A DNA stretch of 59,419 nucleotides, taken from contig CAMEDD010000015.1 in the NCBI GenBank assembly GCA_945913285.1, forward strand, positions 1 through 59,419, given 5' to 3'. The notes beneath the pieces were generated by a model, which saw nothing but the letters and a program-made list of their open reading frames with translations, did no database searches and was not told the DNA's origin. A program made the position numbers and the translations under genes. This document shows positions 1 through 59,419 of the stretch, piece by piece. This stretch comes from Candidatus Sulfopaludibacter sp. SbA3. Its GTDB lineage: Bacteria; Pseudomonadota; Alphaproteobacteria; Caulobacterales; Hyphomonadaceae. Positions within the stretch are counted from its first letter, which is position 1. Every line of letters begins with the position of its first letter.

Positions 1-123
1 CTCAATGACGTCGAGCCGTTCGGATACCTCAGGACGACGCTCGAGGCGATCGCCCAGGGTCATCCCATGAAACGCCTCGATGAACTTCTGCCAGGGCCGT
101 TCGCCAAAAAGTCAATGCACTGA
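1..123 (+). CDS. tnpC: IS66-family transposase, C-terminal 40 residues (partial)
   Basis: The frame is open from base 1 to the TGA at 121-123. The peptide carries the conserved IS66 transposase tail: LNDVEPFGYLRTTLEAIAQG, then a KRLDELLPG motif, matching the family pattern of a domain rich in DVEP and LDELLPW. Only this small C-terminal domain is present, so the catalytic DDE core cannot be judged. The gene overlaps the read-through tail of the truncated response regulator on the opposite strand by 12 bases. Confidence 0.8.
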   Translation, partial: LNDVEPFGYLRTTLEAIAQGHPMKRLDELLPGPFAKKSMH

Positions 124-149
124 GCATGTGGGGCGCTCGCAGCGCTTAC
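1..149 (+). mobile_element. Right end of an IS66-family insertion sequence (partial)
   Basis: The window opens inside an IS66-like element. A transposase tail ends at 123, and the sequence up to 149 ends in GCGCTTAC, the complement of the GTAAGCG terminus typical of IS66 elements. Directly beyond 149 an unrelated reading frame (a response regulator on the other strand) begins, which fits an insertion junction. IS66 elements usually duplicate 8 bases of target, so 150-157 is the expected duplication; the other copy lies outside the window. The left part of the element is not visible. Confidence 0.75.
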
Positions 150-228
150 GCTGTTCTGGGGACGGCACAAGGATGTGCTTGTAGGCGTCGAGCACGGCGC
201 GTTCATCATCGACCACGAGAATCTTCAT
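112..228 (-). pseudogene. Response regulator receiver domain truncated by the IS66 insertion
   Basis: From ATG at 228 the frame begins MKILVVDDERAVLDAYKHIL, the first beta strand and acidic pocket (DDE) of a two-component receiver domain. After about 26 residues it crosses the IS66 end at 149-150 and runs in element DNA to a TGA at 112. The phospho-acceptor aspartate, expected near residue 52, and any output domain are missing here. The original 3' part should lie beyond the other end of the IS. The fragment is probably non-functional. Confidence 0.75.
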
Positions 229-637
229 TGAGCTGAGCACCCGGTATCCTGGAATGTAGCTCATTAATGTAGCCGAAAGCCTTGAAATAAGCGTAAAGTA
301 TCGTTCTCAAAACACAGCGGACAGCAGATGCGTCGTCAGTATAGACACTATGTATTCGAAGTGAGTTTAAGATTTCGCGGGCCGAATAGCAGCCTGGACG
401 TCCTGAAAGCTTTCCGTTGCGACGCCGGAACTTCATGCTTTGAGGCGCGGACCAGGGCAACTTTCAAAAGCTGGACCGCCATCCAGAGCGGCATTCGGGT
501 TTAACCTTTTCAGCGCGAATTTTCCCAGCGCGTGTCCGCCGAACGTCCGCGGGTGGATGATGTTCGCGGATGGACGTTGCAGGAAGTCTTTAGAAAGGTG
601 GAGGATCTGCTTACCCGTTGGGCGACGCGGACCCTGG
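229..637. other. 409-base gap without a recognisable gene
   Basis: This stretch lies between the truncated response regulator (start 228, reading left) and the end of the ABC permease (638). It should hold the promoter of the response regulator and the end of the ABC transcript. The part from about 240 to 370 is richer in A and T than its surroundings. Short open frames exist on both strands (206-460 minus, 532-720 plus), but none has a good start signal or a family I recognise. No convincing terminator was found. Confidence 0.5.
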
Positions 638-3169
638 TCAGTTTGCCCGCAGGACGTCGGCGGGCGAGCGGGCCAATGTGGAGACGCCGACCAGTGCTCC
701 GCCGATGGCGGAAACGGTGATGGCGGCCAGCATGACCCAGAAAACCTCTAGCCAGGGAAGTGTCCATGTCGCTTCGAAGACGAGGGTCACGATCGGAATA
801 GACGCACTCACACCAATCAACACGCCAATGAAAGCCGCTGTGCCTGCGGCGAGGCTGAACTCTCCCGCGTAAAGGCGCAGAACGTCGCCTCGAGAGGCGC
901 CGAAGAGTTTCAGCAAGGCGGCTTCTCGCCGGCGCTTTCGGGCGAGGGAGGCGAAGGTGCCGAACAGGACGAGGAGGCCCGCCAGGGTCACGATCCCGGC
1001 GGCGGCATTCACGGCGACCGCGATCTGGCCGAAGATCCGGCTCGCCGTTTCGAGTGCTGGCCGGATTTGGAAGACAACGACGTCACGCAGGCCGTTGCCG
1101 AGCCTGGCGATGATCGCACTTTCCTGCTCCGGTGTGGCCCTGGCGATGGCGACATAGGCGGGGTTGGCCGTTTCCAGCGTGCCGGGTGACAGGATGAAGG
1201 CCGTGTTTGATCCGATGCCGAACGTGCCCCAGTCGACCTTTCGCAAGGAAGCGACGGTTGCCGTCACGTCGCGGCCGAAAACGCGGAAACCAATCGTGTC
1301 GCCAACCTCGAGGCCTAGACCCCTGGCCGCGTCGGCTTCGACCGATGCCAGCAAAGGCCCCGTATAGTCCGCCTTCCACCATTCGCCGGAAACCAGCCTG
1401 GTCTCGGGCGGCATTTCGCCGAGGTAGGTGATGCTCGTCTCTCCGCGCACGATCCAGCGCTCGGACTCTGCGACGTTTTCCTCGACCAGCGGTTTTCCTT
1501 TGAGGGCGGTGACACGGGCCAGGATGAACGGCGCCTGCCGGTAAGCGTCGGCGTCTTCTGTGTCGATTCCCTCGGCCTGCAGGGCAGCATTGAACTGGCT
1601 GACCTTGCCGTTCGGAATCTGAGAAAAGACGATGGAGGGAGCGTTGGCAGGCGCGGTGGTCGATATCTGGCGGATGAGGTTCGTCTGTACAGAGACGACC
1701 AGTACGAGCAAGGCGAGGCCGAGGCCCAGCGCAGGAACGATTGTCGGCGCCAGGGAGCCGGGTCCGGCAAGGTTTGCGAGCGCCAGCCGCCAGAACCCGC
1801 GCGCCCTGGCGGCTGCAATGCGGGCCATGCGTTTGATGAGCCAGGCTGCGAACACCAGAATGCCAGCCGTTGCCAGTGCGCCGGCCAGGATCATGGCGGT
1901 CAGCGGCGGACGATAACTTGTCAGGACCGCGAGAGCAGTGAGGGCAACGGCCGCGGCGAGAGCCCATGAACGCTCTGTCCAGGGCGCCCGGATACTTTCG
2001 GCGTCGCCGATCTTCCTGAATAAAGAGGCAGGCTTTGTTGCGCGCGCGCGGCCAATTGCGGGCAGGGCGAAGACGCCCGCCGCAAGGATGCCCAGTGCGA
2101 GCGCCTTGAGCAGGACGAGCGGATAGAGTCCGAGCGCTTGCGGAATGGGAATCGAACTGCCCGCAAACAGCGTCAGAAGGTAGGGTGCGCCGGCGCCCAG
2201 GAGCGTGCCCGCCAATGCTCCTGCCAGTGCCAGCGCGCCGAGCTGAAACAGATAGGCAGAGCGGATGGTCGCAGCATCGGCGCCGAAAACCTTCAGCACC
2301 GCAATCGAATGTGTCCGTGTTTCGAGAAAGGAGGCGGTCGCCTGAGCAACGCCCACGCCGCCTGCGACCAGCGCGGTGATACCGATCACGTCCAGGAAAC
2401 TATTGAGCGTTTTCAGCAGGTTCTGCAGTCCGTCGACCGCGTCTTCGGGCCCGCGCAAGCGGGAGCCGCTGTCCGGAAAGGTTTCCCTGAAGTCGGCCTC
2501 GGCCGTTTCAAAGCGCTGACCCGGATTGAAAAGTATACGCACGCTTGAGCGAAACAGTTGTCCGGGTGTGAGCCGTCCTGCGCCTTCCATGGCGTCCAAT
2601 GCGACGATCGCTTCCGGGCCAAAGGCGCCCGGCGTGCCGATCCGGTCCGGCAACGAATCGAGCCGCGCCGTGATGACGGCGTCGACGGGTCCGAGTTCGA
2701 GCGTGTCACCAATCTTGACGCTGAACGTGTCGAGGAAGGATTGGGTCACGGCAATTCCCCAGCGCTCGCCGCGGCGTGCCAATGCCGATTGCAGATTGGC
2801 TTCGCCGCCGGAAAGTCCTGCGGAACCGATCAGGGGGTAACTCTGATCGACGGCGCGGACGTCCACTTGCGCGCGGCTTGCGCCGGCCGTGCCCATGACA
2901 TCCAGGGACGCAGATTCAGAGACTTTTCCGAGCCTTGCGGCGAATGCCCGTTCCTCCGTCGTCGGAGGACGCTGCGCAACAGTGAACTGCGCGTCTGCGC
3001 CCAGCAGGTTGCGCGCTTCGCCGGCGACACCCCGGGAAAACGTTTCTGTAACAGATCCCGCTGCAGCGATCGCAGCGGCGCCGAGCGCGAGACACGCAAT
3101 GTAAATCCAGAAGCCCTTCAGGCCGCGCGAGAGCTCGCTCCGGGCAAGCCGCATTGACAGGCTGGTCAT
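638..3169 (-). CDS. FtsX-like ABC transporter permease (YbbP type)
   Basis: An 843-residue inner-membrane protein with about ten hydrophobic segments. One lies at the N-terminus (residues 20-40), followed by a large periplasmic domain. A central block has several segments (about 250-480), then comes a second periplasmic domain and three C-terminal segments. This duplicated FtsX arrangement is typical of YbbP-like permeases, which act in extrusion from the inner-membrane outer leaflet rather than import. The start ATG overlaps the stop of the ATPase gene by four bases (3166-3169), so the two are coupled. The divergent TesA-like gene matches the ybbA-ybbP-tesA arrangement of many Proteobacteria. 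Substrate unknown; lipid or lipoprotein handling is a family-based guess. Confidence 0.9.
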   Translation of the reverse strand: MTSLSMRLARSELSRGLKGFWIYIACLALGAAAIAAAGSVTETFSRGVAGEARNLLGADAQFTVAQRPPTTEERAFAARLGKVSESASLDVMGTAGASRAQVDVRAVDQSYPLIGSAGLSGGEANLQSALARRGERWGIAVTQSFLDTFSVKIGDTLELGPVDAVITARLDSLPDRIGTPGAFGPEAIVALDAMEGAGRLTPGQLFRSSVRILFNPGQRFETAEADFRETFPDSGSRLRGPEDAVDGLQNLLKTLNSFLDVIGITALVAGGVGVAQATASFLETRTHSIAVLKVFGADAATIRSAYLFQLGALALAGALAGTLLGAGAPYLLTLFAGSSIPIPQALGLYPLVLLKALALGILAAGVFALPAIGRARATKPASLFRKIGDAESIRAPWTERSWALAAAVALTALAVLTSYRPPLTAMILAGALATAGILVFAAWLIKRMARIAAARARGFWRLALANLAGPGSLAPTIVPALGLGLALLVLVVSVQTNLIRQISTTAPANAPSIVFSQIPNGKVSQFNAALQAEGIDTEDADAYRQAPFILARVTALKGKPLVEENVAESERWIVRGETSITYLGEMPPETRLVSGEWWKADYTGPLLASVEADAARGLGLEVGDTIGFRVFGRDVTATVASLRKVDWGTFGIGSNTAFILSPGTLETANPAYVAIARATPEQESAIIARLGNGLRDVVVFQIRPALETASRIFGQIAVAVNAAAGIVTLAGLLVLFGTFASLARKRRREAALLKLFGASRGDVLRLYAGEFSLAAGTAAFIGVLIGVSASIPIVTLVFEATWTLPWLEVFWVMLAAITVSAIGGALVGVSTLARSPADVLRAN

Positions 3170-3831
3170 ACGATCTGGCCGTCATTCATGGTGACGATCC
3201 GCCCCGCGCGGGACGCGAGCGCGGCATCATGCGTCACCAGAATGAGGGTGGCCCCTCGGTCCTTTGATATGGAGAAGAGCAGGTCCGCGACAGTGCGGCC
3301 GCTTTCAGCGTCAAGGTTTCCGGTCGGCTCGTCCGCGAAGACGAGCTTCGGATCGGAGGCGAGCGCCCGGGCAACGGCGACGCGCTGGCGCTCGCCGCCC
3401 GAAAGCTGTCCCGGATAGTGGAAGCGGCGATGGCTGAGGCCGACCGCATCGAGGGCCTCCTTGGCCCGTTCATCCACACGGTCCAGGCGGGCGATTTCGA
3501 GCGTCGCGCGCACATTGTCGAGGGCAGTCATTGTCTCGAGCAGATGAAACGACTGGAACACCATGCTGACCCGTCCCCTGCGTAACCTGGACAGTGCATC
3601 TTCGCTGATGGATCCGATACGTTCGCCGAGCAGGGTAACTTCGCCGCGACTGGCGCGCTCCAGCCCTGCCGCAACCGCGATGAGAGAGGACTTGCCGGAG
3701 CCTGAGGGGCCAACGATCGCAACCGTCTCTCCATCGGCGGCTTCGAAGTCGATGCCTTTCAGAATGTCGAGCGGGCCGGACGCTGCTGCGAAGGTCAACC
3801 AGACCCCCTTCAACTTGAGCGCTTCGGTCAT
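3166..3831 (-). CDS. ABC transporter ATP-binding protein (YbbA/LolD type)
   Basis: A 221-residue ATPase. The Walker A motif GPSGSGKS is at residues 41-48, the Q-loop near VFQSFHLL, the signature LSGGERQRVAVARAL near 143, Walker B LVFADEPTGNLD just after, and the switch histidine in VTHD. The DEPTGNLD sequence and short length place it in the MacB/LolD/YbbA group that partners FtsX-type permeases. It should form a dimer bound to the downstream permease. The start at 3831 faces the tesA-like gene across a 65-base divergent spacer that must carry both promoters. Confidence 0.95.
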   Translation of the reverse strand: MTEALKLKGVWLTFAAASGPLDILKGIDFEAADGETVAIVGPSGSGKSSLIAVAAGLERASRGEVTLLGERIGSISEDALSRLRRGRVSMVFQSFHLLETMTALDNVRATLEIARLDRVDERAKEALDAVGLSHRRFHYPGQLSGGERQRVAVARALASDPKLVFADEPTGNLDAESGRTVADLLFSISKDRGATLILVTHDAALASRAGRIVTMNDGQIV

Positions 3832-3896
3832 TCAAATCGGCCTTCTCTGATCAGGCATCACATTGTCAGCCCGGCGCCACATGTCTATCGATAATC

Positions 3897-4640
3897 ATGA
3901 ACTTGATTGTGTGTCTCTTGCGGCAAGTCCTGAAGCGCAGGTTTTGCGTCATTGTATTGCCTGTGTTGTGGCTAGCAGCGGCTTGCGGCCAGCCTCAGGC
4001 GACCGCGCCAGCTGCGCCCGGCCCGGCGCCACAAATTGAGAGGCCAGCGGCGCAAAGCGAGACAGGCTCGCAGGCCCTGACCGTCGTTTTCCTGGGTGAC
4101 AGCCTGACGGCCGGATACGGCCTCGAGCCTGAAGACGCGCTTCCGCAACAGGTAGAGGCGGTTTGGCGAAGCCAGGGCATGAATGCGGTGGCCGTGAACG
4201 CAGGCGTGTCAGGCGACACGACCGCAAATGCGCTCGCCCGGTTTGACTGGAGCGTTGCGGCGGCCGGGCCGGACCTGTTGATCGTTGCCCTGGGCGCCAA
4301 CGACTTCCTCCTTGGACTGCCCGCAGATGCTGCCCGGGCGAACCTGTCGGCCATCCTGGAACGCGCAAAGGCAGCGGGCATGCCTGTCGTGCTGGTCGGG
4401 CTGACACCCCGGGGAAGTATCGAGCCGGAAAGCCGGGAGGCGGCGTTCGCCGCAATCTACCCGGCGCTCGCGGCAGAGTACGGCGTGCCTTTATATCCGT
4501 CACTGCTCGCGAGCATCGAAAGCGACCCTTCAATGCTTCAGCCGGATGGGCTGCATCCGACCCGGGACGGCATCGTCCGTATCGCCAGACCTCTGGCAGA
4601 GTTCCTCAACCCGGTTCTGGCTGAACTCGAACAAGAGTAA
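3897..4640 (+). CDS. tesA: SGNH/GDSL arylesterase or acyl-thioesterase, TesA-like
   Basis: A 247-residue exported hydrolase. A hydrophobic N-terminus ends near LAAAC (residues 27-30), so it is either a cleaved signal peptide or an atypical lipoprotein. The SGNH blocks are clear: GDSL with the nucleophile Ser at about 69, GANDFL carrying the block III Asn, and DGLHPT with the catalytic Asp and His near the C-terminus. The family hydrolyses acyl esters and thioesters in the periplasm. It is divergent from the YbbA/YbbP-like exporter, a pairing common in Proteobacteria. There is no clear ribosome site before the chosen ATG, so the start is less certain than the identity. Confidence 0.88.
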   Translation: MNLIVCLLRQVLKRRFCVIVLPVLWLAAACGQPQATAPAAPGPAPQIERPAAQSETGSQALTVVFLGDSLTAGYGLEPEDALPQQVEAVWRSQGMNAVAVNAGVSGDTTANALARFDWSVAAAGPDLLIVALGANDFLLGLPADAARANLSAILERAKAAGMPVVLVGLTPRGSIEPESREAAFAAIYPALAAEYGVPLYPSLLASIESDPSMLQPDGLHPTRDGIVRIARPLAEFLNPVLAELEQE

Positions 4641-4681
4641 CGGTGCAGAGCTGCAACGCGCCTTGAGGGTCGGCTAACCGG

Positions 4682-5167
4682 TCATCCCGGCATGCAGGCC
4701 CGCACGCCCGTGATCGGAAGGACGGTTTCCCAGCCTTCCGCATCCTTGAACAGGATGTTGCCGCTGTCGACACGCTGGCCGCCCTCCAGGGGCTCGCCAG
4801 GATTGATCGTGACCGTCACGCTGCTGCCCGTCGCCGGCGCTTCGAACTTCATCCGTGTCAGAAACTGGCCAAACACTTCGCCGCCAGCGCTGGTCATCGG
4901 CATCGAAACGGCGGCGTCGTTGACGAGCACCAGCGCTTTGCCGGCCGTGCCTTCGGTGAAGAAGACAAACCGCCGGGGCGCCGACATGCCCCAGAGAAAC
5001 AAACCGCATTGACCAGGCCCGAGCCGCTGTGGGGGCAATCCCTCCACGGGCACGGTGTTGATGGCGGAGGCCGCTTCAGCTGCATCTGCAGCAGACGTCG
5101 AACCGCTTGTGCCCGCACACGCGCTAACGAATACGGCGGCTGCAGCGATGATCAGAAGAGGTTTCAT
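4682..5167 (-). CDS. Uncharacterised lipoprotein, last gene of the T2SS operon
   Basis: A 161-residue protein of unknown function. It begins MKPLLIIAAAAVFVSACAG, a lipoprotein signal with lipobox VSAC (lipid Cys at 17). The mature part is rich in predicted beta structure and has two further cysteines, one near the middle (CGLFLW) and one at the end (RACMPG), which could pair. Its ATG overlaps the gspN stop by four bases (5164-5167), the same coupling used through the whole operon, so it is very likely made with the secretion machine. A role as pilotin or other accessory is possible, but I see no GspS-family motif. Confidence 0.8.
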   Translation of the reverse strand: MKPLLIIAAAAVFVSACAGTSGSTSAADAAEAASAINTVPVEGLPPQRLGPGQCGLFLWGMSAPRRFVFFTEGTAGKALVLVNDAAVSMPMTSAGGEVFGQFLTRMKFEAPATGSSVTVTINPGEPLEGGQRVDSGNILFKDAEGWETVLPITGVRACMPG

Positions 5168-5922
5168 GTCGGATTGCCCTGTGGTGTTGGCAGATAGTTG
5201 TAGATGTAATCACGCCCGTCCAGGGTGAACCCTGCTATGGGCAGGGCGAACATCAGTTCACGTGTAATTGGACCCGAGACACGCGCCTCAAAACTTCCCG
5301 TTCCACCGGGTGCGAACCGAAGCAGTGCCCGGAACTGAGTGCCGGATGAATTGGCAGACTCCAGTGGCACGATCAGGATGCCGTTTTCGCATCGCAGTTC
5401 ACCGCGCATTTCGGACCAGCCCGGACCCAGAATATCGCGGTTGCGATCGAGCACATCACTTTGCGCCGTGCCTTTTGCGTCAAGGCATTGGTTGCCTTTG
5501 AACCGGATATGGCTGCCTCGGACCCGAAGCCGGCCACCCGATTGCTGGATCCACCGCGCGGCTTGTTCCAGATGAACGAGATCAAGATCAACGTCGTAGT
5601 TTGTCAGGGACAAGCGGTTGCCAAAGCCGGCCGAGAATTCGCCGTTCCCGCGTCCGTCTTCACCTGTCCATTCTACGCCGTACTTCAGGCGGCCTGTCAA
5701 AAGCGCGCCCGGCATCAGATGCAGGTTTGCATCACCAATCTTTGTGCCCCTGCTTTCGATAGAGGTCAGCTTGCCATCGAAAGCCGTACCTTCAGCGCTG
5801 GCCCAGCTGACGCCCAGTTTATTCGCGCCGCCCATTCGCAAGGCTGTCCCGAGCGGCGCGAAAGCCGTCAGTCCAATGAAAAAACCCGCCAGCAGAAGCA
5901 GGAGCAGAAGCGACCGGTTCAT
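5164..5922 (-). CDS. gspN: Type II secretion system protein N
   Basis: A 252-residue protein with one N-terminal membrane segment (about residues 4-24) and a long periplasmic beta-rich domain. The ending on DGRDYIYNYLPTP and the position after gspM fit GspN, a bitopic protein present in only some T2SS operons. Its precise role is not settled in the family. Four-base overlaps join it to gspM (5919-5922) and to the downstream lipoprotein gene (5164-5167). Confidence 0.8.
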   Translation of the reverse strand: MNRSLLLLLLLAGFFIGLTAFAPLGTALRMGGANKLGVSWASAEGTAFDGKLTSIESRGTKIGDANLHLMPGALLTGRLKYGVEWTGEDGRGNGEFSAGFGNRLSLTNYDVDLDLVHLEQAARWIQQSGGRLRVRGSHIRFKGNQCLDAKGTAQSDVLDRNRDILGPGWSEMRGELRCENGILIVPLESANSSGTQFRALLRFAPGGTGSFEARVSGPITRELMFALPIAGFTLDGRDYIYNYLPTPQGNPT

Positions 5923-6389
5923 GGCGCTGCGCTCTCCGAAAAGACAATCGTCGCCTGAACCAGTCCGCGTTCAGATGATGTCAGCTCCGCTGATACCACA
6001 GACAGGTTCAGTTCGTTTTCGGTCCGTTCGAGCCAGGCAAATACGGACGTGGAGTCGGCCGCAGCAAATACAAACCGGGATTGCCCCGGGGTGGACGCAT
6101 CCTGTTGAAAGGTCATACCCATTTCTGTTGCCCATTGGGCGGCCAGCGCGGTCGCCTCAGGCAACGGGCGCGGGGCCACCGCCGGCCGGTATAGCGCTGC
6201 CGCGTCCTTCAGCTTTTGCAGCCGGATCAGGCTGCCTTCCGATTGAACGACGTTCAAGGCCGCGGCTTCGCGGCGCTCAAGCATCGGCACGAGACCAAAC
6301 TGAATGATGAGCGCAATCAGGGCGATGATCGCGGCCAGCGTGAGGAGCAATCGCTCTCTTGGTGCACGTTCCTGCCAAAACGACATCAT
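5919..6389 (-). CDS. gspM: Type II secretion system protein M
   Basis: A 156-residue bitopic inner-membrane protein. A short cytoplasmic head (WQERAPRERLLL) is followed by one membrane helix (about residues 16-34), a coiled segment, and a small periplasmic ferredoxin-like domain. This is the usual GspM plan. GspM forms the assembly platform with GspL and GspF. The gene overlaps gspL (6386-6389) and gspN (5919-5922) by four bases each. Two consecutive ATG codons are present at the start, and either could be used. Confidence 0.85.
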   Translation of the reverse strand: MMSFWQERAPRERLLLTLAAIIALIALIIQFGLVPMLERREAAALNVVQSEGSLIRLQKLKDAAALYRPAVAPRPLPEATALAAQWATEMGMTFQQDASTPGQSRFVFAAADSTSVFAWLERTENELNLSVVSAELTSSERGLVQATIVFSESAAP

Positions 6390-7504
6390 GGGCGCGCCCT
6401 CAACATTATGTCGGTCTGGACGCCCTGCGGCGTGTCCGCTGCGCTCACCCGTTCAACGTCGAGGCCTGATGCTTCCAGGCTTGCGCGAAATGCCTGCTCG
6501 CTCTGACGGTCCGCGAAAATCAGGCTTGCCCGAAGCCCTTGCTCATTCTGCGAAAAGCTCATGCGAGCCAGCTGGACAGAATCGCTTTCGGCGATCGCCT
6601 TGTAGAGATCGGAGGCCATCGCCCTGAAGCTGCCATTCCCGGAAGAAAGCGATTGCTCCATTTGGCGGCGCACATCCTTATGCACGTCGGCGGGCTCAGG
6701 GGCGCCCGGAAACTGGGCGCGGAATGCGCTACGAGCTGCGGCGTCGTTGAGCGCCGCTGACCGCTCGAGCTGGCTGGTTTCGGTCCAGAGACTGCCGCCC
6801 CAGAGCACGATCGCTGCCAGGGCGAGAGACGCGGCAAGGCGCCAGAATCCAAACCCGGAAGCCGGGCGTGTTGTCTCAGTCGACTTGCCTGTGTTGGCCA
6901 GCGTCAGTCCGGCGTTCTTCTGGTAGGCCTCGGACAAAAAGGCGAATGAGCCGCGGTGGACTGTCCGGGCGCCCGTCAGTCCTGCCGCCTGAATCAGCGC
7001 CTCAACCGCCTCGTCCGGCAGTGCGCCGTCGGCGCCCAAAATTCGGCCGGGTCCTGCAAGCAACCATCGATCTTCAAATCTGTAGACTGTGGGCTCGGCC
7101 TGATCGAGACTGCTTTCCGGGACGATCGGCGCGTGACTGAGACCGAGGCTTCTCAGCAGGCCGGCCCAGTACTCGAAGAGTGATTTATCAACAACGAAAA
7201 CGACACGGCTGGCATCCCCGCGGCTGCGCGGCCCGAGTGTCAGATGCACATCTTCAATCGGTTGGGCGATCTCGTCTTCGAGCGCATAGAGGGCGGCGCG
7301 CCTTGCTTCGGATTCGGACCGCGCGGCGACGGGAATCTGGAAGCGGGCCACCGCCAGGGCCGGCGCGAAGGCGACAGCCTTGGTCTGCGCATTTCCCCGG
7401 AACGTTTCGGGCGCGATTTCCTGAACGCTGGCGTCCTTGCGGGTTGCAATCCGCACGGGCGAGCCCCGCGAGCTCGGAAGTTCGATGTAGACATCCGCCT
7501 TCAT
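6386..7504 (-). CDS. gspL: Type II secretion system protein L
   Basis: A 372-residue protein with the GspL plan: an actin-like cytoplasmic domain (about residues 1-215), one membrane helix around 225-240 (ASLALAAIVLWGGSLW), and a periplasmic domain of about 130 residues. GspL recruits the ATPase GspE to the inner membrane and binds GspM. It overlaps gspK at 7501-7504 and gspM at 6386-6389. Sequence similarity in this family is low, so the call rests on domain plan and gene order. Confidence 0.88.
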   Translation of the reverse strand: MKADVYIELPSSRGSPVRIATRKDASVQEIAPETFRGNAQTKAVAFAPALAVARFQIPVAARSESEARRAALYALEDEIAQPIEDVHLTLGPRSRGDASRVVFVVDKSLFEYWAGLLRSLGLSHAPIVPESSLDQAEPTVYRFEDRWLLAGPGRILGADGALPDEAVEALIQAAGLTGARTVHRGSFAFLSEAYQKNAGLTLANTGKSTETTRPASGFGFWRLAASLALAAIVLWGGSLWTETSQLERSAALNDAAARSAFRAQFPGAPEPADVHKDVRRQMEQSLSSGNGSFRAMASDLYKAIAESDSVQLARMSFSQNEQGLRASLIFADRQSEQAFRASLEASGLDVERVSAADTPQGVQTDIMLRARP

Positions 7505-8472
7505 CCGGCCACTCCAAACGAACGCCAGACGATCCGGGGTGAGCCCTGGCTTTCAGTGCTCAGTATGAACTGGAAGGGCCAGCTGCCTGACCCGAGCGCC
7601 ACGCGCCCGCTGCCCGTAAAGTAAAATCCCTGGACCGACATCGGTAATCCCGCGAGTGCGAGCTCCAGGCCCGGGTCTCTGGCCGCATACGCGTTGATTT
7701 CAGATACGCTGTTCCAACCGGACGCCGGGCGTGCGTCGATGAACCTTCGGGCTTCGGAAAGCGAAAGTGCGCCGTCTGTCGCTGCGTTCAGGACATAGGC
7801 CGAGCCTGTATCCATCGCATTCATGTTCAGGCGCAAAGGCCCGGTCTCGGGAACGGCGCATGTATAGGGTGCAATGGACCGTCGCAGCTCCGGCGTAAAC
7901 CCGGGCAGGGGCGCGAGCTCCGCGAGACCTTGCATCGGCTGGTTCGCGGCATGAAAGCCAGCTTGCCGCGTGGTGTAATAGTCATCCTCAGCGCCGCCCG
8001 GAAGTTGCTGGGTATCGGCGTCCACCCAATCGGTCAATGTGGCGACGAGGGAGTCTGCATCCGGTCGGGGTATGCCCATCTCGTCCAGCAAGGCCCTGAG
8101 GGCTGACGACTGCCGTGCACGGATCGTTTCATCGGCACTTGCCAGCGCATTCAGGTTGAGACAGGGCGGCAACTCCCGAAGATCCAGGATGATCTGACCG
8201 CCGTCAATCGGCAGGACCAGCGTCCGAACCCGGTCTGCACCCTCGCTCGCAGGCAGGCGGCTCGCGCGCGTCATTTCGGACGCCGATGCGAGCGCCGCCG
8301 CTTCGGCCGAGCGGGCTGCCCAGGATGCGGCCGAACGGCGCGCGCTGAGTTTCTGGGTCTCGGTCTGGCGTGCGATCGTTTCGGTCACGATCAGCGCAGC
8401 GACTGAAAGGGTCGCCACGATCAGCAGGATAGACAGCAATGCAGCGCCTGCCTGTTTGGACGCCGGGATCAT
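7501..8472 (-). CDS. gspK: Type II secretion system minor pseudopilin K
   Basis: A 323-residue minor pseudopilin. The start is set at the ATG at 8472, whose sequence MIPASKQAG leads straight into the pseudopilin helix (AALLSILLIVATLSVAALIV) and overlaps the gspJ stop by four bases. A longer frame exists upstream but would hide the prepilin signal. The residue five places after the cleavage Gly is not Glu, as is normal for GspK. The large C-terminal globular domain contains acidic patches such as GGAEDDYY. GspK caps the pseudopilus tip with GspI and GspJ. Confidence 0.92.
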   Translation of the reverse strand: MIPASKQAGAALLSILLIVATLSVAALIVTETIARQTETQKLSARRSAASWAARSAEAAALASASEMTRASRLPASEGADRVRTLVLPIDGGQIILDLRELPPCLNLNALASADETIRARQSSALRALLDEMGIPRPDADSLVATLTDWVDADTQQLPGGAEDDYYTTRQAGFHAANQPMQGLAELAPLPGFTPELRRSIAPYTCAVPETGPLRLNMNAMDTGSAYVLNAATDGALSLSEARRFIDARPASGWNSVSEINAYAARDPGLELALAGLPMSVQGFYFTGSGRVALGSGSWPFQFILSTESQGSPRIVWRSFGVAG

Positions 8473-9095
8473 GAGCCGGCTCCAATCAGAAAGCGTGCCG
8501 ACAAGGTGTCGTCCTTCGAAAAGCCGAATTTCAGTTCTGCCTTCTGCGGCAGCGTTAAGCTGGCGCCAACCGGCACGCGCCATTCGCTCTGCCAGGTTTC
8601 GCCCCGGCCAAAGCGCACGTCCAGTGTTTCTATGCCTTCAAGCAGGACCTGATCCACCGTTTGGGTCGATTGCGCCGGATCGGCTGCTGCCCAGGACCGG
8701 CGTATCAACGATCCGTCTTCGAGCAGGTATTCAACTCTCTGGAGGTCGCTGCGCAACTCTTCCTTCGGGTTTGGCCAACCATTCCGGACAAAGACCATGA
8801 TCCTGCCATCATATCGCGGCGCGTAGCCTTCGAACAGGTAGGCAGGTTCACTTTGGTTTGCGTCCCGGCTCGGGCGCGTCATCAATGCACCCAGATCGGC
8901 TGATATCATGCTCAGCGCAGTCGAAAGCTCTGCCGCCTTGTCGCCGCGTGTTTCGACGGCGCGCGCCCCGGCGAGAGATTGAGTTGTCATGACTGCGCCT
9001 GCGCTTGCCATCAGCGCAATGACGAACAGGGCGACCAGTGTTTCAACAAGCGTGACGCCGGATGCACCGCGGTTTTCTGCACGCGTTCGGTTCAC
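8469..9095 (-). CDS. gspJ: Type II secretion system minor pseudopilin J
   Basis: A 208-residue minor pseudopilin. The prepilin motif is G-VTLVETLVALFVIALMA with Glu at +5, about 12 residues in. The gene begins with GTG at 9095, overlapping the gspI stop by four bases (GTGA). GspJ joins GspI and GspK in the tip complex that starts pseudopilus assembly. The length and position agree with the family. Confidence 0.92.
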   Translation of the reverse strand: MNRTRAENRGASGVTLVETLVALFVIALMASAGAVMTTQSLAGARAVETRGDKAAELSTALSMISADLGALMTRPSRDANQSEPAYLFEGYAPRYDGRIMVFVRNGWPNPKEELRSDLQRVEYLLEDGSLIRRSWAAADPAQSTQTVDQVLLEGIETLDVRFGRGETWQSEWRVPVGASLTLPQKAELKFGFSKDDTLSARFLIGAGS

Positions 9096-9460
9096 GGTGA
9101 CCTGCCTTCGATCGCCAGCAGCGAAAGTTGGGCGAGGACTGTTTCGTTATCCGCCTCCGAGACCCGAATCCGGACACTGTACAGGCCTTGATTGGGCGTC
9201 GCTTCGATTGTTCGTGTCCAGACATACGTCCTGCCGCGCTGGACCTCCTCACCCGTCGTCTGAGGGCTGACGCCTTCGAGCTTTCCTGTCACGGTATCGA
9301 CGGCGATGTTATCGGCGACCGTCTTTGCCAGCAGGCGTTTATCAAGATCGCTGCTGAACCGCACGGTCTGCGTATTCAGCGACAGGAGCCCCATTGCGGC
9401 GACCGAGAACACCGACAAAGCGACCATTGTCTCTATCAGCGAAAAACCCTGCGTATTCAT
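9092..9460 (-). CDS. gspI: Type II secretion system minor pseudopilin I
   Basis: A 122-residue minor pseudopilin. It begins with a very short leader and the motif G-FSLIETMVALSVFSVAAMG, with Glu at +5. It overlaps gspH at 9457-9460 and gspJ at 9092-9095. The size fits GspI, the core of the tip complex. Confidence 0.93.
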   Translation of the reverse strand: MNTQGFSLIETMVALSVFSVAAMGLLSLNTQTVRFSSDLDKRLLAKTVADNIAVDTVTGKLEGVSPQTTGEEVQRGRTYVWTRTIEATPNQGLYSVRIRVSEADNETVLAQLSLLAIEGRSP

Positions 9461-9978
9461 GGCGCCCGGTCCATTTTTACCGATGGGGCGCTGACGGAGA
9501 CTTCGCGGTCCTTGGATTCGAGCACGACGGGCTCCAGGGTTGAATGTCCCAGCGGATCGATAATGAGATCGGGCGCCAATTGCGACAGAGCTGCAGCGGA
9601 GTCCGTTTCCGGAGATGAAACTGCCCAGCGGATACGCACGCCCGGTGCGAGCGTGTGCCTTTGGGTTCCGACGTTCGACCAGGCCCCATCACGCCAGGCG
9701 ACGATGGCATATCCTTGCGGCTCCAGAACCATACCCATCGGTGTGCCCGAAATCCGGGCCTGGGACTGCATCTGCTCAAGCGCGTGCGTCAGTCTTTCGC
9801 CCTCGGTTCTGAGCGGATCTGCAGGGCGCGCCGTGGCCACGATCAGCGCAGACGCCAGCGCCGTGATTGACAACGTGACGAGAACCTCAACCAGAGAAAA
9901 GCCTGCGGACCGCGCCGGATCTCTGGCGCGCCGTTCACTCTCCATTGTTGGCGCGAAGTTCGCGGGCAGGCAGGGCAT
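9457..9978 (-). CDS. gspH: Type II secretion system minor pseudopilin H
   Basis: A 173-residue minor pseudopilin with the motif G-FSLVEVLVTLSITALASAL and Glu at +5. The chosen ATG (9978) sits 9 bases after the gspG stop and gives an unusually long 27-residue leader. A second ATG at 9945 gives a 16-residue leader, more usual for a prepilin. Neither has a good ribosome site, so the start is uncertain. The globular domain is beta-rich, as in GspH, which connects the tip to the GspG shaft. Confidence 0.9.
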   Translation of the reverse strand: MPCLPANFAPTMESERRARDPARSAGFSLVEVLVTLSITALASALIVATARPADPLRTEGERLTHALEQMQSQARISGTPMGMVLEPQGYAIVAWRDGAWSNVGTQRHTLAPGVRIRWAVSSPETDSAAALSQLAPDLIIDPLGHSTLEPVVLESKDREVSVSAPSVKMDRAP

Positions 9979-9987
9979 GGGGATCGG

Positions 9988-10449
9988 TCAATCCCAGTTG
10001 CCGATATCGGCGTCAGGGCCTTCTCCGCCCGGCTGGCCATCCGCGCCGAGAGAGAAGAGATCATAGCGCCCGCCGGAGCGGGCGCCCGGGATCTGGTACT
10101 GGTAGGGGTTACCCCAGGGGTCCATCTGCACACGGCGGATATAGCCGCCTTGCCTGTAGAGCGCGGCGTCTATGCCGGGCGGCGGCGCAGACAGCGCCGC
10201 CAGGCCTGCCGACGCACTCGGATAGTTATACAGATCAAGGCTGTATTGTTCGAGCGCGCTTTCGAGGCTGGCGATGTCGGAGCGTGCCTTTGAAATCCTC
10301 GACCGGTCGCCAACCGGCGCAACGTTCACGATGATCAAAGTCGCCAGCAGTCCCATGATGAAAACAACGACCATCAGTTCGACCAGCGAAAAGCCGCTTT
10401 GACGGCGTGCCAGGCGCGGCTTCGATCTGGGGCGCGAAGGTGTGAGCAT
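9988..10449 (-). CDS. gspG: Type II secretion system major pseudopilin G
   Basis: A 153-residue major pseudopilin. The motif G-FSLVELMVVVFIMGLLA has Glu at +5, and the C-terminus carries the GspG signatures DPWGNPYQY and DIGNWD. I place the start at the ATG at 10449 because a strong GAGGGAG ribosome site lies just upstream; the frame also opens at an unlikely TTG at 10464. This leaves an 11-base gap after gspF, unlike most joins in the operon. That may allow separate, higher translation of the shaft subunit. Confidence 0.95.
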   Translation of the reverse strand: MLTPSRPRSKPRLARRQSGFSLVELMVVVFIMGLLATLIIVNVAPVGDRSRISKARSDIASLESALEQYSLDLYNYPSASAGLAALSAPPPGIDAALYRQGGYIRRVQMDPWGNPYQYQIPGARSGGRYDLFSLGADGQPGGEGPDADIGNWD

Positions 10450-10460
10450 GAGTTTCTCCC

Positions 10461-11672
10461 TCAACCAAGTGCAAGAGTATTGAGTTGCATGATCGGCAGC
10501 ATGATCGACAACACGATGGTGCCGACGATGCCGCCCAGAATGACGATGATCGCGGGTTCGAGCAGGCTCATCATCGTACTTGTGGCCGCTTCGAACTCGC
10601 TCTCGAGAAAATCGGCTGCCCGGTTCATCATCGCAGGCACATCTCGCGCGGCTTCGCCGCTCTGCACCATGTGTGTCAGAAGCGGCGGAAAAACCTGCGT
10701 AGCGCGCATGGCAGATGACAGCGTGCTGCCCTGCTGCACTTTCTCGATGATGGTGGTGGCGGCGTCCTGGAAAATCTTGTTGCTCATGGCGCCGCGGGCT
10801 GCCGACAGGGCTTCAATCACGGTCGCGCCTGAGCTGGCCAGCGTGGCGTGTACACGCGCGAACTGCGCGGCAGACAATGTTCGGTTCAAGGAACCAACGA
10901 ACGGCAACTCCAGCAGGAGGCCGTCGAGCGATCTCTTGAAACCCGGGTTTTTAAGGGCCTGGGAGAACAGGGCGATGCCAACGCCGATGATGACGGCCAC
11001 CAGCCAGCCCCACATCCGCAGGAAATTCGAGGTCCCAATCACGATGTTGGTGAGCAGGGGCAGTTCTGTCGTACCGAGCATGGCAAACTGTTCGACGAGT
11101 TTCGGAACGACGAATGTCATCAGCGCGGTCACCATAAGCAGCGCCATGATGCCGAGCACGGCCGGGTAAACGAGCGCGGCCTGCGCCGTCGAGGCCATCT
11201 TGTAGGAGCGTTCGAGATTTGTCGCGAGCTGGTCCAGCACGCCAGGCAAGCGTCCCGCAGATTCACCTGCTGCAACAACCGAGCGGTAGAGGGGCGGAAA
11301 GGCTGCGGGCGCAGACCTCAGCGAGTCGGCGAGCGATACGCCTTCCATTACCTGCGAGCGCACGCCGAGGATCAGGGACTTTACGGATTTGTCGCTGCCA
11401 TCCGCAGCGGCGGCTGTGAGCGCCTGTTCAACGGTCATGCCGGATTGCAGGAGGACGGCCATCTGGCGTGTAAAGAGCGTTCTCTGCTTGTGCGAAAGCT
11501 TGCCGCGCAGCCTGGCTTTACCGGCCTTGGCGGGGTCGGACTCCTGAACTTCAACCGGCGTAAGCTGACGCGCCCGCAGCTCTCGGCGGGCAGCGCGCGC
11601 GTTGTCAGCCGAGATCACGCCGCTGGTGCGGCGGCCATCTGTGGTGAGCGCTTTATAGTCAAACGCTGCCAT
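10461..11672 (-). CDS. gspF: Type II secretion system inner-membrane platform protein F
   Basis: A 403-residue polytopic protein with two related halves, each a helical cytoplasmic domain followed by membrane helices (about 170-190, 220-240 and 375-395). The start is taken at the ATG at 11672 (MAAFDYKALTTDGRR), which matches the usual GspF N-terminus and has an AAGGGA upstream. A start at 11699 would add nine residues not expected for the family. The gene overlaps gspE by 14 bases. Confidence 0.93.
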   Translation of the reverse strand: MAAFDYKALTTDGRRTSGVISADNARAARRELRARQLTPVEVQESDPAKAGKARLRGKLSHKQRTLFTRQMAVLLQSGMTVEQALTAAAADGSDKSVKSLILGVRSQVMEGVSLADSLRSAPAAFPPLYRSVVAAGESAGRLPGVLDQLATNLERSYKMASTAQAALVYPAVLGIMALLMVTALMTFVVPKLVEQFAMLGTTELPLLTNIVIGTSNFLRMWGWLVAVIIGVGIALFSQALKNPGFKRSLDGLLLELPFVGSLNRTLSAAQFARVHATLASSGATVIEALSAARGAMSNKIFQDAATTIIEKVQQGSTLSSAMRATQVFPPLLTHMVQSGEAARDVPAMMNRAADFLESEFEAATSTMMSLLEPAIIVILGGIVGTIVLSIMLPIMQLNTLALG

Positions 11673-13143
11673 TGGACCAGGTTTCCCTTCGGCAGACATG
11701 CAGCAGCTCGTCGGGGCTCGTCTCGCCGCTCAGGACATGGCGCATGCCGTTGCCGAACAACATGTCCGCCTGTTCGAAGGCGACACGTTCGATCTGGTCT
11801 TCGCTCGCCTGTTCGTGGATCAGGCGCTTGATGTTTGAATTGATCACAAGCAGCTCGTACACGCCGAGGCGGCCTGAGTAGCCGGTCTTTCCGCAGGCGT
11901 CGCACCCGCCTGAATTATAGAGCTGTCCTTCAAAGCTGTCCGGCAAGCCCAGCCGGCCTTTGAGCGCAGAATCGGGCGGGAAGGGGGTCTTGCATTGAGG
12001 ACAGAGCCGGCGGACGAGGCGCTGGGCGAGCACGGCGCGAAGCGTCGACGCCAGCAGGAAACTCTCGATCCCCATATCCCGGAGCCGCGTGATCGCGCCG
12101 GCGGAACTGTTCGTGTGGACGGTCGAAAGCGCCAGACGGCCGGTCAACGCAAACTCGAGCGCAACTTCAGCCGTTTCGGAATCCCGGATCTCGCCGACCA
12201 TCACGATGTTCGGATCGTTGCGAAGGATCGAGCGGAGCGTCGCCGCAAATGTCAGGCCGACCTTATGGTCCATCGGCGTCTGGCTGATGCCATCGAGGCC
12301 GTACTCGACCGGGTCTTCAAGCGTCATGATGTTGACGCGTCCGCTGTTGAGCAGCGCGAGCGCCGAATAGAGTGTCGTCGTCTTTCCGGAGCCGGTGGGT
12401 CCCGTCACAAGGATCACGCCGTTGGGTTCGGCGATGACGGCTTTGAACCGCTCAAGCGTGTGTTGGTCCATGCCGAGGGCGTCGAGGCCGACGAGCGCCT
12501 GGCGCGTATCGAGGATCCGCAAGGCGACACGTTCCCCGTACCGGGTGGGCAAGGTCGCCACGCGCACGTCCAATGCGCGCCCGCCCAGAGACAGGGACAC
12601 CCGTCCATCCTGCGGCATGCGCTTCTCGGAGATGTCGAGCCGGCTCATGACCTTGATACGCGAGACAAGCGGCGCCGCGATACGCCGCGAGGCCGACAGC
12701 ACTTCCTGAAGTTCGCCGTCGATCCGGTACCGGATCGAAAGCTTTTCCTCGAACGGGTCGATGTGAATGTCTGACGCGCGGCGCTTGACGGCGTCCTGCA
12801 GCAGTCCGTTGATCAGGCGCACGATCGGCGCGTCGCCATCGCCCGCCAGCAGGTCTTCGGTTTGCGGAATACCGTCGAACAGGGTTTCGAGGTTTTCCTG
12901 TTTCTCGGCAGCGGCCGCGGCGGTGCCGTCCAGCGCAGAGCCGCCGAAGCCGTCCGACAGCAGGCGTTCGAACTCGATGGAAGAATGCGCTTCCATGACG
13001 AAGGACTGGCCGAGTACGCGCCGTACTTCCGTCAAAGCCAGCGGATCGGCGCCTTGGCGTACCGCGACTGTAAGTGGGACCCGTCCTGGAACGACGGCAA
13101 ATCCCTTATCTTTGGCGAATGCGTAGTGAACCTGCGATCGCAC
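11659..13143 (-). CDS. gspE: Type II secretion system ATPase E
   Basis: A 494-residue cytoplasmic ATPase that powers pseudopilus assembly. Walker A GPTGSGKT is at residues 248-255, followed by the Asp box (LEDPVEY), Walker B (IVMVGEIRD) and the His box (STVHTNSS). A zinc-binding four-cysteine element follows (CPQC and CDAC). All key residues are present. The start is GTG at 13143, with AAGGTGAG placed suitably upstream, six bases after the gspD stop. Confidence 0.97.
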   Translation of the reverse strand: MRSQVHYAFAKDKGFAVVPGRVPLTVAVRQGADPLALTEVRRVLGQSFVMEAHSSIEFERLLSDGFGGSALDGTAAAAAEKQENLETLFDGIPQTEDLLAGDGDAPIVRLINGLLQDAVKRRASDIHIDPFEEKLSIRYRIDGELQEVLSASRRIAAPLVSRIKVMSRLDISEKRMPQDGRVSLSLGGRALDVRVATLPTRYGERVALRILDTRQALVGLDALGMDQHTLERFKAVIAEPNGVILVTGPTGSGKTTTLYSALALLNSGRVNIMTLEDPVEYGLDGISQTPMDHKVGLTFAATLRSILRNDPNIVMVGEIRDSETAEVALEFALTGRLALSTVHTNSSAGAITRLRDMGIESFLLASTLRAVLAQRLVRRLCPQCKTPFPPDSALKGRLGLPDSFEGQLYNSGGCDACGKTGYSGRLGVYELLVINSNIKRLIHEQASEDQIERVAFEQADMLFGNGMRHVLSGETSPDELLHVCRRETWSNGSV

Positions 13144-13149
13144 GGGCGC

Positions 13150-15126
13150 TCACCTTACCGGATCAGTTGCCAACCCCATTGGCCCACGTCCGTTTATCAC
13201 GTCCGCAACGAAACGGTCGATCGAGTTATCTTCGGGAATGCCGCGCATCAATTCCTGTCCGCGGACATAAAGGTATTTCTGGTCCGTAGCTGCGCGCGCG
13301 TCTTCCTTGTTGCGCACAATCGTCGGTCGGATGAAAACCATCAGGTTCGTCCGCGTTGTTGCCTTGGCGTTGGAGCGGAAAAGGCGCCCGGCGACGGGAA
13401 CATCGCCAAGCACCGGCACCTTGGTCTCGCGGACCGTGTCTGTCTGCTCGACGAGGCCGCCAAGCACGATGATCTCGCCGTCATCCGCAAGCACGCTCGC
13501 CGTGATCTCGCGCTTGTCGAGGATCAGGTCAGGCGTGACGGTGCCGATACTGCCGAAGACGCTGGAGACTTCCTGGCGGATGTCCAGCCGGACGGTGTCG
13601 TTTTCGCCAATCCGCGGCGTGACTTCGAGTTGGATGCCGACGTCCTCGCGCTCCACCGTACGAAACGGGTTCGAATTTGCATCCCCGAGGACCTGGCCGG
13701 TTGTGACCGGAATCTCCTGGCCGACAATCAACGTCGACTTTGCGTTGTTGAGTGTCATGCCAAACGGCGTGGACAGGATGCGCGAGGTGGTATCGTTCTC
13801 GACGGCGTTCAGGATCACGCCGAACAGGTTGTCACCGGACTGGCCGCCAAACCCGAGCGCCAGACCGCTGGTGCCGGTCAGCGAACTGATGGCGGCGTCG
13901 CGGAAGGGATTTTCCACGGTCAGGTCGCTGAAACCGTCTGTGAGCAGAGCGCCCGTCAGCGCCAGCAGGTTTGGCGCAGAGCGCGAAAAGTTCGTCGACG
14001 CGAATGGCACATCGCTGCGTCCGTTGCCGGCGAGCAGGAACTGAAGGCCAAGCTCCTTGGCTGTGTCGTCCGACATCTCGACAATGATTGCCTCGACCAT
14101 CACCTGGGGGCGCCGCACGTCGAGGGCCGAGATGACCTTTTCCATGGCCACGAGCGTTTCAGAATTGCCGCTGATGATCAGGGAGTTCGTGGGCGGATGG
14201 TGCGAAATCGTCTGTGCTGGCGGCGCCGTGTCCGACGGCGCGCGCTGCGCGGCAATGCTGAGCCCGACCCGCTCCAGGATAGGGACGATCTCACCGGCAT
14301 CGGTATAGTTGAGCGGTATGACGCGGATATTGTCGCGCTGGGGTTCGGTCGTGTCGAGCTGCAGCGCCACCTGGCGCGCCTTTTCGACCGCGCTGGCAGA
14401 GCCTCTCAGCAGGACCGCATTGCTCGTTTGTGACGCCACGGCGAGAAAGCGCTGGAACCCCGAAGACTGTCCCTGGCCGCCGCCGCCGGCTGCATCGCCT
14501 TGAAGCCGGTTCAGCACCGCCTCCATCTCGAGCGCGGGCACGTTGCGCAGGGCCACGGTTTCTGTCACCGCCGGGTCCCGATCGATGGTCTTGATCATGC
14601 TCCGCACGCGCTGCAGGTTGGACGCGTAGTCCACGATCACCAGCGTATTGGTATTTGCGTTCGCCGCGATCTGGCCCTGGCTGTCCAGCACGGGCTTGAT
14701 CTGCTGGGCCACGTCCATGGCGTTGGCATAGTCGAGCTTGACGATCTCGGTCACGAAAGCATTCGCGCCCTGACCGGACAGGGGCGCTTCCGTTGCCGCT
14801 GTGGATTCCGGCACGATTCTGTAGGTGTCCTTGCCGGCCGGTATGGCGGCGAAGCCCTGGACACGCAGTGTCGTGAGAAACACCTGAAAAACGTCCGCCG
14901 TGCTCATCGGCGTTTGCGAGACGACCGACACGCGCGCTTTCCGGACATCCGGGTGGGTAATGAATGTATAGCCGGTCAGCATCGAGACGTCGGCGATCAG
15001 CGTATTCAGCTCGACGTCATCGAGCTTGAGAACGTGTTTGTCACCGCTCGGCGCAGTTTCTTGAGCCGCCGCAAACTGCGACAAGGAAAGCGCCGCCGCG
15101 GCGGCAGCGAGGATGTGTCTGGTCAT
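13150..15126 (-). CDS. gspD: Type II secretion system outer-membrane secretin D
   Basis: A 658-residue secretin. A signal peptide ends near SQFAAA (residue 21). It is followed by the N0 domain, N1-N3 repeats (about 120-350) and the C-terminal barrel domain, which contains the secretin signature VPVLGDVPVAGRLF. N3 has a Gly/Gln-rich loop (GDAAGGGGQGQSSG). The protein forms the outer-membrane channel. The gene overlaps gspC by four bases. No S-domain or pilotin-binding tail can be identified with certainty. Confidence 0.96.
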   Translation of the reverse strand: MTRHILAAAAAALSLSQFAAAQETAPSGDKHVLKLDDVELNTLIADVSMLTGYTFITHPDVRKARVSVVSQTPMSTADVFQVFLTTLRVQGFAAIPAGKDTYRIVPESTAATEAPLSGQGANAFVTEIVKLDYANAMDVAQQIKPVLDSQGQIAANANTNTLVIVDYASNLQRVRSMIKTIDRDPAVTETVALRNVPALEMEAVLNRLQGDAAGGGGQGQSSGFQRFLAVASQTSNAVLLRGSASAVEKARQVALQLDTTEPQRDNIRVIPLNYTDAGEIVPILERVGLSIAAQRAPSDTAPPAQTISHHPPTNSLIISGNSETLVAMEKVISALDVRRPQVMVEAIIVEMSDDTAKELGLQFLLAGNGRSDVPFASTNFSRSAPNLLALTGALLTDGFSDLTVENPFRDAAISSLTGTSGLALGFGGQSGDNLFGVILNAVENDTTSRILSTPFGMTLNNAKSTLIVGQEIPVTTGQVLGDANSNPFRTVEREDVGIQLEVTPRIGENDTVRLDIRQEVSSVFGSIGTVTPDLILDKREITASVLADDGEIIVLGGLVEQTDTVRETKVPVLGDVPVAGRLFRSNAKATTRTNLMVFIRPTIVRNKEDARAATDQKYLYVRGQELMRGIPEDNSIDRFVADVINGRGPMGLATDPVR

Positions 15127-15989
15127 TGAGAAAGACTTGCCGTTGGCGCCACTCTGAGCCTGACAATCGCGCCCTGGCGCACGATATCGAGCGCCAGGTC
15201 CGTTCCGGTCGAGACAGACTGATAAATCTGGTCAGGCCGTTGACCTTCAACCGCCTGGCCATTGACCCGCAGGATCAGGTCGCCCGACTGGAGACCAGCG
15301 GCCTCGAACGCGCCGGCGCCGCGCGGTTCCAGTTTGTATCCGGACACTTCCCCGCTCCGGTATTCGGGGGTGAGCAGCGTATCGTTCGCAAGCGCAGCCG
15401 GTGTGACGCTGATGGCAGGGCCGGTTTCTGCTGCGGCAAGCGCGCCGCTGGCCGATGCCTCTGGCGCCGCCGCAAAGAGAGTTTTGCCGTTGGGATAAAG
15501 GCTGAGGGTCTCGAGCGCGCCATTGCGAGACAGATGGACTGTGTCGCCCGTCACGTTGACGAGCACGACGCCCGGCACAACTTCATCGCCGGGAACAAAG
15601 CGCTTCTGACCGCCGTCAGGGAAGGAGATGATGGCGCTGCTGGCTGTTGCATTGCCGGTGACGGATCGCACGCCGGAGAGTTTGATATCCAACGTCGTTT
15701 CGCTGGCGACCAGATTGTTTCTCGAAGCCACCAGGGAGTCGGCGGCAAAGGGGTTCATCTGAGTGAGAAGCTGTTCGGAAGCACCGTCGATTTCCGGTTG
15801 CGGCTCCGTCGCCCCGGTCGCTGCCAGCTGGGTCGTATAGGCGGCCGCGTCGGTTGGCGCGAGAACGACCCAGGCGAGCCGTCCCAGCAGAACACCGACG
15901 GTCACGGTGAGTACCGTCTCCGTGGCGATACGGCCTGCGTGTTCCACACGGACGTTGGGAAAGCTTCTTTCCGTTCTGAAAAGTGCCAT
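15123..15989 (-). CDS. gspC: Type II secretion system protein C, first gene of the operon
   Basis: A 288-residue bitopic inner-membrane protein. A short cytoplasmic tail is followed by one membrane helix (about 27-45), the homology region that contacts the secretin (about 85-165), and a C-terminal PDZ domain (about 205-280, with GAFEAAGLQSGDLILRVNGQ). GspC links the inner-membrane platform to GspD and helps choose substrates. It starts the operon; about 90 bases separate it from the hairpin at 16078-16109, and its promoter should lie there. Confidence 0.93.
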   Translation of the reverse strand: MALFRTERSFPNVRVEHAGRIATETVLTVTVGVLLGRLAWVVLAPTDAAAYTTQLAATGATEPQPEIDGASEQLLTQMNPFAADSLVASRNNLVASETTLDIKLSGVRSVTGNATASSAIISFPDGGQKRFVPGDEVVPGVVLVNVTGDTVHLSRNGALETLSLYPNGKTLFAAAPEASASGALAAAETGPAISVTPAALANDTLLTPEYRSGEVSGYKLEPRGAGAFEAAGLQSGDLILRVNGQAVEGQRPDQIYQSVSTGTDLALDIVRQGAIVRLRVAPTASLSQ

Positions 15990-16077
15990 TATTCTAGACC
16001 CTTTCGATCAAACCATTCACGGTAATCACACTTGTGCGACAGTTCCGCGACGATGCATTACCTGTTGTGCTTCAGCA

Positions 16078-16109
16078 CAGAGACCGTTGCAAGAACGCAA
16101 CGGTCTCTG
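16078..16109 (-). terminator. Hairpin between the TonB-dependent receptor and gspC
   Basis: A perfect 13-bp stem (CAGAGACCGTTGC with its complement) closes a six-base loop. It lies 30 bases after the receptor stop codon and before gspC on the same strand. No T-run follows on the minus strand, so termination may be partial. A smaller stem (16066-16079, TGTGC/GCACA) sits directly beside it. It may limit read-through from the receptor into the T2SS operon or serve as a processing site. Confidence 0.55.
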
Positions 16110-16141
16110 GCCCAGATAAATGTCATGTCCGATGGCGCGGC

Positions 16142-18856
16142 CTAGAACGAGGTGCCGAGACCGAGTGAGATCGTTGTGCCGAGGTCGTACTGGTTGACCT
16201 GAACGAACCCGCCATTACCGGACTGGAACTCATCGAAGTCTTCACCGAGCAAATTCTGGGCTTTGAAGTCGAACGAGAATTCGCGACCGTTGAGCTCAAA
16301 ATCCTTCTTGTAGACGAAGTCGAGGTTGATGCCGGGATCCTGGATGAAGTCCGGCTGACCCGCCGGGGCCCGGGCCGTCGTCCGCTCACTGGCATAGGTT
16401 GCCAGCAGGGTTGCCTGCGACCGGGCAACATCATCTTTCCAGCCGAACTGGATGTTGGCGAGATGTTCAGACTGACCTTGCAGCCGTGAACCATCGACGA
16501 TGAAGTCTGTTGCAGGACTACCTTGTCCGCCGCCTTGCAGCGGGAACACAATATCCCCAGCGCTCGCCTTCACTTCCGACTTTGAGTACGTGTAGTTCGC
16601 CTGGATCAGGAATTCCTTGTTGCTCATCCAGTCGCCGGAGAAGGGGCTGTCGAACACGCGTTTGAAGTCGATTTCCGCGCCGTACAGGCTCGCGCTCGGT
16701 GCGTTCAGATACGTCTGGAACGTGGCAGCGCTTTGCGTGAACACGACCGATTCGACGGGATCTTCGAGGTTCTTGTAGAATGCACCGACCGTGAACGCCT
16801 GACCGCGATCAAAGTAGAGTTCATAGCGGGCGTCGAGGTTCAGAATTTCCGTATCTGTCAGGTACGGATTGCCAATGAACACGCGGCTGCTGTCGGGATC
16901 GAAATACTGTTGCGGTGCCAGTTCGCGGAACTGCGGCCGGCCGATGCTTTGCGAAGCACCGAGACGCAGCTGCTGATCTTCGGCGAAGTTCCAGGTCAGC
17001 GTCGCTGACGGAAGGATGTAATTGTTCTTTACGCCCGGGGTGCCGTCAGGGTCGGCTTCCGATGTGATGAGGCTCAGTGGATCGACGTTCTGAGCTGCGT
17101 TCTCGTAGCGTACGCCAATCGCGGTACGAACGAGCGGAATGATCTCCGCATCGACTTTTGCATATGCGCCGAACACATTCAGGTTTGCGTCATACGCGGC
17201 CGCACCGGCAGCGCCGGTCCGCTCCTGGATGACGAAAACATTCGGGTTGATGTTGAAGTTCGAGAAGAGGAAGTCCGCGCGCTCCTGCCGGATGCCGAAG
17301 TCGAGGGGCGGGCTGCCTACGATAAAGCTGAACGCCCGCGTCTGTGCCGAGCGTTCGTTGGTGTAAGCCTCGACCCCAGCCGAGTACTCGACGCTGCGGG
17401 CAGATGAAAGGGCCTGCTCGTAAGTGACATCAATGCCGCCGCTGGCGACTTTGTCGTCGAGATAGCTGAACGAGATCGAGTTGCTCGAGCCCGAACCGCT
17501 CGGATTGTAGACGAAGCCGCCAACGACCGGATCGATGACGTAGCTGATTTCGCGCTCATAGGGTGCATCACGCTTGGTGCTGGACAGCGCCGAGCGCCAC
17601 TCAAATGTCCAGTCTCCGCGGTAGTGGGTTCCGTCCACCTGGGTGCTCAGGAGCTCACGCTCATACCAGGCCGTGCGGTCTCTGCGATCATCGCGAGCTG
17701 CCAGACCGTCGAAGCCAACCGTGGAGCGGGCTTCTTTCGTCGTCCGGCGGATGTAAAGGTTGGTCCAGTTGACTTCGTCGTCACCGAAATCGAGACCGAC
17801 GCCGAGAAGTCCGTCAATGCCGATGTCCTGCTGCGTGGACACGTAGTCGAACGTCGAAAGCTCCGTCAGGATTCCGCCGTTCAGTTCGCCGTCATTCTGA
17901 GTGGCGTTGCGCGTCTTCCAGCCGTTGCTGTAACCGAGCACGCCTACAATGCCGAGCTCGAACGCATCCATATCGAAGACGGCGCCGCCGGTCGCATCAA
18001 AGCTGCCATTCATCGGAATGGAGTTGTTGCTCTGGATCAGATTGATTTCCGCGTTTTCGAAACCCTGACCAATGCGGGTCAGTTCGGCGGGGGTGAAGTT
18101 GTTGTTGACGATACGCAGTCCCGTCGAGAATGCGTTTCTGACCGCAAGCGGCAGTTTGCGCGTGCCATCGTCAAAGCCGAGAACGTCGGTTTCCGAACCG
18201 TAATAGGTCAGGCCATTCTCGAACGTCGTTTCGGTGTTGGCGCCGGTGCCAAAGCCGATTTCAAGAAAGTTCTCGGAAGGAATGTTGAGTGTCCGCAGGT
18301 CGATGATGCCGCCGCCGAATTCGGCCGGATACTCGGCAGAGTAGGTTTTCTGGACAAGCACGTTCTCGAGAATCTTCGTCGGGAACAGATCGAGCGGAAC
18401 GACGCGCTGGAGCGGTTCCGGGCTCGGGAGAGGGGAGCCGTTGAGGCGGGCTGAAGAATAACGTTCGCCAAGGCCGCGCACGTAGACGAAACGGCCTTCT
18501 GCAATGCTCAGGCCGGTGACGCGTGCCAGCGAGCTCGCCGCATCCGAATCGCCCTGGCGTTCGAGGTCTTCTGCCGACAGGAACGCTGCCACTTCGGATG
18601 TGTCACGAAGGACTTCTGGGATGTAACGGCCGAGAACAACGACTTCGACGACCTGAATGTCTTCTTCGCCCGAAGGCGCCGGCGTGGTTTCGGCCGAACT
18701 GCTCTCGGTTACGGCAGCGTCCGTCTCGGCTTCGGTCGGCGTGACTTCGGTTTCGGTTTCCGTTTCAGTTTCAGTCTGAGCGAGGGCAAATGCCGGGACG
18801 AGGATCGCTGTCGAAGCGATCAACAGGGCCCGAAGGGAGAGCGGGTTGAATTTCAT
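16142..18856 (-). CDS. TonB-dependent outer-membrane receptor
   Basis: A 904-residue receptor. A signal peptide ends near ALAQ (residue 27). It is followed by an acidic repeat tail (TETETETETEVT), a TonB-box-like stretch (DIQVVEVVV, about 69-77), a plug domain (about 80-230, with FVYVRGLGERY and ILENVLVQKTYSAEYPAEFGGG) and a large beta-barrel ending in Phe (GLGTSF). All parts look intact. It lies downstream of the beta-helix lipoprotein gene on the same strand, with a hairpin between them. The substrate cannot be told from the sequence. Energy would come from a TonB-ExbB-ExbD set such as that at 27-30 kb. Confidence 0.95.
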   Translation of the reverse strand: MKFNPLSLRALLIASTAILVPAFALAQTETETETETEVTPTEAETDAAVTESSSAETTPAPSGEEDIQVVEVVVLGRYIPEVLRDTSEVAAFLSAEDLERQGDSDAASSLARVTGLSIAEGRFVYVRGLGERYSSARLNGSPLPSPEPLQRVVPLDLFPTKILENVLVQKTYSAEYPAEFGGGIIDLRTLNIPSENFLEIGFGTGANTETTFENGLTYYGSETDVLGFDDGTRKLPLAVRNAFSTGLRIVNNNFTPAELTRIGQGFENAEINLIQSNNSIPMNGSFDATGGAVFDMDAFELGIVGVLGYSNGWKTRNATQNDGELNGGILTELSTFDYVSTQQDIGIDGLLGVGLDFGDDEVNWTNLYIRRTTKEARSTVGFDGLAARDDRRDRTAWYERELLSTQVDGTHYRGDWTFEWRSALSSTKRDAPYEREISYVIDPVVGGFVYNPSGSGSSNSISFSYLDDKVASGGIDVTYEQALSSARSVEYSAGVEAYTNERSAQTRAFSFIVGSPPLDFGIRQERADFLFSNFNINPNVFVIQERTGAAGAAAYDANLNVFGAYAKVDAEIIPLVRTAIGVRYENAAQNVDPLSLITSEADPDGTPGVKNNYILPSATLTWNFAEDQQLRLGASQSIGRPQFRELAPQQYFDPDSSRVFIGNPYLTDTEILNLDARYELYFDRGQAFTVGAFYKNLEDPVESVVFTQSAATFQTYLNAPSASLYGAEIDFKRVFDSPFSGDWMSNKEFLIQANYTYSKSEVKASAGDIVFPLQGGGQGSPATDFIVDGSRLQGQSEHLANIQFGWKDDVARSQATLLATYASERTTARAPAGQPDFIQDPGINLDFVYKKDFELNGREFSFDFKAQNLLGEDFDEFQSGNGGFVQVNQYDLGTTISLGLGTSF
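18751..18774 (-). repeat. Hexanucleotide repeat coding the TE tail of the receptor
   Basis: Four imperfect copies of a six-base unit (TTTCGG, TTTCCG, TTTCAG, TTTCAG on the plus strand) encode the alternating Thr-Glu tail just after the receptor signal peptide. Changes in copy number would lengthen or shorten the tail without shifting the frame. Confidence 0.6.
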
Positions 18857-18898
18857 GGTCAGAGATCCTGCGTGGAGTCTTTCGGGGAGAATTGAGAA

Positions 18899-18924
18899 AC
18901 GGAGGCCTCCGGGGAGGCCTCCGT
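18899..18924 (-). terminator. Strong hairpin between the beta-helix lipoprotein and receptor genes
   Basis: A 12-bp perfect inverted repeat (ACGGAGGCCTCC and its complement) with only two bases between the arms, so the top pairs must open. It lies 13 bases after the lipoprotein stop codon and 43 bases before the receptor ATG. On the minus strand GTTTCTC follows, a weak T-rich tract. It could partly terminate or stabilise the upstream mRNA, allowing unequal amounts of lipoprotein and receptor from one transcript. Confidence 0.6.
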
Positions 18925-18937
18925 CTTGTCAGGATGC

Positions 18938-20494
18938 CTAGCAGGCCGGTTGGCCCGGGATGCCGCAGGTCCAACCCACGTACCAGGTGTCAGCGGCGTT
19001 CCGGACAGCGCCGATATACGTGACCGGGGTCAGGAAGCCGGTGATGCTGGTGTTCACCGGAAGTGCCGGATCGGTTGCGTTCAGCGCGGTCGGATAGGCC
19101 GTTACCGGGACCGCCGTTTCGTTGGCGCCGTTGATGAAACCACCCGTCAGCGTCGACGTGCCAGTCAGGACGTTGTTGGCGCCCAGCCCAACTTGATCGG
19201 TAACCTGCTGTGTGGTGATGCCGCTCGCGCCTTCGGTGTTGCCGCCGTTGCAGGAGAAGAACACCGAGTTGTAGAGCGGGCCGTTCGGCGCTGTAGCAAC
19301 ACCTGCACCGTTCGGGTTCGTCAGCGTCACGGCCGTTGCCAGGTTGAGACACTGCTGGTTGATTTCAGAACGCAGGACCGAGTTGTAAACACGGCCAACA
19401 TGGCCTGTGTTGTGAACGATCGCATCCCGGCCAGCGGTCGAGCGCATGACGATCGTCCAGTTGGCGTAGGTCGGGCGCGTAAAGAAGGTCGCCGTGTTCG
19501 TACCGCGCGAGCTTGTTTCGAACCCGAAGTCACCGCCGCCGGTACGCTGGTAGACGATGCCGAACTGGGCGGCGCCGCGCCAGCCAGAGTCCGTGTCAAA
19601 CGAGTCGTCGTCGTTGCCGGAAAGGACGATCCGGCGAAGGTTGAGGTTGCCACCGAAAATCTCGATGCCGTCATCCGACGAGTTGTGAACCTGGATGAAT
19701 TCAGCCGTCGTGCCCGAGCCAACGCCGGCGAAGGTGATGCCGTTCAACTCGTTGTTGGGGGAGATGGTGAAACCGGAGTAGGACAGGCGAAGGTAGCGGA
19801 TGCGGCCGCTGTTGTCGGCAGGCGACAGGCCGCCATAGACAGCGTTCGAGCCTTCAACCTGGGCAGTACAGGCGATGTTTGGCGGGGTGACGGCCACACA
19901 GCCATCTGACGTCGGAGCACGGCCGTTGACAACCAGACCGCCCCATTGGCCGATCGAGTTATCAGTCGCGGTGCCTTCGACGTTCTGCCGGCTCGTCATG
20001 ATGATCGGGGCCGTTGCGGTGCCTTCAGCGAAGATCTGCGAACCGCGGTTTACGAGAAGATAATCGAGACCTGAGTTTCCGAAGATGGTCACGCCGGGCT
20101 CGATCGTCAGAATGCCCTGCTGGCCGCCTGAAATCGGGGCGGCCTGGTCTGCGCCGAGGTCAGTTCCGACCTGCGTGCGGCCCGAGACCGAGTAAATCGT
20201 CCCGGCGCGGTTCGGAACAACGAGGTTGCCGGTGATGGTGGTCGGAAGCTGGCAGATGCGGCGGTTGGAAACCGTGCCGACGTTCGAGAAGCCCGTCGGG
20301 CAATCTGCGGCCGGGCCGACCGGCGTAACCGGCGGAGGCGGGGCAGGCGGCGGCGGAACCGGAACAGGTGCCGGGGCGGGTGCAAATGCGCCCACGCCGG
20401 GCGAGGCAACGCCGTCGGCGCCGCTACAGGCGCCAAGCATCGCTGCGGCGGCGCAAGCGAGCAGCGCCGAGCGGTATGATTTCGATTTCAGCAT
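18938..20494 (-). CDS. Beta-helix-like surface or periplasmic lipoprotein paired with the receptor
   Basis: A 518-residue exported protein. I choose the ATG at 20494 because GGAGA lies just upstream and the sequence then opens with a lipoprotein signal (lipobox LGAC, lipid Cys at 23); a longer frame lacks this. A proline-rich linker follows (about 39-61, repeated AP, VP and PPPP). The rest consists of short beta strands with repeated Gly/Asn turns, including TIEPGVTIFG, GQWGGLVVNGRAP, HNSSDDGIEIFGGN and GNDDDSFDTDSGW, as in right-handed beta-helix proteins. The acidic Asp clusters may bind metal. Proteins of this kind are often found beside TonB-dependent receptors. The function is unknown. 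Confidence 0.8.
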   Translation of the reverse strand: MLKSKSYRSALLACAAAAMLGACSGADGVASPGVGAFAPAPAPVPVPPPPAPPPPVTPVGPAADCPTGFSNVGTVSNRRICQLPTTITGNLVVPNRAGTIYSVSGRTQVGTDLGADQAAPISGGQQGILTIEPGVTIFGNSGLDYLLVNRGSQIFAEGTATAPIIMTSRQNVEGTATDNSIGQWGGLVVNGRAPTSDGCVAVTPPNIACTAQVEGSNAVYGGLSPADNSGRIRYLRLSYSGFTISPNNELNGITFAGVGSGTTAEFIQVHNSSDDGIEIFGGNLNLRRIVLSGNDDDSFDTDSGWRGAAQFGIVYQRTGGGDFGFETSSRGTNTATFFTRPTYANWTIVMRSTAGRDAIVHNTGHVGRVYNSVLRSEINQQCLNLATAVTLTNPNGAGVATAPNGPLYNSVFFSCNGGNTEGASGITTQQVTDQVGLGANNVLTGTSTLTGGFINGANETAVPVTAYPTALNATDPALPVNTSITGFLTPVTYIGAVRNAADTWYVGWTCGIPGQPAC

Positions 20495-20628
20495 GAGAGT
20501 CTCCGTCGTGATCCCTGTGCGGGTGCTCCGGCAGAGGTATCCGCCGCGCTCACTAGACGATGACACCCGCCTACCCGCGAGACGACCCTTAGGAACGGAT
20601 TGCAACAATTACCGCAAGTTTAGATGAC

Positions 20629-20643
20629 GGTTGTGTGACAACC
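20629..20643. promoter_or_regulatory. Short palindrome upstream of the lipoprotein gene
   Basis: GGTTGT-GTG-ACAACC is a perfect 6-bp palindrome with a three-base centre, 135 bases upstream of the lipoprotein ATG. Its TTGT/ACAA core resembles the neighbouring hairpin at 20659-20678. It may be an operator for the lipoprotein-receptor unit. No regulator is evident in the window. Confidence 0.3.
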
Positions 20644-20658
20644 ACGTTTCGCACCGGC

Positions 20659-20678
20659 TTGTGTCGGTTCGGACACAA
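20659..20678 (-). terminator. Stem-loop directly after the hydroxylase stop codon
   Basis: TTGTGTC-GGTTCG-GACACAA forms a perfect 7-bp stem abutting the stop codon of the oxygenase gene (20679-20681). No T-run follows on the minus strand. It may be a weak terminator or mRNA-stabilising element, or part of a pair of related inverted repeats with 20629-20643. Confidence 0.4.
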
Positions 20679-21524
20679 CTACATATTTTCGTAGTGCTCG
20701 GGAGGGAACATTTCGCCCCATCCGCGTTCGCGAAACCACTTTGTGATGATATACTTGCTGCCCTTGCGAACCTTCATTCCGTGATGGATCGTATACGGAT
20801 TAACGGAGCCGTCTGCCTTGAGATTGTTCCAGATTACGGCTTTGCCTTTTTCCGGCATGATGGTCTTCTCGAGCCGCCGGAAGCGCGTGCCTCCGCCCTC
20901 TTCGACGTCGTTGAGATAGATCATGAAGGTCCAGGTTCTCTGGCCCAGGAACTGACAGAAAACCTGGAACTGATGGGTGCCGGGTTCGAAGTAGTCGTAG
21001 TGGGCTTTGTACTCCTGCTCGAGATCGTATCGCTGGCCCTGGGTGACGTCTGTGTAGGACCAGTGAATGCCCATCGCTTCTGCAATGAGTTCATCCAGCT
21101 CCATGATCAGGTTGTGCCCGCGCATGCCGATGTCGGAGGTGCGGGACGTGCGCACCTTGGGGTCTGCGAACGCGTCGGCCGTCGTCGAATCGCGAAGCCC
21201 CTGATCAATCAACTCCATAACGGCGTCGCAGACGTCCGGGACAAGAAAGTCCTTCCACACATACATCTGCGCATTTGTGACTGGCACTCTCTGAATGTCC
21301 GGATGCGTCAGCGCTCTTTTTGTTATGGCGCATTGAGCAAGCGCGGCATGGGAGACCTCGGAAGAGGGCCGCCGGCCCTCGTAAGCTTCCTGCATCAATT
21401 CACGAACCTGCGAATCGCTGAGGCCTTTAAGTTTAAGGAGCCGCCGGACTTCGTGGGGTTCTACGCCCGCCCGAAGCCGGACCCAGGTAAACGTCATCAG
21501 GTCTTCTTCGGTGGCCGTCGTCAT
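20679..21524 (-). CDS. 2-oxoglutarate/Fe(II) oxygenase, prolyl-4-hydroxylase type
   Basis: A 281-residue protein whose C-terminal half (about 80-275) is a prolyl-4-hydroxylase-like double-stranded beta-helix. The iron ligands fit H175 and D177 (AHYDYFEPG) and H247 (TIHHGMKV), with K257 (KGSKYIITKWF) as the 2-oxoglutarate-binding Lys ten residues later. No signal peptide is seen, so it should act in the cytoplasm. The start has GGAG upstream. It lies directly upstream of, and on the same strand as, a lipoprotein with a proline-rich linker. That linker is an attractive but untested substrate. The role could instead resemble PiuC-like oxygenases found beside iron receptors. Confidence 0.88.
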   Translation of the reverse strand: MTTATEEDLMTFTWVRLRAGVEPHEVRRLLKLKGLSDSQVRELMQEAYEGRRPSSEVSHAALAQCAITKRALTHPDIQRVPVTNAQMYVWKDFLVPDVCDAVMELIDQGLRDSTTADAFADPKVRTSRTSDIGMRGHNLIMELDELIAEAMGIHWSYTDVTQGQRYDLEQEYKAHYDYFEPGTHQFQVFCQFLGQRTWTFMIYLNDVEEGGGTRFRRLEKTIMPEKGKAVIWNNLKADGSVNPYTIHHGMKVRKGSKYIITKWFRERGWGEMFPPEHYENM

Positions 21525-21621
21525 TGCGCATTCTCCGTTTCATCTGATCGTTACGACGGTGAAGTGACGGATGAATGACAGAGATCGGTAGCCTTCGGAG
21601 TGCGGCGTTCGCATAAGCGTA

Positions 21622-21654
21622 GGATACGGAATAAATACACAATAATGGATACGG
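21622..21654 (+). promoter_or_regulatory. Direct repeats GGATACGG upstream of the CAP-gene promoter
   Basis: Two exact copies of GGATACGG (21622-21629 and 21647-21654) are 25 bases apart, and the second abuts the -35 hexamer TTGACA. Repeats in this position are typical of activator-binding sites. The region also separates the divergent oxygenase gene, so both directions could be controlled. Confidence 0.4.
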
Positions 21655-21683
21655 TTGACACAATTAAGTCACACATATAGTAT
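21655..21683 (+). promoter_or_regulatory. Sigma-70-like promoter of the CAP-domain gene
   Basis: TTGACA at 21655-21660 is a perfect -35. A TAGTAT follows after 17 bases (21678-21683), or TATAGT after 15 bases (21676-21681). Transcription would start near 21689-21691, at or next to the ATG at 21691, suggesting a leaderless mRNA. Confidence 0.55.
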
Positions 21684-21690
21684 GACTATT

Positions 21691-22467
21691 ATGTTACACC
21701 TTGGATACAAAGTTATGTCGTTCCTGGTTCTGGCGCTTGCGGCACCGGGAATAGCGTTCGCCCAGACCTCCCTTTCACCGGTTTCGTACTCTCAGGCCCT
21801 CGAGGTTTCGCAGAAGGACAGCGCGCGCAGGCCGCTGGACCTTCAGCTGTTTCAGATTGCCAACGAGGTGCGCAGCCAGTCACGGCTTGCTCCGCTCGAA
21901 GCTCATCCGGGCCTTGCTGCTGCCGCGCAGGCTCATGCGCGGGACATGGCCACGAAAGGATATGTCGGCTACGCCGATCCTGCGGGCGCTTCCTTGTTCG
22001 ATCATGTGCGTGTCTCGGAACGTTCGGCCCTTATCGGGTCGTTCGGCAGCAGCATCGCGGTCCTGGAGGCCGGCGCAACTGCGGCAGAAATCCACCAAGC
22101 CATCCAGTCCGATGCTGCGAACGCCGAGAACCTTCACCGCGCGTTCAGCCATGCCGGCATGGGAAGCTACGTGCATGACGGCCGGGTTTATGTCGTCCAG
22201 GTCTTCGCGAGGATCGACGGCGAACTGAACGAGCCGCTGCCCTTGCAACTCGCACAGTCCACGGTCTTGCGGCCTGCACTCGCGGCAAAGGCCATGACAC
22301 CCGTTGCCTGGTCGCTCACCGACGACAAGGGCGACGTCCTCGCACGCGGTAACGGGCGCCGGCTTCAGACCAGCAGCGCCGGGGCCGTCGAAGGTTATCT
22401 CAATCTGGACGTAGCCATCGGCAACGACATTTACACCCTGCGGGGCCCTTTCGTTGAGCTCAACTGA
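21691..22467 (+). CDS. Secreted CAP-domain (SCP/PR1-like) protein
   Basis: A 258-residue protein. A signal peptide (MLHLGYKVMSFLVLALAA, cleavage near AFAQ) is followed by a CAP domain (about 45-185) containing AHARDMATKGYVGYAD and NLHRAFSHAGMG, and then a beta-rich tail. The upstream promoter predicts transcription from about this ATG, so I prefer it to a TTG at 21655 inside the promoter and to the ATG at 21715. No ribosome site precedes it. CAP proteins bind lipids, metals or peptides; the bacterial members are mostly unassigned. A terminator follows at 22516. Confidence 0.8.
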   Translation: MLHLGYKVMSFLVLALAAPGIAFAQTSLSPVSYSQALEVSQKDSARRPLDLQLFQIANEVRSQSRLAPLEAHPGLAAAAQAHARDMATKGYVGYADPAGASLFDHVRVSERSALIGSFGSSIAVLEAGATAAEIHQAIQSDAANAENLHRAFSHAGMGSYVHDGRVYVVQVFARIDGELNEPLPLQLAQSTVLRPALAAKAMTPVAWSLTDDKGDVLARGNGRRLQTSSAGAVEGYLNLDVAIGNDIYTLRGPFVELN

Positions 22468-22515
22468 CCGCGTCATCTCCTGACGGGTAAGAAGTCTGAC
22501 CCATGAAGACGCAGG

Positions 22516-22554
22516 CTGGCAGCCGGCCGTAACTCACGACCGGCTGTCAGTTTT
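22516..22554 (+). terminator. Intrinsic terminator after the CAP-domain gene
   Basis: An 11-bp stem (CTGGCAGCCGG with its complement, one G-U pair) has a 13-base loop containing an inner CGT/ACG pair, followed by TTTT. It ends the plus-strand CAP transcript and overlaps the last codons of the convergent RND gene. Confidence 0.75.
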
Positions 22555-25500
22555 CCCGGGCAGGCGCATCCCTCGGCGTCAGCAACATATACATGGCCGG
22601 CGTCACGATCCGTGCAAGGATGGTTGAACTGATCAGTCCGCCGATGATGACAACGGCCAATGGTGAGAAGAGGGGAGATTGCTCCCACACGAGCGGGATC
22701 ATTCCGCCGATCGCGGTCGCACTCGTCAGCAACACCGGCAGGAAGCGGATTTCGCCGGCCTGCTCGACCGCCTCGCGGAGCGGCACGCCTTCGCTCCTGA
22801 GGCGGTTCGCGAAATCGACCAGCAGGATGGAGTTCTTGATCTCGATGCCGATGAGGGCAATGAAACCGACCATGGCGATGAACGACAAGGGGTATTGTGC
22901 GATGTAGAGCGCAATGAAGCCGCCCATGATCCCGAACGGTATCACGAATGCCACAACGGTCATCTGTGCGAAGCTTCCGAACTCGAGCAGCAAGATGGCC
23001 AGCACGCCAAACAAGGCCACAAGTACGGCTGCGCCAAGACCCGAAAAGCTTTCGTTTGCTGCCTCGGCCTGGCCACCAAAGGTGATGCGGTAACCGGGCG
23101 GCAGATTTATGGCCTCGAGACGTTCGGCAACATCCTGCGTTACGTCTGCGGCAAGATAATCCGGCAGGACATAAGACAAGACGGTGTTGACGCGTTCCTG
23201 CTGCACCCGGTTTACAACGGCAGGACCCGATCCAAATCCGATTGATGCGATCTCCGACAGGGGCACGCCGCCGCCTTGTCCAGTCCAGACGTACATATGC
23301 TTGATTGAGTCTGCATCGGGAGGGGTGCCTGAGTCCATCCGTACGCGGACGGGATAGGCCTCTCCGGTCGGGTCACGGATCTGGGCCACCGTCGCGCCGC
23401 CGACCGCTACACGCAGTGTCTGGTCAATCGACCCTGCCGGGATGCCGAGCAGCGCAGCCTTCTCGACGTCGACATTCAGGGCAACATCAATCAGCCGGGC
23501 TGCAGACGGGTTGGACACGTCGCGCGTGCCAGGTGTTTCAAGCAGGATTTTTTCGACCGTCGAAGCAAGTTGGCTCAGCGTCTCGATATCCTTGCCCCAG
23601 ATGCGTATCGCGATGGGCGCTTCGACGGGCGGACCGTTCTCGAACCGGCGGAAGGTCAGTTTGGCTGCGGGATACTTTTTAAGTTCCTCACGTATTTCAG
23701 CGACTTGCGCGGGACCTGTCTCTGCTTCCCACTGTTCGAACGCGCCGTAGACCTGGCCATAATCGGGCACGCCCAGCGTCTCGAAGACGTTGTAGTAAAC
23801 CTGCGGATTGCTGGATCCGCTGTTGGCAAACTGGAAAGCTATGTCGTCGCGTTTCGCAAGCACGCTTTCGACATATCTCACGGCCTTGTCAGTCTCGGTG
23901 ACCGAGACACCCTGAGGCAATTCGGCGTCGACCAGGAAGTAGGGACTGTCATTCTCCGGAAACAGTGAAAAGCCCAGCCGTGGCACGAGCGCAAACGATG
24001 AGAGCGCCATGCACAGAGACACGACAACGGTGAACACCGGAAAGCGCAGGGTGAGTTTCAGTACCGGGCGGTAAACGGCGTGAATCGCGCCCATCACGCC
24101 GTCAAGGAAGAGGTTCGACTTGCCATGACCGTCCCGCGGCAGCAGGCGGCTCGCAAGAAAGGGAATGATCGTGAGGGAAACGACCAGGGATGCGATGATC
24201 GTTGTGAGAATGGCAACGGGCAGGGACCGGATGAAGTCCCCGGCGCCTTCTGGCAGCGCGATCAATGGAAGGAAGGCAAAGATCAGCGTCGCCGTGCATC
24301 CCAGCACCGCGACATTTATTTCAGACACGCCGGCAATCGCGGCGTCTCGTCTCGGCATGCCGTCTCGCAGATGGCGGGCAATATTTTCCGTCACCACGAT
24401 CGAGTCATCGACCAGAAGCCCCAGGGCAATAACAAAGCCGGCGATCGAGAGCTGGTTCATTGTGTAGCCGAGCTGGCCCACCCAGAACACGCCGATCGCC
24501 AGCGATAGCGGGATGGCCATCATGACAACGATCGCAGCCCGGAAGCCCAGCGGCAGCAGCGTGATAAGGACGAGCAAGACCGCGATCCCGAAGTCCCGGC
24601 CGAGAGATGTCAGTCGGTGTGCGACCGTTTTGGATTGGTCAAAGCCGGTTTCAAGGGTGATGCCCTCGGGCAAGCTGGACCGGAAGGCATCGATCTGTTT
24701 GTAGAGATTGTTGCGAACAACAAAAACATCGATGCCGAGCTTGCCTTTGGCGCTGACCAGGACGGCGCGTTTGCCATTATAGCGGGTCAGGTGGCGCGCT
24801 TCATCATTATCCCACTCGACCTGGGCGATATCGCCAACGGTGAGCGTACTGCCGGGGGAAGAGCGCAGCGACGTTTGCCTGATCTCGTCCAGGCTGTCGA
24901 ACGGACCTGTGGCGGTGACGTTGAAACGCCGTCCTCCGCTGTCCACCGAACCGATCGGAACGTCCGCCCCTTCGCGTTGCAGGGCGTCAACAACCGCGAG
25001 GGGGGAGAGTTCAAACTGAGCAAGGCGGTCGAGATCGAGCGATACGCGCACTTCGGATTCCGGAGCGCCCCAGATTTGAGATGTCTGTACGCCGGCTCCG
25101 CGTTCCAGCATGTCACGTAAGTCGCGGGCGGCCGCTTCGAGCTGGCGGGTTGGCGCGGTTTCGCTGACGAGCGCCAGCACCACGATATTGGCGTTGGCAG
25201 TGTTTGCCTTGAACGTGCGGACTTGAACCACGCCCTGCGGGAAGTCCGGGCGCACGACATTCAGCTCACGGATGAGTTCGTCATACTTGCGTTCCGGATC
25301 CGAGCCGTAGGTGAACTCGACGGTTACAGAGCCGACGCCCGAACTGGCGCCGGATGTCACTTCCTTGACGTCTTCTATGCGATTGAACGCCTGCTCAAGC
25401 GGAACAATGATCAGCTTCTCGATCTGCTCGGCATCCGCGCCGGGCAGCACGACGGTGACGCCGGCGATCGGAAACCGGACCGTCGGATCTTCGGATTTGG

Positions 25501-25600
25501 GGATCGAGACGATCGCGTTGGCGCCCAGTGCGACGAGCATGGCGAACAGGACGAGTGAGAACTGCCAGCGGTCGACAAAGAACCTGACAACGTGCTCCAT
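22547..25600 (-). CDS. RND-family efflux permease (HAE1/AcrB-like)
   Basis: A 1017-residue inner-membrane transporter with the 12-helix RND plan and two large periplasmic loops. The central helix motif GFVIALGLLVDDSIVVTENI carries the paired Asp of the proton relay, and the second half has the matching IGIEIKNSILLVDFAN. The adaptor gene ends 9 bases upstream, so the two form an operon. Export of hydrophobic toxic compounds is usual for the family. No outer-membrane partner is adjacent; the TolC at 53363 could serve. Confidence 0.95.
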   Translation of the reverse strand: MEHVVRFFVDRWQFSLVLFAMLVALGANAIVSIPKSEDPTVRFPIAGVTVVLPGADAEQIEKLIIVPLEQAFNRIEDVKEVTSGASSGVGSVTVEFTYGSDPERKYDELIRELNVVRPDFPQGVVQVRTFKANTANANIVVLALVSETAPTRQLEAAARDLRDMLERGAGVQTSQIWGAPESEVRVSLDLDRLAQFELSPLAVVDALQREGADVPIGSVDSGGRRFNVTATGPFDSLDEIRQTSLRSSPGSTLTVGDIAQVEWDNDEARHLTRYNGKRAVLVSAKGKLGIDVFVVRNNLYKQIDAFRSSLPEGITLETGFDQSKTVAHRLTSLGRDFGIAVLLVLITLLPLGFRAAIVVMMAIPLSLAIGVFWVGQLGYTMNQLSIAGFVIALGLLVDDSIVVTENIARHLRDGMPRRDAAIAGVSEINVAVLGCTATLIFAFLPLIALPEGAGDFIRSLPVAILTTIIASLVVSLTIIPFLASRLLPRDGHGKSNLFLDGVMGAIHAVYRPVLKLTLRFPVFTVVVSLCMALSSFALVPRLGFSLFPENDSPYFLVDAELPQGVSVTETDKAVRYVESVLAKRDDIAFQFANSGSSNPQVYYNVFETLGVPDYGQVYGAFEQWEAETGPAQVAEIREELKKYPAAKLTFRRFENGPPVEAPIAIRIWGKDIETLSQLASTVEKILLETPGTRDVSNPSAARLIDVALNVDVEKAALLGIPAGSIDQTLRVAVGGATVAQIRDPTGEAYPVRVRMDSGTPPDADSIKHMYVWTGQGGGVPLSEIASIGFGSGPAVVNRVQQERVNTVLSYVLPDYLAADVTQDVAERLEAINLPPGYRITFGGQAEAANESFSGLGAAVLVALFGVLAILLLEFGSFAQMTVVAFVIPFGIMGGFIALYIAQYPLSFIAMVGFIALIGIEIKNSILLVDFANRLRSEGVPLREAVEQAGEIRFLPVLLTSATAIGGMIPLVWEQSPLFSPLAVVIIGGLISSTILARIVTPAMYMLLTPRDAPAREN

Positions 25601-25609
25601 GGTCCGGGC

Positions 25610-26683
25610 TCAGCGCCGGTCCGCGACGGTGACGGCTTCGCCGTCACGAACATACGCTGCGCCTTCGGCGACAATTCGCTCTCCGGATTTGAGGCCGGAA
25701 ACGACCAGCACATCGCCGCTGTCGATGCCTGACGTGGCGATTGCGCGCCGGCGTGCGATATTCTTGTCGTCCAGGACATAAACGTAACCCTGGTCCGCCC
25801 GCGCATCTAAGAGGGCGAGTGACGGAATTCGGAGCGGACCTTCAGCCGCGCCGGCAGGGGCGGTCGCCGTGATCCTGGCCTCGGCGACCATGCCGCTGCG
25901 AAGAGCGCCATCATCGTCCAGCTTGATATCGACTTCGAAGTTGCCGGTGGCCTCGTCGCTCTTGGCGGCAATTCGAACGACCGATCCTTTGCGGGCCGTA
26001 TCTTCGAGCCCGCGGATCGTAACGTCAGCTGCATCGCCGGACTTCAGCGTGGCCGCCTCGGGGGCTGACACGGGCACCCGAAGAACCAGGCCAGACTTCA
26101 TTTCGCCGATCTGAAGGATCGCAGCCCCGGGAGCGACGGTCTGCCCACCATCAGCAAACCGGCGCAAGACGACCCCGTTCGTGCCCGCGATTATGACCCC
26201 CTGGTTCCGGTTGAACGAAACCGCGTCGAGGTTTGCGCGCGCCTGATCGCGGGCCAGCGCGGCATCATCGAGCCTCGCCTGCGCAACGTGGCCCTTTTCA
26301 ACAAGTGCGCGTGTGCGTTCGTACTGGGCGTCGGCATTCGCGACGCTTGCTTCAGCCTGAGCGAGACCTGCCGAAAGTTCGGTCATATTCAGCCTGGCGA
26401 GCGATTGCCCGGCCTTGATCAGATCGCCTTCGTCGACGAGTACGCTGGCGATCACGCCGCCGGTTTTGAAAGCAAGGACCGTCTCGCGGTCATAAACGAT
26501 CTTGCCGGTGGTCAGGATAAGGCCGTTCGGAGCCGCCGGCGCGACTTCTGAGGCAACGACAACGGGACTGGCCTTGCTCGCCGTTATGGCCGCCTCGGCC
26601 GCTTTCGGTTCGGGCCCGCCACATGCAGCGAGCAACGTGCTCAAGAGCAAAGCCATCGCGCCTGCGGTCGTGTGAGTGGGCAC
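25610..26683 (-). CDS. RND efflux periplasmic adaptor (membrane fusion) lipoprotein
   Basis: A 357-residue adaptor. I choose the GTG at 26683, with GAGGA eight bases upstream, because it opens a short lipoprotein signal (LLLSTLLAACGG, lipobox LAAC). A lipoyl-like half (VDEGDLIKAGQSLARLN), an alpha-helical hairpin (about 100-160), the second lipoyl half and a beta-barrel domain follow. The adaptor bridges the RND pump and an outer-membrane channel. It is the first gene of the pair. Confidence 0.93.
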   Translation of the reverse strand: MPTHTTAGAMALLLSTLLAACGGPEPKAAEAAITASKASPVVVASEVAPAAPNGLILTTGKIVYDRETVLAFKTGGVIASVLVDEGDLIKAGQSLARLNMTELSAGLAQAEASVANADAQYERTRALVEKGHVAQARLDDAALARDQARANLDAVSFNRNQGVIIAGTNGVVLRRFADGGQTVAPGAAILQIGEMKSGLVLRVPVSAPEAATLKSGDAADVTIRGLEDTARKGSVVRIAAKSDEATGNFEVDIKLDDDGALRSGMVAEARITATAPAGAAEGPLRIPSLALLDARADQGYVYVLDDKNIARRRAIATSGIDSGDVLVVSGLKSGERIVAEGAAYVRDGEAVTVADRR

Positions 26684-27030
26684 TTTGCATCCTCGTCCGT
26701 GAAGCTGATCCACAGATAGACCGTCCTCGCGCAAATGCTAAGCGAAAAACAAACTGTTTAGCGAAAACTGATCGTCGTCGATTTCCCGCAATAAGCGACC
26801 CGTGGTCGCATGGGCACGCATTTGCGGTTCATTCCGGCTCGAAAAGGGCGCTCCTCTAAGCATGTACTTTGCGCCGCGCTCCGCCCCGGGAGCCGGTCGC
26901 GCGCGGGGCATCAAACCCCATTGGCGTATTCGCAATTGCCTGTATCGATCGGCGCTTGGGGAGACGACGAGCTATGCGCAAGAGATGAAACTTCGTCTTG
27001 ACGTGTCCGGCCCGCACAACGATAGAGGCG
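26684..27030. other. Intergenic region upstream of the RND operon
   Basis: A 347-base stretch between the adaptor start and a small plus-strand reading frame. It holds a possible operator: GCTAA and TTAGC arms (26737-26741 and 26758-26762) around A-rich DNA with two AGCGAAAA copies, 54 bases before the adaptor GTG. A plus-strand frame at 26802-27044 and a minus-strand frame at 26738-26935 have no recognisable family and no good start signal. Confidence 0.4.
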
Positions 27031-27168
27031 GTGTCGGCAGATAAAACAGAACAGGCTGTCAGCGAGGGCGCCGCAATCCTGTCATTAAATCAGTGGGTTA
27101 GGCCCATGATTGCGGAGCTTGAATTTGACTATGCAATCGAAGAGTTTACGAGTCTGACGGAACTGTAA
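27031..27168 (+). CDS. Possible 45-residue small protein
   Basis: A short frame from GTG (27031) to TAA (27166) reads as an acidic, helix-forming peptide with LNQWVRPMIAELEFDYAIEE in the centre. The amino-acid make-up looks protein-like rather than random for this genome. The only ribosome-like sequence (GAGG) is too close to the GTG. Other starts are TTG at 26998 or the internal ATG at 27106. It could also be the end of a decayed gene. No family is recognised. Confidence 0.3.
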   Translation: MSADKTEQAVSEGAAILSLNQWVRPMIAELEFDYAIEEFTSLTEL

Positions 27169-27283
27169 ATATTCTGCTAACCGCTATATCGCTCGGCGCA
27201 AATCCGGGCAAAATAACTTTGTAAGGTCGTTGCTGGGTGTCGCCACCGGCTCAAGCGACGTGGCACATGAAGATCGAGGAAAC

Positions 27284-27931
27284 ATGTACTACACACAGAA
27301 ATCGCAAGGCTCGGGCCGGGTAACCGGTATCGTGTTCGTCACGGCGTTCCACGCTGCGCTTTTTGCCGGGCTGCTCTTTATCAAGCGAGACGAGGTCGCG
27401 AAGATCCTTGAGCCGATGACCACCGAGATTATCGAAGAGGTGGTTATACCTGAAGAAGAGCCGCCTCCGCCGCCGCCGGTGGATGAAATCGATCTGACCC
27501 CGCCGCCCGATCAGGTGATCCTGCCGGAAATCCAGTTCGATACGCCGCCGCCTCCGAGCGCAATCACACAAATCGCAAAGACAACCGATCCTGCTCCGAC
27601 GCCGAGGCCGGGTCCGGTGACCCCGAAACCGCAACCCGCCGTGAAGGTAAGCTGCAACCTGCCGAAGCGGATTGAGAAGCCGCCTTATCCGTCGCGCTCA
27701 GAGCGCCTGAACGAAGAAGGCACAACGACGATGCGCGTCTGCGTTAAAGCAAACGGCCGTGCTTCAGAGGCGGTGGTCACGGAGGGGAGCGGTTACCAGG
27801 AACTGGATGACGCGGCTGTTAAATGGGCGCTCGGCCTGCGTAGCATGCAGCCTGCAAAAGTTGACGGAAAAGCTGTGGACGGCTGCTGTATGGTGGTCCC
27901 GCTCGCTTGGGAAATCGAAAAGGGGCGCTGA
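27284..27931 (+). CDS. tonB: TonB energy-transducing protein
   Basis: A 215-residue protein. I choose the ATG at 27284 because GAGGAA lies just upstream. One N-terminal membrane helix (about 14-31) is followed by a Glu- and Pro-rich spacer (about 45-120, including PPPPPP and TPRPGPVTPKPQP) and a C-terminal TonB domain (about 125-210). That domain holds the usual GTTTMRVCVKANGRASEAVV core and four cysteines (SCN, VCV, GCCM). It transmits proton-motive force from ExbB/ExbD to outer-membrane receptors. It heads a run of genes ending at the terminator at 31469. Confidence 0.93.
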   Translation: MYYTQKSQGSGRVTGIVFVTAFHAALFAGLLFIKRDEVAKILEPMTTEIIEEVVIPEEEPPPPPPVDEIDLTPPPDQVILPEIQFDTPPPPSAITQIAKTTDPAPTPRPGPVTPKPQPAVKVSCNLPKRIEKPPYPSRSERLNEEGTTTMRVCVKANGRASEAVVTEGSGYQELDDAAVKWALGLRSMQPAKVDGKAVDGCCMVVPLAWEIEKGR

Positions 27932-27969
27932 AGCCTGGTTAAGGCAACGTGCACTTAAGTTAAAAGATT

Positions 27970-27993
27970 ACCGGCTGCCCACAAGCAGCCGGT
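27970..27993 (+). terminator. Hairpin between tonB and exbB
   Basis: ACCGGCTGC-CCACAA-GCAGCCGGT forms a perfect 9-bp stem 38 bases after the tonB stop. No T-run follows. It may attenuate transcription, or protect or process the mRNA so that tonB and exbB are made in different amounts. Confidence 0.45.
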
Positions 27994-28101
27994 GAAACGG
28001 GGGTAGCCAGCCCGAATTGGTGTAGAAACTCGGCGGCAGATTGCGTGCGGCGCGCTGTTGCTTTTCGAATGGCTGGGTTTGCCCGGCGTAAGAGAGGAAA
28101 T

Positions 28102-29052
28102 ATGAATATGAATACAGTATCCCTTCGTGAAGGATCTTCGCGCCAGCACGCTCCGGCCAAATTCCTGGCCGCGACCATTGCTGCATTGTTCCTGGCGTTC
28201 TCGCCCGTAGCCATGGCTCAAGAGCCTGCGGCTGCACCGGCGGAAACGACGGAAGCTGCTCCTGTTGACGGCGCTGTCGATGCGCTCGGAGACGTGGACA
28301 CATCCATTCCCGGCCTGACTGAAACGGCAACTGCTGAAGAAGCCGCTCCTGTCGAAACTGCCGCTGCTGAAGGCGAAGCAGTCGAAGGTGGAGGCTTTGA
28401 GGCCTTCTCAATCGAACACCTTTGGACCGATGGCGACATCGTGGCCCGCACGACGCTTGTCCTCATGGTGCTGATGTCGATCGGCAGCTGGTACATCGTC
28501 GTGGTCAAGTTCCTCGACCAGAACAAGCTTTTTGATAATGCCAAGAAACTCGGCAAGTTCTGGGAAGCCAACAGCGTCGACGATGGCCTGAACCAGCTCG
28601 GCGCCAAAAACGCATTCCGCGATATTGCGGACAGCGCGGTACAGGTGGCTCAATCGGGCGATACAGGTTTGATGGGGCGCATCAGCCGGACGAACCGGAT
28701 GTCTCACAAAGTTGTGCAGGCCGTGGAAGGCATCAACAACCGTTTGTCGAATGGTATGTCGTTCCTCGCAACCGTGGGCGCTGTGTCGCCCTTCATCGGT
28801 CTGTTCGGTACGGTTTACGGTATCGTGAACGCTCTGATCGCGATCGGCATCTCCGGCCAGGCATCGATCGACAAAGTGGCCGGCCCGGTGGGTGAAGCCC
28901 TCTACATGACGGCTATCGGCCTGTTCGTCGCCGTGCCTGCGGTTATCTTCTACAACCTGCTCGGTCGCCGCAACAAAACCCTGCAAGACACGGCGCGTCA
29001 CTTCGCGGTTGATGTTGAGCAGCTTCTGACTTCTTCCACCACCAAAGCCTGA
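28102..29052 (+). CDS. exbB: ExbB/TolQ-family proton channel with signal-peptide extension
   Basis: A 316-residue protein. The start at 28102 has GAGGAAAT upstream. Unlike short ExbB proteins it opens with a signal-like segment (about 20-38, ending VAMAQ) and an Ala/Glu/Pro-rich periplasmic stretch (to about 90). Three channel helices follow: LVLMVLMSIGSWYIVVVKFL; one with FLATVGAVSPFIGLFGTVYG; and one with GEALYMTAIGLFVAVPAVIF. These two later helices match the MotA/TolQ/ExbB domain. It forms the pentameric proton channel with ExbD. exbD follows after nine bases. Confidence 0.93.
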   Translation: MNMNTVSLREGSSRQHAPAKFLAATIAALFLAFSPVAMAQEPAAAPAETTEAAPVDGAVDALGDVDTSIPGLTETATAEEAAPVETAAAEGEAVEGGGFEAFSIEHLWTDGDIVARTTLVLMVLMSIGSWYIVVVKFLDQNKLFDNAKKLGKFWEANSVDDGLNQLGAKNAFRDIADSAVQVAQSGDTGLMGRISRTNRMSHKVVQAVEGINNRLSNGMSFLATVGAVSPFIGLFGTVYGIVNALIAIGISGQASIDKVAGPVGEALYMTAIGLFVAVPAVIFYNLLGRRNKTLQDTARHFAVDVEQLLTSSTTKA

Positions 29053-29061
29053 GGCCCGCAC

Positions 29062-29502
29062 ATGGCCATGAACATGCAAGGCATGGGGGACGGGGAGGAT
29101 GAGTTCCCCACAACCTCAGCGATCAACACGACGCCACTGGTCGATATCATGCTGGTGCTTCTGATCATCTTTCTGATCACGGTACCTGTCGTGCTCGGAT
29201 CGGTCGAAGTGGCGCTTCCGGCAGAGCGCAACATTCCTACGCAGACCAAGCCTGAGAACGTGAATATCGCGGTCGACGTGAATGGCAACGTGTATTGGAA
29301 TCAGTCGCTCGTCGGCGGTGAGGAAGAGCTTCTTGCTCTGCTTCGGGCCGAGGCACCTAAAGTGCCTCAACCGGAAGTGCACATCCGCGGCGATATCGAG
29401 ACCAGCTACGAGTATGTTGGCCGTGTCGTGGAAGCCTGCCAGCGCGTCGGCATCGCAAAGGTCGGCTTTATTACAGAGCCGCCCCCAGGCGGCGGGGGCT
29501 GA
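29062..29502 (+). CDS. exbD: ExbD biopolymer transport protein, first copy
   Basis: A 146-residue bitopic protein. The helix motif INTTPLVDIMLVLLIIFLIT holds the membrane Asp needed for proton flow. A periplasmic domain of about 90 residues follows, ending in a Pro/Gly-rich tail (PPPGGGG). It lies 9 bases after exbB. A second, different exbD follows at 29683. Confidence 0.93.
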   Translation: MAMNMQGMGDGEDEFPTTSAINTTPLVDIMLVLLIIFLITVPVVLGSVEVALPAERNIPTQTKPENVNIAVDVNGNVYWNQSLVGGEEELLALLRAEAPKVPQPEVHIRGDIETSYEYVGRVVEACQRVGIAKVGFITEPPPGGGG

Positions 29503-29547
29503 TCTTTCGGTGGACGATGCCTGCAAGGGCACGTCCTGATTGAAGTC

Positions 29548-29572
29548 GGGCGGCCAGGAGTTCTGGCCGCCC
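29548..29572 (+). terminator. Hairpin between the two exbD genes
   Basis: GGGCGGCCAG-GAGTT-CTGGCCGCCC is a perfect 10-bp stem 45 bases after the first exbD stop, followed by ATCTTCTC, a weak T-rich tract. It probably ends part of the transcripts, so the second exbD and the TPR gene would be expressed at a lower level or from a promoter of their own at 29573-29682. Confidence 0.55.
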
Positions 29573-29682
29573 ATCTTCTCCAGAGCTGGAACCCAGTAGA
29601 ACATTCGCTTCAGGCCGGGTTCATGCGCAGAAGTATAAGTTGGTAACTGAAATCACGCGCTGAGCGCGATGGAGAACATAAA

Positions 29683-30102
29683 ATGGCAATGTCAGCAGGA
29701 ATGCCGGCCGACGGCGAGCCGATGTCGGAGATCAACACCACGCCGCTGATCGACGTGATGCTGGTGCTTCTGATCATGCTTATCATTACGATCCCGCCGC
29801 AAACCCATGCGGTGAAACTCGACATGCCGGTGAGCGAATCGCCGCCTCCGACCGTCCCGCCTCCGCCGCCGGTCACGATTGATGTCGACTTTGACGGCAC
29901 CATTTATTGGTCCGGCGCCGTCGTCGATCGCAATCAGCTCGATGAGTACATGGTTGGACTGGCTGCGTTGCCGTTCGATCAGCAGTCTGAGATCCACATC
30001 CGCCCGCACAAGCGTTCCAAATACGGAGATGTTGCGCACGTCATGGCGTCCGCTCAACGCAACGGTCTCCAAAAAATGGGCGTAATTGGCGGTACAAGGT
30101 AA
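29683..30102 (+). CDS. exbD: ExbD biopolymer transport protein, second copy
   Basis: A 139-residue ExbD paralogue. It shares the INTTPLIDVMLVLLIMLIIT helix with the membrane Asp. It differs in a Pro-rich stretch after the helix (SPPPTVPPPPP) and in the C-terminal domain. Two ExbD proteins with one ExbB are seen in several TonB systems and may form mixed dimers. The TPR protein gene follows 59 bases later. Confidence 0.92.
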   Translation: MAMSAGMPADGEPMSEINTTPLIDVMLVLLIMLIITIPPQTHAVKLDMPVSESPPPTVPPPPPVTIDVDFDGTIYWSGAVVDRNQLDEYMVGLAALPFDQQSEIHIRPHKRSKYGDVAHVMASAQRNGLQKMGVIGGTR

Positions 30103-30161
30103 GACGAACCGGCTGTGTTTTCGGCCGGGGGCAGTTAAGTTTCTGAAAGGTGAGTAAGCAC

Positions 30162-31436
30162 ATGGCAAACAACTTCTCTCGGCGTCGCAGCTCCATGGCG
30201 ACCTTAGTACTGGGCGCGACCGTACTTTTCGGAACAGTCGCAGGTACCGCGCTCATGGCGCCTGCCGCCTATGCCGATACCAAGGCTGTTAAGCTGGACA
30301 AGGCCGTCGGCTTGCCTTTGTCCGAGGCCCAAAAGCTTGCTGCGGCGGGAGACTACAAAGGCGCGCTTGCTAAGGCGGATGTTGCCGGCGCAGCCGCAAA
30401 GACGCCGAACGACAAGTATCAGGTCGACCTGATGCGCCGTTATGTCTACGCGCAGACGAAAAACTACGCACAACTCGCCGTTGTCATTCCGCGTATGATT
30501 GCCTCGGGCCAGATGCCGGCGGGCGAGGTCCAGTCATCCTCCAAACTGGTGATCCAGTGCCTCGACCAGTCGGGACAGAAGTCCAAGGCTGTTGAAGCTG
30601 CAAAAGACTACGTCGCCAAATACGGACACGACAAGGATTTCACGATCTTCGTTGCGTCGCAGGCACTCGGCGCGAAAGACTATAAGACTGCGATCGATTG
30701 GGCCAACCGTGCCATCGAAGGCGAGCGCAAGGCCGGTCGTAAGGCACCGGAAAAATGGTATCAGGTCGCCATCAAGGGGAGCTACGAGTCCAAGGACATG
30801 GCGGGCTATTACTCGGGTATCGAGCGGGTCGTCTCCATTTACCCCAAGGATGACTACTGGCGCCTCCTCGTGGCACGCGCTGACCAGGAAGCTAAGTTCA
30901 GCCGCGCAACGTTCGAACTCGATCAGTTACGCCTTCTCCAGGCTGCAGGTGTTGCTCTGAAGCCGAGTGAAAAGCTCGCCATGGCAGAAGCCGCATTTTC
31001 GAAGAAGCTTCACGCGGAAGCGCTGGCCATTCTTCAGCCGATGAAAGCAAAGGGTGAACTGGACGCAGATCCTGCAAAAAGCGCACGCAACCAGCGCCTG
31101 CTCGACAACGCCAAGACTGAGGCCGCCAAAGATGCCGCCGATCTCCCGGCTCTCGCCAAAGCCGCAGCCACGAAGCCGAATGGCATCGGCCTGGTCAATA
31201 CAGCTGAGCTTTATCTGACTTCGGGTGACAATAAGAAGGCTATCGAGCTCTACAACGCGGGCATTGCCAAGGGTGGGCTTGACGGGATTCAATCGAACGC
31301 CGCCAAGCTTCGTCTCGGCGTTGCACAGTACCGCGACGGCCAGGGCGTTGCTGCTCGCAAGACCTGGGGCGCAATCACGGGTACGGACGGCGCAGCTGCG
31401 CTGGCCAAAACCTGGTCGCTCGTCTCCTCGCGTTGA
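30162..31436 (+). CDS. Exported tetratricopeptide-repeat protein of the TonB cluster
   Basis: A 424-residue protein with a signal peptide (cleavage near AYADTK, residue 39) and helical repeats over its length. Several repeats show TPR-like Ala/Tyr/Gly spacing (AAAGDYKGALAKADVA, LTSGDNKKAIELYNAGIAKG). I choose the ATG at 30162, about nine bases after AAGGTGAG; a GTG at 30150 is too close to that site. A TPR protein at the end of exbB-exbD clusters also occurs in TonB2-type systems, where it supports receptor energising. It is the last gene before a strong terminator. Confidence 0.8.
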   Translation: MANNFSRRRSSMATLVLGATVLFGTVAGTALMAPAAYADTKAVKLDKAVGLPLSEAQKLAAAGDYKGALAKADVAGAAAKTPNDKYQVDLMRRYVYAQTKNYAQLAVVIPRMIASGQMPAGEVQSSSKLVIQCLDQSGQKSKAVEAAKDYVAKYGHDKDFTIFVASQALGAKDYKTAIDWANRAIEGERKAGRKAPEKWYQVAIKGSYESKDMAGYYSGIERVVSIYPKDDYWRLLVARADQEAKFSRATFELDQLRLLQAAGVALKPSEKLAMAEAAFSKKLHAEALAILQPMKAKGELDADPAKSARNQRLLDNAKTEAAKDAADLPALAKAAATKPNGIGLVNTAELYLTSGDNKKAIELYNAGIAKGGLDGIQSNAAKLRLGVAQYRDGQGVAARKTWGAITGTDGAAALAKTWSLVSSR

Positions 31437-31468
31437 TCCGCTCTCAGTCGTAAGAACACAATTTGCGG

Positions 31469-31497
31469 AAGGCCCACTTTCACCAGTGGGCCTTTTT
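31469..31497 (+). terminator. Intrinsic terminator of the tonB-exb-TPR cluster
   Basis: AAGGCCCACT-TTCACC-AGTGGGCCTT forms a perfect 10-bp stem followed by TTTTT. It is placed 33 bases after the TPR gene stop. Confidence 0.9.
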
Positions 31498-31525
31498 GCA
31501 TTTGCTGATCGTCTCTTGCGCTCCT

Positions 31526-31555
31526 GGTTCTGGCGCTCCCGGTTCTGGCGCTCCC
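31526..31555. repeat. Two tandem copies of a 15-base unit before katG
   Basis: GGTTCTGGCGCTCCC occurs twice without a gap (31526-31540 and 31541-31555), with part of a further copy just before (GCGCTCC, 31519-31525). It lies between the TPR terminator and katG. A role as a regulator site or replication-slippage relic is possible. Confidence 0.7.
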
Positions 31556-31579
31556 AGTCAGGAAACTGAGCGAGTTTAG

Positions 31580-33901
<2,322 letters not shown>

Positions 33902-33935
33902 GGCTCAAACCAGACCTGCCTTGCAGGAAACGATC

Positions 33936-33963
33936 AGGGCGGGCCAGCGGGTCCGCCCTTTTT
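33936..33963 (+). terminator. Intrinsic terminator of katG
   Basis: AGGGCGGGCC-AGCG-GGTCCGCCCT forms a 10-bp stem with one G-U pair, followed by TTTTT. It lies 35 bases after the katG stop. Confidence 0.88.
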
Positions 33964-34082
33964 GAGTCCGGATCTTCATTGGTACGTACGACGCGGCGTC
34001 AATCGCCAGGCGGGCTTGTGTTGTGCTTTGAGACTTGAGAGCGTGGCGCGTAATTCGCCCGAACGGGCAGCATGGAGCGCAA

Positions 34083-34868
34083 ATGACTGATCTGGTTCTC
34101 TACGAGCATCCGCTGTCACCCTATGCGCAGAAGGTGAAGATCTCGCTCCGCGAAAAGGGCATTCCGTTTGAAGCGCGATTGCCGGAAGGTATCGGCACGG
34201 GCGTGACGGGCAGCCTGTTTGCGAGTGCCAATCCGCGCGGCGAGGTGCCGGCGCTGATCCACGCCGGTAGCGCCATTTTCGACAGCACCATCATTCTGGA
34301 ATATGTCGAGGATATGTGGCCTTCGCCTCCCATGCTTCCGGCAACACCCGCTGAAAGAGCGCGTGTACGGATGATCGAGGACATCATGGACACCCAGTTC
34401 GAGGCGATCACCTGGGGGCTCGGTGAGCTGAATTTCTTCAAGCGCGCTGAGGGGGCGCTGAAATCAGAAATGGAAGCGCACGCCCGAAAGCAGGCGGAGG
34501 CCTTCTTTGCGGTACTGGAGTCTTATCTGGGGGACGCTGACTGGTTCAACGGAGCCCAATTCGGTTGGGCGGACCTGAGTGTTGTTCCGTACCTGAACGG
34601 GGCCTCGGGGTTCGGGATCGCGCCGGACGCCAGCTCGCGGCTCGGTGCCTGGTTCGTGCGGGCGAACGCCCGGCCCAGCGTTGTCCAGACGCGTCAGGAA
34701 GCCGAAGCTTCGATCACGGGCATGGCGCAAGTTGACCAGGCCGTGAAGGCAGGGCTGTTCAAACGACAGTACCGGGACCACCGCCTGGAGTGGATGATGA
34801 AGACAGGCGGCGCCGATATCGTCCTCGAAGGGCTGAAGTCCGGAACGATCCGGTTCACTGGACCCTGA
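34083..34868 (+). CDS. Glutathione S-transferase family protein
   Basis: A 261-residue cytoplasmic protein with an N-terminal thioredoxin-like domain (about 1-80: LVLYEHPLSPYAQKVKISLREKGIPFE and the GSH-site turn GEVPALI followed by DSTIILEYVE). An all-helical C-terminal domain follows (about 90-230). The start at 34083 follows GGAG. The LSPYAQK motif suggests a Ser or Tyr type active site. The C-terminal tail of about 40 residues is longer than usual. Substrate not predictable. Confidence 0.9.
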   Translation: MTDLVLYEHPLSPYAQKVKISLREKGIPFEARLPEGIGTGVTGSLFASANPRGEVPALIHAGSAIFDSTIILEYVEDMWPSPPMLPATPAERARVRMIEDIMDTQFEAITWGLGELNFFKRAEGALKSEMEAHARKQAEAFFAVLESYLGDADWFNGAQFGWADLSVVPYLNGASGFGIAPDASSRLGAWFVRANARPSVVQTRQEAEASITGMAQVDQAVKAGLFKRQYRDHRLEWMMKTGGADIVLEGLKSGTIRFTGP

Positions 34869-35008
34869 CAGGAACCCGTCCCGGTTCGGTTGCCGGTAAG
34901 ACGTTACCAATCCCTTGCCGCAACCGGATCGAATGAACTGTCCGGTGAGGGTAGATACCAACCATAGTGTGCGAACTTGCGGCTCCCGCAGCCGACGAGA
35001 AGATAGCA

Positions 35009-36742
35009 ATGAGCGCAGCCGAACTTAATTCGATCGCAGTTTCCGGCGCGCCGGCTCATGTGCGGGCCTATAATGATGAAGCGCTCGCATTCCAGGACGC
35101 GCTTGAAACCTACAAGGCGGAGCGCCTGGAGGACATTCTTCAGAATGCGGCGCGCCGGCATGCGCAGCGGCCCTTTCTCACAACCGCGTTGCCGAACGGC
35201 CTTTCGGCAACCCTGACTTTCTCTGACGTTGAATGCGCCTCTGCGCACCTCGCCCGCTACTTCCGGGAAGTCCTGCAGCTGAAGCCGGGCACGGTCGTTG
35301 CTGTTCAGTCGCCCAATTGCATTGGCTATGTGGTTTGCCTCCTTGGCATTCTTCGCGCGGGTCTGATCCTGTCAAACGTAAACCCGCTCTACACGCCATC
35401 CGAAACGCGCCGCCAGTTGCGCGACTGCAAGGCCGAAGTCCTGATCGGTTCGACCCTGTTCGCGGACTCGATTGACGCGGCTGTCGAGGGGACGAGCGTC
35501 CGGCAGGTTCTGTCCATTTCGCTGGCCGACTTCTTCCCCGGCCTGGCGCGGCACGGCATTGGCTTCCTCTTGCAACGGGTCAAGAAGCTCGAGCGGCCGC
35601 TTGAAATTCGCCACGTCACCCTTCACGAGGCAATCCAGGTTGGCTCGCAGTTCAGTACCTCGGTAGGTCTGTATACGGAAAACCTTTCGGCGGACCGCGA
35701 TTCCATCTATCAGTACTCGGGCGGAACGACCGGAACATCGAAAGGCGTCCGTCTGACCGAGGCCGGCATTGTCACCAACATCGACCAGTTTGTCAGCCTG
35801 GCGCCGGGCCTCGCCGACCTCGAGGGGCAAACGATGCTCCTCGCCCTTCCGGTCTATCATGTGTTCGGCCTGTTTGCCTCAGTCATTGCTCTGCGCCACG
35901 GCGTGCACGTTGTGCTCGTGCCCAGCCCGCGGCCCCTTTCGAACCTCAAGAAGAGCTTTGAAAAGTTCAAGCCGACCATCTTTCCGGGCGTGAACACGCT
36001 TTTCTCCAGGCTCATGGAAGAGCCCTGGTTCAAGGCGAACCCGCCCAGTTTGTCGCTGACGATCTCGGGCGCCGCTGCGCTGGATCCTGTCATCGGCAAG
36101 AACTGGCGCGCCATGACCCGTTCGCAGATTATCGAAGGCTACGGCATGACCGAAGCCACGACACTGCTGGCCATCAATCCGCCCGATAGCCGCGAACGTC
36201 CGGGTACAGCTGGCCTGCCGCTGCCGGGTACCGAGATCGCCATTCTTCTCGAAAATGGCGCTTTCGGCGCGCCGGGCGAGACCGGCGAGATTGTCGCACG
36301 CGGCCCGCAGCTGATGAAGGGCTATCTCCACCGCCCTGATGAAACGGCGGCGTCCTATGTCGGCGGATGGATGCGGACCGGTGACATCGGCGTCATCGAT
36401 CAGGATGGATATCTGAAGATCGTGGACCGGGCCAAGGACATGGTCCTTGTGGGCGGCTTCAATGTGTTTCCAAATGAAGTCGATGAAGTGCTCAACGCCT
36501 GCCCGGGCGTCCTGGAAGCGGCGAGCGCCGGCATCAAAGTGGTTCATTCCGAAGAAGAGCTGCACGCGTTCGTGGTGCGCCGCGACGCTTCGCTGACCGC
36601 GCAGGATGTGCTCGCGCACTGCGCCCAGCATCTCACGGGCTATAAGCGCCCCCGCACGGTACATTTCGTGAGCGAGCTGCCGAAATCCCCGATCGGCAAG
36701 ATCCTGCGACGCGAGCTGCGGGTCCTTGCGGCGCAAGCCTGA
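35009..36742 (+). CDS. Long-chain fatty-acid--CoA ligase (FadD-like)
   Basis: A 577-residue ANL-superfamily ligase that activates fatty acids through an acyl-AMP. It has the P-loop YSGGTTGTSKG (about residue 235), the adenine motif EGYGMTEATTLLAINPP, the hinge GWMRTGDIGVIDQDGYLKIVDR and a C-terminal Lys in PKSPIGKILRRELR. The start at 35009 (MSAAELNS) has a GA-rich site upstream; an in-frame ATG lies at 34967. The N-terminus is about 15 residues longer than E. coli FadD. It converges on dnaE2 with 51 bases between. Confidence 0.92.
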   Translation: MSAAELNSIAVSGAPAHVRAYNDEALAFQDALETYKAERLEDILQNAARRHAQRPFLTTALPNGLSATLTFSDVECASAHLARYFREVLQLKPGTVVAVQSPNCIGYVVCLLGILRAGLILSNVNPLYTPSETRRQLRDCKAEVLIGSTLFADSIDAAVEGTSVRQVLSISLADFFPGLARHGIGFLLQRVKKLERPLEIRHVTLHEAIQVGSQFSTSVGLYTENLSADRDSIYQYSGGTTGTSKGVRLTEAGIVTNIDQFVSLAPGLADLEGQTMLLALPVYHVFGLFASVIALRHGVHVVLVPSPRPLSNLKKSFEKFKPTIFPGVNTLFSRLMEEPWFKANPPSLSLTISGAAALDPVIGKNWRAMTRSQIIEGYGMTEATTLLAINPPDSRERPGTAGLPLPGTEIAILLENGAFGAPGETGEIVARGPQLMKGYLHRPDETAASYVGGWMRTGDIGVIDQDGYLKIVDRAKDMVLVGGFNVFPNEVDEVLNACPGVLEAASAGIKVVHSEEELHAFVVRRDASLTAQDVLAHCAQHLTGYKRPRTVHFVSELPKSPIGKILRRELRVLAAQA

Positions 36743-36793
36743 TCCGGGAAGATCGCGGCCGCGGCTGCGCCGGACAGGTTGTGCGCCGGCGCT

Positions 36794-39700
36794 TCAGTGA
36801 AAGTCCCGGCTTTTCGGGATGACGCGGACATTGCGGGGATGGTGCGCCGTCTCCCGCCTGGGCGGCGGGCTTCGGCCTTCGGCAACGGGCCGGAGCACCT
36901 CGTCTGCCCGGGCCAGCACACCCTTCAGCGGATCGCGCAGCGTGTCTTCCGACAGCAGCGCCAGGTCTGGCGAACAATCAAATAACTGCTCGGCGACGAT
37001 ATGGGTGACATTGTCCGCCGTCTGAACACGGCCTTTGACGTGCAGGATACGCGAATTCATCACGATGGGACGAAAGCGTTCCAGTACACGCTGCCACACG
37101 ACAAGGTTTGCAATTCCGGTTTCATCCTCGATCGTGATGAAGACCACACCGTTCGCCGAGCCGGGTCTCTGCCTCACAAGGACCAGGCCAGCCGTCTCGA
37201 CGCGTCGTCCATTGCCCGCAAGCACGGCCTGCGCCGTCGGGAGAATCCGCCTTGCCCGGTAACCCTCCCTGAGAAAAAGCATCGGGTGCGCTTTGAGCGA
37301 CAGGCGCGCTGTCTGGTAATCCTGGATGACATGTTCGGAAGGGGGCATGAGGGGAAGCTGCGTGCCCGCTTCATCGCCCTGCTCGCAGACGCCGGCAGAC
37401 GTGAACAGGGGCAGGGACTGATGCACCACTTCGCCCCGGACATGCCAGAGCGCTTCGCGCCGGGACAGGCCAACGGAGCCGAAAGTATCTGCTGTCGCGA
37501 GGCGCTCAAGCGGCGCCCGGCCAAGGCCTGTCCGCCGGCGCAGGTCATCCGGCGATGTATAGCCCGGCCCCCGCGCGGCCATCAGCGCCTCCATCTCGTC
37601 CTCACGTAATCCGTCAACCTGCCGGAATCCGAGGCGCACTGCGCACAGGCCGTCACCCCTGTCTGCGGGCTCCAGCGTATTGTTCCAGTCAGAATAATTG
37701 ACATCCACAGGGCGCACCTCGACCCCGTGCTCAGCCGCATCGCGCACGATCTGGGCGGGGGCGTAGAAGCCCATCGGCTGGCTGTTCAGCAGCGCCGCGC
37801 AGAAGGCATCCGGATGATGGCATTTGAGCCATGACGAGACATAGACGAGCAGGGCAAAGGACGCGGCATGGCTTTCAGGAAAGCCGTACTCACCAAAACC
37901 TTTCACCTGTTCGAAGCAGCGCCTGGCAAACACCGGATCGTAACCGCGCGCCACCATTCGCGAGACCATCATGTCTTCGTAGTTCTGGATCGTGCCAACT
38001 CTCCGGAACGTCGCCATGGCCCGGCGCAGGCCATTGGCCTCGTCCGGTGTGAACTTCGCGGCATCGATGGAAATCTGCATGGCCTGCTCCTGGAAGAGTG
38101 GCACGCCGAGGGTGCGTTGCAGGATGCGCGACAATTCATCTGCAGGTCCGTGCTCGGGGGAGGGGCTCGGAAAGTTCACAGGCTCGATTTTCTTCCGCCT
38201 GCGGAGATAGGGATGCACCATGTCGCCCTGGATCGGCCCTGGCCGGACGATCGCCACTTCGATCACCAGATCATAGAAGGTGCGCGGTCTCAGGCGCGGC
38301 AGCATGTTCATCTGGGCGCGGCTCTCCACCTGGAAGACGCCGAGGCTGTCGCCTTTGCAGAGCATATCATAGGTCGCCGTGTCCTCTGGCGGAATGGTCG
38401 CGAGGTTGAAGCGCTGACCCTTGTGCTGCTCGAGGACGTCAAACGCCTTGCGGATACAGGTCAGCATCCCCAGCGCGAGGATATCGACCTTGAGGATGCC
38501 CAGGGCGTTGATGTCGTCCTTGTCCCACTCGATAAAGGTGCGCGCCTCCATCGCGGCATTGCCGATGGGGACGGTCTCCACAAGCGGTCCGCGCGTCAGC
38601 ACGAACCCGCCGACATGCTGGGACAGGTGACGCGGAAACCCGATCAGTTGCCGGGTCAGCTGGACCGCGCGCCGTATGAGCATATTCTCAGGGTCGAGGC
38701 CGGCCTGCGCAATCTGACTGGCGGAAATTCCGCTCCCCCAGCTTCCCCAGACCGAACCTGCCAGCGCGCCGGAGATATCCTCGCTCAGCCCCAGCGCCTT
38801 GCACACCTCCCGGACAGCCGAGCGTGGGCGATAGCAGATCACGGTTGCCGTCAGCGCCGCGCGGTGACGTCCATATCGTCCGTACACATACTGGATAACC
38901 TCCTCGCGCCGCTCATGCTCGAAATCGACATCTATGTCGGGCGGTTCCTTGCGTTCACGCGACAGGAACCGCTCGAACAGAAGGCTGGTTTCGGCCGGAT
39001 TGACGCTCGTGATCCCGAGGCAGAAGCAGACGGCCGAGTTTGCGGCCGAGCCGCGCCCCTGGCACAGGATGCCCTGCGCTCTCGCCCAGGCCACAATGTC
39101 ATGGACGGTCAGGAAATAGGGCGCATAGGACAGCGCCTCGATCAGGCCGAGCTCCTTGCGGACCTGGCGTGCGACCGTCTCCGGAATGCCTTGCGGGTAG
39201 CGCCATCTTGCGCCCTTCCAGGTCAGGAGCTCAAGGTGTGCCTGCGGCGTCGATCCGGGCGCGACCGGCTCGTCAGGATATTCGTAGGCGAGTTCATCAA
39301 GGCTGAACTGGCACCGGGCGGCAACATCCAGCGTGCGGGTAAGCGCCGGGGCGAAGCCCTTGAAGAGGCGCGCCATTTCATGCGGGTCCTTGAGGTGGCG
39401 CTCGGCGTTCGCCTCCAGCCGGAAACCCGCCGCCTCGATGGTGCAATGCTCGCGAATGCAGGTCAGCACATCCTGAAGCGGGCGCCGCTCCGGCTGGTGA
39501 TAGAGGACGTCATTCACCGCGATCAGGGGCGCGCCGGCGCGTGCTGAGAGCTCCGCCAGGCGCGCAATATGTTCCCGGTTGCGGCCGGAATATCCATACC
39601 GCGCGGCAAGATAGGTGCGACCGGGCGCGGCTCTGGCAGTGCTCTCGAGGATAGTCTCGAAGCCGCCGCCGGCAGGATCAGGCGGCAGAACGATCAGTAT

Positions 39701-40057
39701 CTGCCCCTCGCTCGCCCCCAGAATGTCGCGCATCTCCAGATAGCATTCACCTTTCCCGGCTTTCAGCTTTCCTTCCGACAGTAGCCGGGAAAGGCGTCCG
39801 TAGGCGGCGCGGTCCATCGGATAGGCGATGACCTCCGGTCCATCCACGGGCACGAGACGGGCACCGACGAGCAGCTTCAGCCCGGCTTCCCTGGCTGCAA
39901 GGTGGGCGCGCACGACGCCGGCCAGCGTGTTGCGGTCGGCGACCCCGATCGCGGCAAGGCCAAGCGCGGCAGCGCACTTGACCAGTTCCTCGGGATGGCT
40001 TGCGCCCCTGAGGAAAGAGAAATTCGTTGTCACAGCCAGTTCGGCATACCTGCTCAT
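36794..40057 (-). CDS. dnaE2: Error-prone DNA polymerase III alpha subunit DnaE2
   Basis: A 1087-residue polymerase used in damage-induced mutagenesis. An N-terminal PHP domain (YAELAVTTNFSFLRGASHPEEL) is followed by the polymerase palm with PDIDVDFEHERREEV, helix-hairpin-helix elements, and a C-terminal OB domain (VFITIEDETGIANLVVW). The start at 40057 overlaps the imuB stop by four bases. Length and motifs match DnaE2 rather than the replicative DnaE1. It acts with ImuA and ImuB in translesion synthesis. Confidence 0.97.
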   Translation of the reverse strand: MSRYAELAVTTNFSFLRGASHPEELVKCAAALGLAAIGVADRNTLAGVVRAHLAAREAGLKLLVGARLVPVDGPEVIAYPMDRAAYGRLSRLLSEGKLKAGKGECYLEMRDILGASEGQILIVLPPDPAGGGFETILESTARAAPGRTYLAARYGYSGRNREHIARLAELSARAGAPLIAVNDVLYHQPERRPLQDVLTCIREHCTIEAAGFRLEANAERHLKDPHEMARLFKGFAPALTRTLDVAARCQFSLDELAYEYPDEPVAPGSTPQAHLELLTWKGARWRYPQGIPETVARQVRKELGLIEALSYAPYFLTVHDIVAWARAQGILCQGRGSAANSAVCFCLGITSVNPAETSLLFERFLSRERKEPPDIDVDFEHERREEVIQYVYGRYGRHRAALTATVICYRPRSAVREVCKALGLSEDISGALAGSVWGSWGSGISASQIAQAGLDPENMLIRRAVQLTRQLIGFPRHLSQHVGGFVLTRGPLVETVPIGNAAMEARTFIEWDKDDINALGILKVDILALGMLTCIRKAFDVLEQHKGQRFNLATIPPEDTATYDMLCKGDSLGVFQVESRAQMNMLPRLRPRTFYDLVIEVAIVRPGPIQGDMVHPYLRRRKKIEPVNFPSPSPEHGPADELSRILQRTLGVPLFQEQAMQISIDAAKFTPDEANGLRRAMATFRRVGTIQNYEDMMVSRMVARGYDPVFARRCFEQVKGFGEYGFPESHAASFALLVYVSSWLKCHHPDAFCAALLNSQPMGFYAPAQIVRDAAEHGVEVRPVDVNYSDWNNTLEPADRGDGLCAVRLGFRQVDGLREDEMEALMAARGPGYTSPDDLRRRTGLGRAPLERLATADTFGSVGLSRREALWHVRGEVVHQSLPLFTSAGVCEQGDEAGTQLPLMPPSEHVIQDYQTARLSLKAHPMLFLREGYRARRILPTAQAVLAGNGRRVETAGLVLVRQRPGSANGVVFITIEDETGIANLVVWQRVLERFRPIVMNSRILHVKGRVQTADNVTHIVAEQLFDCSPDLALLSEDTLRDPLKGVLARADEVLRPVAEGRSPPPRRETAHHPRNVRVIPKSRDFH

Positions 40058-41658
40058 GCAAACAGTCCTTGCACGAACCATTCAGGCAATTGCCCGCGTC
40101 TGTCATCGTAGAGGCCTTCCCGGAAGACCCAGTAGCGGCGGCCCTCGGCGTCTTCGATCCGGTAATAGTCGCGCGTACGGGGCAGGCCGGCCGGACGCGC
40201 CGCCTGTCCCGGCAGGTGCAGCCACCATTCCGGGGCGATCCGCTCCGGCCCGTCGGACCGCGCGACCCGCCGCAGGACACGCCGCCAGACAAAGCTGAGC
40301 GGCGGGCCATCCGGCACCTGCGCAATCACGTCCACACGCTCGGCCCGGCCGAGCATGCGCACAGGCCGAAGGCCCTGCATGTCCCGCATGCCCGCTTCGG
40401 CTGCGGGCAGCTCTCCCGTGAAGGCGCCATTGCGTTCGGCCTTATCCGGAACATGCCGGGCTTCGGCGTGTATCAGCCTGACAGTCCCATCGCCCAGCCG
40501 CGCATTGATCCGGTCGGCGAGCGCGGACAAGGCCACCTCGTCCACCCCGGTCGTGGCAAGGTCGCCCGACAGCGGGCGGCTGCCCATGTCCATCGGCCCC
40601 GTGCGCAGCGCTTCGAGCAGCAGAAGGTCGATCCCGAAGCCCGGATCAATCTTCCCGGTCCTCTCGCGAAACAGCCGCAGGACATGGTCGGGGGCCCGCA
40701 CGGGGCGCGCAGCCTGCGCCGAAACCTCAGAGACCTGGCCATCCGAGTGGAAGGCGGTGAACACGAAGTGCCGGGCGCCCAGCCCCTTGCCCGAGAGGTC
40801 GGCGTAAAGGGTTTGCGTCAGCTGCTGCAGGCCGGCCTCCACACCGGCGGCCTGGGTGAGGGGTTCGGGACAGGCAAGCCGCCACGCATGCTCCGGCGGC
40901 GAACGAAGCGGGGCGACCGGCTCAAGCCGTATCCCAAGCGCCTGGTCGAGGCGAAGGCAGACGGCATCGGCCGCCTGGCGTGACCGGAACCGCCGCGTCA
41001 GCGCTTTGCGGTCAATCCCGCAGAGTTGCCCGATCCGCGTCAACCCGAACCGGCGCAGCAGGGTCGTGGCCTCGTGAGACAAACGCAGCGCCTGTACCGG
41101 AAGCTCGCAAAGCCCGCTGCGTTCGGCCCCTGAAGGCAGGATCTGCGGTGCATTCCCCGTCCCGCCATACCTGGCGAGCGCCTGCGCGGCGCCGGGTGTC
41201 CCCGCCACCGCGATCTGGTGCGTGTAGCCCGGTTGAGCCAGTCGTCCGGACACGCGGGTGGCCATGGCCGCCTCGCCGCCAAACAGGTGGTCGCATCCGG
41301 TGATCTCGAGCAGCAGGGCGTCCGCGCCATCCAGCGAAACGAGGGGGGAGTATCCGTTCATCCACCGCGCCAGCAGGCGAAACGCGTGCGCGTCCGCTTC
41401 CCGGTCGATCTCCTCCGCCATCAGCGCGGGCACGCTCGCCCGGGCATCGCTGAAGCGCATGCCGGCATGTATGCCGGCCGCTTTCGCTGCGGCATTCGCC
41501 GCTGCAACAGTCAGTCCATGCGCAGACCTCTCGTGCAGCACGAAGGGCGCAGGCTTAGCCTGTCCTGCGGCGGGCAGGGGTCTCCCGTTGCGCCGGGCGC
41601 GGCGCAGCCGGTCCAGCGGCCAGTCCGGAAACCACACTGAGAGATAGCGTTTCATCAT
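40054..41658 (-). CDS. imuB: ImuB, Y-family polymerase-like mutagenesis protein
   Basis: A 534-residue protein related to DinB polymerases. The start MMKRYLSVWFPDWPLDRLRR is typical of ImuB; in-frame ATGs further upstream (to 41757) lie inside imuA. The usual Y-family catalytic acids are not conserved (WFPDW replaces the first Asp motif, and DGADALLLEI stands where SIDE is expected). This agrees with its known role as a beta-clamp adaptor that recruits DnaE2. It overlaps imuA by 104 bases and dnaE2 by four. Confidence 0.93.
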   Translation of the reverse strand: MMKRYLSVWFPDWPLDRLRRARRNGRPLPAAGQAKPAPFVLHERSAHGLTVAAANAAAKAAGIHAGMRFSDARASVPALMAEEIDREADAHAFRLLARWMNGYSPLVSLDGADALLLEITGCDHLFGGEAAMATRVSGRLAQPGYTHQIAVAGTPGAAQALARYGGTGNAPQILPSGAERSGLCELPVQALRLSHEATTLLRRFGLTRIGQLCGIDRKALTRRFRSRQAADAVCLRLDQALGIRLEPVAPLRSPPEHAWRLACPEPLTQAAGVEAGLQQLTQTLYADLSGKGLGARHFVFTAFHSDGQVSEVSAQAARPVRAPDHVLRLFRERTGKIDPGFGIDLLLLEALRTGPMDMGSRPLSGDLATTGVDEVALSALADRINARLGDGTVRLIHAEARHVPDKAERNGAFTGELPAAEAGMRDMQGLRPVRMLGRAERVDVIAQVPDGPPLSFVWRRVLRRVARSDGPERIAPEWWLHLPGQAARPAGLPRTRDYYRIEDAEGRRYWVFREGLYDDRRGQLPEWFVQGLFA

Positions 41659-42286
41659 TCCACTCGAGGTCAAAGCTTGAGCCTGTGGCGTTCGGCGCTG
41701 TGCGGCAGCGTTCAAGCACGGCCCGCCAGCGCGGGTTCCCGGGCGCCTGCGGATCATACCGGTTCGGCGCAGAGGGCCGCGGGCTGATGCGCCACCTTGT
41801 GGCCGCCGCCGTTGCCCCTTCGCGGGTCTGCGCCATAATGAGGATCACCGGCACGCCGTAGCGGCCCGACGCGAGCGTCAGGCGCCGCGTTGCCGTGAAA
41901 TCTGCCGCATCGACTTCCGCAATGACGAGGCTCACCGCACCGGAGACGACCGCTTCTTCAACGGCCCAGAGCGCCTCGCCCAGCGTCCGCGTTTCGGCAT
42001 TCAGCCGCTGAGGCATCACTGCCTGCATCTGCCGCAGGGCGGCCTGGGACACATGCCCCAGATCCCCTGTAAGCTTCGTCTGGCTGATCCATAACCAGGC
42101 GCCCTGCTTTGCCTGCCGGGTCGCTGCGAGCACAAAGCCGGTGACGGCTGCCCGGTCTCCATAACTTGCCTCGGCCACCTCATGCAGCCCGGCCACACCC
42201 AGCCCGAATGGAAACGCCGCCGGTGAAGCCGGCGCAGCCGAAACAGCCCTCAGCAACCCTTTCGTCTTGAGTGTGGCAATATCCAT
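41555..42286 (-). CDS. imuA: ImuA, RecA-like mutagenesis cassette protein
   Basis: A 243-residue protein with a RecA/SulA-like core: GLHEVAEASYGDRAAVTGFV at about 33-52, then SLVIAEVDAADFTATRRLTLAS and GVPVILIMAQTREG. It is the first gene of the SOS cassette and needed with ImuB for DnaE2-dependent mutagenesis. The ATG at 42286 lies only two bases from the SOS box, leaving almost no room for a leader. The tail is Arg/Pro-rich and overlaps imuB. Confidence 0.9.
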   Translation of the reverse strand: MDIATLKTKGLLRAVSAAPASPAAFPFGLGVAGLHEVAEASYGDRAAVTGFVLAATRQAKQGAWLWISQTKLTGDLGHVSQAALRQMQAVMPQRLNAETRTLGEALWAVEEAVVSGAVSLVIAEVDAADFTATRRLTLASGRYGVPVILIMAQTREGATAAATRWRISPRPSAPNRYDPQAPGNPRWRAVLERCRTAPNATGSSFDLEWNDETLSLSVVSGLAAGPAAPRPAQRETPARRRTG

Positions 42287-42288
42287 AT

Positions 42289-42303
42289 GTTCTTATTTTG
42301 TTC
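42289..42303 (-). promoter_or_regulatory. SOS (LexA) box of the imuA-imuB-dnaE2 operon
   Basis: GTTCTTATTTTGTTC matches the alphaproteobacterial LexA consensus GTTC-N7-GTTC exactly. It ends two bases before the imuA start codon. LexA bound here would block transcription of the cassette until DNA damage. The hydrolase-flavin reductase gene diverges 177 bases away. Confidence 0.9.
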
Positions 42304-42479
42304 TTTTGGCCCCGTGTCAATCCCCGCCGGGAATCGTCTTTGGAAGGAACCCATTGCGAGGGATCAACAGCTTGCGGCAGCCGCCTCGCCATTGCGCCGT
42401 GGTCGCGCTAGAGGCTGGCACTACATCCGTCGCAGCCCCCCGCAATGCCGCTGCGGGGCTTAGAGATCCCGGGAACACC

Positions 42480-43700
42480 ATGACACTTTCGCAGTTCAAA
42501 GGGTTCGCAGGCGTCGCCATTCGCGGCGAAGCGCGCGGCGATCCTGATGATCCGCTCGTGCTGCTTGTCCACGGAGGCGGGCAGACCCGCGATATCTGGA
42601 ACGATGCCGCCGCCGCGCTCGTCCGGGCTGGCCGTCAGGTGATCGCGATTGACCTGCGCGGACACGGCGAAAGCGAGTGGCCAGGCGATGCACGCTATGA
42701 TTTCAGCGCCTATGTCGAAGACCTGCGCGCCGTCCTGGCGCAGCTGCCGTCCCGGCCCGTCATCGTCGGCGCATCGCTCGGCGGATGGGTTGCGGCGGTT
42801 GCCATTGGCGAGAATGGCGGACACCTTGCCTCGGGCCTGATCCTGGCAGATGCAGCGCCCGATCTCGGTTCCACGAACATCCGGGGGACGGCCGGTGTCC
42901 TGACGGCTGGCCCGGAAACCGCAAAAGGTGGCTGGGATCCCCGCATGCCGGAACGCTTCCAGCTCGAAGACGCCCTGCAGCGGTTCAAGACGGCGGCCCC
43001 GGACATCCACATGCCGGTCCTTTTCGTGCGCGGCGCCCTCAGCGACGTCACAGACGCAGCCTCCGCCAGCCGCATTGTCGCGCAGATCCCAGGCGCCGAA
43101 TATGCCGAGATCAGCGGCGCGGGACACCTCGTGGCATCGGACCGCGCTGAGCTGTTCAATGCAACCCTGCTTGATTTTCTTGAGCGGCGCATTCCGCGCT
43201 CCGTTCCCGAATACCGCTCCGGCTCCGACGCGCGCACGCTTCGCGATGCGCTGGGGTGTTTTGCGACGGGTGTGACAGTCGTCACCACATTCGAGCCGGG
43301 CGGTGAGCCCGCTGGCCTGACCGCCAACTCGTTTACGTCGGTCTCGCTCGACCCGCCGCTGCTCCTCGTGTGCATTGCGAAGACGTCCAACAGCCTGAAG
43401 GCCCTTCAGGCGGCGGAGCATTTTGCCGTCAATGTGCTTCACATAGGCCAGCAGCCTGCATCGAGCCTGTTCGCCAGACCCGGCGAAGACCGTTTCCGCG
43501 AGACCGCATGGCAACCTGGCCGGCACAATGCCCCGCTGCTCTCGAACGCGCTCGCAAACTTTGAATGCCGCCAGCATCAGATACATGACGGCGGCGATCA
43601 TATCATCCTGGTCGGCGAAGTTCTTCGCGCCACATTCGATCCGCGCCGCGATCCGCTGCTCTACTTCCGCGGAAAGTATCGCCGTCTGCACTTCTCGTGA
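42480..43700 (+). CDS. Fusion of an alpha/beta-hydrolase and a flavin-reductase-like domain
   Basis: A 406-residue two-domain protein. Residues about 1-238 are an alpha/beta-hydrolase with oxyanion motif HGGGQ (31-35), nucleophile S99 in GASLGG, D189 and H216 as likely triad partners. Residues about 250-406 are a flavin-reductase-like (HpaC/RutF-type) domain with LRDALGCFATGVTVVTTF, TANSFTSVSLDPPLLLVCI and GDHIILVGEV. No stop or frame change separates them. The flavin-reductase half supplies reduced flavin to monooxygenases in known systems, so the hydrolase may act on an oxygenated product. No monooxygenase gene is adjacent. The ATG at 42480 is the first that opens the hydrolase fold. Confidence 0.88.
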   Translation: MTLSQFKGFAGVAIRGEARGDPDDPLVLLVHGGGQTRDIWNDAAAALVRAGRQVIAIDLRGHGESEWPGDARYDFSAYVEDLRAVLAQLPSRPVIVGASLGGWVAAVAIGENGGHLASGLILADAAPDLGSTNIRGTAGVLTAGPETAKGGWDPRMPERFQLEDALQRFKTAAPDIHMPVLFVRGALSDVTDAASASRIVAQIPGAEYAEISGAGHLVASDRAELFNATLLDFLERRIPRSVPEYRSGSDARTLRDALGCFATGVTVVTTFEPGGEPAGLTANSFTSVSLDPPLLLVCIAKTSNSLKALQAAEHFAVNVLHIGQQPASSLFARPGEDRFRETAWQPGRHNAPLLSNALANFECRQHQIHDGGDHIILVGEVLRATFDPRRDPLLYFRGKYRRLHFS

Positions 43701-43712
43701 TGAAAGCGCAGC

Positions 43713-44579
43713 TTACAGAAACGCCTTCAGATCCGCGACGAAGCGATCAAACTGGTCGTGGTGCAGCCAGTGGCCCGCATTCTCGTAGACCTTCACGTCT
43801 GCATTCCGGAAATGCCGGATCCGCCCATCCTTGAGCGGATTGGAAGCATGGCTGTTTTGTCCGTACAGCAACAAAGTTGGACAGGTGATCTCGCTCCAGA
43901 GTGCCTCGACGTCCGCCTGCGGCATGTCGTAAGGCACCATCACACGGAAATGGTTGTCGAACTTCCACGAATACGTCCCGTCTTCATTCTGGCTGATGCC
44001 GTGAATGGTCAGATGCCGCGACTGCTCGTCCGAGAGATAAGAATTCTCTTCCTTCATGCGCTGGTAGGCTTCTTCCAGCGTCGCGTAGCGTTTGGGGCTG
44101 CGCCCTGCGGCGGCGCGCTTGGCATCGATCCAGTCGCGCATGCGCCTGGCGATCGGCACGTTCATCCGTTCCGTCAGCATCCGGGGTGAAGGCCCGAGCC
44201 CTTCGATCGCCACCAGCTTGCGAACGTTCTCCGGGTAAATGCCGGCATACCGCAGCGAGATGTGCCCACCATACGAGTGCGCGACGATCGTCACCGGCGA
44301 CAACTGCTTCTGGTGGATCAGCTGCGCGAGATCATACACGCAGGACCGCGCCGAATAATCGCCATCGGCCGACCAGGCGCTGTCGCCGTGCCCGCGCAGG
44401 TCGGGTGCGATGACGTGCCAGTCAGCGCTCAGCGCTTCGGCCACCCAGTCCCAGCTGCGGCAATGGTCTCGCCCGCCATGCAGGAGAATCAGGGGCGGGG
44501 CATCGGTATTGCCCCAATCCACATAATGCAGCCGCAGGCGCTGCGAGAAATAGCTGTGAGATGTCGGACCTGTGATCAT
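43713..44579 (-). CDS. Alpha/beta-hydrolase
   Basis: A 288-residue hydrolase with oxyanion motif LLHGGRDHCRSWDW (33-46), nucleophile S102 in AHSYGG and a C-terminal His in ENAGHWLHHDQ. A cap domain rich in charged helices lies at about 130-210. No signal peptide. It converges on the fusion gene with 12 bases between, and is divergent from the alkylsulfatase gene. Substrate unknown. Confidence 0.92.
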   Translation of the reverse strand: MITGPTSHSYFSQRLRLHYVDWGNTDAPPLILLHGGRDHCRSWDWVAEALSADWHVIAPDLRGHGDSAWSADGDYSARSCVYDLAQLIHQKQLSPVTIVAHSYGGHISLRYAGIYPENVRKLVAIEGLGPSPRMLTERMNVPIARRMRDWIDAKRAAAGRSPKRYATLEEAYQRMKEENSYLSDEQSRHLTIHGISQNEDGTYSWKFDNHFRVMVPYDMPQADVEALWSEITCPTLLLYGQNSHASNPLKDGRIRHFRNADVKVYENAGHWLHHDQFDRFVADLKAFL

Positions 44580-44591
44580 GACGTCCAGATA

Positions 44592-44613
44592 GACGCCCGG
44601 TCACCCGGGCGTC
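44592..44613 (-). other. Stable hairpin in the 5' leader of the hydrolase gene
   Basis: GACGCCCGG-TCAC-CCGGGCGTC forms a perfect 9-bp stem 12 bases before the hydrolase ATG. It could lower translation or mark the end of an upstream RNA. No T-run is present. Confidence 0.4.
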
Positions 44614-44724
44614 CAGCCCAGAAAACGCCCGCCTGACCGTTGCACAGCTGGCCGGGCCCGCTAGGGTCTGGTCCAGCAAATCAATGCGACCTGAACCGGC
44701 GCAACTGTTCTTGGGGAGGATATA

Positions 44725-46677
44725 ATGAAGCTTGCACTTGGAACGGCCATCCTGGCTGCGTGCTGCCTTGCCGCAGCGGCGGCCGCCGATACCGGTAAAG
44801 CAACGCCGGCAACCGTCGCAGCCAATGAGGCCTTCGCCGAGGGGCTTCCCTGGTCAGACACCAGCGAAGCCGAACTGGCGGCCAGGGGCTTCATTGCGAC
44901 ACTGGAGGATACAAGCATTCTGGCGGCGGACGGACGCGTTGTCTTTGACGCAGGTGCTTATGACTTTGCAGAAGGCAGCCCCCCGGAAACGATGAACCCC
45001 AGTCTCTGGCGCCATCTTGGCCTGCTGAACAATCACGGCCTGTTTGAAGTGGTGCCGGGGCTCTGGCAGGTGCGCGGCCTCGATATCTCGGTGATGAGCA
45101 TCATCGAGTCCGAAACCGGATACATCGTGGTGGATCCGCTCACCGCCACGGAAACCGCGGCGGCGGCCATGTCCCTCGTGCGCAGGCATATTGGCGATCG
45201 CCCCATCGCGGCGGTCATCTACACCCACAGCCACGGCGACCATTTCGGCGGCGTGAAAGGCATCGTCAGCGACGCTGACGTGGTGTCCGGAAAGGTGCAG
45301 ATTATCGCGCCCGATGGCTTCATGGAGCACGCCGTCAGCGAAAACCTCATTGCCGGGCCTGCCATGAGCCGCCGGGCGAACTACCAGTTCGGAACCCGCC
45401 TTACGCCGGGACCGGCCGGTCAGGGCGGCGCGGGTATCGGGACCGGTCTGCCTAACGGATCGATCAGCCTGATCGCGCCGACGTATACGGTCACGAAGAC
45501 CGGTGAGACACTGGTCATCGACGGGATCACGATCGAGTTCCAGGTCACGCCCGGTACCGAAGCACCGTCCGAGATGAACTTCTATCTCCCGCATCTGCGG
45601 GCGCTGTGCCTCGCCGAAAACGCCAATCCGACGATGCACAACATCCTTCCGCCGCGCGGCGCGCTTGTTCGCGATGCAAAGGGCTGGGCGGACTATCTCA
45701 CCGAAGCGATCCGTCTCTACGGCGACCGGACAGACGTGATGTTTGTCTCGCACGGCTGGCCGCGCTGGGGAAAGGATGAGGTCGGCGCCTTCATGTCATC
45801 GCACCGTGATGCGTACAAATACCTCCATGACCAGACCGTCCGCCTGATGAACAAAGGCAACACGGCGGAGGAAATTGCCGAGGTTATTGAGCTGCCGGCC
45901 AGCCTCGCCTCGAAATGGTATAACCGCGGCTATTACGGCACCATGGCGCACAATTCCAAGGCCGTGTACCAGCGCTATCTCGGCTGGTACGACGCCAATC
46001 CGGTCAACCTCAATGCGTGGCCTCCGGAAGAGGCCAGCAAGCGCTATGTCGAGGCGATGGGCGGCAAAGGTAAAGCTTTGCGCACCGCGAAGACGGCCTT
46101 CAAAGCCGGGGATTATCGCTGGGCGGCCGAAGTCGCAGGCCATCTCGTCTTTGCTGATCCCTCCAACACCAAGGCGCGCGAAGCGCTCGCCGAGGCGTTT
46201 GAGCAGATGGGCTACCAGGCCGAAGGCTCGCTCTGGCGCAACATGTACCTGACAGGCGCGGCCGAAGCCCGCGCCGCGCCGACTGGCAGTTCCATCTCCA
46301 CGCTCTCAGCCGATGTCGTCTCCGCTATCTCTGTTGAGCAGGTTTTTGACATGCTGGCTGTCCGGGTGGATCCGCAGCGGGCTGAAGGAAAGTCTGTCAC
46401 GATTGCCTTTGAGTTTCCGGACCTGAAGGAAACGCGGATCGTCAGCATCCGGAACTCCGTCCTGGTTCACGAAGCCAGCTCGGGACAGACGCCGGAGGCA
46501 ACCTTTACGCTCCCCAAGCCGGCCTTCCTGGGAATGATCTTTGCCGGGCAGAAGCCGGTCGATCTGGTCTTGAAGGGTGTCTTGTCGATCAAGGGTGATC
46601 CCGCCGCGGCAGCCACGCTGCTGGGCGTTCTCGATCCACCGGCAACGCCTGAACTGTTCGCGATCGTGACCCCTTGA
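44725..46677 (+). CDS. Exported alkylsulfatase-type metallo-beta-lactamase-fold hydrolase
   Basis: A 650-residue enzyme with a signal peptide (cleavage near AAAADT, residue 22). The metal-binding motif THSHGDHFGG is at 167-176, and a second metal ligand region around TEAPSEMNFYLPHLRALCLAENANPT. A helical dimerisation domain (about 370-500) and an SCP2-like C-terminal domain (about 530-650) follow. This order is that of SdsA1/BDS1-type alkylsulfatases, which cleave sulfate from alkyl sulfates such as SDS. It is probably periplasmic. GGAGG lies at a good distance from the ATG. Confidence 0.92.
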   Translation: MKLALGTAILAACCLAAAAAADTGKATPATVAANEAFAEGLPWSDTSEAELAARGFIATLEDTSILAADGRVVFDAGAYDFAEGSPPETMNPSLWRHLGLLNNHGLFEVVPGLWQVRGLDISVMSIIESETGYIVVDPLTATETAAAAMSLVRRHIGDRPIAAVIYTHSHGDHFGGVKGIVSDADVVSGKVQIIAPDGFMEHAVSENLIAGPAMSRRANYQFGTRLTPGPAGQGGAGIGTGLPNGSISLIAPTYTVTKTGETLVIDGITIEFQVTPGTEAPSEMNFYLPHLRALCLAENANPTMHNILPPRGALVRDAKGWADYLTEAIRLYGDRTDVMFVSHGWPRWGKDEVGAFMSSHRDAYKYLHDQTVRLMNKGNTAEEIAEVIELPASLASKWYNRGYYGTMAHNSKAVYQRYLGWYDANPVNLNAWPPEEASKRYVEAMGGKGKALRTAKTAFKAGDYRWAAEVAGHLVFADPSNTKAREALAEAFEQMGYQAEGSLWRNMYLTGAAEARAAPTGSSISTLSADVVSAISVEQVFDMLAVRVDPQRAEGKSVTIAFEFPDLKETRIVSIRNSVLVHEASSGQTPEATFTLPKPAFLGMIFAGQKPVDLVLKGVLSIKGDPAAAATLLGVLDPPATPELFAIVTP

Positions 46678-46691
46678 AAGCGATCGCTTGT

Positions 46692-47705
46692 TCAGACCGG
46701 TGAGGCTGGCGGCGGCATCCTGGCTCTGCCGGCCGTCACCGTGTCGATCAGGCGAAGCACGGCGGCGAAGTCGTCGAGCAGCTCCCGGACACGGTCGGCG
46801 CTGTCGAGCGGCTTGAACATCGAACCGGGCTCGAACAGGTTTCCGCCCTGTACGGTGATCAGCATTTCTCCGCCGTCAAATGCGGCTTTGAGCTTGCCGC
46901 CCTTGAACACCGTCTCGAGATCGACGAGCTTCTGCATGAAGTCCGGCGTCAGCAGATACCGGCTTTCGACCTGATCTGTTGTGTACACTTCGAAGATTTT
47001 CTCGAAGACGGGGTCTTCCAGCATCGCCCGCTGCATGCCGTTGCCGCCGCCGAAGCGGTTGAAGAAACCGGCGTCGCGCGTGACCAGCGTCCGGCCGAAG
47101 AAGCGCTTGTGGAAATCCAGTTTCAGACACTGGCCCCGGAATACCGTCACCCAGGTCGTCCGTGTGCGGCCTTTAGAGTCAGTCGTGGTGCGCTTCTCTT
47201 CAAGGTGCGCTTCAAAAAGCTCGAAATCGACTTCGCCCCGCTTGCCGGTCACCAGGTCTTCAAAGCTGTACCGGTCCCATCCTGGAACCACGCCGACTTC
47301 CTTGTGCCGGTAGATCGTGTCGCATGTGCCGGGTTTGGGCGTGAAGGCCAGGTCGAGCTGCCGGGCGATGGGTTCAATGATCAGTAATTTGGCTTCGCCC
47401 GCGAGGCGGGAAATGTCCATATTTCCCACGAAGATAACGCCTGCGCCGGCCAGTCCTGCCACGACCGCGACGGCGGGCATCTGCAGGACGACCAGACCAA
47501 GACCTGCGCCCGCCGCTATCATTGCCCCGCCAATCCAGCGCGCCCGGACGGCCTTCGCCGCGGCGGCGACCCGTTCAGATTCGCGGGCAATCAGGTTCGG
47601 CCGGATCTCCTGCTCATAGATGCGTTCGAACCCCTTGAACTCTTCTGGCAGATCGCCGAGCGAGAGCGGCGCCGCGGTCGCCGGATCTGTTGCTCGCTCG
47701 GTCAT
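46692..47705 (-). CDS. DUF3137-like membrane protein
   Basis: A 337-residue protein with two adjacent hydrophobic segments (about 57-95), a short N-terminal cytoplasmic part and a long C-terminal domain containing GWDRYSFEDLVTGKRG, FELFEAHLEEKRT and FRGQCLKLDFHKRFFGRT. This agrees with DUF3137 proteins, whose function is not known. A His/Cys cluster is absent. It is on the same strand as ilvD, 76 bases after it. Confidence 0.75.
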   Translation of the reverse strand: MTERATDPATAAPLSLGDLPEEFKGFERIYEQEIRPNLIARESERVAAAAKAVRARWIGGAMIAAGAGLGLVVLQMPAVAVVAGLAGAGVIFVGNMDISRLAGEAKLLIIEPIARQLDLAFTPKPGTCDTIYRHKEVGVVPGWDRYSFEDLVTGKRGEVDFELFEAHLEEKRTTTDSKGRTRTTWVTVFRGQCLKLDFHKRFFGRTLVTRDAGFFNRFGGGNGMQRAMLEDPVFEKIFEVYTTDQVESRYLLTPDFMQKLVDLETVFKGGKLKAAFDGGEMLITVQGGNLFEPGSMFKPLDSADRVRELLDDFAAVLRLIDTVTAGRARMPPPASPV

Positions 47706-47781
47706 GCCTTCAGTCCTCGGTCTGGAGCCTGCAGCTTAGGCTGTGTCGCCGGCGCCCGGAAGAGGGCGCCGCCGCCGGCCA

Positions 47782-49509
47782 TCAGATATCGGCGTACACA
47801 TGGCTTTCGCCGGCAAAGCCTGGATGTGTCACCGCGCCTTCGTGAGCCGGGCCCACAAGTTTTGCGAACTTGTGCAGCGCGCCGGATCCATACCGGGTCG
47901 TGCGCGGCGTCCACTCGCGCTTGCGGTCCGCCATCTCGGCAGGGGTCCACCGAACATCGATCGTGCCCTTGAGAGCGTCGAGCGTGATGATGTCTCCGTC
48001 CCGCAGCAGGCCAATAGGCCCGCCTTCGGCCGCCTCCGGCCCGACATGCCCGACGCAGAACCCGCGGGTTGCTCCCGAGAACCGCCCGTCGGTGATCAGG
48101 GCCACCTTGTCGCCCATGCCCTGGCCGTAAATCGCGGCGGTCGTCGACAGCATCTCGCGCATGCCGGGTCCGCCCCTCGGCCCTTCGTACCGGATCACCA
48201 GCACGTCGCCTTCCTTGTACTGGCGGTCCCGGACGGCAGCGAAGCAGGCTTCTTCGCCGTCGAATACGCGCGCAGGTCCGGTAAACGTGAGTTCTTTGAG
48301 GCCGGCCACCTTCACGATGGCGCCGTCGGGTGCGAGCGATCCCCAAAGGCCCACGACGCCGCCATTCGGCGACAGGGGATCGGACGCTTCACGGATCACT
48401 TTCTGATCCTTGTTGAACACGACGTCCTTCAGGTTTTCTGCAACGGTCCTGCCTGTCACGGTCATGCAGTGGCCGTGGATCAGGCCTGCATCATAAAGTG
48501 TCTTCATCAGCATTGGAACACCGCCCGCTTCGCCGAAATCCTTGGCGACATAATTGCCGCCCGGCTTCAGGTCGGCAATGTAGGGTGTCTTGGCGAAGAT
48601 CGCGGCGACGTCCTTGAGGTCGAATTTCACGCCGCACTCATGCGCCATTGCGGGCAGGTGCAGCGCCGCGTTGGTCGAGCCGCCCGAGGCAGCCACAACC
48701 ACCGCCGCATTTTCAAAAGCCTCCCGCGTACAGATATCGCGCGGACGGATGTTCTGCTCGATCAGCCGCATCACGGCCCGGCCGCTTTCCACGCAGTATG
48801 CGTCGCGCTCAAGGTAGGGCGCCGGCAAGGCCGAGGAGAGGGGCAGGGCGAGGCCGATCGCTTCGGACACACAGGCCATCGTATTGGCCGTGAACTGACC
48901 GCCGCAGGCGCCGTCACCCGGACAGGCGATTTTCTCCAGCGCTTCCAGCTTGGCACTCGACATCTCGCTCGAGCCGGCCGCGTGCGCGCCGACCGCCTCA
49001 AAAACGTCGAGCACGGTCACGTCCTTGCCTTCGAACCGGCCAGGCAGGATCGATCCGCCGTAGATGAATACCGAAGGCACGTTGAGACGCAGCATCGCCA
49101 TCATCATCCCGGGCAGCGACTTGTCGCAGCCCGCCACGCCGACCAGCGCATCATAGGAATGCCCGCGGATTGTCAGTTCAACCGAGTCGGCAATCACGTC
49201 GCGGCTCACCAGCGACGAGCGCATGCCCTCGTGTCCCATCGCGATGCCGTCGGTGACCGTGATCGTGCAGAACTCGCGCGGCGTGCCATCGGCCTCCTTG
49301 ACGCCGACCGACGCGGCCTGCGCCTGGCGCATCAGCGCGGTGTTGCACGGCGCCGCTTCGTTCCAGCAGGAGGCGACGCCCACGAAGGGCTTCCTGATGT
49401 CCTTCGTGGAAAGACCCATCGCGTAATAATAGCTGCGATGCGGGGCCCGTTCCGGCCCCTCGGTCACATGGCGGGAGGGCAGGCGGGATTTGTCCCAGGA
49501 CTTGGTCAT
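47782..49509 (-). CDS. ilvD: Dihydroxy-acid dehydratase IlvD
   Basis: A 575-residue Fe-S enzyme of valine, leucine and isoleucine synthesis. It removes water from 2,3-dihydroxy acids to give 2-oxo acids. The three cluster cysteines are present: C48 in [10 protein letters not shown], one in [10 protein letters not shown], one in [13 protein letters not shown]. The start at 49509 (MTKSWDKS) fits the family; the frame extends to 49557. valS lies upstream on the same strand, with 141 bases between. Confidence 0.97.
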
Positions 49510-49620
49510 TGACGTGCTTTCCGTGTCGGTGTTCCGAGACAAGGGCGTAGCGCGCAATTTCCTTCCGGAAAAGCGCTTATTCGGCGCGGGAAAGGGCGGT
49601 CTGTGCCCTGAGAGGCCCGG

Positions 49621-49660
49621 TCAGGCCAGATCAGGCCAGATCAGTCCAGATCAGGCCAGA
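49621..49660. repeat. Four tandem 10-base repeats covering the valS stop codon
   Basis: TCAGGCCAGA is repeated four times, with one change in the third copy (TCAGTCCAGA). The last copy includes the valS stop. On the minus strand each unit ends in TGA, so the 10-base period places a stop in all three frames. Confidence 0.9.
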
Positions 49661-52518
49661 TTGGCTAACGCGGTTCGGGCAAGGCTGAGTTTCTCGCGCC
49701 GAAGGGTCCAGTCCTTCACGCGCTCGCGGTTCTCCTCGACGATCTCTTCCGGCGCCCGCGCGACGAAGTCGGCATTGCCCAGCTTCTTCTCGGTCGAGGC
49801 GATGTCCTTCTCGAGGGTCCCGATTTCCTTGTCCAGCCGCTTGCGCGCTTCCGCCCGGTCGATCAATGCCGCAATCTGCAGCGCGACCACCGCCGAGCCG
49901 ACCAGTGTCGACACCGATCCTTCCGGCAGGGCCTCAGCCGTGCCGGTCTCCTCCAGCCTTGCCATCCGCCGCAACACGTCGCCGTGCCGCTCGAGACGTT
50001 CGCAGTCCTGCGCGGAGGGATTGACCAGCGTCATAGGAACCTTCGCGCCCGCGGGCACGCCCAGGTCATTTCGCAGCGAGCGGATCTCTGTGATCACCCC
50101 GATCAGCCATTCGATTTCGGCGGTGGCCTCTGTGTGACTGAACGGCGCGGGCGCCGGCCAGGTCTGCAGCATCAGGAACCCGTCCCTGCCGGTCCGGCCG
50201 GGCGCGCGCCGCTCCCATAATTCCTCGGTCACAAACGGCATGAACGGGTGCAGAAGCTTCATCGCTTCATCCAGAACAAAGCCGCACACCGCGCGTGTCT
50301 CTGCCTTCGCCGCCTCATCGGCGCCCGTCAGGAGCGGCTTGATCAGCTCAACGTACCAGTCGCACAGGGTGTTCCAGACGAACTTGTAGAGCGCGCCGGC
50401 GGCTTCGTTGAATTTGTACTCTTCGATCCCGCGCGTCACGTCCGCGGTGCAGGCCGACAGCTCGCTCAGGATCCATTGGTTGACCGGATATTGCGCGGTC
50501 GCCGGATCATACCCGCCGGGCGCGCCGCATGCGTTCAACTCGGCAAAGCGCGCGGCATTCCAGAGCTTGGTTGCAAAATTCCGGTAGCCTTCGACACGCT
50601 GCTTCGAGAGCCGTACGTTGCGCCCCTGCGCCGCCATCGCCGCCATCGTGAAGCGCAGCGCATCGGCGCCGAACTCGTCGATCAGTTCCAGCGGGTCCAT
50701 GGCATTGCCCTTGGACTTTGACATCTTCTGCCCTTTCTCGTCGAGGACGAGGGCATGGATGTAGATATCCTTGAACGGAGCTTCGCCGGTGAACTCGAGC
50801 CCCATCATCATCATCCGGGCGACCCAGAAGAAGATGATATCGAACGCCGTCACCAGCGTGCTCGTCGGATAGAATGTCTTCAGGGCCTCGGTATTGTCCG
50901 GCCAGCCCTGCGTTGAAAACGGCCAGAGCGCGGACGAGAACCAGGTGTCGAGCACATCCTCCTCCTGGTAGAGGCGTATGCCGTCTTCGCAATCACCCGA
51001 CAACATTGCCTTGCGGGCCTCGTCGCGGCTTGCCGAAACCGCGACAGGCCGGCGGTAGAAGGCCTGCGCCGCCGCGAGCGCCTCGGCCTCGCTGGCCGCC
51101 ACGAAAATGTTTCCCGGGCCGTCATGGAAATGGTCCACCTCAACCTGATGCCCGCCATTGCCGTCCGGCGCCGTGGTCATCACAGGGCCATACCAGGCCG
51201 GAATCCGGTGCCCCCACCACAGCTGCCGGCTCACACACCACGGCTGGATGTTGTCCATCCAGTTGTAATACGTCTTCGTCCAGTTCTCCGGCACGAACCG
51301 CGTGCGCCCGTCCTCGACCGCCGCGCGCGCCGGCTTCGCCAGCGTGCCCGCATCCACGTACCACTGGTCCGTCATCCACGGCTCGATCACGACACCCGAC
51401 CGGTCACCGAACGGCTGTTCGATCTTCAGGTCCTCGACGCGCGCCAGCAGGCCCAGGGCCTCGAACGCTTCAACGACCTTGCTGCGCGCCGCGAACCGGT
51501 CGAGCCCGCGCAGCTCAGCTGGAATGCCGGCGGCATCGGCGTCGGCGCCGCTCTCAATGGCGGCGACCGCCGTCAGAATGTTCAGGGGCGTGTGTCCGGC
51601 CCGCTTGCCCACTTCAAAGTCATTGAAGTCATGCGCCGGGGTGATCTTCACCGCGCCCGAGCCCTTTTCCGGATTGGCATATTCATCGGCGATGACCGGG
51701 ATGCGCCGCCCGGTAATCGGCAGCACAACGTGCTTTCCGACGAGGCCTGCATAGCGCGCATCCTCAGGATGAACGGCCACACCTGTATCACCCAGCATCG
51801 TCTCCGGCCGCGATGTGGCCACGACAATGTAGTCGCGCGCCTCGAGCGTGATGTTCCCGTCTTCGTCCTTGACCGGATGATTGTACGTGATGCCATCCGC
51901 CAGCGGATATTTCAGGTGCCAGTAGTGCCCGGCAACTTCGCGCGTCTCCACTTCGAGGTCGGAGATCGCCGTCTGGAAATGCGGATCCCAGTTCACCAGA
52001 CGCTTGTCGCGGTAGATCAGACCCTTTTTGTAGAGATCGACGAACACTTTCGTCACGGCCCTCGACAGGCCTTCATCCATCGTGAAGCGCTCGACCGACC
52101 AGTCGCACGACGCGCCGAGGCGTTTCAGCTGGCCCGTAATGGCGCCGCCGGATTCGTCCTTCCACGCCCACACGCGCTTGAGGAACGCCTCACGGCCCAT
52201 CGTCCGGCGATCCAGGTTCTGCCCTTCATTTGCGAGCTGGCGCTCAACAACCATCTGCGTGGCGATACCGGCATGATCGGTACCCGGCTGCCACAAAACG
52301 TTCTTGCCGCGCATCCGCTCGAAACGGATCAGCACGTCCTGGAGCGTGTTGTTGAGGGCGTGACCCATGTGCAGCACGCCGGTCACGTTCGGCGGCGGGA
52401 TAACGATTGAGTAGGCCTGCGCGCTCGTATCGCCCGAAGGGCGGAAGCAGCCTGCGGCTTCCCAGGCCTTGTAGAGGCGCGCTTCGGCCTCGGCAGGATC
52501 AAATCTCTGGTCAAGCAT
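49651..52518 (-). CDS. valS: Valyl-tRNA synthetase
   Basis: A 955-residue class I synthetase. The HIGH-type motif is HMGH at 50-53, the KMSKS motif is in GQKMSKSKGN, an editing domain carries the conserved TSRPETMLGD, and a C-terminal coiled coil (about 885-950) is typical of ValS. The start at 52518 (MLDQRFDPAE) agrees with the family; the frame is open to 52545. The popZ-like gene lies upstream with an intrinsic terminator between. Confidence 0.98.
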   Translation of the reverse strand: MLDQRFDPAEAEARLYKAWEAAGCFRPSGDTSAQAYSIVIPPPNVTGVLHMGHALNNTLQDVLIRFERMRGKNVLWQPGTDHAGIATQMVVERQLANEGQNLDRRTMGREAFLKRVWAWKDESGGAITGQLKRLGASCDWSVERFTMDEGLSRAVTKVFVDLYKKGLIYRDKRLVNWDPHFQTAISDLEVETREVAGHYWHLKYPLADGITYNHPVKDEDGNITLEARDYIVVATSRPETMLGDTGVAVHPEDARYAGLVGKHVVLPITGRRIPVIADEYANPEKGSGAVKITPAHDFNDFEVGKRAGHTPLNILTAVAAIESGADADAAGIPAELRGLDRFAARSKVVEAFEALGLLARVEDLKIEQPFGDRSGVVIEPWMTDQWYVDAGTLAKPARAAVEDGRTRFVPENWTKTYYNWMDNIQPWCVSRQLWWGHRIPAWYGPVMTTAPDGNGGHQVEVDHFHDGPGNIFVAASEAEALAAAQAFYRRPVAVSASRDEARKAMLSGDCEDGIRLYQEEDVLDTWFSSALWPFSTQGWPDNTEALKTFYPTSTLVTAFDIIFFWVARMMMMGLEFTGEAPFKDIYIHALVLDEKGQKMSKSKGNAMDPLELIDEFGADALRFTMAAMAAQGRNVRLSKQRVEGYRNFATKLWNAARFAELNACGAPGGYDPATAQYPVNQWILSELSACTADVTRGIEEYKFNEAAGALYKFVWNTLCDWYVELIKPLLTGADEAAKAETRAVCGFVLDEAMKLLHPFMPFVTEELWERRAPGRTGRDGFLMLQTWPAPAPFSHTEATAEIEWLIGVITEIRSLRNDLGVPAGAKVPMTLVNPSAQDCERLERHGDVLRRMARLEETGTAEALPEGSVSTLVGSAVVALQIAALIDRAEARKRLDKEIGTLEKDIASTEKKLGNADFVARAPEEIVEENRERVKDWTLRREKLSLARTALANLA

Positions 52519-52542
52519 CGTCGGGAGGGTCCGGTAAGAGCA

Positions 52543-52572
52543 CAAAAGAAAAGCGCGCCGGTGAGGGCGCGC
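52543..52572 (-). terminator. Intrinsic terminator of the popZ-like gene
   Basis: GCGCGCC-CTCACC-GGCGCGC forms a 7-bp stem on the minus strand, followed by TTTTCTTTT. It separates the popZ-like gene from valS. Confidence 0.85.
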
Positions 52573-52602
52573 CGTTCCCTATATCAAGTTTGGGAAATGA
52601 GG

Positions 52603-53250
52603 CTAGCGCGCCATGCGGGCGATCCGCTGGACTTCGGCTTCTACCTTTTCCTCGACGATGCCCGGAAGGTTCGCATCGAGCCATTCCTTGATCATCGGTT
52701 TCAGCAATTCACGGACAAGACCCTCGATCGTGTTGTTGTCGGTCGAAATCTCCATCCTGGAAATCAGCTTGCCGAGGGCCCCGGCCGCCACATCGGCCGT
52801 GTGCTCGTCGGTAAGGGCGGTTTGGGCGTAGCGGGCGCTGGTGGTCATTGGGGGCTCCGGAGCATTGAAGGCAGGGCGGGCAGGGGAGGCGCGGGGGATG
52901 GGGGCAACCGGCGCTGGCTCGGCCGGCGCCTGAACATCAGCCTGGCGGGCAGACCCCAGCATCTCCTCAAACGAGAATTGCGGACCGGTCAGCCTGACGG
53001 GCTCAGGTTCTGGCGCGGCCTCACCGGACACCTCGAATAATGACGGATCGGTATCTTCAAGGACATCGCCGCCAAGGGCGTCTTCGATGTCCTGGTCGTC
53101 GTTCACGGGCTGAAACGAAGCACTGCGAAATGCGGCCGTTGGTGATGGTCCGGTCTGGCGTGCAGGCACCGGCTCGTCATCCGAGATTATCTTGCGGATC
53201 GATGCGAGGATTTCCTCCATCGTCGGCTCTTTGTGCGCTTCGTTGGCCAT
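52603..53250 (-). CDS. popZ: PopZ-like polar organising protein (DUF2497)
   Basis: A 215-residue protein with the two conserved ends of the family. The N-terminal helix is EPTMEEILASIRKIISDD (8-25), and a C-terminal oligomerisation region holds LVRELLKPMIKEWLDANLPG. The middle (about 30-140) is acidic, Pro-rich and low in complexity, as in PopZ, which forms polar condensates and anchors the chromosome origin in Caulobacter. The position between tolC and valS is conserved in related genomes. Confidence 0.9.
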   Translation of the reverse strand: MANEAHKEPTMEEILASIRKIISDDEPVPARQTGPSPTAAFRSASFQPVNDDQDIEDALGGDVLEDTDPSLFEVSGEAAPEPEPVRLTGPQFSFEEMLGSARQADVQAPAEPAPVAPIPRASPARPAFNAPEPPMTTSARYAQTALTDEHTADVAAGALGKLISRMEISTDNNTIEGLVRELLKPMIKEWLDANLPGIVEEKVEAEVQRIARMAR

Positions 53251-53310
53251 ACCAGCCCCTCGTTCCTAGAATCGCTTACCAGACTATTTTGTCCAGAGTG
53301 GCCGCATCCG

Positions 53311-53336
53311 GTTAACAACCCTTTGACAAGGTTAAC
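53311..53336. promoter_or_regulatory. Paired GTTAAC sites upstream of the popZ-like gene
   Basis: Two GTTAAC palindromes (53311-53316 and 53331-53336) are exactly 20 bases apart, about two helical turns, 61 bases upstream of the popZ-like ATG. They resemble CtrA half-sites but lack the N7 spacing. TTGTCA lies between them on the minus strand as a possible -35. Confidence 0.3.
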
Positions 53337-53362
53337 GCGGACGGTGTTCCAGGACGGCTCTG

Positions 53363-54652
53363 TCAACCCGTAGTGCCGAGGCCGCCCGTTGCCCTCAACA
53401 GCTGGTGCGCCGCGACATAGGCATCGCGCTCGGCCCCGATCAGCGAGAGGCGTGCCTCGAACAGCTGCTGTTCCTGGTCCAGCACGTCCAGGGTCGTGCG
53501 AACACCGACGGCCAGTTCTTCCTTTGCGCCCTCATAGGCGATCTCGGCCGCCTCCACCTGCCGGCGGGAGGCTTCAATCGAGCGCACCGCAGCTTCATAG
53601 CCGAACCAGGACTGCGCAACCTGCGCCCGGACCCGCGTTTCGAACGCATCGACATTGCGGCGCGCCTGTTCCCGTTGCAGTTTCGCGGCATTGACCTGCG
53701 CTTTGACGGCGCCGCCGGTAAAGATCGGCACCCGGCCCTGCGCGACGGCGGACACGTTGGTGTCGCTGCGGCTGGTGTCGCCATAGGTTTCCTGGATTCC
53801 GGCCGTGGTGACGATATTGAGCTGCGGGCGTCCGTCGGCCTTAGCAGCCTCCACCCCGGCTCCGGCAGCGTTTAGTTCTTCGCGTGCGGCCAGGATCGAC
53901 GGGTTGTTCGCATCCGCGTCCGCAAACGCGGTTTCCAGCGTGGCGGGTAACGCGGGCAGGGCGGGCGGCGGTGCCAGATCGCCGGGTGGCTGGCCGGTCA
54001 GGAACTCGTAAAGCGCCTGGCTGCCTTCGAGCGCGGCTTCGGCTCCGGCAAGGGCGGCCTTGGCGCCTTCGAGCCGGGCCTGCGCCTGCGAGACGTCGGT
54101 ACGCGTGACCACGCCCACCTCGAACCGGTCCTGGGCAGCCCGGACCTGTTCGCCGGTGACGTCGACATTGTTTTTCCGGATCGCTGCCGCTTCGCGGTCG
54201 CGGCGGACATCGAGATAGGCGGTCACGACGTCGAGGATCAGATCCTGCTCGGCCGCTTCGAAGTTACGGTCTGCAGCGCCCATTCCGGCTTTCGCGCGTT
54301 TGATTCCGGCGCTGATGCGTCCGCCGGCGTAGATTGCCTGCGAAGCCTGCACCTGCGCGCTGGCAATCGGGCGGTCGCCGACGCCGAAATTAAACTGTGC
54401 ATCGGTATCGACATATTCATATCCGCCGCTCGCCGAGAGGCTCAGTGACGGCAGCCGGGCAGACCGTGCAAGATTAAGGTTTTCCCGCGCGATATCCGTG
54501 CCGTAGCGTTGGATTTCGAGCTGCGGATTGGTTGCGAACGCGGCCGCGACCGCTTCTGGCAGGGTTTCGCTATGCGCCTGGGCCCCAACCATCAGGCTGG
54601 CGAGGCTTGCGCCGAAAAGGAGCTTCAATTTGTTGGCGAGCATTAGCGGCAT
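53363..54652 (-). CDS. tolC: TolC-family outer-membrane efflux protein
   Basis: A 429-residue protein. A signal peptide (cleavage near AQAHSE, residue 29) is followed by two outer-membrane-efflux repeats with long coiled helices (about 120-215 and 320-420) and short barrel strands. The usual length and YDVRRD-like motifs (TAYLDVRRDREA, VTRTDVSQAQARLEGA) support TolC. It could serve RND and ABC pumps, including the pair at 22547-26683. pcm lies upstream with 93 bases between. Confidence 0.94.
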   Translation of the reverse strand: MPLMLANKLKLLFGASLASLMVGAQAHSETLPEAVAAAFATNPQLEIQRYGTDIARENLNLARSARLPSLSLSASGGYEYVDTDAQFNFGVGDRPIASAQVQASQAIYAGGRISAGIKRAKAGMGAADRNFEAAEQDLILDVVTAYLDVRRDREAAAIRKNNVDVTGEQVRAAQDRFEVGVVTRTDVSQAQARLEGAKAALAGAEAALEGSQALYEFLTGQPPGDLAPPPALPALPATLETAFADADANNPSILAAREELNAAGAGVEAAKADGRPQLNIVTTAGIQETYGDTSRSDTNVSAVAQGRVPIFTGGAVKAQVNAAKLQREQARRNVDAFETRVRAQVAQSWFGYEAAVRSIEASRRQVEAAEIAYEGAKEELAVGVRTTLDVLDQEQQLFEARLSLIGAERDAYVAAHQLLRATGGLGTTG

Positions 54653-54745
54653 CCTTCACTGGGCAGGCGGTATATACGCGTGGCCCGTTCCAAGGTGAAC
54701 AGCAATCACTTTTGAGACGAATCGCGACCTCAGGACCGTTAAGCC

Positions 54746-55399
54746 TCAGAAGCTAAAGGACGGTTTCCGGTCGAAGGCCGAAAATCTCGGGGGGCTGGCA
54801 TCAAAACCAGCGCGTGCGGACAAAGCGGTGCCTGACTTGTGAACGACGGTCCCGCGTCCCACGCCGCCTTCATCTATGATAACGGCGACAAGCCGGCCGC
54901 CGTCCCGCAGCTGGTCTGTCCAGGCATCCGGCAGAACTTCGAGCATTCCGGCGACGTAGATCACATCAAACGGCGCTGCACCCGGGGCGCCGAGCTCTAG
55001 CGGCGCCGCGAGCGGTTCGGCGTTGCGGGCGCCGACCGCGTCGAAGCGCTGTGCCATCGCGTCTGCCAGTGCCTGTGTCTCTTCAAGCGCAACGACACGC
55101 GCCGCCAGCTGGCTGATCAATGCCGCTTCGTATCCGGCTCCGGCGCCGGCCACGAGAGCCGTGTCGGACGCCTTGATATCAGCCAGCTTGATCAGTTTCG
55201 CGGTGTCGCGCGGCGTCCACAGCGCGCGGCCCGGCGAGGTGGTGATCTCGTGCTCCGAATAGGCGATGCCTTGCTTGTCCGCCGGCGTGAACAATTCGCG
55301 CGGCGTGCGCAGGAAGGCCGACACGATGCCGGGTTCGGTCACATCATTGGGGCGGATCTGGCTGTCCACCATGATCTCACGGGCGCGGGCGAAATCCAT
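54746..55399 (-). CDS. pcm: Protein-L-isoaspartate O-methyltransferase family protein
   Basis: A 217-residue SAM-dependent methyltransferase. Motif I reads ALVAGAGAGYEAALIS (about 82-97), where typical enzymes have VLEIGTGSGY. The N-terminal VDSQIRPNDVTEP and ELFTPADKQGIAYSE elements match the alphaproteobacterial branch, found next to tolC. The start at 55399 (MDFARARE) is preferred to the upstream ATG at 55441. The altered motif I suggests it may not repair isoaspartate in the classical way. Confidence 0.85.
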   Translation of the reverse strand: MDFARAREIMVDSQIRPNDVTEPGIVSAFLRTPRELFTPADKQGIAYSEHEITTSPGRALWTPRDTAKLIKLADIKASDTALVAGAGAGYEAALISQLAARVVALEETQALADAMAQRFDAVGARNAEPLAAPLELGAPGAAPFDVIYVAGMLEVLPDAWTDQLRDGGRLVAVIIDEGGVGRGTVVHKSGTALSARAGFDASPPRFSAFDRKPSFSF

Positions 55400-55548
55400 G
55401 CGGGTCTGTCCCTTCGAAAGCGATCCGGAATGATGCGCCATGTATCACGACAGGGCCGGGACGCAATCGGCGCCACGCGGTGTGATAAGTCTGCGGGGCC
55501 CGATTGTGCGGGCCGCCGCTGCCTGCTAGAGGCTCTCGCCTTGGCGAA

Positions 55549-55622
55549 GGCTCCATGGCGGAGTGGTGACGCAGCGGATTGCAAATCCGTGCACCCCGGT
55601 TCGATTCCGGGTGGAGCCTCCA
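55549..55622 (+). tRNA. tRNA-Cys (GCA)
   Basis: A full cloverleaf of 74 bases. The acceptor stem GGCTCCA pairs with TGGAGCC, the anticodon loop TTGCAAA gives GCA, and the T-arm CCCGG-TTCGATT-CCGGG is complete. The 3' CCA is encoded. Confidence 0.97.
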
Positions 55623-55809
55623 AGTCAGATCCGCCGCGCCCTGATGGCCTGCCGGTTACCCCGGGCAGATCCGCAGGGGCGCTGGGGCGGGGCGTAACGC
55701 TGCCGAGCCGGATATCTGCAACACCGGGGACGGCTCCAGGCAGGGCTCCCGGGCGCCCCTCTTCGAGGCGCGAGGTGTAAACGCGGCCGGCCAAGATTTA
55801 TCCAGTCTG

Positions 55810-55824
55810 TTAACGCGGCATTAA
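55810..55824 (+). promoter_or_regulatory. CtrA-type binding site
   Basis: TTAACGCGGCATTAA matches the cell-cycle regulator CtrA consensus TTAA-N7-TTAA, with a C following as in TTAAC. It lies 60 bases upstream of the terminator stem at 55885-55915, in the position expected for control of a short RNA. Confidence 0.65.
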
Positions 55825-55849
55825 CCCTATCGGGCGAGTGTGATCGTGT

Positions 55850-55915
55850 CTTCTATGGAGACACCCACCATCACCCAACGCCTTTGGCGGGAGCTCACGC
55901 TTCCGCCATTTTTTT
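55850..55915 (+). ncRNA. Candidate small RNA between the tRNA genes
   Basis: A short transcript is predicted from about 55850 (about 33 bases after the centre of the CtrA site) to the terminator T-run. Its 5' half is unpaired and rich in CACC/ACCC (CACCCACCATCACCC), which could pair with ribosome sites; its 3' half is a terminator stem. The exact start is a guess. An in-frame ATG at 55855 would give a 40-residue peptide crossing the terminator, which I consider less likely. Confidence 0.4.
55885..55915 (+). terminator. Strong intrinsic terminator
   Basis: TGGCGGGAG-CTCACG-CTTCCGCCA forms a 9-bp stem with one G-U pair, followed directly by seven T. No protein gene ends upstream of it, which is the main reason to suspect a small RNA. 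Confidence 0.88.
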
Positions 55916-56016
55916 GTTTCCGGGTCCGTCGTGAACCCGTCACAGAAATTAGCCCGGCGGCGCACTTAGGCACTTGAACGGGCAACGCGCTCTGCTATGC
56001 CCCCCTTTCCGGCTAT

Positions 56017-56092
56017 TCCGTGATAGCTCAGTTGGTAGAGCAGGCGACTGTTAATCGCCCGGTCGCAGGTTCGAGTCCTGCTCACGGAGCCA
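56017..56092 (+). tRNA. tRNA-Asn (GTT)
   Basis: A full cloverleaf of 76 bases. The acceptor stem TCCGTGA pairs with TCACGGA, the anticodon loop CTGTTAA gives GTT, and the T-arm GCAGG-TTCGAGT-CCTGC is complete. The 3' CCA is encoded. The last codons of the serine recombinase run antisense into positions 56051-56092. Confidence 0.97.
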
Positions 56093-57655
56093 AATCTCAT
56101 TTTTTGCCGAAATTGTGCCGTTCGCGGCGTGTGTCTGTCGGGCAAGCGCAGTCGTTTCTGCTAACAAATCAAAGGGTTCGCGAAAGGTCGCGGCCACCTG
56201 GCCGTCATCCCATTTGCAGTTCGAAAGTACAAAATTCAGCAACCGGCGTTTTTCGCTCGCTGGCTGGCGTTCGAACAGGGCTTGGGCGTTCCGGGCAAGT
56301 TCGAGAATTTGCTCGCCTTCTTCCATGTAGGACTGCTCAGCCATCTGATGCTGGGTAATGTCCGAAAGGCAGCGGCTTTGCTCTTCGCGCCAAGTGCCGG
56401 ACATCCTGTCGAAGAAATCCCCGCCAATCCGGCCGTCGAGCTTGTCGATGTACATCGCATCAATGCGGGCTTGGAGGCGGTCATATTCGGCGCGCAGCCG
56501 CCTTATAGCGTCTTCGTGTTCGCGTCTTTCGTCTGCGCGGCTGGTGTGCAGGGCTTCGCGTACCCAGTCGAGCACCTCCACGTCGAAGTGTAGTTTGCCG
56601 AGCAGGTCGGTAAACTGCTGCTCCAGTACTTCCTCGCGAACATACTTGCGGCGGCAGGAGGGCGGCTCGCCCTGGCATTTATCGGCGTAGCCCGTGCAGT
56701 GGTAGTAGATGTACTTCTGCTTCTTGATCTCGCCGACGATCGAACAGCCGCATTTCTCGCAGACAATCAGCCCTGAAAACGCAAAATCATGTGTCATCCG
56801 GCGGTGCTTGCTGGCATTGCGGCCATCCAGAACACCTTGTACTCGCTCCCATGTCTCCACTGAAACCAACGGGTCATGTTGGCCTTGGTAGAGCTTGCCA
56901 TTCCAGTCGAACCAACCTGTGTAGAGACGGTTTCGCAGAATCGCGTGAACCGTACTGGTCGGCACCAGCGCCCCACTTTTCTTATAAGCGAGGCCTTCCG
57001 CGCGCGCCTTTTGGGCGACCTCCCTGAGCGCATAGTTGCCGGAAGCGTACCAGTCGAACAGCTTGCTGATGATCGGCGCCACGTCCGCATCAGCGATGAT
57101 CACCCTCCGCCCGTCCTCCCGCGTCACGTTCCGATAGCCGAGCGGCGCGTTCGAAGGCCATAAACCCTGCGCGGCCTTCTCGGTCATGCCCTTGCGGGTC
57201 TCTTCCGATAGATTGTCGATGTAGTTCTTCGCCATCAGCACTTTGATGCCGTGCATGAACTTCTCGGAAGAGCGCGACTCGCGCGAGAGAACCACGCCTT
57301 CCTTCGGCAGGTGGATCTCGACGCCGAGCTCATCGATCGTGACCCAGTCCTTCAGGTTGCGGTAAAGCCTGTCGGTTTTCTCGACCAGGATCACGCGGAC
57401 GTCGGGGTTTGCCCGCAGCCAGGCGATCATCTCGCTAAAGGCGCTTCGACCGGCCTGCTTCGCCGTCTCGACGTCCAGGTATTGATCGACGACGAAAAAG
57501 CCCTCGGAGGCGGCATAGTCTTTCAGCAGCTTCAGTTGCGCCGGGATCGAGTAACCTTCCTTCTCCTGTTCCTTTGACGAAACGCGCGCATAGGCCACGG
57601 CGCGTTTGTTCGCTTCTGGGCTATGGAATCTGGGCTTTACTGTTCTTGAAGGCAT
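56051..57655 (-). CDS. Large serine recombinase (integrase) of an integrated element
   Basis: A 534-residue recombinase. The resolvase domain (about 15-155) has the catalytic Ser region AVAYARVSSKEQEKEG and the Arg pair region EKTDRLYRN. A recombinase domain (about 175-290) follows, then a zinc ribbon (CEKCGC, later CTGYADKC) and a coiled coil (about 370-440). These are the parts of phage and element integrases of the large serine family. The final 13 residues (WLREQDSNLRPGD) are encoded by the complement of tRNA-Asn. This suggests the element inserted in that gene and took its 3' end from it. The far end of the element is not visible. Confidence 0.93.
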   Translation of the reverse strand: MPSRTVKPRFHSPEANKRAVAYARVSSKEQEKEGYSIPAQLKLLKDYAASEGFFVVDQYLDVETAKQAGRSAFSEMIAWLRANPDVRVILVEKTDRLYRNLKDWVTIDELGVEIHLPKEGVVLSRESRSSEKFMHGIKVLMAKNYIDNLSEETRKGMTEKAAQGLWPSNAPLGYRNVTREDGRRVIIADADVAPIISKLFDWYASGNYALREVAQKARAEGLAYKKSGALVPTSTVHAILRNRLYTGWFDWNGKLYQGQHDPLVSVETWERVQGVLDGRNASKHRRMTHDFAFSGLIVCEKCGCSIVGEIKKQKYIYYHCTGYADKCQGEPPSCRRKYVREEVLEQQFTDLLGKLHFDVEVLDWVREALHTSRADERREHEDAIRRLRAEYDRLQARIDAMYIDKLDGRIGGDFFDRMSGTWREEQSRCLSDITQHQMAEQSYMEEGEQILELARNAQALFERQPASEKRRLLNFVLSNCKWDDGQVAATFREPFDLLAETTALARQTHAANGTISAKNEIWLREQDSNLRPGD

Positions 57656-57707
57656 GCTGTTTAGTTAATACTACACAGACGGGAAATCAAGTACCGCTGC
57701 GCTTGGT

Positions 57708-58106
57708 TCACGACGGTTTAACGAGTCCGCCAAAGCGCACCACCATACCATGCCCGCGCCAAAGCGGTGTTGCGGGGATAGCGCCCGTCGGATCAAACGC
57801 ATCGTCTGCGCTCGCGACAGCAACAGATGCAAAATGCCCCACATCACTTTGACCTGCGCAAGCTTCGGAAATTGCGCGTCTTTCGCTCGGTTCTTGATGC
57901 GTGTTTTTCCAGAGGCTCTTCGGCCACTCTGCGTAGACTGTCGCTTTTGGGTGCAAGCGGCGGAGGCGTATCGAAGTACCGAAACAAATCAGTTTCGTCT
58001 GCTTTCGCCCATGGACTTCCAACACCCGCGATGGGATTTCCGACACATCGGCATAGTAAGGCGAATCAATGCGCTCCAGCCGGTCAATCCTGCGCTTCAG
58101 TGTCAT
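57708..58106 (-). CDS. Small protein with MTLKRR start, third of a paralogous set
   Basis: A 132-residue protein of unknown function. It begins MTLKRRIDRLERID, as do the two genes upstream, and has GGAGGCGG as ribosome site. The rest does not match the paralogues clearly and is basic in the middle. It could be a diverged or recombined copy. It lies 24 bases after the preceding gene and 52 before the recombinase. Confidence 0.55.
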   Translation of the reverse strand: MTLKRRIDRLERIDSPYYADVSEIPSRVLEVHGRKQTKLICFGTSIRLRRLHPKATVYAEWPKSLWKNTHQEPSERRAISEACAGQSDVGHFASVAVASADDAFDPTGAIPATPLWRGHGMVVRFGGLVKPS

Positions 58107-58130
58107 TTCGTCCGCCTCCGGAATGGCGAT

Positions 58131-58379
58131 TTACCTGCCAGCGCCCTTGCGAGCCCCAGCTCTCAGCAGAAATGCATCCTCAGTCTCACCCGGCTGGCGC
58201 TTAAACACCTGCGACCCTGAACCCGGACGGCTGAACACGATCACCTCGTAGATCTCACCAGTCCTGGTGTGCGGATCATCCGGCCCGCCCTCATAGTGGG
58301 TGACGAATACGATGTACTGTTCGGCGGCTTCTGCTGCCGTCAGGGTTTCGAGCCGTTCCAGCCTGCGCTTCAGCGTCAT
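58131..58379 (-). CDS. Small protein with MTLKRRLERLE start, second of the set
   Basis: An 82-residue protein of unknown function. It opens with a short coiled helix (MTLKRRLERLE), followed by a strand (YIVFVTHYEGG) and ends KRQPGETEDAFLLRAGARKG. The plan matches the neighbour at 58376: helix, IVFV or IIFV strand, GP-D segment, and ET-E--FL-RAG end. Its ATG overlaps the upstream stop by four bases. Confidence 0.65.
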   Translation of the reverse strand: MTLKRRLERLETLTAAEAAEQYIVFVTHYEGGPDDPHTRTGEIYEVIVFSRPGSGSQVFKRQPGETEDAFLLRAGARKGAGR

Positions 58380-58645
58380 GCTTTCCCGTCCTTCGGCGCT
58401 CTGTCCTTCGGCACCCCTGCACGCGCAAGGAAGTCGGGCTCTGTTTCATCATGCAGCCGATCGAACGACTTGGACTCCTGGGTAGCGGTCGCACCGAAGA
58501 CAATGCGGGAAAGCTCGCTACGGGGCGGGTCGCTGGCTGACGGGCCGGGGTCCAAGTAACTGACAAAGATAATCATCTGTATCGGCTCAACAGATCTTGC
58601 CGCATGGGTCGCTTCGAGTTTGTGGAGCCGTCGCTCAAGGTTCAT
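58376..58645 (-). CDS. Small protein with MNLERRLHKLE start, first of the set
   Basis: An 89-residue protein of unknown function. It has the same plan as the next gene: MNLERRLHKLE, then MIIFVSYLDPGP and HDETEPDFLARAGVPKD. It overlaps both neighbours by four bases (58376-58379 and 58642-58645), so the three are made together with the DUF5681 protein. Confidence 0.65.
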   Translation of the reverse strand: MNLERRLHKLEATHAARSVEPIQMIIFVSYLDPGPSASDPPRSELSRIVFGATATQESKSFDRLHDETEPDFLARAGVPKDRAPKDGKA

Positions 58646-59073
58646 GGCTTCCTCTCCTCCAGCGCTGCGATGCGAACTTCAAGCTCAGTCGTCTCAATCG
58701 CCTTGCGGTAGCCTTCCACCAGCCCGGCAATGGCGCTGCCTTCTCCCGGTGTCAGGTCGCCGCTTGCGACACCGGCCAGGATTGCCCCCATCGCTGCCGA
58801 TGCACTGGCGGCGCTTTCCATCGGCGGCAGGTCGAAACGCACGGGGCTGTCCTTGCGCGGCGGGGCAATGCGCTCCAGGCAAAGCCTCAGCGCGACGGTA
58901 TCGCCTGCCAGCGCCATATCGACGGCCTTGCGGGTCAGGGCCTCGCCTTCGCCGTCAAGCAGCGCCTGAATGGCCAGCGTCGTCTTGTGGCGAATGCCAT
59001 GCCTCTTGCCCGGGTTGCCCTTGCCAAAGGTGCCGTCCGTATTGCGTCCGTAATTGCGGTTGGTTTCTGGCAT
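58642..59073 (-). CDS. DUF5681-type protein of the integrated element
   Basis: A 143-residue protein. The N-terminal motif GTFGKGNPGKRHGIRHKTTL and the following ALLDGEGEALTRKAVDMAL and LRLCLERIAPPRKD fit DUF5681-like proteins seen in phages and integrated elements. The C-terminal half is Ala-rich and helical. The function is unknown; the basic N-terminus suggests nucleic-acid binding. It is the first gene of a four-gene coupled set. Confidence 0.75.
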   Translation of the reverse strand: MPETNRNYGRNTDGTFGKGNPGKRHGIRHKTTLAIQALLDGEGEALTRKAVDMALAGDTVALRLCLERIAPPRKDSPVRFDLPPMESAASASAAMGAILAGVASGDLTPGEGSAIAGLVEGYRKAIETTELEVRIAALEERKP

Positions 59074-59229
59074 GTCGGCTCACGGAACAATATCGGTATG
59101 ATATGTATACTGCTTCGGGGCGCGGGAATGAAGAGGCAACTTTAAGTCTGCTTATTGTACCTATTTTCAATAAGCGCTGGAGCATCGCGGCGGTTGCAAC
59201 TGGCGATCGGCTTTACACGAAATCAAAAC

Positions 59230-59280
59230 ATGAATACAGAAATAGAAAAATTGGTTGAATGTCTTGGAGGCGATTTATGA
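59230..59280 (+). CDS. Possible 16-codon upstream reading frame
   Basis: ATG at 59230 opens a short frame (MNTEIEKLVECLGGDL) whose TGA overlaps the next gene's ATG by four bases. It may act as a coupled leader peptide. The same frame continues upstream without ATG to a stop at 59143, so a longer protein from a TTG cannot be ruled out. Confidence 0.3.
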   Translation: MNTEIEKLVECLGGDL

Positions 59281-59419
59281 AATTCGTGCACGGTCTCGCT
59301 GCAATGGCGGCATCTTCGGCTCTCGCTTTGACGGCTGTGGCTCAAGGGCTCACAGACGACATATTCTTCGACATCGAGAATAACACCGAAGCGACAATTT
59401 CAGGCTTGTATCTGACCAG
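59277..59419 (+). CDS. Secreted protein, N-terminal part (cut by the window end)
   Basis: A frame open to the window edge (47 codons seen). It starts with ATG after GGAGG and encodes a signal peptide (MKFVHGLAAMAASSALALTA, cleavage near AVAQG). The mature start contains FFDIENNTEATISGLYL. The family is not recognised from this short part. Confidence 0.7.
   Translation, partial: MKFVHGLAAMAASSALALTAVAQGLTDDIFFDIENNTEATISGLYLT

Follow-up and report, generated by a model that had tools for sequence, protein, structure and literature searches.

A window of 59,419 nucleotides (the whole stretch of DNA that was analysed) from a Hyphomonas-like bacterium carries genes for a prolyl 4-hydroxylase (P4H)-type oxygenase, a lipoprotein, a TonB-dependent receptor and a type II secretion system (T2SS). 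The locus raises the question of whether this row is a capture-and-uptake module built by its own secretion machine, as the original prediction proposed, or a set of neighbours with separate roles. The reading favoured here, with moderate confidence, is that of a phosphate-starvation module for surface capture and uptake, in which the adjacent T2SS would lend help and the P4H would be a recurrent accessory. It replaces the secretion-machine reading and is testable at once. The lipoprotein–receptor–T2SS row was already described in 2010, and no report on a P4H beside the lipoprotein–receptor pair was found in the open-licence PubMed Central literature, nor any paper there combining "prolyl 4-hydroxylase", "TonB-dependent receptor" and "phosphate". 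New here are the PHO-box-like sites, the uncoupling of the pair from the T2SS and the recurrent P4H adjacency.

Organization of the locus and its known counterparts

The predicted co-directional order of hydroxylase, lipoprotein, TonB receptor and T2SS genes was confirmed, with all of them on the minus strand. The first gene (20679..21524) encodes a 281-aa 2OG-Fe(II) oxygenase with a 2OG-FeII_Oxy_3 domain (PF13640, E 1.5e-15) and the intact HxD...H...K active site of prolyl 4-hydroxylases, formed by H175, D177, H247 and K257, which were unchanged in 11/11 aligned rows. It matched solved P4H structures (best E 1.2e-23), and no signal peptide was seen by eye. The second gene (18938..20494) encodes a 518-aa lipoprotein in which LGAC, with the acylation cysteine, ends the hydrophobic leader (by eye), followed by a proline-rich linker and, from about residue 60, a predicted β-helix. 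The TonB-dependent receptor (904 aa, 16142..18856; PF07715, PF00593) was nearest to the NCBIfam model TonB-Xanth-Caul (TIGR01782; 213.8 bits, below the cut-off of 310), and a phmmer search against solved structures gave nothing at E ≤ 0.001.

All T2SS genes from gspC to gspN were recognized by Pfam and NCBIfam profile matches. gspC (15123..15989) matched PF11356 (E 1.7e-17) and TIGR01713 (68.7 bits, under the cut-off of 101.6), and the secretin gene gspD (13150..15126) matched TIGR02517 with 548.4 bits (cut-off 351.35). The genes gspE, F, G, H, I, J, K, L, M and N occupy 5164..13143; gspE (598 bits, cut-off 630.25) and gspF (422.7 bits, cut-off 424) fell under the cut-offs of their best NCBIfam matches, and T2SSG, GspH, T2SSI, T2SSJ, T2SSK, GspL_C/T2SSL, T2SSM and T2SSN exceeded the Pfam cut-offs. 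In a promoter/terminator scan, the minus strand showed nothing resembling a promoter.

The lipoprotein gene lies immediately upstream of the receptor gene, which is followed by gspC. This is the order of the ElpS (CC0170)–CC0171–gspC-N locus of Caulobacter crescentus, where, in the available text of the report, the lipoprotein and receptor genes are immediately upstream of gspC-N, and where Hyphomonas neptunium, Xanthomonas campestris and Sphingomonas alaskensis are named as sharing the Caulobacter-type organization (Le Blastier 2010; PMC2996285). The locus described here differs in having an extra upstream P4H gene with its own PHO-box-like site. The likeness to ElpS rests on gene position and on relatives in Caulobacteraceae; the nearest available relatives are Caulobacteraceae loci with 53–60% identity to the lipoprotein, including a Caulobacter MAG with the same gene order (53% in the alignment). 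Relatives of the lipoprotein were found in 96/105 genomes of the family.

Lipoprotein and TonB receptor genes also stand side by side in SusCD/PusCD systems, in which a SusD ligand-binding lipoprotein caps the receptor, and by analogy the pair may work in a similar manner. Unlike SusD, the lipoprotein is modelled as a β-helix, and it matched no Pfam or NCBIfam family, the SusD family included, at E ≤ 0.001. A predicted β-helical surface protein adjoining T2SS genes is also known from Pseudoalteromonas; this protein, Slr4, is an S-layer protein encoded downstream of the T2SS genes, and it is likened here by its description in the available text (PMC7821379).

PHO-box-like sites and the lipoprotein–receptor pair

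PHO-box-like sites were found on the coding strand upstream of both the P4H gene (21564..21581, minus strand, score 13.4 of 14) and the lipoprotein gene (20624..20641, minus strand, score 13.0 of 14), as would be expected of PhoB-regulon members, with a motif partly fitted to these same sites. The sites had been spotted by eye before scoring, and the motif permits C at base 2 of the second half because these two carry C there. They ranked first and second among all window positions on both strands, and a third half-site (21553-21570, score 11.8) lies 11 bp on from the P4H site. Both are exact matches to the motif, of which the genome holds three; the third precedes another TonB receptor. Counts in the window at a score of ≥ 12 were not enriched (2 found against 1.2 expected from dinucleotide shuffles). 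Among the loci compared, a site scoring ≥ 12 was present upstream of the lipoprotein in 33/144, against 0.4 expected from shuffles, and was seen upstream of the receptor in 0/143 and of gspD in 0/122. Scores upstream of the lipoprotein stayed below 12 in the 18 Xanthomonas loci and in most of those from Caulobacteraceae. What speaks for the PHO-box-like sites is their rank, their place and strand, their rarity in the genome and their conservation. These sites and the link to phosphate had escaped the first reading of the sequence.

A role in phosphate starvation is in agreement with what is published on relatives. ElpS is induced by Pi starvation in Caulobacter (available text of PMC2996285), and the Caulobacter T2SS belongs to the PhoB regulon. 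In Flavobacterium johnsoniae, a member of the Bacteroidota, the FI, FII and FIII lipoproteins are Pi-starvation-induced relatives of ElpS, and two of the ElpS relatives adjoin Pi-inducible TonB receptors, one of them in a phoBR operon; the portion of the report available makes no mention of a T2SS or a P4H (PMC8115612). In the proposed mechanism, PhoB would bind the sites 5' of the P4H and lipoprotein genes and switch both on, while the receptor gene might be co-transcribed or constitutive, expression being known from relatives. The constitutive expression of cc0171, whose deletion left ElpS production intact, is recorded in the available text on Caulobacter, in which uptake via CC0171 is not demonstrated (PMC2996285). 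The lipoprotein, a β-helix tethered to the outer membrane by a flexible stalk, would bind or trim a phosphorus-bearing polymer or ester and hand the ligand to its partner receptor.

Alternatively, the β-helix may bind or cleave a polysaccharide and the receptor import the product, with phosphate control being secondary. The folds nearest to the predicted model include polysaccharide lyases, epimerases, polygalacturonases and phage tailspikes; Foldseek on its own named no fold for the lipoprotein, with nothing at E ≤ 0.001, and phmmer against solved structures gave nothing useful (best E 0.59). Seven acidic residues (E249, D274, D275, E278, D296, D297 and D300) were identical in 9/9 rows compared, including three Bacteroidota, and a plant cell-wall target has been proposed for the Flavobacterium relatives (available text of PMC8115612). 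However, a shared fold is no proof of function and the regulation of the relatives points to phosphorus. Carbohydrate capture is regarded as a possible but tentative alternative, and for a polymer bearing phosphate both readings would overlap.

The adjoining prolyl 4-hydroxylase

Among 188 loci, all 44 P4H matches (44/44) directly adjoined the pair, and in another family, represented by 118 genomes, 10/31 P4H matches did so, three of these 10 being also among the 44. Direct adjacency of a P4H-type oxygenase to the pair spans at least four lineages and three arrangements, and distinct groups of P4H are involved in Xanthomonas, in a probable sphingomonad genus and in seven genera belonging to another family. 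In Alteromonas macleodii a single row reads phoB, phoR, phosphate binding protein, 2OG oxygenase, lipoprotein and receptor, and the same row was present at one further locus (L268). Most copies of the pair have no adjoining P4H. The P4H, cytoplasmic as judged from its sequence, is read as a recurrent accessory of the pair and as a candidate hydroxylase, probably acting on a protein that serves the pair.

That the P4H is a passenger, adjoining the pair by chance in this clade, is considered unlikely. Related P4H genes (40–57% identity) do have leuC-like or purK-like neighbours, as identified by eye, in the 5 genomes examined out of 8, and within the genus the association with the pair amounts to one event in one clade. 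Against chance stand the recurrence of the adjacency with distinct P4H groups across lineages and the PHO-box-like site of the P4H gene itself. A more specific proposal, offered with low confidence, is that several phosphate-starved lineages independently recruited a cytoplasmic P4H to modify a component of the ElpS–receptor pair or its assembly machinery. If so, prolyl hydroxylation would form part of the assembly of a phosphate-scavenging surface, and oxygen, iron and 2-oxoglutarate status would gate phosphate capture. Such a link would connect oxygen- and iron-dependent protein modification with phosphorus scavenging, and a P4H-type gene recurring beside the same pair offers a lead to the physiological role of bacterial P4H enzymes.

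The proline-rich stalk of the lipoprotein was considered as a substrate. At least four [TSAV]P motifs within the 60 residues after the cysteine were present in 40/40 lipoproteins with an adjoining P4H against 65/132 others (172 of 183 loci; 11 were dropped, seven with no clear lipobox, two at a contig edge and two short). In independent pairs, a mean of 3.4 of 5 went in the same direction and 0 in the opposite one (median p 0.25, underpowered). In an out-of-sample check on 40 additional genomes from one family (that of G378), the proportions were 4/7 with and 10/33 without a P4H (Fisher p 0.21, Mann-Whitney p 0.15); among the lipoproteins adjoining a P4H, one had a single proline in the stalk region. 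Hydroxylation of the stalk, unsupported out of sample, is kept as a possibility and is not favoured.

Evolution of the pair and of the T2SS genes

Tree distances of the lipoprotein and the receptor were closely correlated across 59 loci (rho 0.836), as were those of GspD and GspE (0.935), while the correlations with GspE were 0.164 for the lipoprotein and 0.089 for the receptor. The lipoprotein and its receptor have evolved together and in near independence of the T2SS next to them, which shows that a conserved gene row can be two evolutionary units, with the receptor pair swapped and the T2SS retained. The predicted capture-and-uptake module is partly supported: the pairing is well supported by adjacency and tree congruence, and ligand capture and import by the pair are inferred. 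Within the family, co-directional T2SS genes follow the pair in 72/90 loci.

It is quite doubtful that the entire row forms a single dedicated machine in which the lipoprotein reaches the surface by way of the T2SS. In its favour, the pair is followed by T2SS genes in the same direction in 42/47 named loci as well, and pullulanase is a lipoprotein known to be exported by a T2SS (also in the available text of PMC2996285). However, the trees of the lipoprotein and the receptor depart from those of the Gsp proteins, and the T2SS was absent from the stretch fetched in 27/40 loci outside the family. The pair was also found without a T2SS, sometimes adjoining phoBR, and on three annotated Bacteroidota plasmids a relative of the lipoprotein adjoins a TonB receptor. 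In Caulobacter, ElpS, encoded at the same gene position, could still be reached by protease at the cell surface when gspC-N had been deleted, and therefore the T2SS is needed for release and not for surface display (available text of PMC2996285). The claim of a module built by its own secretion machine is unsupported because a lipoprotein staying at the surface without the T2SS is what the original prediction itself had named as speaking against it. In the phosphate-acquisition reading, the T2SS would be a separately evolving neighbour exporting hydrolases and, by analogy with Caulobacter, where this was shown, might be needed for the lipoprotein to be released from the surface.

Iron transport is the classic role of TonB receptors, and PiuC-kind 2OG oxygenases adjoin siderophore receptors, yet an iron module with the P4H processing a siderophore is highly improbable, as the hemin-family score of the receptor, though present, is weak and far under the cut-off (39.2 against 316.85 bits) and the structures matched by the oxygenase are those of prolyl 4-hydroxylases.

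Gene order of the block and its occurrence in relatives

The block lies entirely on the minus strand, with a prolyl-4-hydroxylase-type (P4H) 2OG-Fe(II) oxygenase (20679–21524) transcribed first, followed by an ElpS-type beta-helix lipoprotein of 518 residues (18938–20494), a TonB-dependent receptor (16142–18856), gspC (15123–15989) and the type II secretion system (T2SS) genes gspD–N (down to 5164). From the coordinates, the intergenic gaps from P4H to gspC are 184, 81 and 152 bases, and gspC and gspD overlap by 4 bases. The co-directional order claimed in the original prediction was thereby confirmed, its span taking in only gspC of the T2SS. The same row was found in the closest named relatives, two Hyphomonadaceae MAGs and one Hyphomonas MAG, and the genome is Hyphomonas-like. 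A CAP-domain protein (21655–22467, plus strand), divergent from P4H, is conserved as its neighbor in the 14 loci compared from the P4H clade; a TTGACA-17-TAGTAT promoter-like site overlaps the first listed start of its gene.

The family sample comprised 90 loci from 95 other matched genomes (five without a listed place were left out), and the sample outside the family 40 of 46 matched genomes (six left out). The lipoprotein–receptor pair was adjacent in 47/47 named loci, in 87/90 family loci (the remaining three stop at a contig edge), in 40/40 phylum loci from outside the family and in 9/10 plasmid loci. The window's order was kept in 38 of these phylum loci and 6 of these plasmid loci, and was reversed in the other 2 and 3, respectively. 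A co-directional T2SS followed in 42/47 named, 72/90 family, 12/40 phylum and 2/10 plasmid loci, two of the 12 (L245 and L246) resting on a single GspE-like match each (29 and 35% identity). A divergent T2SS was present in 6/90 family and 1/40 phylum loci, the T2SS was undecidable in 2/47 named, 7/90 family and 1/10 plasmid loci, and none was found in the stretch examined in 3/47, 5/90, 27/40 and 7/10 named, family, phylum and plasmid loci, respectively. At L101, L102, L104, L108, L110, L153 and L254, the T2SS genes are 5′ of the pair and divergent, not downstream. In Brevundimonas (L034, L036), a gspC-like gene (8845–9645 of L034) lies directly 5′ of the pair, and no other T2SS gene was found in the stretch examined. 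A TonB-ExbBD-type cluster adjoins the pair in the Pseudoalteromonas and Alteromonas plasmid copies, and phoB or phoR (bit score >150) was found within the stretch examined in 5/40 phylum loci.

The core of the finding is already known, as it is reported in excerpts of three papers (PMC2996285, PMC11208175, PMC8115612). In Caulobacter crescentus, cc0170 (the lipoprotein ElpS) and cc0171 (TonB receptor) lie directly 5′ of gspC–N, an organization common to Xanthomonas campestris, Sphingomonas alaskensis and Hyphomonas neptunium; phosphate starvation leads to ElpS production, and cc0171 is expressed alike in rich and poor media (PMC2996285). The Caulobacter PhoB regulon includes the T2SS and several TonB receptors (PMC11208175). 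Flavobacterium has Pi-inducible ElpS-related lipoproteins, two of which adjoin Pi-inducible TonB receptors, in one case within the phoBR operon (PMC8115612). Phosphate control of lipoprotein and T2SS, surface display and T2SS-dependent release have been shown in relatives.

PHO-box-like sites and a proposed phosphate module

Sites were scored (maximum 14) as two CTGTCAY-like half-sites 11 bases apart. Two sites on the minus strand, both spotted by eye before any scoring, had the highest score in the window (21564–21581, upstream of P4H) and the second highest (20624–20641, upstream of the lipoprotein gene). Sites scoring ≥12 were not enriched in the window (2 versus 1.2 in dinucleotide shuffles). 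The pattern YTGTCAYNNNNCYGTCAY, whose second half may carry C at position two, as the window's own sites do, matched exactly three times in the 3.02 Mb genome, at these two sites and upstream of another TonB receptor; with ≤1 mismatch, it gave 13 matches versus 4 for the reversed control. The third exact match (G000:C63:7149-7166, in locus L180 of the same genome) lies 5′ of a large outer-membrane receptor with, by eye, a carboxypeptidase-regulatory-like N-terminus, which is a candidate second phosphate receptor.

Across loci, the best score within 300 bases upstream was ≥12 for P4H in 17/36, for the lipoprotein in 33/144 and for gspC in 15/99 loci, versus 0.25, 0.4 and 0.35 expected from mononucleotide shuffles, the counts being non-independent as many loci are closely related and some contigs were counted twice. 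No such score was obtained upstream of the receptor (0/143), gspD (0/122) or the CAP gene (0/18), nor upstream of the lipoprotein in 18 Xanthomonas and most Caulobacteraceae loci. The site before gspC suggests separate phosphate control of the T2SS in some relatives.

The block is, with moderate probability, a phosphate-starvation surface capture and uptake module, confidence being lowered by the constitutive Caulobacter receptor gene and the unenriched site count in the window. The present sequences contribute the PHO-box-like sites, a co-evolving pair and a recurrent P4H. The beta-helix lipoprotein would capture a phosphorus-bearing ligand, the receptor would import it, and P4H may modify a protein needed for capture or import.

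Separate histories of the pair and the T2SS

Tree-distance correlations over 59 loci were 0.836 for lipoprotein–receptor and 0.935 for GspD–GspE, and 0.164 and 0.089 for lipoprotein and receptor with GspE; the 44-locus Hyphomonadaceae subset gave 0.792, 0.911, 0.146 and 0.055, respectively. The lipoprotein and receptor of the window clustered with Caulobacteraceae, Xanthomonas and single-copy loci (one lipoprotein unit) of genus g10, the receptor also with genus g5, and its GspE with double-copy genomes (two tandem units) of its own genus and family. One forced clade of own-genus receptors (22 rows versus 51), a group picked after the tree was seen, was rejected (p-AU 1.59e-40). The trees were quick ones without a mixture model, and the discordance was large. 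Either a replacement of the pair or the sorting of old paralogs has therefore taken place around an unmoved T2SS. This favors lipoprotein and receptor as working partners and speaks against a T2SS that serves them alone. The proposal that the module is built by its own secretion machine is contradicted by these trees and by the excerpted work at the matching Caulobacter locus, where gspC–N deletion abolished release of ElpS and surface ElpS was retained (PMC2996285).

Recurrence of the hydroxylase beside the pair

Although the finding holds, most of it is known; the new part is that a hydroxylase gene preceded by a separate PHO-box-like site repeatedly adjoins the pair. In the window's genus, P4H adjoins the lipoprotein in 15/16 single-copy genomes; in the sixteenth (G052), whose contig starts at the lipoprotein, no P4H was found, and the other 26 genomes gave no match at E ≤ 0.001. 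Three other genera have relatives of P4H (40–57% identity) that lie away from the lipoprotein, in eight genomes altogether, with leuC-like or purK-like neighbors (by eye) in the five of eight inspected; hence, the lipoprotein-adjacent place looks derived in the window's clade.

A P4H-type gene is directly beside the pair in 18/18 Xanthomonas loci (upstream, divergent) and in 3/3 loci examined of genus g22, presumably a sphingomonad from its lipoprotein (downstream, opposite strand). It is likewise directly adjacent, upstream and co-directional, in family f40 and on an Alteromonas macleodii plasmid. Family f40 was taken as Alteromonadaceae because its phoB is 94–99% like that of the plasmid in some loci. 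Across 188 loci (3.61 Mb; three queries, E ≤ 1e-4), all 44 matches were directly adjacent to the pair and none elsewhere in these stretches, at least five loci being counted twice and L044 giving two fragments. The 118 f40 genomes gave 31 matches, spread over 30 genomes. Ten of these matches, from seven genera, lie 142–308 bases 5′ of the lipoprotein gene and co-directional with it, and the other 21 are elsewhere; three of the ten (G378, G440, G448) overlap the 44. By a rough estimate assuming 4 Mb genomes, random placement would put ∼0.03 within 2 kb. The P4H proteins split into distinct groups, and P4H presence needed 7 changes on the lipoprotein tree (172 rows). Judged from these adjacencies in several lineages, distinct groups and tree changes, the association is recurrent. 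The HxD, H and K residues were present in 11/11 rows compared. No report of P4H beside the pair was found in the searches made of open-licence PubMed Central literature.

The proline-rich stalk of the lipoprotein was tested as a P4H target, and an out-of-sample check gave no support. Among the family loci (L078–L167), one genus has both a single form (about 520 aa) and a tandem double form (about 950 aa) of the lipoprotein gene, and a triple form (about 1360 aa) occurs in Gammaproteobacteria (L169, L170). At L088 (genome G051), the lipoprotein frame is broken inside the proline-rich linker: tblastn gave two pieces that differ in frame, which may reflect misassembly of repetitive sequence.
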